This document shows positions 1-20,249 of a stretch of DNA of 20,249 nt, piece by piece. Under the pieces are notes generated by a model, which saw only the letters and a program-made list of their open reading frames with translations, searched no databases and had not been told where the DNA came from. This stretch comes from a virus: IMG/VR virus record IMGVR_UViG_3300025771_000262, positions 1 to 20,249 of that record; one strand, given 5' to 3'. Each line of letters starts with the position of its first letter. Within the stretch, counting starts at the first letter, position 1. A program made the translations under genes and the position numbers.

Positions 1-1269
1 TTCTCGGAAGAGGAGCAAGCTCAGGTTGATGCCATCATCGGTTCCGACGAGGACGCTGGTGAATTGGCTTCGATTAACGCAAAGATCAAACGTGAAGAGC
101 GACTCGACGAAATCCGTCGTGACATTGCCGCTTCCCGTGCCGTCCAAACGATTCAGCCTAAGAACGAACCCGGCGACGTTAACATGAAGAATGTTGTCGT
201 TCCCGCCAAGGCTAAGTCTCGTGGTGCATTGGCATCGTTTGATGGCCAAGACGCTGAGAAGGAAGCCTATCTAGCTGGCTTGTTCTATCAAGCAGCCTTC
301 ACTGGCAACGAAGCAGCCTCAAACAAACTTGGCGACTTCGGTATTCAAATGGCCCAAACCACTGGTGACAACACCAAGGGTGGTTTCCTCGTGCCAGATA
401 TCCTCGAAGCACGATTGATCCGTTTGGTTGAAGAGTACGGTGTAGCTCGTCGTGAGTGCCGTGTCATGCCAATGGGTGTTGGTGGAACCTTTAGCGTTCC
501 TCGTCGAGCAGGTGGATACACTGCCTACTTCGTCGGTGAAAACGCTGCTGGAACAGAGTCGGACCTGACTTTCGACCAAATCCAGTTGGAAGCCAAGAAG
601 ATGATGGTTCTGTCTCGCTGGTCAAGCGAATTGCCCGAAGACGCTGCTGTGCAGTTGGGCGACTTGATCACGCAAGAGATTGCCTACGCCTTCGCCAACA
701 AAGAAGACGATTGCCTGTTTAATGGCGATGGTACTTCTACTTACGGTGGAATCGTCGGTTGGGAAAATGCTGTTGCTGCTGGTTCGATTGTAACCACGGC
801 TTCTGGTGTTGATACCTTTGGTGAGATCACGATTGCAACCTTCGAGGAAGCAATTGGCGACCTGCCCAAGTACCCCGGCATCTCGCCTAAGTGGTACGTT
901 CACCAGTCTTGCTGGGCCAACGTTATGCAACGTCTGGCAATGGCTGCTGGTGGTAACACTGTTGCTAACTACGAAGGTGGCGTTGGAATGAGCTTCCTTG
1001 GCTACCCAGTAGTTGTTTCTCAAGTCCTGCAATCCGGTGGTCCTTCCACTGACATCTCAGGCAACATCTTCGGTTACTTCGGTGACATGGGCATGTCCAC
1101 CACCTTTGGTGACAAGCGTGGCGTTACCGTTGCTACCGACTCTAGTATCTACTTCACCTCGGACGCCATCGCATTGAAGGCAACCGAGCGTTTCGATATT
1201 AACTGCCACGAGCGGGGAACTGCTTCCGCTGCTGGCCCAATGATCGCTCTGAAGGCTAACGCATCCTAA
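1..1269 (+). CDS. HK97-family major capsid protein (5' end outside window)
   Basis: The frame is open from base 1, so the gene is cut by the window edge; 422 residues are visible. The first ~70 residues are charged, helical and rich in E, K and R (EEEQAQVDAI, then KREERLDEIRRDI). This is typical of the N-terminal delta/scaffolding region of HK97-type capsid proteins, which the prohead protease removes. The rest matches the HK97 fold family: a GGFLVPD segment opening the mature domain, a long E-loop/spine region, and the Phage_capsid-type sequence around LSRWSSELPEDAAVQLGDLI and ALKATERFDINCHERG near the end. It forms the icosahedral shell. Portal and protease genes are expected just upstream. 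The TTG at 64 and ATG at 184 are internal codons, not likely starts. The family call is firm; the cleavage site cannot be placed by eye. Confidence 0.92.
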   Translation, partial: FSEEEQAQVDAIIGSDEDAGELASINAKIKREERLDEIRRDIAASRAVQTIQPKNEPGDVNMKNVVVPAKAKSRGALASFDGQDAEKEAYLAGLFYQAAFTGNEAASNKLGDFGIQMAQTTGDNTKGGFLVPDILEARLIRLVEEYGVARRECRVMPMGVGGTFSVPRRAGGYTAYFVGENAAGTESDLTFDQIQLEAKKMMVLSRWSSELPEDAAVQLGDLITQEIAYAFANKEDDCLFNGDGTSTYGGIVGWENAVAAGSIVTTASGVDTFGEITIATFEEAIGDLPKYPGISPKWYVHQSCWANVMQRLAMAAGGNTVANYEGGVGMSFLGYPVVVSQVLQSGGPSTDISGNIFGYFGDMGMSTTFGDKRGVTVATDSSIYFTSDAIALKATERFDINCHERGTASAAGPMIALKANAS

Positions 1270-1299
1270 TCGGAACCATCGCTTTAGCCCCAGATGGAT

Positions 1300-1340
1300 G
1301 TGATGTGGGGTAGGCTTCGGCCTTCCCCCGTCACTTTTTT
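1300..1340 (+). terminator. Intrinsic terminator after the capsid gene
   Basis: Bases 1307-1315 (GGGGTAGGC) pair with 1320-1328 (GCCTTCCCC) around a TTCG tetraloop with one mismatch. The stem extends outward through 1300-1303 (GTGA) with 1331-1334 (TCAC). Six T residues follow (1335-1340). Only 27 bases separate the T run from the next start codon, so there is no room for a new promoter. It probably lowers, rather than ends, transcription of the downstream late genes. Confidence 0.85.
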
Positions 1341-1367
1341 ATTACAACTAACTTTAAGGATTTTCAA

Positions 1368-1790
1368 ATGAAACGCCAACAAAGTGCAGTATACAGCGTG
1401 TTATTGGCCCCAGATGCCTCCTCGACTGCCGCTCGTACTGCCAACCTCGATTGCCAAGGTGCTGACTACGCATCTATCCTCCTGAACGTATCCGCTGAAG
1501 CAAACACCAACTCAACGAATGTTGTGGTTAGCTTGCTTGAGTCGGATGATACTGTTGCAACTAACTTTGCTACGTTTAGCTCGAACCACAGCGTTACGGT
1601 TGATAACACCGCTGCTGCTGTTCACGCCTTCCACGTTAGCATGGTAGGACGCAAGCGATACCTGCGATTGTCGGTCACTCCAGACACGACAACCAATGGT
1701 GCTGTTCTTGTAAGTGCTGTATCTGCACTCGACAAGGAAGTTAAGAACTCGTCTAACAGCGACAATGCTGACAGCGTATCTGTTTCCTAA
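1368..1790 (+). CDS. Small virion-type protein of unknown function (140 aa)
   Basis: The ATG at 1368 is preceded by TAAGGA at 1355-1360, a usable ribosome site 7 bases away. The product is rich in Ser, Thr, Val and Ala, with alternating hydrophobic stretches (VVVSLLESDD, YLRLSVTPD, GAVLVSAVSAL) that suggest an all-beta domain. It has no signal peptide, membrane segment or catalytic motif. The C-terminal ~15 residues are a polar Ser/Asn/Asp tail. Its position directly after the major capsid gene, with the same codon style, suggests a head decoration or other capsid-associated protein, but I do not recognise the family. It follows the terminator at 1300-1340, so its transcription depends on read-through from the capsid gene. 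Confidence 0.8.
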   Translation: MKRQQSAVYSVLLAPDASSTAARTANLDCQGADYASILLNVSAEANTNSTNVVVSLLESDDTVATNFATFSSNHSVTVDNTAAAVHAFHVSMVGRKRYLRLSVTPDTTTNGAVLVSAVSALDKEVKNSSNSDNADSVSVS

Positions 1791-1813
1791 TCTAAGAATG
1801 CTGGGGCTAAAGC

Positions 1814-2533
1814 ATGAGTACATTTAAGAGTAACCTGAAGACCAGTCTAGTTGGTAAGAAGGTCGCCGCATTTATGACCGCACCTCGCTACGAATCAACG
1901 TGGGCGAGGAACATGATCGAGACAGCCCTGAAAGACGCTGGCATCCCGCTGGTGATCTCTCAGGGCGTGTTCTACGGTCAGTGTATGCAGAGAATGTTAG
2001 AGGACGCTGTTGAGGCAGGTGTTGACATTGCCATCACTATCGACTTCGACTCTATCTTCGTTGCTGACGATGTTAAGTATTTACTGTCGATGATTAACGA
2101 TGAGAGATACGACGCCATCGCAGCCCTGCAATCACGAAGGTCGATGCCATATCCGCTGTTCACAAAAGGCGACAGCGACCATGTGGAATTTGATGGTGAG
2201 CCGCTACAGGTATCAACAGCACACTTTGGACTGACTGCGATCAAACTCTCTAAGCTGAAAGATGTTCCACGACCGTGGTTCTGCTCAGTTCCCAAGGAGG
2301 ATGGATCGTGGGATGAAGGCAAGGTGGATGATGACATCTACTTCTGGCGTCAATGGGAGAAGGCGGGCAATAAAGTCTTTATAGACGCTGCCCTTTCCAT
2401 CGGCCATATGGAAGAGATGATTGCGACTTTTGACGAAAACGGTAACCATAAATTCGTGTATCCAAATGACTGGTTCGAGCAAAACTACATGCAAGAACTG
2501 CAACCAGAAGAAGTGCAAGAAGAAGAAAGTTGA
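1814..2533 (+). CDS. GT-A-type (GT2-like) glycosyltransferase
   Basis: A 239-residue protein whose first half looks like a Rossmann-type nucleotide-sugar domain. It has KKVAAFMTAPRYESTWARNM near residues 15-34, then ITIDFDSIF with a DxD-like DFD at residues 77-79, the usual metal/UDP-sugar site of GT-A enzymes. A later acidic segment (KVDDDIYFWRQWEKAG, ~170-185) followed by SIGHM (~196-200) resembles the acceptor/catalytic region and the metal-binding His of such enzymes. There are no membrane helices, so it would act in the cytoplasm. Its place between capsid and neck genes suggests it glycosylates a virion protein; modification of host surface sugars or phage DNA is also possible. The start has only a weak ribosome site. 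Fold call fairly good, substrate unknown. Confidence 0.68.
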   Translation: MSTFKSNLKTSLVGKKVAAFMTAPRYESTWARNMIETALKDAGIPLVISQGVFYGQCMQRMLEDAVEAGVDIAITIDFDSIFVADDVKYLLSMINDERYDAIAALQSRRSMPYPLFTKGDSDHVEFDGEPLQVSTAHFGLTAIKLSKLKDVPRPWFCSVPKEDGSWDEGKVDDDIYFWRQWEKAGNKVFIDAALSIGHMEEMIATFDENGNHKFVYPNDWFEQNYMQELQPEEVQEEES

Positions 2534-2723
2534 ACTCCTGCTTGAGTGGAATCGCCACTTACCGGGAACCGTATTCTTTGAGTGCCTTTTAGGTGCAGGC
2601 GTAACGTCGCTCTTAATTGAGCGTGGTATAGCGAGGTATAAGAAACGTGCGACTAACAAAGGTAACCGATCCAACAACACTGGCAGTAGCAAGGTCAGAC
2701 GTAAAAGATCATCTAAGAATTGA
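2466..2723 (+). CDS. Possible small overlapping gene (85 aa, tentative)
   Basis: The 113-base gap between the glycosyltransferase stop and the connector start is open in this frame, which also overlaps both neighbours. The product would begin with a Cys/Lys-rich segment (CKNCNQKKCKKKK, a possible metal-binding knuckle). A ~35-residue segment follows with one moderately hydrophobic stretch (GTVFFECLLGAGVTSLLI), then a very basic tail. No Shine-Dalgarno sequence precedes the ATG at 2466. Overlaps of 68 and 77 bases with clearly coding neighbours argue against it. The gap may instead be an unusual spacer. Kept only because this compact region otherwise leaves no gaps. Confidence 0.3.
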   Translation: MTGSSKTTCKNCNQKKCKKKKVELLLEWNRHLPGTVFFECLLGAGVTSLLIERGIARYKKRATNKGNRSNNTGSSKVRRKRSSKN

Positions 2724-3243
2724 ACAGGATGAGATCGACTACGACAACGACCTTGACGAGCTAATCTATGCTGCCACTGCGTATGTGATCGAGGAAACCC
2801 ACCACACGTTAATCAACACTCAGTTCACAGCCAAATGGGACTGCTTCCCCGGCGACGTACTGAAGATACCTGCTTGGCCTATCGTGTCCATTGATTCAAT
2901 CCAGTACACGGACGTTGACGGTGCTACCCAAACGCTGTCTTCGTCCTTGTATCGGACTGAACTGGTTCAATGTCCAGCCACCATTCGCCCAGCAATTGAC
3001 GAGGATTGGCCTGACACGCAAGCCGACGCCATTGACGCTGTTACGGTTACATTCACTGCCGGTTACGGAACCGCTGCCACTGACGTTCCCTACATGTTTC
3101 GTTCCATGATCAAATTGCTGGTTGCTCACTGGTTCAAGAATCGTGAAGCAATCGGGGCGTCTAACACTCCCATCAAGTTAGCATTTAACGCCCTTCGGGA
3201 TCAGGTTAGGGTCAATGAGTGGCAGGAGTTCTTGAAGCAATGA
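2647..3243 (+). CDS. Head-tail connector protein (gp6/gp15-like adaptor)
   Basis: A 198-residue protein starting at GTG 2647, with GAGG about 11 bases upstream. It shows the usual pattern of the Phage_connect_1/HK97 gp6 family. The N-terminal part (LAVARSDVKDHLRIEQDEIDYDNDLDELIYAATAYVIEETHHTL) is the helical 'laying down a column' segment. A WPIVSIDSIQY strand, a VTVTFTAGYGTAATDVPYMFRSMIKLLVAHWFKNRE helix and a C-terminal tail follow. In this family the protein forms a ring under the portal, between portal and head-closure ring. It is followed by the head-closure gene with an ATGA overlap (3240-3243). High confidence from family pattern and position. Confidence 0.85.
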   Translation: MRLTKVTDPTTLAVARSDVKDHLRIEQDEIDYDNDLDELIYAATAYVIEETHHTLINTQFTAKWDCFPGDVLKIPAWPIVSIDSIQYTDVDGATQTLSSSLYRTELVQCPATIRPAIDEDWPDTQADAIDAVTVTFTAGYGTAATDVPYMFRSMIKLLVAHWFKNREAIGASNTPIKLAFNALRDQVRVNEWQEFLKQ

Positions 3244-3575
3244 CAAACATATACAGTGGCGACCTGCGGCACAGACTGAAGATTGAAAAGAAGACGAGCA
3301 AGATCGGTCCACGTGGGCAGTCGCTAGATGAGTGGAACGAGATTGGGCGGATGTGGGGCAAGATCACGCCGATGTGGGGTCGTGAGCTAGAGGTTGCTAG
3401 GCAGCGGCAGGAGAATGTTAGTGTAAAGATTATTACACGCAAGCAGGCTGCTCGTGACATGGACTCCAGCTACAGGCTATGCCACCACGATGATATTTAC
3501 CACGTTGGGTTCGTTAGCGAATTCTCGGACGAACTGGACGACATACACATAGTGTGTAGCAAGACGAGGACGTAA
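3240..3575 (+). CDS. Head closure / head-tail adaptor protein (gp7/gp16-like)
   Basis: 111 residues from the ATG at 3240, which overlaps the previous stop as ATGA. GGAG at 3225-3228 serves as ribosome site; a GTG at 3219 is in frame but less likely. The N-terminus (YSGDLRHRLKIEKKTSKIGPRGQSLDEWNEIGRMWGKITPMWGRE) is the hallmark of the phage head-tail joining family: a 'LRHRI' strand, an insertion, W..I....W.K..P..G.E. The C-terminal strands include YRLCHHDDIYHVGFVS. It would form the ring that closes the DNA channel and docks the tail. Translation is probably coupled with the genes on both sides (TAATG at its end). Confidence 0.82.
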   Translation: MTNIYSGDLRHRLKIEKKTSKIGPRGQSLDEWNEIGRMWGKITPMWGRELEVARQRQENVSVKIITRKQAARDMDSSYRLCHHDDIYHVGFVSEFSDELDDIHIVCSKTRT

Positions 3576-4162
3576 TGATTCACGGCGGGATACCACCGGC
3601 AGATGTTAAGTCTTTAGAGAAGACGCTTAAAACATTTGACCACAAGACACGTAACAAGTGGATCAAGGAAGCGACCAGACACTCGCACCGGCGACACATC
3701 CTACCGTTTGTCAGGAAGGCAACGCCTGATGGCAGCGGCATGAAGGCCCGTGGGCGAAGTATTTACGGTGCAGGCTTAAGAAGGGCCGGTGGTGACAATC
3801 TCTCGGCTGGAACCTACCGTGGTCGCAAATCGACAGGTAAGCTGAGACGGTCTTGGAAGATCTCTAATTTCCACAAGAGGTCGAAGTTTATCGCAGGAAG
3901 CTCGGTTGCTAGATGGTCGGACGAAACATTCTACGCAAAGTTTCTTGAGACAGGACGAACCCATAACCTGTTCCTTCCGATGCGGGAGTGGAAGAAGGTT
4001 CCAGAAAACCTCAAGGGGCGAGGTAGCAGACTGTGGGTTGAGGGCAAGCACATCTGGAAGGGTGTTGCAGACCGTCGTGGTCCGATTGCAACAAACGCTG
4101 TCGTGCGTAGGCTCTGGTGGCATATCAGGAAATACTCGAATCAGGTTAACAACAGACCATGA
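3575..4162 (+). CDS. HK97 gp10-like neck/tail component
   Basis: 195 residues; the start overlaps the previous stop (TAATG, 3573-3577). The protein is very basic, rich in Arg and Lys, as is usual for gp10-like proteins. It has the diagnostic ending of a minor neck component: SWKISNFHKRSKFIAGSSVARWSDETFYAKFLETGRTHNLFLPMREW, corresponding to the family's '..Y....E.G......P.PF.RPA' pattern. It lies between head-closure and tail-terminator genes, the standard place for this family. It is longer than many homologues (~130-160 aa), mostly through a basic N-terminal region (KRRH...RKATPDGSGMKARGRSIYG). Role: assembly of the head-tail interface. Confidence 0.72.
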   Translation: MIHGGIPPADVKSLEKTLKTFDHKTRNKWIKEATRHSHRRHILPFVRKATPDGSGMKARGRSIYGAGLRRAGGDNLSAGTYRGRKSTGKLRRSWKISNFHKRSKFIAGSSVARWSDETFYAKFLETGRTHNLFLPMREWKKVPENLKGRGSRLWVEGKHIWKGVADRRGPIATNAVVRRLWWHIRKYSNQVNNRP

Positions 4163-4584
4163 TGGACGTAACAGAAGCAATCATCGACCGCATACGCAAG
4201 ATGCCGAACCCTCCGTGTCATGTTGGTGAGGTTGTTCCGCAGGGCCTATCTAGGTTCCCGTATGTGTGGATGATGAAGAGCGGAGAAGAGTATTCGGATG
4301 ACCTGTGCTACCCCCGCCACAAAGACATGATCAACTACGACATCGAGATTATAAGCGATGACATAGATGAGGTCAGGCAGTTAACGGCAGACATCAAAGA
4401 CTGGTTGATGGACACCGCAATGCACTCGCTGGAGTTCGTTAACGACTACGGCAAAAAGCAAACAATTCACGGGATCATAGTGGAAGACCATGACGATTCC
4501 TACATTTCAAAAGTACCGGATAGCGATGAGAAGATTTTCATTGCTGCCATCGACGTAGAAGCAATCCTCGGACAAGAGATATAG
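4159..4584 (+). CDS. Tail terminator / tail completion protein
   Basis: 141 residues; the ATGATG start overlaps the previous stop by 4 bases. The N-terminus (TEAIIDRIRKMPNPPCHVGEVVPQGLSRFPYVWMMKSGEEY) resembles the tail-completion families such as DUF3168 and gpU/gp17-like: a helix, then a strand with 'P.G...PYV.....'. The middle (INYDIEIISDDIDEVRQLTADIKDWLMD) matches the family's 'DIEI.......V..L...I...L'. The position directly before the major tail protein fits the terminator ring that stops tail-tube growth and binds the neck. No catalytic motif. Family assignment rests on pattern and order rather than strong identity. Confidence 0.7.
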   Translation: MMDVTEAIIDRIRKMPNPPCHVGEVVPQGLSRFPYVWMMKSGEEYSDDLCYPRHKDMINYDIEIISDDIDEVRQLTADIKDWLMDTAMHSLEFVNDYGKKQTIHGIIVEDHDDSYISKVPDSDEKIFIAAIDVEAILGQEI

Positions 4585-4596
4585 GAGATTATAACC

Positions 4597-5049
4597 ATGC
4601 CAACGTCCAAAGCATTAGGGATGACGGTTTACCTGAGCAACACATCGACAGGAACCAGTGCTACCTTCACAACTGTGTGTGCAGTTAGTGTTGATGGTGG
4701 TGGTGTTGAGACTTCCTCAGAGTCACAAGAACCATGCTTAGATGACACTGTTATCTATGAGTACCCAGCCGATCCAAAGTACGCACAGCAAACCATTGAG
4801 TACAAGAAGATCGAAACCACAAACAACGACGACATCTCAGCTACGATGGAAGCTGCGTGTCTCGCTGGAACGCTTTGCACATACTCTCTGAAAGTGCCTC
4901 TAGCAACTCCAGTGTATGCAACACGAACCGCATACATCATCTCACACACTGATATGTCGAAAGAGCGAAACCAAGACATGAAATCTTCGATTGTCTTTGC
5001 ACCTCAATCGGCATGGACGTATTCAACAACCGCACCATCCACCACTTAA
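4597..5049 (+). CDS. Major tail (tube) protein
   Basis: 150 residues with a good ribosome site (TAGGAG at 4582-4587). The sequence is Ser/Thr-rich and beta-type: it starts with SKALGMTVYLSNTSTGTSATFTTVCAVSVDGGGVE and later has PKYAQQTIEYKKIETTNNDDISATMEAA, which looks like the tube-protein pattern of a long beta-hairpin and one helix. Its place between the tail terminator and the tail chaperone/tape measure genes identifies it as the subunit that polymerises into the tail tube. It is short compared with lambda gpV and lacks an obvious C-terminal Ig-like domain. Confidence 0.75.
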   Translation: MPTSKALGMTVYLSNTSTGTSATFTTVCAVSVDGGGVETSSESQEPCLDDTVIYEYPADPKYAQQTIEYKKIETTNNDDISATMEAACLAGTLCTYSLKVPLATPVYATRTAYIISHTDMSKERNQDMKSSIVFAPQSAWTYSTTAPSTT

Positions 5050-5070
5050 TAACCTTGAAAGGGGCTATCA

Positions 5071-5397
5071 ATGGATATTTTTGAAATCGGAACCGCTTCT
5101 AAGACCGCTGAAGTTAACGGCGTAACATGCAAGTCAGTTAGTCTTGCAGTCAAGTCACGGATCGAAGCAATTATCGCAAAACCCGAAAAGAAAACCCAGA
5201 AGGATTGCACAGAGGTACGCTGGATTGCCCTGCGGCATGGTGTGGTCGATCCTGAAACTGGAGAGCAATTGTTCAACGGTAATGATCGTGAGCGATTTGG
5301 CAAGCTGGAAGCATGGTTCGTTGAGCCTATATTTGAAAAGATCCTTGAACTCTCAGGCGTCACAGGACAGGACCGTGAGGACTTCGAGGGAAACTAG
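5071..5397 (+). CDS. Tail assembly chaperone, gpG-like (0-frame product)
   Basis: 108 residues with a strong ribosome site (GAAAGGGG at ~5055-5062). The protein is charged and helical (SLAVKSRIEAIIAKPEKKTQKDCTEVRWIALRHGVVDPETGEQLFNGNDRERFGKLEAWFVEPIFEKILELSGV), typical of the short tail chaperone made in large excess. It ends at TAG 5395-5397, immediately after a GGGAAAC slippery heptamer (5388-5394). A minority of ribosomes would shift -1 there and continue into the next frame to give a 213-residue fusion. In phages with this arrangement both proteins coat the tape measure during tail assembly and are absent from the virion. The absence of a GT-independent ribosome site downstream supports frameshift expression. 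Confidence 0.85.
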   Translation: MDIFEIGTASKTAEVNGVTCKSVSLAVKSRIEAIIAKPEKKTQKDCTEVRWIALRHGVVDPETGEQLFNGNDRERFGKLEAWFVEPIFEKILELSGVTGQDREDFEGN

Positions 5398-5448
5398 AAA
5401 ACGACCCTCGTGAATATATGCTATGGAAAGTAGCTATCCACGGGGGTC
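5388..5448 (+). promoter_or_regulatory. Programmed -1 frameshift signal (slippery site plus stem-loop)
   Basis: The heptamer GGGAAAC at 5388-5394 is correctly phased (G GGA AAC in the gpG frame) and directly precedes the gpG stop codon. After an 8-base spacer, 5403-5412 (GACCCTCGTG) pairs with 5439-5448 (CACGGGGGTC). This is a 10-bp stem with a single G-U pair. The 26-base loop itself can form GCTA/TAGC (5420-5423 with 5431-5434). Lambda uses the closely related GGGAAAG at the same place between G and T. Confidence 0.88.
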
Positions 5449-5711
5449 ATTTGCATCCCGACTTCATCAGAGGAAAACTCACTGACAAACAATTGCACGA
5501 GATAGCTTGGTACTACGAACTCCATCCGTTCGGGCATGAGATTAACCACACGATGATGGCCATGATGATTGCAAGTTTTGCTGGTGGTAAACCAGAGGAT
5601 TACATGCCAAAGATCAATACGCCACAAACCACTGATGAACTAATGGCTGGAATGGGTGGGCTGTCCAAGTTCTTGTTAGATCAGGACATTGACGCTAAGG
5701 AAAAAGAGTAA
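5394..5711 (+). CDS. Tail assembly chaperone, gpT-like part (-1 frame extension)
   Basis: This frame is open from 5379 and is -1 relative to gpG. After slippage at GGGAAAC it adds 105 residues beginning L-E-N-D-P-R-E-Y-M-L-W, giving a 213-residue gpGT-like fusion. An ATG at 5418 could start a 97-residue protein, but no Shine-Dalgarno sequence precedes it, and the residues before it (ENDPREY) already look coding. The C-terminal part (LTDKQLHEIAWYYELHPFGHEINHTMMAMMIASFAGGKPEDYMPK) resembles the gpT-type domain, which contacts the tape measure protein. It overlaps the tape measure start as TAATG at 5709-5713. Confidence 0.82.
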   Translation, partial: LENDPREYMLWKVAIHGGHLHPDFIRGKLTDKQLHEIAWYYELHPFGHEINHTMMAMMIASFAGGKPEDYMPKINTPQTTDELMAGMGGLSKFLLDQDIDAKEKE

Positions 5712-7147
5712 TGGCAACAATTCGTTCTCTGCGTATTATGATGTACGTGGATCATAAGGGCGTTAAGAAAGGTCTCAATACTGTCTCCAAGATGGTCAAG
5801 GGTACTGCTATGGGGATGGCAGCAACCATAGCTGCTGTATTCCTGAAGGTTGGTGTCGCTAAGAAGATTGCGAAGAATATCAGGTTTGCGATGGATCGTG
5901 CCATGAAGGAGCAGCGGTTCAGGATAGAACTTGCATCACTTAGCGGAATTGGCAACCAGTTATTCAACCAGTTACGTGAACTTTCAATGCGGTCCCCGTT
6001 TTCCATTGATGAGTGGGTGGGAGGCTCAAAGAGATTGCTTTCCTCGGGGGTAGCAGCAGAGAAAGTCGCTGAGACGATGGAGATGCTTGGTGAGATGAGT
6101 GCTGCTACTGGATCAACAGTCAAGGATCTGGCACTCATTTACGGGCAGGTTTTTGCCAAGGGGCGGCTACAGGGTGAGGAGGTTTTGCAGTTCATGGAAC
6201 GTGGGATCTCGTTGAATGCTGCACTTCAGAAAACACTTGGCAAGTCTGCACGTGAACTACAGGAGATGCAGGAAAAGGGTCTGATTACCCCTGACATGAT
6301 GACCGACGCAATGAGATTTATGACCTCCCCCGAGGGAATCTTTGGTGGCATGATGGACGCTTTGTTGATGACTGCTGAAGGCATGTTGATTGCATTGAAG
6401 AATATATGGGATGCCACGCTTGCTGACTTTGGCAAATCTGTTCTTCCCGTGTTCACTGCGCTGATCAAAGGCATCGCAATGATTGCCCAGAAGGGTGGTG
6501 TTATCACGGGCTTTATGGATCAGGCCGCTATGGTTGCTAACCTTATACTCATACCTATCACTGGGATTGTCTGGGCGATGGGGCTGGCACAGGAATCGTC
6601 TCTCAGGATTCTTGGTTATCTAATTGGAGCATTGACGTTCTGGGCGGTCACGGCAACCACCATTGTCTTTATTAAGAATCAGATGTGGCTAATGACGATC
6701 CTGACGAATTTGTGGCTGAAGACACTGATTGCAGCTAGGAAGGTATGGAAAGGGATCGCTGCGCTTTCAATGACAACCGGAGGTTGGTTGAAATTACTTG
6801 CGATGGCAGTGACTTTCGTTGCGGTTATATTTGGCATGACCAAAATAATCAAGGCCGCTGTTGATAGTATGGCAGATAAGTTCAACAAAATGCAGCAGTC
6901 TTCTGGTGAGATCGGACGAAACATGACGCTTTCGAACCAACTTCCGTCCGGTGCATTGTTTGGAACCGTCGAGGAATACAAAATATTGATGGGTGGCAGG
7001 CGGCGTGAAATTCAGGCTCAGATGCTTGCCGAACTCAAGAGGATAAGAGAGTTAATGTGGGCTGAGAAAAACGGCTTCACCAAAGAGGAGAAGGAAACGG
7101 AATATAAAAAGGCCAAGGGTTACGAACGGTTCGGCTTTACTCAGTAG
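5711..7147 (+). CDS. Tape measure protein
   Basis: 478 residues; the start overlaps the preceding stop (TAATG). The N-terminal 230 residues carry the tape-measure domain typical of many siphophages: KIAKNIRFAMDRAMKEQRFRIELASLSG, LRELSMRSPFSIDEWVGGSKRLLSSGV, MLGEMSAATGSTVKDLALIYGQVFAKGRLQGEEVLQFMERGI and KGLITPDMMTDAM. Residues ~250-380 hold several strongly hydrophobic helices (LILIPITGIVWAMGL, ALTFWAVTATTIVFI, LLAMAVTFVAVIFGM) that could enter the host membrane during DNA injection. The C-terminus is charged and helical. The length is short for this family. At the usual ~0.15 nm per residue it implies a tail near 70 nm. Confidence 0.9.
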   Translation: MATIRSLRIMMYVDHKGVKKGLNTVSKMVKGTAMGMAATIAAVFLKVGVAKKIAKNIRFAMDRAMKEQRFRIELASLSGIGNQLFNQLRELSMRSPFSIDEWVGGSKRLLSSGVAAEKVAETMEMLGEMSAATGSTVKDLALIYGQVFAKGRLQGEEVLQFMERGISLNAALQKTLGKSARELQEMQEKGLITPDMMTDAMRFMTSPEGIFGGMMDALLMTAEGMLIALKNIWDATLADFGKSVLPVFTALIKGIAMIAQKGGVITGFMDQAAMVANLILIPITGIVWAMGLAQESSLRILGYLIGALTFWAVTATTIVFIKNQMWLMTILTNLWLKTLIAARKVWKGIAALSMTTGGWLKLLAMAVTFVAVIFGMTKIIKAAVDSMADKFNKMQQSSGEIGRNMTLSNQLPSGALFGTVEEYKILMGGRRREIQAQMLAELKRIRELMWAEKNGFTKEEKETEYKKAKGYERFGFTQ

Positions 7148-7164
7148 GTTAGGGAAACAGGAAA

Positions 7165-8523
7165 ATGGCAGTAACTTCAATACAGCCCCTCAGAAGCACA
7201 ACTGGCTCACATGGAGTCATAACAGACACATATGGCGTTCTGTTCCGTGTCTACACGAACAGCATATACGACAGTTCTTTAGTTGTGCTTTCAAAGTTCC
7301 CTGTGGGTGCGCCTCTGGCGTCCTATCTAGGAACGGCAACAGAAACATTTGCACCTAATCAACCACCAAATTGCTACACCCACCCGTGGCCAAAGGAGAA
7401 GTGTGACGGAACCGCTTTCACCGGTGCTGTTGACGGACAGATTCACGCAATACTCTCATCTGCAAATATCGTAGACCGAGAGAAAACAGATGCCACCGAC
7501 AACACTTGGATTGTCGAGGCTACATTCACCCTAGACAAGTTCACGGGACCGCTTGCGCCGGTCGAGATAATCCCGTACTTCTTATATGAAGACGAGCCTC
7601 AGAGGTATGCGTACTGGTGGGGGTACCGCAGGCGCATTAACAATTCCTCGACCGATGATTGCAGCACACAGCCCGGAAAATGGGGCAAGCCACTGGTTGG
7701 AGGCGATGGTGAGCTTGGTGGTAAACTAACAAAAGAAAATCACCTATCCACGAAGCAATACAGAAAGACAGTTCTTCCTGTCAACAGTGCAGGAATGCCA
7801 TTGTCGGAGCCTCTCACGCAACGTGTTGGCAAGCCAGCCTACAGGGTTAGTTGGTTCTCTTACACCATGCTAGATTTCTCATGTGCAATCGGAAGGGTGA
7901 ATAGTAACGAGTATAGGTTGAGGTCGTACAACAAGGGTCCGCAATCTATATACGAAACTCATTCCCACGCAAATCCGAGGGAGAATTTCTGCAAAAAGTT
8001 CTGCCCACGAGAACTCTTAATTAGCGATGTGTCCTGTGATATTATTCGCTGGGGAGGTAGGAACGGCTACAGGTATACTGTCGAGCTAATACACGACCCT
8101 CAAAACTACCACTTCCACTACGTTCTCGATAGCGGTTTCATGCAATTAGCAGAGACAGGTGATGAATCCGCTCAGGGTTCGAAGTATAGCAGTGACGACA
8201 CTGGAAAGGGATCTAAAGTAGATGTTCAGACCACTGTTGGTAACGATGGACTTGCTGTTCAGGATGAGGTTCTTTTGAACGGCAGAGGCAAAAAACTGGA
8301 TGAACAAGACCCCGCCAACGCCTTTTATCATAAATATGATGTGTATGAGGAAATCCAGTTCCCTGATTACAAAGAAATAACGCCTGACTCACAAAAGCAT
8401 AAGTGGGACCGTGAATCAAAGTTCCCGTTCCTGATGGATGGTGGTTACAGATACGAGAAAGCGGCGAGCGAAGCCCCGTGGAAGTGTGACCTCACCACAA
8501 TTGAATGTACCGATCCATATTAA
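7165..8523 (+). CDS. Tail-associated structural protein of unknown function (452 aa)
   Basis: The start at ATG 7165 is preceded by AACAGGAAA (7154-7162). It directly follows the tape measure gene, where distal-tail or baseplate proteins are encoded. The sequence is beta-rich and aromatic, with many Tyr and Trp residues (YFLYEDEPQRYAYWWGYRRR, YRVSWFSYTMLDFSC). Paired cysteines are spread along its length (NCYTHPWPKEKC, NFCKKFC, KCDLTTIEC), which might bind metal or form disulfides in the mature particle. No signal peptide, membrane segment or hydrolase motif is evident. I do not recognise the family. From position, a distal tail or hub protein, or an adhesin platform, is most likely. Confidence 0.78.
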   Translation: MAVTSIQPLRSTTGSHGVITDTYGVLFRVYTNSIYDSSLVVLSKFPVGAPLASYLGTATETFAPNQPPNCYTHPWPKEKCDGTAFTGAVDGQIHAILSSANIVDREKTDATDNTWIVEATFTLDKFTGPLAPVEIIPYFLYEDEPQRYAYWWGYRRRINNSSTDDCSTQPGKWGKPLVGGDGELGGKLTKENHLSTKQYRKTVLPVNSAGMPLSEPLTQRVGKPAYRVSWFSYTMLDFSCAIGRVNSNEYRLRSYNKGPQSIYETHSHANPRENFCKKFCPRELLISDVSCDIIRWGGRNGYRYTVELIHDPQNYHFHYVLDSGFMQLAETGDESAQGSKYSSDDTGKGSKVDVQTTVGNDGLAVQDEVLLNGRGKKLDEQDPANAFYHKYDVYEEIQFPDYKEITPDSQKHKWDRESKFPFLMDGGYRYEKAASEAPWKCDLTTIECTDPY

Positions 8524-8538
8524 ACGGAGATATAAACA

Positions 8539-8952
8539 ATGGCAGATTTAACAATAACACCAACATCAGTCGCTGTTCAATCGGGCGGTGGTGGTCAGTT
8601 AGTACAGTTCGCAGAAACAACAACGCCGGGAGATGCCCTCTATAGATCAACCAGCGATGGGAAATACTACCTTGCCGATTGTGATGCCGAGGCCACAGCC
8701 AAGGTTGCTGGCATTGCGATCACTTACGGATCTGCTGATGATTATGGCTACATGTTCTCGGCATCCTCGCAGGATATCGACCTTGGTGCTACACTGACAT
8801 CAGGTGAGATTTATGTGGTTAGTGACACTTCTGGAAACATCATGCCATACTCCGATCTTACAACTGGACAATACCTTTCCATTATCGGATTCGCAAGATC
8901 TACATCACTACTGAAACTCGACATTAACGTGACAGGATTTACCAAGGCTTAG
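8539..8952 (+). CDS. Small beta-rich virion protein, DUF2190/decoration-like
   Basis: 137 residues, ribosome site ACGGAG at 8523-8529. The sequence TTPGDALYRSTSDGKYYLADCDAEATAKVAGIAI...YMFSASSQDIDLGATLTSGEIYVVSDTSGNIMP resembles small phage proteins of the DUF2190/capsid-decoration type, in which '..GD.VY......Y..A......AVAGIA' recurs with a short beta-barrel domain. Here it sits in the tail-tip region rather than beside the capsid gene. It could therefore be a tail or fibre-associated domain instead of a head decoration. No catalytic residues are evident. Family resemblance is moderate and based on pattern alone. Confidence 0.68.
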   Translation: MADLTITPTSVAVQSGGGGQLVQFAETTTPGDALYRSTSDGKYYLADCDAEATAKVAGIAITYGSADDYGYMFSASSQDIDLGATLTSGEIYVVSDTSGNIMPYSDLTTGQYLSIIGFARSTSLLKLDINVTGFTKA

Positions 8953-8954
8953 TA

Positions 8955-9551
8955 ATGGCTGATCTGCGGCGAGAGCTTGAGCAGATGCGTAACCGCATCA
9001 AGTCTCTTGAACAAAAGAATAAGCAATACGAAAGGACCGCAAGGTCGCTTCGAAACATAAGCCCATACCAATCATCCTTGGTGAAGGCAGACGAGGACAT
9101 ATTGCCTGACGAGGAAGGTAAGTGCATCTCCATGTACAGGATGGCCGAAGGTTCCTCGCCTTACCTGAAGTTAAAACAAAGGCCAGTAATAGAGTTCAAG
9201 GTCTACAACCACCGCAAGACTCCCATCTGGAAGGATGAAGAGTTTCATGTTGCTAGGGATGTCTGGGGGGACTACTATCGCATAAGTGGCTTTGTTGAGG
9301 CATCGTTCTTCCTGACAGGAGACGAAGGGATACCAGCAGCGTCAGGTCAGTTTAACCCACAGGGTGCAGACTGCCAAAGATATTACTTCAACAACCAACC
9401 CGGGGTTATCGACCCAGTTGAAGATCCGGAAACCGGCGGAACAGTCTTTGAGTTCGTATACAACCACACAACTAACGCCATTGCTGCCGACAAGGTGATT
9501 CAGGCCAAGAAGATCGACGGGCAGTGGTTCATTGATGTGGAGCCATGTTAG
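8955..9551 (+). CDS. Coiled-coil virion protein of unknown function (198 aa)
   Basis: Start ATG 8955, two bases after the previous stop (TAG 8950-8952). Residues 1-35 (DLRRELEQMRNRIKSLEQKNKQYERTARSLRN) form a clear heptad coiled coil, probably for oligomerisation. A globular, aromatic, beta-type domain follows (PVIEFKVYNHRKTPIWKDEEFHVARDVWGDYYRISGFVEASFF) and the protein ends KKIDGQWFIDVEPC. It lies between the decoration-like protein and the Cys-rich fibre-like protein, with nearly no spacing, so the three are probably translated as one unit. Suggested role: trimeric or hexameric connector or fibre at the tail tip. No enzyme motif; function unknown. Confidence 0.75.
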   Translation: MADLRRELEQMRNRIKSLEQKNKQYERTARSLRNISPYQSSLVKADEDILPDEEGKCISMYRMAEGSSPYLKLKQRPVIEFKVYNHRKTPIWKDEEFHVARDVWGDYYRISGFVEASFFLTGDEGIPAASGQFNPQGADCQRYYFNNQPGVIDPVEDPETGGTVFEFVYNHTTNAIAADKVIQAKKIDGQWFIDVEPC

Positions 9552-10985
9552 ATGAGTTTTAAGAATCATGGACCGGGTGGATGTTGCTGTGGGGGATGCC
9601 CACTCTGGCAAGACCAATTTGACTTGAATGGGTGGAATGTAGACGATGAGGGGCAGCTTGCTTGGGACTCTCACACTTACTCCCTGACAAACTTCTATGA
9701 ACAGAGCGGGGCATTGGTCGCAACCAGATCAGGGCAGACCAACCTAGCGGGGAACGTTAATTTTCAAGGCCCACGACTGCGTTATGGGTTTGCAGATCCC
9801 AACGCTCCGGTGATGTGGAATCTCGATCACGGGTATAAGGCACAATTTACCATAAACGTGGACTACGGGCATGTTCTTTTGGGTCACTGTGCCGAAGGAC
9901 TGCTTTTTGACTCACTCACAAACAAGGCGTATCCGGTAACTTCAAGCACTCTTTATCTGGGATTTGCACAGATTCATGGCGAAGGGTTCGACTTTGACCC
10001 AACCTATCCATTTGATGTAACATTAACAAGATGCGGAGATATTGTAGGCAACTATAGCAATTACCCGTCTTTTGGCACATGCCAGATTAATGCCGGGCCA
10101 GACAGGACCGGAAACACCATCGACTACAGGTTTCTTACCGAGCCAAACCAAGGGCAGTGGACGGGCTATAGGAGAACAATTAAGTTTGATATGTACAAGT
10201 ATGTTGATGGTGATCCACTTGTCCAACGCACTCCGGGTCAAAGTGGGACTCGAAAATACTACCCTGCTGTGGTTCCGTCAACACCTCAAATCACCCCGGA
10301 AAATAGGCCCAACGCCCAATTCCGGCTCCACGACATCACGATGGAGGCGATTGCGAACCTTTACAGATATACCGCATATCCTAACAACCCAAAATTTCCT
10401 CTCTCGGCACTGGACTTTACATCTACCCCAAGTGTCGAAGAGGTGGAGAACTGCGAACTTGTCCCAGAGTGGAATATTGATAATTGGATAAACCCGTACA
10501 AGGTCGGCAGCATTGAGGGTTATCCGATATTTGGAGGCGATGCAAAAAACGGCATCAAAGTAACGGCGTCAGGTACTCCGTCACGACCTATTGACGGCGA
10601 GGATGTTTTCTCACCGCTTGTTGATCAGACAAAATATTCGTTAAGTTCTGGGTACGGGGCAGATGTAAGCAAGGATACTTCAGTGCTAGTACCATCGAAC
10701 ATGGTGATACAGACTGGAAGGCATAAGCAGCGGTCGGTTTATTTCACGAAACCGAACACCGTATTCATCCAAGACTATTTTATCATGGACAGCGTGCAGG
10801 AGACGATAGTTATCAAATATTGGTTTGAAATTGGTGCGGCTGGAAACAGGGAATTCCCGTTCACTTTGACAACACCTTTCGCCGCTGATGCAACTGTGGT
10901 TGCCGCATCGGGAACACCGGCTATTGAAGCTGACGATGCTTGGACCGCAGTAGGTAACCGTGAATGGCTAATTGAGAAAATCTAA
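9552..10985 (+). CDS. Large Cys-rich, LamG-like tail protein (possible adhesin)
   Basis: 477 residues; the ATG at 9552 directly abuts the previous stop (TAG 9549-9551). The extreme N-terminus carries a cysteine cluster (GGCCCGGCPLW, Cys 11, 12, 13 and 16). A segment (QDQFDLNGWNVDDEGQLAWDSHTYSL) then resembles the start of concanavalin/LamG-like lectin domains ('F.D.F......NW......W......'). The remainder is beta-rich and aromatic with few charges and no membrane segment. Size, position after the tail-tip genes and the lectin-like start suggest a receptor-binding or glycan-binding tail protein. The Cys cluster may bind a metal or crosslink subunits. Assignment to an adhesin role is an inference. 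Confidence 0.65.
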   Translation: MSFKNHGPGGCCCGGCPLWQDQFDLNGWNVDDEGQLAWDSHTYSLTNFYEQSGALVATRSGQTNLAGNVNFQGPRLRYGFADPNAPVMWNLDHGYKAQFTINVDYGHVLLGHCAEGLLFDSLTNKAYPVTSSTLYLGFAQIHGEGFDFDPTYPFDVTLTRCGDIVGNYSNYPSFGTCQINAGPDRTGNTIDYRFLTEPNQGQWTGYRRTIKFDMYKYVDGDPLVQRTPGQSGTRKYYPAVVPSTPQITPENRPNAQFRLHDITMEAIANLYRYTAYPNNPKFPLSALDFTSTPSVEEVENCELVPEWNIDNWINPYKVGSIEGYPIFGGDAKNGIKVTASGTPSRPIDGEDVFSPLVDQTKYSLSSGYGADVSKDTSVLVPSNMVIQTGRHKQRSVYFTKPNTVFIQDYFIMDSVQETIVIKYWFEIGAAGNREFPFTLTTPFAADATVVAASGTPAIEADDAWTAVGNREWLIEKI

Positions 10986-10999
10986 CAGGAGCAAATAAA

Positions 11000-11458
11000 A
11001 TGGGACAAATCAACGCAGGAACAATTACCTCAGGCACAATTGTCAATACCGACATCGCTGCTGGAGCAGGACTAGCAGCCTCAAAACTACAGCATCAGCA
11101 TGTGCTGGTTGCTGACTGGGGATACGCTGACACTCAAGGCAGTATCGCCACCGAGGACGAGACGCTGTTTGTTGCAAGTAGTGCTGGTGAAATTCGTGAG
11201 GTCAAGGTATGGATGGTTAACACGGGTTCTGCCACCACAGATATTGATTTCGATTTAGAGGTCAATGGCTCGTCTGTCCTTACCGGCGACATTAACATCC
11301 TAAACACAACTGCAAACTTTACCGCAGTTTCAGGGACTATCTCAAGTGGAACCTTGGCTGCTGGCGACTATGTAACTGCCGTCATCAAGACTGTCACATC
11401 TGACAACGGCAGCACAGGTCCACGAATGCAAATCACACTAGACAGCACTTACGTCTAG
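11000..11458 (+). CDS. Small tail-fibre/virion protein (152 aa)
   Basis: ATG 11000 with an AACAGGAG ribosome site at 10984-10991. The N-terminal 35 residues (INAGTITSGTIVNTDIAAGAGLAASKLQHQH) match a motif common in phage tail and head fibre proteins, of the form 'I.sG.I.n.dI...A.I..sKL', thought to be a virion-attachment or trimerising segment. The C-terminal ~110 residues form a beta-type domain (EIREVKVWMVNTGSATTDIDFDLEVNGSSVLTG). It is the last gene of the late block and ends in a stop codon that overlaps the stop of the converging gene. Likely a minor fibre or decoration protein; the exact role is not visible. Confidence 0.68.
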   Translation: MGQINAGTITSGTIVNTDIAAGAGLAASKLQHQHVLVADWGYADTQGSIATEDETLFVASSAGEIREVKVWMVNTGSATTDIDFDLEVNGSSVLTGDINILNTTANFTAVSGTISSGTLAAGDYVTAVIKTVTSDNGSTGPRMQITLDSTYV

Positions 11459-11471
11459 TCAAGAAGTGGCT
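11444..11471. terminator. Weak hairpin at the convergent gene ends
   Basis: AGCACTT (11444-11450) pairs with AAGTGGCT (11464-11471) with one bulged G, enclosing both stop codons in the loop. There is no clean T run on either side, only TTGTCGTTCTTTCT on the plus strand. It is therefore at best a poor bidirectional terminator. No better candidate is seen at this junction. Confidence 0.25.
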
Positions 11472-11730
11472 TGTCGTTCTTTCTATTTGCCTGTTTGAGC
11501 GAGCGGATCTGGCCTTGGAGTTTCTTGACAGTCACTTCAAGGTCTTCCGTCTCACGCCTCAACGCATAGAACCTCTTCTCCAACGCCTCGATCTTGGTGT
11601 TGTTTTCCTTAACGTGATGGAAAACGAACCATATCCCCATCGTGCCAAACGAATCTAGGAACTTCTCTAGCTTGTCCGGAGCTACCATCAATTCGTCGAT
11701 GATTGCGTTATAAACTTCCTCTTTCTTCAT
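11455..11730 (-). CDS. Small coiled-coil protein (91 aa), last gene of early block
   Basis: Start ATG at 11730 with AAGGAG about 7 bases upstream. Residues ~38-85 (HHVKENNTKIEALEKRFYALRRETEDLEVTVKKLQGQIRSLKQ) form a heptad coiled coil. The N-terminal 35 residues are helical with a hydrophobic patch (GTMGIWFVFHHV). Soluble and charged, with no catalytic motif. Its start codon overlaps the stop of a 19-codon micro-ORF (ATGA, 11727-11730), so translation is probably coupled to the genes before it. Family not recognised. Confidence 0.75.
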   Translation of the reverse strand: MKKEEVYNAIIDELMVAPDKLEKFLDSFGTMGIWFVFHHVKENNTKIEALEKRFYALRRETEDLEVTVKKLQGQIRSLKQANRKNDKPLLD

Positions 11731-11786
11731 AGCTGGCTCCTTTCTTCGGCAGCCTTGAGTAGCTCTCTTAGCCTTTCCTTAATCAT
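11727..11786 (-). CDS. Micro-ORF of 19 codons overlapping both neighbours
   Basis: The peptide MIKERLRELLKAAEERSQL is strongly helical and amphipathic. Its ATG (11786-11784) overlaps the TGA of the upstream gene as ATGA. Its own TGA (11729-11727) overlaps the ATG of the downstream gene as ATGA. It fills exactly the only gap between these two genes and contains the downstream ribosome site. It may be a functional peptide, or simply a translational-coupling leader that carries ribosomes across the gap. Confidence 0.45.
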   Translation of the reverse strand: MIKERLRELLKAAEERSQL

Positions 11787-11989
11787 AATTGCTCTCCCAG
11801 CGTCGCCTTGTCTATTGCTCGCTGCAAAATTTTGACCGTCTCCCACCTATCCACCACGCCACACGCAGGGAATCCCAATAGCACCAGTTGAGCTTGCCTT
11901 GCCGCCCGTAACAATTCCGGTGCTGCCGCTATTGCCTGAGGTGTAAGATCAGGCTCGTCAGTGCTAACTTCGTACGTCTTAATGCTCAT
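11783..11989 (-). CDS. Small hypothetical protein (68 aa)
   Basis: Start chosen at ATG 11989, which overlaps the previous stop as ATGA and has GGAG 6 bases upstream. An in-frame ATG four codons earlier lacks both. The protein contains TPQAIAAAPELLRAARQAQLVLLG, very like the 'ANARLIAAAPELLEAL' helix of many small phage proteins of unknown function, followed by a second helix (RWETVKILQRAIDKATLG). Expected to be a small helical cytoplasmic protein. Function unknown. Confidence 0.72.
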   Translation of the reverse strand: MSIKTYEVSTDEPDLTPQAIAAAPELLRAARQAQLVLLGFPACGVVDRWETVKILQRAIDKATLGEQL

Positions 11990-12177
11990 TCGAATCTCCA
12001 ATCCTTTAGTTCAATTTGTGTCGCTTCGCTGAAGTTGCAAAGTATGATGTGTTGACACTGCTGCCAAGTATAAGCAGCAACCTCCACACGTTCAACCTTA
12101 CCCTTCCAAACGATATCGCACGTGTACAAACCCACTTTATCGTATCCTGCCAATAACTGTCTTGTGCAATAACTCAT
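11986..12177 (-). CDS. Small hypothetical protein (63 aa; start uncertain)
   Basis: The coding content is clear from SYCTRQLLAGYDKVGLYTCDIVWKGKVERVEVAAYTWQQCQHIILCNFSEATQIELKDWRFE, an alpha/beta pattern with a central helix. Two starts are possible. ATG 12177 leaves a 41-base overlap with the upstream gene but has no Shine-Dalgarno sequence. ATG 12237 has AAGGA 7 bases upstream but would overlap the upstream coding region by about 100 bases and add 20 residues. I chose the shorter form. No catalytic or metal motif is convincing. Function unknown. Confidence 0.6.
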   Translation of the reverse strand: MSYCTRQLLAGYDKVGLYTCDIVWKGKVERVEVAAYTWQQCQHIILCNFSEATQIELKDWRFE

Positions 12178-12577
12178 GGCCACACGGCATCTGGGTGCAG
12201 TCAACGGCATCCTGTGGGTGAAATGCTGCTTCGCCATTCTGAATCCTTTTTCTCATGACGTTTATTTTGCCTTGCGAACCCGGCGGCCATGACGTTGGCT
12301 CTTCTGGAATAACAGGCTCGAAGCACGCATCATTGTTAAACACGTCGAGCCACTTGTCAATTGTGTCGAGGGAGCCTTTAGGCATTCTTTTCTTGACAGC
12401 GGCAAAGTAAGCCGGGCATTCAGTGCTACATCTGTTCGAGTGATTATACTTCAGGTTGTAATGAAGCACGCTCCTCTCCTCGCCGCAGTCACATCGCACA
12501 GGCGTGTAGTATTTCCCTTGCTGAGTTTTGTAAGTCTCACCGATCACTGTCCACTGTCCGTATCTGGTCCCAATCAT
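12137..12577 (-). CDS. Zinc-knuckle DNA-binding-type phage protein (146 aa)
   Basis: Start at ATG 12577, with AGGAGAGAC upstream; an in-frame ATG at 12655 would run back through the 32-codon ORF before it. The N-terminal 50 residues (IGTRYGQWTVIGETYKTQQGKYYTPVRCDCGEERSVLHYNLKYNHSNRC) match the 'G..FG.WTVI......W.C.CDCG....V....L..G....C' module. That module occurs in many phage HNH-associated and DNA-binding proteins, usually with a zinc site (here Cys 29, 31 and further Cys residues). The C-terminal part (PGSQGKINVMRKRIQNGEAAFHPQDAVD) resembles a short motif (PG...K...M..R...G...FHP.DA) I recall from phage and planctomycete proteins. No nuclease residues are seen. Confidence 0.7.
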   Translation of the reverse strand: MIGTRYGQWTVIGETYKTQQGKYYTPVRCDCGEERSVLHYNLKYNHSNRCSTECPAYFAAVKKRMPKGSLDTIDKWLDVFNNDACFEPVIPEEPTSWPPGSQGKINVMRKRIQNGEAAFHPQDAVDCTQMPCGHELLHKTVIGRIR

Positions 12578-12578
12578 C

Positions 12579-12677
12579 TTAGTCTCTCCTGTTAGTTCTG
12601 TTTGATGGAATGAAAAGTATAACCGACTGCAACACTGTAAGCAACAGCCATCCACCCAATAAAATCAACAAATCCAT
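12579..12677 (-). CDS. Single-pass membrane micro-protein (32 aa)
   Basis: ATG 12677 lies one base after the helicase stop codon (TGA 12681-12679), with AAAGGAG in the helicase 3' end 6 bases before it. The ORF ends TAA at 12579, one base before the next gene's ATG (12577). The product has one uninterrupted hydrophobic segment (LLILLGGWLLLTVLQSVILFI, given as residues 3-23 in part) and a basic tail ending SNRTNRRD. Perfect fit and ribosome site make it likely to be a real gene. A holin-like, regulatory or superinfection role cannot be told apart. Confidence 0.68.
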   Translation of the reverse strand: MDLLILLGGWLLLTVLQSVILFIPSNRTNRRD

Positions 12678-12678
12678 A

Positions 12679-14226
12679 TCAGTCTCCTTTAGGGATTAAG
12701 TCCTTTGGTTTTAGCATGCCTAGAGGTAGGTAAAAATCGACTAGCCTCTTGCACATCATCGGCCACGAGCGATCAGGATAATGCCAGTCGTGGGTGCGTG
12801 CAAAGTCAGCGTATAGCTGTGCCATTGTTCGGTCGGGATTATGTTTGCGATTAGCAAAAACCTTCCCCGTCCACTCTTTAATAGCCTTTTCGGTTGGCTC
12901 TAGCTTCTTACGTTTACGCCACTGTGCAGGCTCCATCGAGATTAACTTGCCTGTTGTCATTCTAACGGGACGCCGGTGATCGGGGCGTTTGACCTCATGG
13001 CCGCACCAAGGACACACTAACTCACTGCCACGAATTCCACTGCACTGCGAACAGACCTGCTGCTTATCACGCTCACCTTCTTGAACCTCTTCGTTCCGTA
13101 GAGCAGCAATAGAAGCATTGCTCATGTCTAAGTGCCACTGGCGGTTCTCATTCAGGCTACCGAATCGCCACCATCCACCACCGTGATCCAAGACCTTCAC
13201 AACATCAACATCTGGATGCTTACGAATAACCCGACCACCGGCTTGGAGATAAGACGTGATAGAACCGAAACTAGTAGCGAACACACACGCCTTCAGGTAT
13301 GGCATGTCGATCCCTTCACGCATCACGAAACGATTGCACAGCACCTTGATCTCACCGGACTCGTGCCGGGAAACGATCTCGCTGCGAACCTCCTCGGACG
13401 TTGGGACCAACTCACCATCAAGCCAGCAATTCGCACCGTCAATATGAGCAGCACTGATACCGTTACTGTTCAACTGCTCACATATCCAGATCGAACCAGC
13501 AACGTCGGGGCCAAACAGAATTGTTTTTTCTAGTTCGGGGTGGATGCGTCGTAGGTTATCAACCACATCGCCAAAGATGCGGTGAACGAACTCCTTACGT
13601 TTGCTTTTACGGATACCACAACCGTCTCCGGACAGGTCGATTTTTCCGATGATCTTCTCGTCTAACTCAGGCATCGCAAAATGAACCGCTGGGACATGAG
13701 AGCCACAAGCACGAAGCTCGCTATTTGTACCAGCAATAACCAACTCATCGAACATGTGACCAACATTAACAGGAGTCGCAGTCCAGCCTATCAGAACGCC
13801 TGAGTGCATGTCTAACAACTCCTCGGTCTTGCCACGGCAGTTGTTATGGACTTCATCAACGTGGATGATACGGGCATCCACAACGTCTCTGGAGCCATGT
13901 TCAAGAATAGCGGCGATTTCCGTTTGCAACATACATATCTGCGTAGGCCAGATAGGGGCTTTATCGTGACCGGCTGCACGTTTACCGTAACTGATGCCAG
14001 CCTCATCCAAGCCACTGCACAATTGGCTGAACAACATGCGGCGGTTCGTGTATAGGACGGATGACTTTTCGGCTTCGATCAGAGTTCGCATCATACGAGA
14101 CTTGCCGCCACCAGTCGGGCTAACAACACAGATACGTTTCGCACCGCTCTTAATAAGCTCGACAACCTCACGTAGCCCACGTTCTTGGTGAGGCCACAGA
14201 CCGTCGTAGTTTAGTTCAAGATTCAT
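12679..14226 (-). CDS. SF2 DEAD/DEAH-box helicase (DEVH) with zinc ribbon
   Basis: 515 residues; ATG 14226 with AAAGGGAA upstream. Motifs in order: a Q-like LWPHQERGLREVV at 10-22; Walker A SPTGGGKS at 36-43; Walker B VDEVH at 123-127; motif III GWTATP at 147-152; and motif VI (QAGGRVIR) near 340. A zinc ribbon follows (CSQC...CPWC at ~392-408), then a basic C-terminal domain (DHRRPVRMTTGKLI, RKRKKLE). This is the phage SF2 helicase family related to UvsW/RecG-like remodelling enzymes. It is an ATP-dependent DNA or RNA translocase that may act in replication or recombination. It is the only replication-type enzyme in the window. Confidence 0.9.
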   Translation of the reverse strand: MNLELNYDGLWPHQERGLREVVELIKSGAKRICVVSPTGGGKSRMMRTLIEAEKSSVLYTNRRMLFSQLCSGLDEAGISYGKRAAGHDKAPIWPTQICMLQTEIAAILEHGSRDVVDARIIHVDEVHNNCRGKTEELLDMHSGVLIGWTATPVNVGHMFDELVIAGTNSELRACGSHVPAVHFAMPELDEKIIGKIDLSGDGCGIRKSKRKEFVHRIFGDVVDNLRRIHPELEKTILFGPDVAGSIWICEQLNSNGISAAHIDGANCWLDGELVPTSEEVRSEIVSRHESGEIKVLCNRFVMREGIDMPYLKACVFATSFGSITSYLQAGGRVIRKHPDVDVVKVLDHGGGWWRFGSLNENRQWHLDMSNASIAALRNEEVQEGERDKQQVCSQCSGIRGSELVCPWCGHEVKRPDHRRPVRMTTGKLISMEPAQWRKRKKLEPTEKAIKEWTGKVFANRKHNPDRTMAQLYADFARTHDWHYPDRSWPMMCKRLVDFYLPLGMLKPKDLIPKGD

Positions 14227-14419
14227 CTGTATTCCCTTTTAATATCTCAGCTTGCCGCTCCACCGATTGCATTACCTCTTCTAACAGATCCCTACACCGA
14301 TCAAAATCGTTCCAGCTTGTTTGATGCGAGAACTTGGCTAGTGTTTTCACCAGCTTGGACATATCACGATGTATGCTGTGGACTGCTAGGTGCTTTGGCT
14401 TTGGTTGTCTGTCCCCCAT
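14216..14419 (-). CDS. Small helical hypothetical protein (67 aa)
   Basis: ATG 14419 has a strong GAGGAA ribosome site about 7 bases upstream but overlaps the DUF3310 gene by 56 bases. An alternative ATG at 14362 lies just after the DUF3310 stop (TGA-T-ATG) but has no Shine-Dalgarno sequence. The conserved-looking part is MSKLVKTLAKFSHQTSWNDFDRCRDLLEEVMQSVERQAEILKG, two amphipathic helices. It overlaps the helicase start by 11 bases, so the two may be translationally coupled. Function unknown. Confidence 0.62.
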   Translation of the reverse strand: MGDRQPKPKHLAVHSIHRDMSKLVKTLAKFSHQTSWNDFDRCRDLLEEVMQSVERQAEILKGNTDES

Positions 14420-14621
14420 TTAATTCTTCCTCTATTTCGATTTGTCTCTCTAGATACCAGCGTGCTTTGTAAAGATCGTCGAGAATGTCCTCGCCATCCT
14501 TTCTGCCTGCTCTGGCACAGTATTTCACACAGTTGCCAAGCAAGAAGTTCAAGTGTTGGGTTATCTGGATCACCTCCACGCCACCGAATTTGTAATGTGA
14601 TGGGCTAGTCTTCTCGTTCAT
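14364..14621 (-). CDS. DUF3310 family protein
   Basis: 85 residues from ATG 14621, which overlaps the previous stop as ATGA and has GAGG 8 bases upstream. The longer upstream extension is a reading-frame artefact. The sequence SPSHYKFGGVEVIQITQHLNFLLGNCVKYCARAGRKDGEDILDDLYKARWYLERQIE is the core of the DUF3310 family, found in many phages: 'HY...G.E.I......L....GN..KY..R.G.K......DL.KA.WYL...'. The family's function is not established; it is often placed in nucleotide metabolism neighbourhoods. The C-terminal 20 residues are a polar tail. Confidence 0.85.
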   Translation of the reverse strand: MNEKTSPSHYKFGGVEVIQITQHLNFLLGNCVKYCARAGRKDGEDILDDLYKARWYLERQIEIEEELNGGQTTKAKAPSSPQHTS

Positions 14622-14893
14622 ATGTCGTTCCTCACCAGCTTGCTCATGGCGATCCAGTGGACAGGTTCGCCAACAAATAGCGGGTCCATGCGGCGGACAT
14701 ACCCACACGATTCCCAAGCTTCCAAGGCACGGTAGATGGTGCGGTGGCACGCTTCGTCGCCGTAACTGTTACGCATCTCGTTCATAACGTCAGTCGTGTT
14801 TACGCCACGGCGTGATGTTGAGACGATTGTTAGCACGTTTACCAACCTCTCAGCTAAACCGTTTCTCCTCCAGCCATTATCAACTTCACTCAT
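14618..14893 (-). CDS. Winged helix-turn-helix DNA-binding protein (91 aa)
   Basis: The protein reads as one small winged-helix domain. There is an N-terminal helix (AERLVNVLTIVSTSRRG), then a second helix (VNTTDVMNEMRN), the recognition helix (DEACHRTIYRALEAWESCGYVRRM) and a short wing (EPVHWIAM). The 'RTIYRALEAWESCGYV' segment is typical of this fold. It may regulate the early operon or assist replication. The start overlaps the preceding gene by 8 bases and its end overlaps DUF3310 as ATGA. No effector domain is present. Confidence 0.7.
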   Translation of the reverse strand: MSEVDNGWRRNGLAERLVNVLTIVSTSRRGVNTTDVMNEMRNSYGDEACHRTIYRALEAWESCGYVRRMDPLFVGEPVHWIAMSKLVRNDI

Positions 14894-15098
14894 CGTCTTC
14901 CTCCTCGTACATCTTATCGAAACACTCGCCGCAAATCTTACTCATCAATAACTCACGCTCGTTAACACTCAACTGAGGCATAGCGTTCTGGATATACTCG
15001 CCAGACTGCCAGCGATCGTACTGGTCAAGCGTGCAGCTAACTGATTTGTAGCAATCACATACCTGACACCGCACAACAAAATCAATCTTCTCACTCAT
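14886..15098 (-). CDS. Small zinc-binding-type phage protein (70 aa)
   Basis: Two cysteine pairs (RCQVC at ~10-14 and ICGEC near residue 57) flank SVSCTLDQYDRWQSGEYIQNAMPQLSVNERELLMSKICGECFDKMY. The pattern 'C..C.......YDRW..GE.IQ..MP.L...ERELL.S..CG.CFD..F' recurs in small proteins of many phages, notably actinophages, where the function is unknown. The four cysteines suggest a zinc ribbon. It has a strongly acidic C-terminus (EEEDDE). It overlaps both neighbours by 8 bases. Possibly a DNA- or protein-binding accessory factor. Confidence 0.72.
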   Translation of the reverse strand: MSEKIDFVVRCQVCDCYKSVSCTLDQYDRWQSGEYIQNAMPQLSVNERELLMSKICGECFDKMYEEEDDE

Positions 15099-15303
15099 CG
15101 TCTTCTCCCTTCCAAGAAACCTGAACGATCACACGTTCGTTATCGGACTGAAATTGTTTTACAATAACCTCGTTAACAAACTCGGGACTGTCATCGACCA
15201 GAACCCCAGCATGAACTAGACCGTCAATCAATGCCTTGGTAGATAGGTTGTCAACGTCGATCTGTCGTTTACGCATGTTAATAACTGTGATCTTAGCTGC
15301 CAT
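15091..15303 (-). CDS. RusA-like Holliday-junction resolvase, C-terminal core only
   Basis: Seventy residues with RKRQIDVDNLSTKALIDGLVHAGVLVDDSPEFVNEVIVKQ, a clear match to the catalytic core of RusA ('DPDN..K...DAL......DD...V'). The acidic residues correspond to the RusA active site: D16 and D18 (DxD), K23, and D37 of the DD pair. The D16-to-D37 spacing (21) equals that of E. coli RusA D70-D91. The usual N-terminal ~55 residues (strand plus PPSxN loop) are absent. That region appears instead as a separate gene at 16278-16547, with HNH and PD-(D/E)XK-like genes in between. It starts at ATG 15303, sharing one base with the previous stop. Confidence 0.75.
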   Translation of the reverse strand: MAAKITVINMRKRQIDVDNLSTKALIDGLVHAGVLVDDSPEFVNEVIVKQFQSDNERVIVQVSWKGEDDE

Positions 15304-15770
15304 TAGAATTCCTCGTTACGACCAATTCTTAAACCTTTAGTATTAGTACATACATCACGGCACAGGTCAACATCAATCTCAAGTATTTTTTCCTTTTTAG
15401 CGTGTCGGCTATCTTTTTCAACGAAACGGTTATATTTCAGTGCATCTGACAGTGAACTAGGATACACAATTAAACATCTATCCATGTCGTGTGGCAGGAC
15501 AAACAGCGGCCCCTTGCGTAGTTTCTTGTAACGTCGCTCAGGAAGGTTGTACGTGTCAAACGGAAACATGCCCTTGTGCCAGCATACAGCACGACGCCGC
15601 TCAACCTCACACGGGTACATCTTCCCTCGCACCTCCAGCATGAGATCAGGGCCATACTTATCAACGGGCTTATGGCATGTATATCCGAGCTTGGACAACC
15701 ATGACTGCACAAACCATTCACCCTGAATGCCGTACTGGTGATGATTCTTGTTGAATTGTTTATTTGCCAT
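15303..15770 (-). CDS. PD-(D/E)XK-like nuclease fold protein (155 aa)
   Basis: The N-terminal 60 residues have the Holliday-resolvase/VRR-type restriction fold pattern: GIQGEWFVQSWLSKLGYTCHKP (GE at 17-18, then a hydrophobic helix), GPDLMLEVRGKMYPCEVERRR (D42, and the catalytic-type E55-V-E57). The usual motif II 'D...(D/E)xK' shows Glu rather than Lys at the third position, as in several relatives. The later part (KGPLFVLPHDMDRCLIVYPSSLSDALKYNRFVEKD) is a further alpha/beta segment. Likely a DNA endonuclease or an inactive DNA-binding relative. Located between the RusA halves, within the recombination module. Confidence 0.65.
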   Translation of the reverse strand: MANKQFNKNHHQYGIQGEWFVQSWLSKLGYTCHKPVDKYGPDLMLEVRGKMYPCEVERRRAVCWHKGMFPFDTYNLPERRYKKLRKGPLFVLPHDMDRCLIVYPSSLSDALKYNRFVEKDSRHAKKEKILEIDVDLCRDVCTNTKGLRIGRNEEF

Positions 15771-16374
15771 TTAGAAAATCCGTGAATGTCTTAGCACCCT
15801 TAGAGCAGTTGCAGGACTTGCAGGCGGGTACAATGTTTGAGATCCAGTTAGTTCCACCCTGACTCAGTGGAATAGCGTGGTCGGCTTCTAGCCATCCTTC
15901 ATTGGTCTCGCTCTTGTGGATGCCACAGTAACGACAGCGGTAACCGTAGTATTCGAGTTTGGCTTTCCAATCGGCGGCGGTGTGTGTGCCATCGGCATTG
16001 CGTTTCTTGGCACGACGGCGGTGGTTCTTGGCTCGAAACTTCTCAGGGTTGGTTTTGGCGTACTTGGATTGGGCAGCCAAAACCTTGTCACGGTTCTCGG
16101 CGTAATACTTGGCATGGTATTCATTGAGCTTCTCACGGTTCTCTGCACGGTACTTGGCTCTGGCCGCCTTGACCTTCTCATGGTTCTCTTCTTGATATTT
16201 AACTTGCTGGGCCTTATAGCAAACCTTGCACGAAAACTTGAGACCGTCCTTGTTCTGCCCATCCTTGTAATACTCCGTTAACGGCTTCGTTTCGCCGCAC
16301 TTCGAGCATGCTTTAGTTTCTCCTTGTTCCTCTGGCTGGGCCTTATCGTCGCCATGTACTCCATTATCAGGCAT
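15760..16374 (-). CDS. HNH endonuclease with zinc module and 15-residue repeats
   Basis: 204 residues. An N-terminal zinc module has CSKC at 23-26 and CKVC at 49-52. Residues 60-119 are four near-identical 15-residue helical repeats beginning at Y60, Y75, Y90 and Y105 (pattern YxxENxEKxxxxxxK). The C-terminal HNH domain has RCRYC (C147, C150), the catalytic DH at 165-166, N180, and C185/C188 in PACKSCNCSKGAK. This resembles free-standing homing or packaging-type HNH endonucleases of phages that nick DNA. It overlaps the upstream gene by 97 bases, so it may have been inserted into the operon. Confidence 0.85.
   Translation of the reverse strand: MPDNGVHGDDKAQPEEQGETKACSKCGETKPLTEYYKDGQNKDGLKFSCKVCYKAQQVKYQEENHEKVKAARAKYRAENREKLNEYHAKYYAENRDKVLAAQSKYAKTNPEKFRAKNHRRRAKKRNADGTHTAADWKAKLEYYGYRCRYCGIHKSETNEGWLEADHAIPLSQGGTNWISNIVPACKSCNCSKGAKTFTDFLNGK
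16018..16197 (-). repeat. Four 45-bp coding tandem repeats in the HNH gene
   Basis: The 15-residue repeats of the HNH protein correspond to four tandem 45-base units (16197 down to 16018). The DNA is clearly similar, with recurring segments such as GAGAACCGTGAGAAG-type codons in the first three. They presumably arose by slippage and encode an extended, charged helix that links the zinc module to the HNH domain. Confidence 0.8.
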
Positions 16375-16547
16375 TCGTCAAATTCTCCATCATTGACTGC
16401 GGTTAGAACGATCTCGTGCATTAGGTCACGTATCTTCTTGCGTTTCCAAGGATTCGCAGAAAGCAAAAAGTTCCAGCTTGGTAAGGGGATCGGTAGTTCC
16501 AACTCGATCCCTATAGGCTTTCCTGTTTTAATTTCCAATATTCCCAT
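16278..16547 (-). CDS. RusA N-terminal-like protein (89 aa)
   Basis: Core sequence IGIELELPIPLPSWNFLLSANPWKRKKIRDLMHEIVLTAVN. The 'LPIPLPSWN....NPWKRKKIRD..H' pattern resembles the N-terminal strand, PPSxN loop and first helix of RusA-type resolvases. The basic C-terminus (TIRPSQRNKEKLKHARSAAKRSR) replaces the catalytic part. ATG 16547 overlaps the preceding membrane ORF by 37 bases; a TTG at 16502 with AGGG just before it would give a 74-residue product starting right after that ORF's stop. It could also be an independent phage family that only resembles RusA. See the C-terminal half at 15091-15303. Confidence 0.6.
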   Translation of the reverse strand: MGILEIKTGKPIGIELELPIPLPSWNFLLSANPWKRKKIRDLMHEIVLTAVNDGEFDECLIMEYMATIRPSQRNKEKLKHARSAAKRSR

Positions 16548-16666
16548 ATTACTGATAGCACAAACCAAATCGCCAAAGGCGAAACAGCCCACGGAGCAAA
16601 CACTCCGCAGGCTATAACGCACAATAGCAGTGACAGTGAACCTAATGATTGTAGGAAACTGTCCAT
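16511..16666 (-). CDS. Two-helix membrane micro-protein (51 aa)
   Basis: ATG 16666 overlaps the SSB stop codon (TAATG, 16668-16664) and the ORF ends TAG at 16511. The product starts MDSFLQSLGSLSLLLCVIACG and continues VFAPWAVSPLAIWFVLSVIWEY before a short charged tail (WKLKQESL), giving two hydrophobic segments joined by a Pro-containing turn. It fills the 118-base gap between SSB and the next gene. The sequence looks selected rather than random. A role as a holin-like or membrane-tethering protein is possible but unproven. Confidence 0.6.
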   Translation of the reverse strand: MDSFLQSLGSLSLLLCVIACGVFAPWAVSPLAIWFVLSVIWEYWKLKQESL

Positions 16667-17055
16667 TAGAACGGCACGCTTTCCATAGCTGGAGCGGTGG
16701 TGGCACTAGAGGAGGATGAGCCATCACCATTAGAGCGACCGAGCAATGTAAGTTTATTACAAACAACCTTCAACTTCTGCCGCTGATTGCCTTCTTGGTC
16801 CTCCCACTGGTCGAGTTTCAAGCGACCCTCGATGTGGCAGGCACTACCTTTCTCTAAGTATTGCTCTGCGATCTCTGCAGTGCGACCCCAGCAGGTAACG
16901 TCAACGTAGACGGGTTCTTCGACCCATTCATCGCCACGTTTTACACGCTCGTTGACAGCCATGCGAAGGTCACAAACACTTGTGCCACCCGCATCCCGCA
17001 ACTCAATATCAAAACATACGTTCCCAAGCAAATTTACTTGATTAACACTAGCCAT
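16666..17055 (-). CDS. ssb: Single-stranded DNA-binding protein
   Basis: 129 residues with the full bacterial SSB OB-fold pattern: NQVNLLGNVCFDIELRDAGG at the N-terminus, VCDLRMAVNERVKRGDEWVEEPVYVDVTCWGRTAEIAEQYLEKGSACHIEGRLKLDQWEDQEGNQRQKLKVVCNKLTLLG. It binds ssDNA during phage replication and recombination. The linker is short (Ser/Ala/Thr-rich, ~residues 108-120) and the C-terminal tip reads AMESVPF. It keeps the terminal 'PF' but lacks the usual acidic DDDIPF that recruits host partners. Its start overlaps the upstream gene's stop as TAATG. Confidence 0.92.
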   Translation of the reverse strand: MASVNQVNLLGNVCFDIELRDAGGTSVCDLRMAVNERVKRGDEWVEEPVYVDVTCWGRTAEIAEQYLEKGSACHIEGRLKLDQWEDQEGNQRQKLKVVCNKLTLLGRSNGDGSSSSSATTAPAMESVPF

Positions 17056-17408
17056 TATTTGCTACTCCTAGACCTAATACGAATACCATTAACATTCTTT
17101 CCTTGAAGTCGAACTTTATCGTCCGTGTAAAGAACAACTTCCTTACCAATCCACTTGCTAGCATCTCTACCATGAATCGCAGCGATCAACCTTGCGTTAG
17201 TTGGGTTTAACACAAGCGGTCTTACCTTGTCGAGTTCACCTCCAATAACTTTGTAGTGTAGTACGGGTTTATATTCTTTGTTTCGCTGGTTCGGGAGTTG
17301 CATCTCGACCTTCTCCTCGATCTTGGCGATCTCTATGAGTAGGCCGTTTTCTGGCAAATGAAACCAACGCAAGTACTTCTTATCGAACAAACTCTCAAAA
17401 TCAAGCAT
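17055..17408 (-). CDS. Conserved recombination-module protein of unknown function (117 aa)
   Basis: The central and C-terminal part (YKPVLHYKVIGGELDKVRPLVLNPTNARLIAAIHGRDASKWIGKEVVLYTDDKVRLQGKNVNGIRIR) matches a phage pattern of unknown function ('KPLVLN.TNA..IA...G.D...WIGK.I.L......G....GIRV') that typically lies beside exonuclease, annealase and SSB genes. It is encoded exactly between a RecE-like exonuclease and SSB, where an annealing protein would usually be. It is too short to be RecT or Red-beta. The start overlaps the exonuclease stop by 8 bases. Possibly an ssDNA-binding or exonuclease-partner protein. Confidence 0.78.
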   Translation of the reverse strand: MLDFESLFDKKYLRWFHLPENGLLIEIAKIEEKVEMQLPNQRNKEYKPVLHYKVIGGELDKVRPLVLNPTNARLIAAIHGRDASKWIGKEVVLYTDDKVRLQGKNVNGIRIRSRSSK

Positions 17409-18246
17409 TAAACTGCACCTCCAGCTGGTCGTTATTTAACCACATCCAGTCCGCACCCTCGTCCTGACCTACGTTGAATGCGTGTTCACGATAGCGTTTG
17501 TAGCGTTCCAACGCCACGTCAATATCATCCTTTGCTTTCTCCATCCACTCCACAGGGATGCGATACACCGTAACATCGACCGGCTCCACGCCTTTTGGTG
17601 CGGCGATGATATAGCATTGGTCGAGTGGGATATCCATGCCGTTTTGGTTAAGAAGATCCAAGTAATATCTCAACTGGAATCCATAACCGAATTTCCAAAA
17701 CGATGACCGAAACGCTTTGATTGTAGCATCACGGGTCGTTTTCAAATCAAAAAGCAAAGAGCTGGTCATTCCGTCGCACAGCCCTTTGCATCGCACTCCG
17801 TTAAGCAGTCCATCGACTGCCACTTGCGTCCTGCCTGTGTTGTCGTCCATGAACTTCCTGTAGAAACCCTTAGCTTTGACTGACTCCGCAATCGCAGCAC
17901 AGGTACTCCATTCTTCCTTGCTAATAAATTGCTTGCCCGCATGTTCACGAGCAAACTCAGACAGCTTCTCCTTCACATACGCTGTATTCTTTGAGGTTGA
18001 TCTTGCACCGGTTGCAGTGACATTGCCGGTACAGTTGGCGTAGTCAGGTGGGATAACGAAATTATCTCCAACCGTCTCAGGCGTTAACACCATCTGGTCA
18101 ACTAGCGAACCGATCTTGAACGCCTCTGATGCTTGTGGTCGTGGTGCTAGGAATGCCTTGCCACTCACTAACAACCGCTTCGCCATGCTCTGTGACAAGC
18201 CGCTCATGTCACGGTATTCTTGGTCGGGGATATTATAGATTCCCAT
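17401..18246 (-). CDS. RecE/exonuclease VIII-like 5'-3' exonuclease
   Basis: 281 residues; ATG 18246 has AGGAGAC upstream. The RecE-type PD-(D/E)XK signature is complete. It comprises an N-terminal GLSQSMAKRLLVSGKAF (~16-32), GSLVDQMVLTPE (46-57), D158 in GLCDG, catalytic DLKT with D167 and K169, and QLRYY (Q191 to Y195), the QxxxY motif of this family. The enzyme digests the 5' strand of double-stranded DNA ends to make ssDNA for annealing during replication or recombination. It opens the recombination module (with SSB, RusA halves and nucleases) and overlaps the preceding gene by 14 bases. Confidence 0.9.
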   Translation of the reverse strand: MGIYNIPDQEYRDMSGLSQSMAKRLLVSGKAFLAPRPQASEAFKIGSLVDQMVLTPETVGDNFVIPPDYANCTGNVTATGARSTSKNTAYVKEKLSEFAREHAGKQFISKEEWSTCAAIAESVKAKGFYRKFMDDNTGRTQVAVDGLLNGVRCKGLCDGMTSSLLFDLKTTRDATIKAFRSSFWKFGYGFQLRYYLDLLNQNGMDIPLDQCYIIAAPKGVEPVDVTVYRIPVEWMEKAKDDIDVALERYKRYREHAFNVGQDEGADWMWLNNDQLEVQFNA

Positions 18247-18538
18247 CGTCGTCTCCTCTAATCTCTAAATCGCCATCTTCGTTAAAAAAACAGTGCTCCT
18301 CCATGAGATTAAACAGGCGTTCTCGAACCTTGATTACGCCGTACCAATGGACCGCAGCATCAACGACACCGCTAAATCCTTCAGGTGATTTATCACTAAA
18401 TGCAGCTTGCCATTGTTCCACAACGCCCTCGGGGTCGGATAGGAAGTGCTGCTTTAGATGCGAGTAGATGATTGCCTCGGACTGATCTGCGTCAGCAATC
18501 TTTTTCATTTTAGCTCGTAGAAATTCTTTGTCCATCAT
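18233..18538 (-). CDS. Small acidic hypothetical protein (101 aa)
   Basis: Starts MMDKEFLRAKMKKIADADQSEAIIYSHLKQHF from ATG 18538; the adjacent ATG 18535 has better spacing (6) from GGAGACA. The C-terminus is acidic (NEDGDLEIRGDDDGNL). The middle (VVEQWQAAFSDKSPEGFSGVVDAAVHWYGVIKVRERLFNLMEEH) is helical, with no catalytic motif. It is the first gene after the 62-nt terminated leader and overlaps the exonuclease start by 14 bases, so its translation is probably coupled. Function unknown. Confidence 0.72.
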   Translation of the reverse strand: MMDKEFLRAKMKKIADADQSEAIIYSHLKQHFLSDPEGVVEQWQAAFSDKSPEGFSGVVDAAVHWYGVIKVRERLFNLMEEHCFFNEDGDLEIRGDDDGNL

Positions 18539-18559
18539 TGTCTCCTAGTCTCCATAAAC

Positions 18560-18607
18560 AAAAAACCGGGGGCAGGCGTAAAAGGGAGGAAACGCCACGT
18601 CCCCCGG
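18560..18607 (-). terminator. Strong intrinsic terminator in the leader
   Basis: Read on the minus strand: CCGGGGG (18607-18601) pairs with CCCCCGG (18572-18566), and an inner stem GGCGT (18596-18592) pairs with ACGCC (18579-18575). Six T residues follow (18565-18560). It is 21 bases from the next start codon. The loop is 12 pyrimidines. Confidence 0.88.
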
Positions 18608-18621
18608 CTTCAGGGGAGACT
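18560..18621 (-). ncRNA. Putative ~62-nt regulatory RNA or attenuated leader
   Basis: A promoter predicts a start at ~18621 and the terminator ends at 18560, giving a 62-nt RNA. Its 5' end reads AGUCUCCCC (18621-18613). The hairpin loop (18591-18580) reads UUCCUCCCUUUU, pyrimidines only, with an anti-Shine-Dalgarno-like CCUCC. The 5' end is complementary to GGAGACU, present just downstream (18553-18547) and upstream of several other early genes. It may be a trans-acting sRNA, a cis-attenuator of the recombination genes, or both. The RNA itself is inferred from sequence only. Confidence 0.6.
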
Positions 18622-18627
18622 ACAGAT

Positions 18628-18655
18628 AGTATAGCCGGTCAATTACTTTCGTCAA
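18628..18655 (-). promoter_or_regulatory. Sigma70-type promoter inside the end of the sulfotransferase gene
   Basis: Minus strand: -35 TTGACG (18655-18650), spacer 16 bases (18649-18634), -10 TATACT (18633-18628). Predicted start near 18621. It lies within and just after the 3' end of the gene at 18639-19115 and reads straight into the terminated RNA at 18560-18621. Confidence 0.72.
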
Positions 18656-19115
18656 GTGGTAAAAGATATTTTTTATTCCCGTCATCATAATTAGGCTTGT
18701 AGGCCCAAGACGGAAACACGACGCCAGTGAAATCTGCGATCCAAGGGATGACATAACCATCCTTCAGGTACATGGCGGACTCGTAGCTAAACACCTTACA
18801 GTCAAAACGAGGGTCTGCAAGGTACGCCTGAAGCACATCAGACACCTCGTGGGCGTTATCCAGAGCTTCCTGCATACTGCCGTTGTACTTGACGTTGCTT
18901 CGTACAGCACAGCCAACATCACGCACGCAGATAGCAATCTTGGCACGCTCACGCAACCCGAACTTATCCGGATCGTGGATGTAGCGACCGTCGCCAGCCT
19001 CAAACCGGGGCAGAGAGATGTGGTGGACGTTACTGCTGCCAATGGTCATCTGCAACAACTGGCCCAGCCACCTCGTACCGCTACTCTCCAGCCCCATCAC
19101 GTAAACACTACACAT
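18639..19115 (-). CDS. Sulfotransferase-like P-loop protein (158 aa)
   Basis: The N-terminus VYVMGLESSGTRWLGQLL (res 4-21) carries the 5'-phosphosulfate-binding loop of PAPS-dependent sulfotransferases (GxxxSGTxx). AICVRDVGCAVRSNVKYNG matches the 3'-phosphate-binding motif. Arg65 and Ser73 have the 8-residue spacing typical of the family (R and S, as in cytosolic SULTs). It is short (158 aa versus 250+), so acceptor-binding elements may be reduced. Unlike most phage accessory genes it sits at the promoter-proximal end of the early operon. Possible targets: host or phage glycans. Generic P-loop kinase/NTPase function is the alternative. Confidence 0.68.
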   Translation of the reverse strand: MCSVYVMGLESSGTRWLGQLLQMTIGSSNVHHISLPRFEAGDGRYIHDPDKFGLRERAKIAICVRDVGCAVRSNVKYNGSMQEALDNAHEVSDVLQAYLADPRFDCKVFSYESAMYLKDGYVIPWIADFTGVVFPSWAYKPNYDDGNKKYLLPLDESN

Positions 19116-19329
19116 TCCAATACCATTCCTCTCTACTATCTTCGCTCATAGTCTCGTCGATAACCTCGTTCCATATCTCAGCAGCAACCTCGTGGCCAAG
19201 CTCGTTAGCTGCCTCGACAATGGCCTGATAGCTCTTGAAGCCCTTCTGCCAATAACGAAAGTCATCACTGTGACTGTAAGTTAGGTCGTGCTTGCGGCAC
19301 ATCTCCTTGAATTCCTTTTGAGTTATCAT
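19108..19329 (-). CDS. Small acidic hypothetical protein (73 aa)
   Basis: Starts at ATG 19329 with AAGGA about 10 bases upstream; an extension to 19422 would lie wholly over the preceding gene. The sequence MITQKEFKEMCRKHDLTYSHSDDFRYWQKGFKSYQAIVEAANELGHEVAAEIWNEVIDETM has a helical layout. The C-terminus is acidic (MSEDSREEWYW). It overlaps the upstream gene by 65 bases and the sulfotransferase start by 8. Family and function unknown. Confidence 0.65.
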   Translation of the reverse strand: MITQKEFKEMCRKHDLTYSHSDDFRYWQKGFKSYQAIVEAANELGHEVAAEIWNEVIDETMSEDSREEWYWNV

Positions 19330-19555
19330 TGACTCTAATCCTTCTAGTATTCCTTGTGATTGCAATGCCCATCTCCTCTGCGACGATGTTAATAACGTGG
19401 TGGTTAAACTCGCTCTTGTCAAGCCCGCTGTCTGCGATCAACGCTTCGGTAAAGGGCTTCGGCTTCCATGATCTGCTGTAGTATTTCTGTGCGTTCAGGA
19501 TAATCGTCTTGCACAGGATCATGCCCTTTTTGATGCTGCCTACGCTACTATTCAT
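19265..19555 (-). CDS. Small basic hypothetical protein (96 aa)
   Basis: ATG 19555 has AGGAGAC 7 bases upstream. It is alpha/beta-like with a basic core (KTIILNAQKYYSRSWKPKPFTEALIADSGLDKSEFNHHVINIVAEEMGIAITRNTRRIRVND), a layout that could be a small winged-helix DNA-binding domain, followed by a disordered Gln/Asn/Pro-rich tail. It overlaps the gene before by 8 bases and the one after by 65. Role unknown; possibly a regulator of the early operon. Confidence 0.65.
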   Translation of the reverse strand: MNSSVGSIKKGMILCKTIILNAQKYYSRSWKPKPFTEALIADSGLDKSEFNHHVINIVAEEMGIAITRNTRRIRVNDNSKGIQGDVPQARPNLQSQ

Positions 19556-19820
19556 TTCCGGTCTCCTCTAAAAAGCTGTCGTTAACAAACTCATCTAAAT
19601 ACTCTTGCTCGGTCTCGAACCAATCGAGGTAGCCGATGTTCCACTCCCAGCCGTAGTTAACTGCGACGTAGGAATCAACCATCCTGTAGTGAGCGTCTGC
19701 CCACTTGGGTCCATGCTTCTCGATCCACTCGTCTGTGTTGTTAAACTCGTCAGGCAACCGAACAATCGCATTGCTATCGGTCTCGTCACGCACAACGTGA
19801 ACAACTAAAACTCCACTCAT
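19548..19820 (-). CDS. Highly acidic early protein (90 aa)
   Basis: ATG 19820 follows a perfect AGGAGG ribosome site 7 bases upstream. The protein has about 21 Asp/Glu against 5 Lys/Arg. It has a beta-type N-terminus (GVLVVHVVRDETDSNAIVRLP) and an aromatic, acidic C-terminal half (NYGWEWNIGYLDWFETEQEYLDEFVNDSFLEETGNE). Strong net negative charge, small size and very early position are typical of phage proteins that mimic DNA or bind host enzymes, but no known family is recognised. Confidence 0.72.
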   Translation of the reverse strand: MSGVLVVHVVRDETDSNAIVRLPDEFNNTDEWIEKHGPKWADAHYRMVDSYVAVNYGWEWNIGYLDWFETEQEYLDEFVNDSFLEETGNE

Positions 19821-19823
19821 AAC

Positions 19824-20036
19824 CTAGCCTCCTATTAACCAAACAAAGATACCAACAACCATCACTACTGGCACACAAAGCACCAAACAAATTAGCACAA
19901 CATTCTCAACCAACTCAACCCGTGTCATGCTTCGAACCCTAACTGCAATGCTGGGTCCAGCTATGAACAGCATGGTGAACACGATGCAAAACGTAAACCA
20001 CGCACACAAGATCCAATACAACTCACTGATAAACAT
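19824..20036 (-). CDS. Two-helix membrane protein, first early gene (70 aa)
   Basis: Start ATG 20036 is preceded by AAAGGAG with a 7-base gap; the upstream in-frame extension crosses the promoter and is rejected. Two hydrophobic segments: residues ~5-26 (LYWILCAWFTFCIVFTMLFIA) and ~46-66 (VVLICLVLCVPVVMVVGIFVWL), linked by a polar, basic loop (GPSIAVRVRSMTRVELVEN). It is promoter-proximal in the early operon, a position often used for membrane proteins affecting the host or superinfection. Specific role unknown. Confidence 0.75.
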   Translation of the reverse strand: MFISELYWILCAWFTFCIVFTMLFIAGPSIAVRVRSMTRVELVENVVLICLVLCVPVVMVVGIFVWLIGG

Positions 20037-20075
20037 AACTAGTCTCCTTTTAATTAATCGTCTCGAACTGTCTAC

Positions 20076-20104
20076 ATAATATCGACCGACACGGGGTGGG
20101 TCAA
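20076..20104 (-). promoter_or_regulatory. Early sigma70-type promoter
   Basis: Minus strand: -35 TTGACC (20104-20099), 17-base spacer, -10 TATTAT (20081-20076). Predicted start near 20069 gives a ~33-base leader to the first gene (ATG 20036). A GGGGTGG box (plus strand 20093-20099) lies in the spacer and next to the -35 box. Confidence 0.82.
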
Positions 20105-20138
20105 TAACAAAATTAAAATAAATGTGAAATAAATTTAG

Positions 20139-20249
20139 GGGGTGGTGAAACGACGCCACACTTTTTCATATTCGTATTTTTTTAGGGGGTGTCTCCCGAC
20201 GCCACACTTTTTCATATTCAGATTTTTTCAGGGGGTGGGGGTCGTAAAA
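20139..20249. repeat. 46-bp tandem repeat array upstream of the early promoter
   Basis: A 23-bp sequence starting CGACGCCACAC is repeated exactly at 20151-20173 and 20197-20219 (period 46). Each unit is followed by a T-rich stretch and an AGGGGGTG box; these G boxes lie at 20139, 20186 and 20232. The last unit runs into the window edge (GTCGTAAAA) and is degenerate. Probable protein-binding array (repressor, replication initiator) or iterons. Apart from the early promoter, I see no gene in 20037-20249. Confidence 0.82.

Follow-up and report, generated by a model that had tools for sequence, protein, structure and literature searches.

What does a set of regularly spaced G-rich boxes do at the right end of a phage record, where the first of them meets the −35 hexamer of an early promoter? 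The window, by which we mean the whole stretch of DNA that was analysed, is a complete IMG/VR virus record of 20249 bases. It represents a tailed phage: its left end carries, on the plus strand, the gene for a major head protein (phrog_10), and plus-strand genes extend to 11458. A leftward early block (11455–20036, minus strand) is read from the promoter and encodes exonuclease VIII, SSB, RusA-like, endonuclease VII/HNH-like and helicase proteins. The first gene of this operon (19824–20036, minus strand) is preceded by AAGGAG and encodes a 70 aa product with hydrophobic stretches. Another early product (18639–19115) weakly matches a P-loop sulfotransferase at its start (Pfam, E 0.061); it was not found in G001, the relative described below. 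The nearest capsid relative in the genome collection belongs to a Pirellula bin (47% identity), and this similarity offers a planctomycete host as a lead.

The leftward early promoter is of the sigma70 type and matches the hexamers at 10 of 12 positions. Its −35 hexamer TTGACC (20099–20104, minus strand) and its −10 hexamer TATTAT (20076–20081, minus strand) are separated by a 17-bp spacer. The first-pass annotation had placed a G-box in this spacer next to the −35 hexamer, and that is where box 1 lies (20093–20098, minus strand; CACCCC, then G): directly 3' of the hexamer, as the first six bases of the spacer. The coordinates, the spacing and the 23-bp copies that it had listed were likewise all correct on recheck. 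On the plus strand GGGGT starts at 20093, 20139, 20186 and 20232, in steps of 46, 47 and 46 bp. The minus strand gives them as CACCCC(C/G), their 5' ends falling at 20098, 20144, 20191 and 20237; their shared core is CCCACCCCC, which is not palindromic. Box 2 (20138–20144, minus strand) is CACCCCC followed by TAAA and lies 46 bp upstream of box 1; box 3 (20185–20191, minus strand) has the same sequence and the same TAAA and lies 47 bp further upstream; box 4 (20231–20237, minus strand), after another 46 bp, is CACCCCC followed by TGAA. The minus-strand contexts are thus ttgacc-CACCCCG, tttcac-CACCCCC-taaa, gggaga-CACCCCC-taaa and gacccc-CACCCCC-tgaa.

The boxes are joined by two kinds of DNA. 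Between boxes 2 and 3, and again between boxes 3 and 4, lies a perfect copy of the 23-bp segment CGACGCCACACTTTTTCATATTC (20151–20173 and 20197–20219, both plus strand). This segment is absent between boxes 1 and 2, where AT-rich DNA is found instead: a 33-bp, UP-element-like stretch (20105–20137, minus strand) runs from box 2 to the −35 hexamer. No inverted repeats were found in the array, which is therefore unlike the usual dimer operator, and the number of terminator-like hairpins on its plus strand is that expected by chance.

The array is far beyond chance. The best tandem identity is 39/46 at a shift of 47; when these 209 bp are shuffled, no shift gives more than 26. All three occurrences of CACCCCC in the 20 kb fall within the array, and in 400 shuffled windows CACCCC pairs at 45–47 bp appeared in about 0.5% and triples in none (0/400). 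Within the two copies of the repeat unit, the G-box and the 23-mer are identical while the 6-bp linker between them differs at six positions of six. As judged from this pattern, selection on both elements is easier to invoke than recent duplication.

Only one IMG/VR contig carries a close homologue of the window exonuclease. This relative, G001 (IMGVR_UViG_3300006916_000414, 23094 bases), is syntenic with the window over nearly its full length, the leftward early block included. The MCP is about 91% identical and some late proteins reach 91–93%; early proteins show 30–66% identity, and the exonuclease is 66% identical in amino acids. In this 23 kb, TTGACCCACCCC occurs exactly twice (L003:29 and 1932), each time as the −35 element of a leftward-type early promoter with an identical TTGACC. 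These two promoters are 1.9 kb apart, share the 15-bp sequence ATTGACCCACCCCCC, and both keep the ATTGACCCACCCC of box 1; a hairpin terminator (L003:1118–1147) lies between the two early units. Across the window and G001 the early promoters have near-consensus hexamers spaced by 17–18 bp.

The window promoter has its orthologue in the second G001 promoter, whose operon leads to homologues of 19548–19820, 19265–19555 and the exonuclease. There the upstream box is CACCTCCTAAA at L003:1892, the counterpart of box 2, and its distance from CACCCCC at 1938 is again exactly 46 bp. The AT-rich segment between them has the same length and can be aligned, and over the 54 bases from box 2 through box 1 the window and G001 agree at 41/54 positions, the next-best place in the locus giving 27/54. 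The 46-bp step is thus kept in G001 without the 23-mer. Neither the 23-bp segment nor boxes 3–4 were detected at this orthologous promoter, and G001 as a whole shows no significant match to the 23-mer; a recurrence at L003:1581 was rejected, since 3/60 shuffles reach an equal score. Conservation of the spacing in relatives, on which the first-pass annotation had made its reading depend, accordingly holds for the first pair of boxes (46 bp) and was not seen for the outer part of the array. Two genomes, the window and G001, cover the site, and since only 28 bases of the G001 contig precede its first promoter, any array there is out of view. A further direct repeat with a 29-bp step (L003:1492–1549), in which GTCACTGACAA occurs twice, lies in the long non-coding DNA that precedes the second G001 early promoter.

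Beyond these two genomes our searches did not meet the arrangement again. We scanned with a matrix built from the seven boxes (four from the window, three from G001), for which only absence elsewhere is informative. At or above the score of the weakest box it returned the four window sites and the three G001 sites, all at early promoters, and no further site in the window, G001, L131, L133, L295, L372, L129, L130, L134 or L297. The 23-mer was absent from other IMG/VR contigs. An IMG/VR search for the box 32–34 bases before TTGACCCACC gave ten matches, of which only G001 was promoter-like, the rest looking protein-coding; a three-box pattern scan across IMG/VR found no relevant phage. Among 397 genomes from the class to which the Pirellula bin belongs, the promoter-plus-box pattern matched four times, a chance level similar to that for the reversed pattern, and alignment of the exonuclease against genome contigs gave no relative. 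An Rfam search returned nothing, and comparison of the array with phage records gave very short chance matches only. In the collections searched, the promoter-plus-box combination, as recognized by sequence, is confined to this small group.

Other matches to TTGACCCACCCC were mostly coding or unrelated. One recurrent subgroup (L019, L060 and others) was not used as support: a terS-like gene and a GACGCCGG motif adjoin TTGACCCACCCC, but without the 46-bp register. The contigs L019, L023, L028, L053, L060, L072, L085, L092, L100, L107 and L115 form a separate phage group that uses TTGACCCACCCC as a −35 element. Their promoter points away from the terS-like gene (judged by eye), and a GAAAAAGACGACTGGGGACGCCGG-like motif, conserved some 30 bp upstream, may be a packaging (cos) site.

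We propose, at roughly even chances and from the sequence evidence above, that the boxes are asymmetric, same-oriented putative protein-binding sites that control the leftward early promoter, probably by repression. Because box 1 lies in the spacer of a near-consensus promoter, a protein bound there would most simply repress. The phage itself most likely encodes such a protein and produces it early; bound to the spacer box it would block RNA polymerase, while the upstream boxes would act as auxiliary sites that raise its local concentration or affinity. In G001, where one box type is present on two early promoters, the same protein could bring about a coordinated shut-off. The operators suggested by the first-pass annotation gain from this comparison: the box and its 46-bp step recur at the orthologous promoter, and the box is present at the other G001 early promoter and nowhere else in the relative contigs scanned. 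The cooperativity suggested along with them fares worse if it is taken as binding on the same face of the helix. A step of 46–47 bp corresponds to 4.4–4.5 helical turns, which is not integral, and puts neighbouring boxes on nearly opposite faces. Looping, or pairing of alternate boxes 93 bp apart (8.9 turns), is possible.

No repressor family was recognized among the window's early proteins, in G001's upstream operon or in the first genes of G409, the contig that probably lies to the right. The window does encode a protein (14618–14893) with a weak HTH/winged-helix-like match (Pfam E 0.03–0.06, below the cut-off), for which no homologue was detected in G001. At present the array, though well formed, is an ordinary control region of an early promoter. 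Its interest is that it offers an uncultured phage group, of which one conserved relative is known, a control region compact enough to be tested.

The explanation that competes best with operator control dispenses with a dedicated regulator. On this account CCCACCCC after TTGAC is a feature of promoter strength or of RNA polymerase, and the upstream copies are remnants of tandem duplication. The box is fused to the −35 hexamer in 3/3 promoters, TTGACCCACCCC near a −10-like hexamer is also found upstream of genes in unrelated phage contigs, and the outer array was not found in G001, all of which fit this account. Against it, the G-boxes and the 23-mer have stayed identical across a linker that has changed completely, and G001 keeps the 46-bp step without the 23-mer. 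We regard this explanation as unlikely.

For some of the remaining alternatives, what probably adjoins the window is relevant. Through the terminase of L131 we found a contig, G409 (IMGVR_UViG_3300034375_006390, also L372; 17036 bases), that probably represents the adjoining portion of this phage or of a near one, although no read or contig joins it to position 20249. The assignment rests on a chain of similarities: G409 is 99.6% identical to L296, which comes from a sample that also gave L129, and L129 is 99.5% identical to the window; L130 is about 93% identical to the window and overlaps G409 at about 91%. The left end of G409 carries a perfect TTGACA-16-TATAAT sigma70 promoter (L372:105–132) pointing right, and the array is not present in G409. 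If G409 is adjacent, the array sits between two diverging transcription units.

G409 has further features of its own. Its rightward promoter, together with a non-coding stretch of about 730 nt that follows it before the first genes, occupies L372:105–870. The stretch has a strong predicted fold (MFE −280 kcal/mol, with z −5.3 from 20 shuffles) and terminates in a hairpin with a T-run. It matched no Rfam family at the gathering score and no similar phage record; from the predicted folding of this single known sequence, it is a candidate large structured phage RNA. Two adjoining genes for papain-like and trypsin-like proteases (L372:3991–4758 and 4790–5464) are found among the rightward genes. 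In L296, the large terminase gene (7041–9734) is interrupted in frame by about 340 extra residues, which are intein-like with a homing-endonuclease part and are absent from the terL of L131 (553 aa).

A replication origin, which the first-pass annotation had offered as its other reading, would make the 46-bp units iterons bound by an initiator beside an AT-rich unwinding stretch, at the place where leftward and rightward transcription diverge. The suggestion is possible, and location is its one positive argument: direct repeats do lie beside an AT-rich stretch, and plus-strand GC skew stays below zero throughout the leftward block but is mostly positive in G409, with the cumulative minimum near the array. 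The skew, however, simply follows gene direction. TTWTNCACA DnaA boxes number 0 in the whole window against 1.95 expected, and no initiator gene was recognized among the window proteins. What G001 keeps is the promoter-proximal pair, and its other early promoter 1.9 kb away also carries the box. We consider an origin rather improbable.

Still less probable is that the boxes are activator or host-factor sites, DNA-bending sites included, that raise early transcription on entry. The position of boxes 2–4, upstream of the promoter and beyond the AT-rich UP-like stretch, would suit this role. However, an activator bound at box 1, between the −35 and −10 hexamers, would normally clash with polymerase, and the hexamers, spaced by 17–18 bp, are near consensus already; the activator allowed for in the first-pass annotation is thus the weaker half of its repressor-or-activator proposal. 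A packaging site, with cosB-like terminase-binding repeats at a genome end where assembly breaks at the physical end, is very improbable: the window and G001 both end less than 150 bp upstream of an early promoter, but assembly would break at a repeat array in any case, and terS lies several kb from the left end of G409, the probable right-hand contig (its join to the window not proven), behind HNH and structural genes.

How does the proposed operator control of the early promoter compare with known systems? Lambda OL/OR consist of several dyad-symmetric operators on an early promoter, about 20–24 bp apart, with binding that overlaps promoter elements. The window boxes are likewise clustered on an early promoter; unlike lambda sites they have no inverted repeat and follow a 46-bp step. 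This lack of inverted repeats excludes dyad operators of the lambda type. The iterons of plasmids and phages are typically direct repeats of about 20 bp beside AT-rich DNA; an initiator gene adjoins them and DnaA boxes are often present, although DnaA boxes are not strictly required in phage iteron origins. The window units resemble them in being directly repeated beside AT-rich DNA, and differ from them in that the window has neither DnaA boxes nor a recognized initiator gene.

The L5 operator of the cluster A mycobacteriophages is, by analogy, the nearest functional parallel. The operator/stoperator site of gp71 is GGTGGMTGTCAAG (PMC3029335); the operator overlaps Pleft near the right genome end (PMC5712189) and is bound by monomeric repressor (PMC9283540), and about 24 sites are spread through the L5 genome, mostly in intergenic positions (PMC3029335, PMC5712189, PMC9283540). 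As in L5, an asymmetric site overlaps a leftward early promoter and the sites share one orientation. Written in promoter direction, the L5 site is CTTGACAKCCACC (reverse complement), which is close to ATTGACCCACCCC, a likeness that in part follows necessarily from the TTGAC that both have in the −35 hexamer. Unlike L5, the window and G001 have sites only at early promoters, with the extra ones placed upstream in a regular 46-bp array. Because the genome-wide stoperator distribution is absent, we do not file the window array as a member of the L5 type. No L5-type repressor family was seen among the early proteins scanned, and the stretch to the right of 20249 is missing from the record. It is doubtful that a novel regulator reading an asymmetric C-rich site fused to the −35 hexamer, independent of the mycobacteriophage system, silences all early promoters of this group. 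If the regulator is found, the boxes would provide a further example of one-directional operators overlapping the −35 hexamer, outside the mycobacteriophages.
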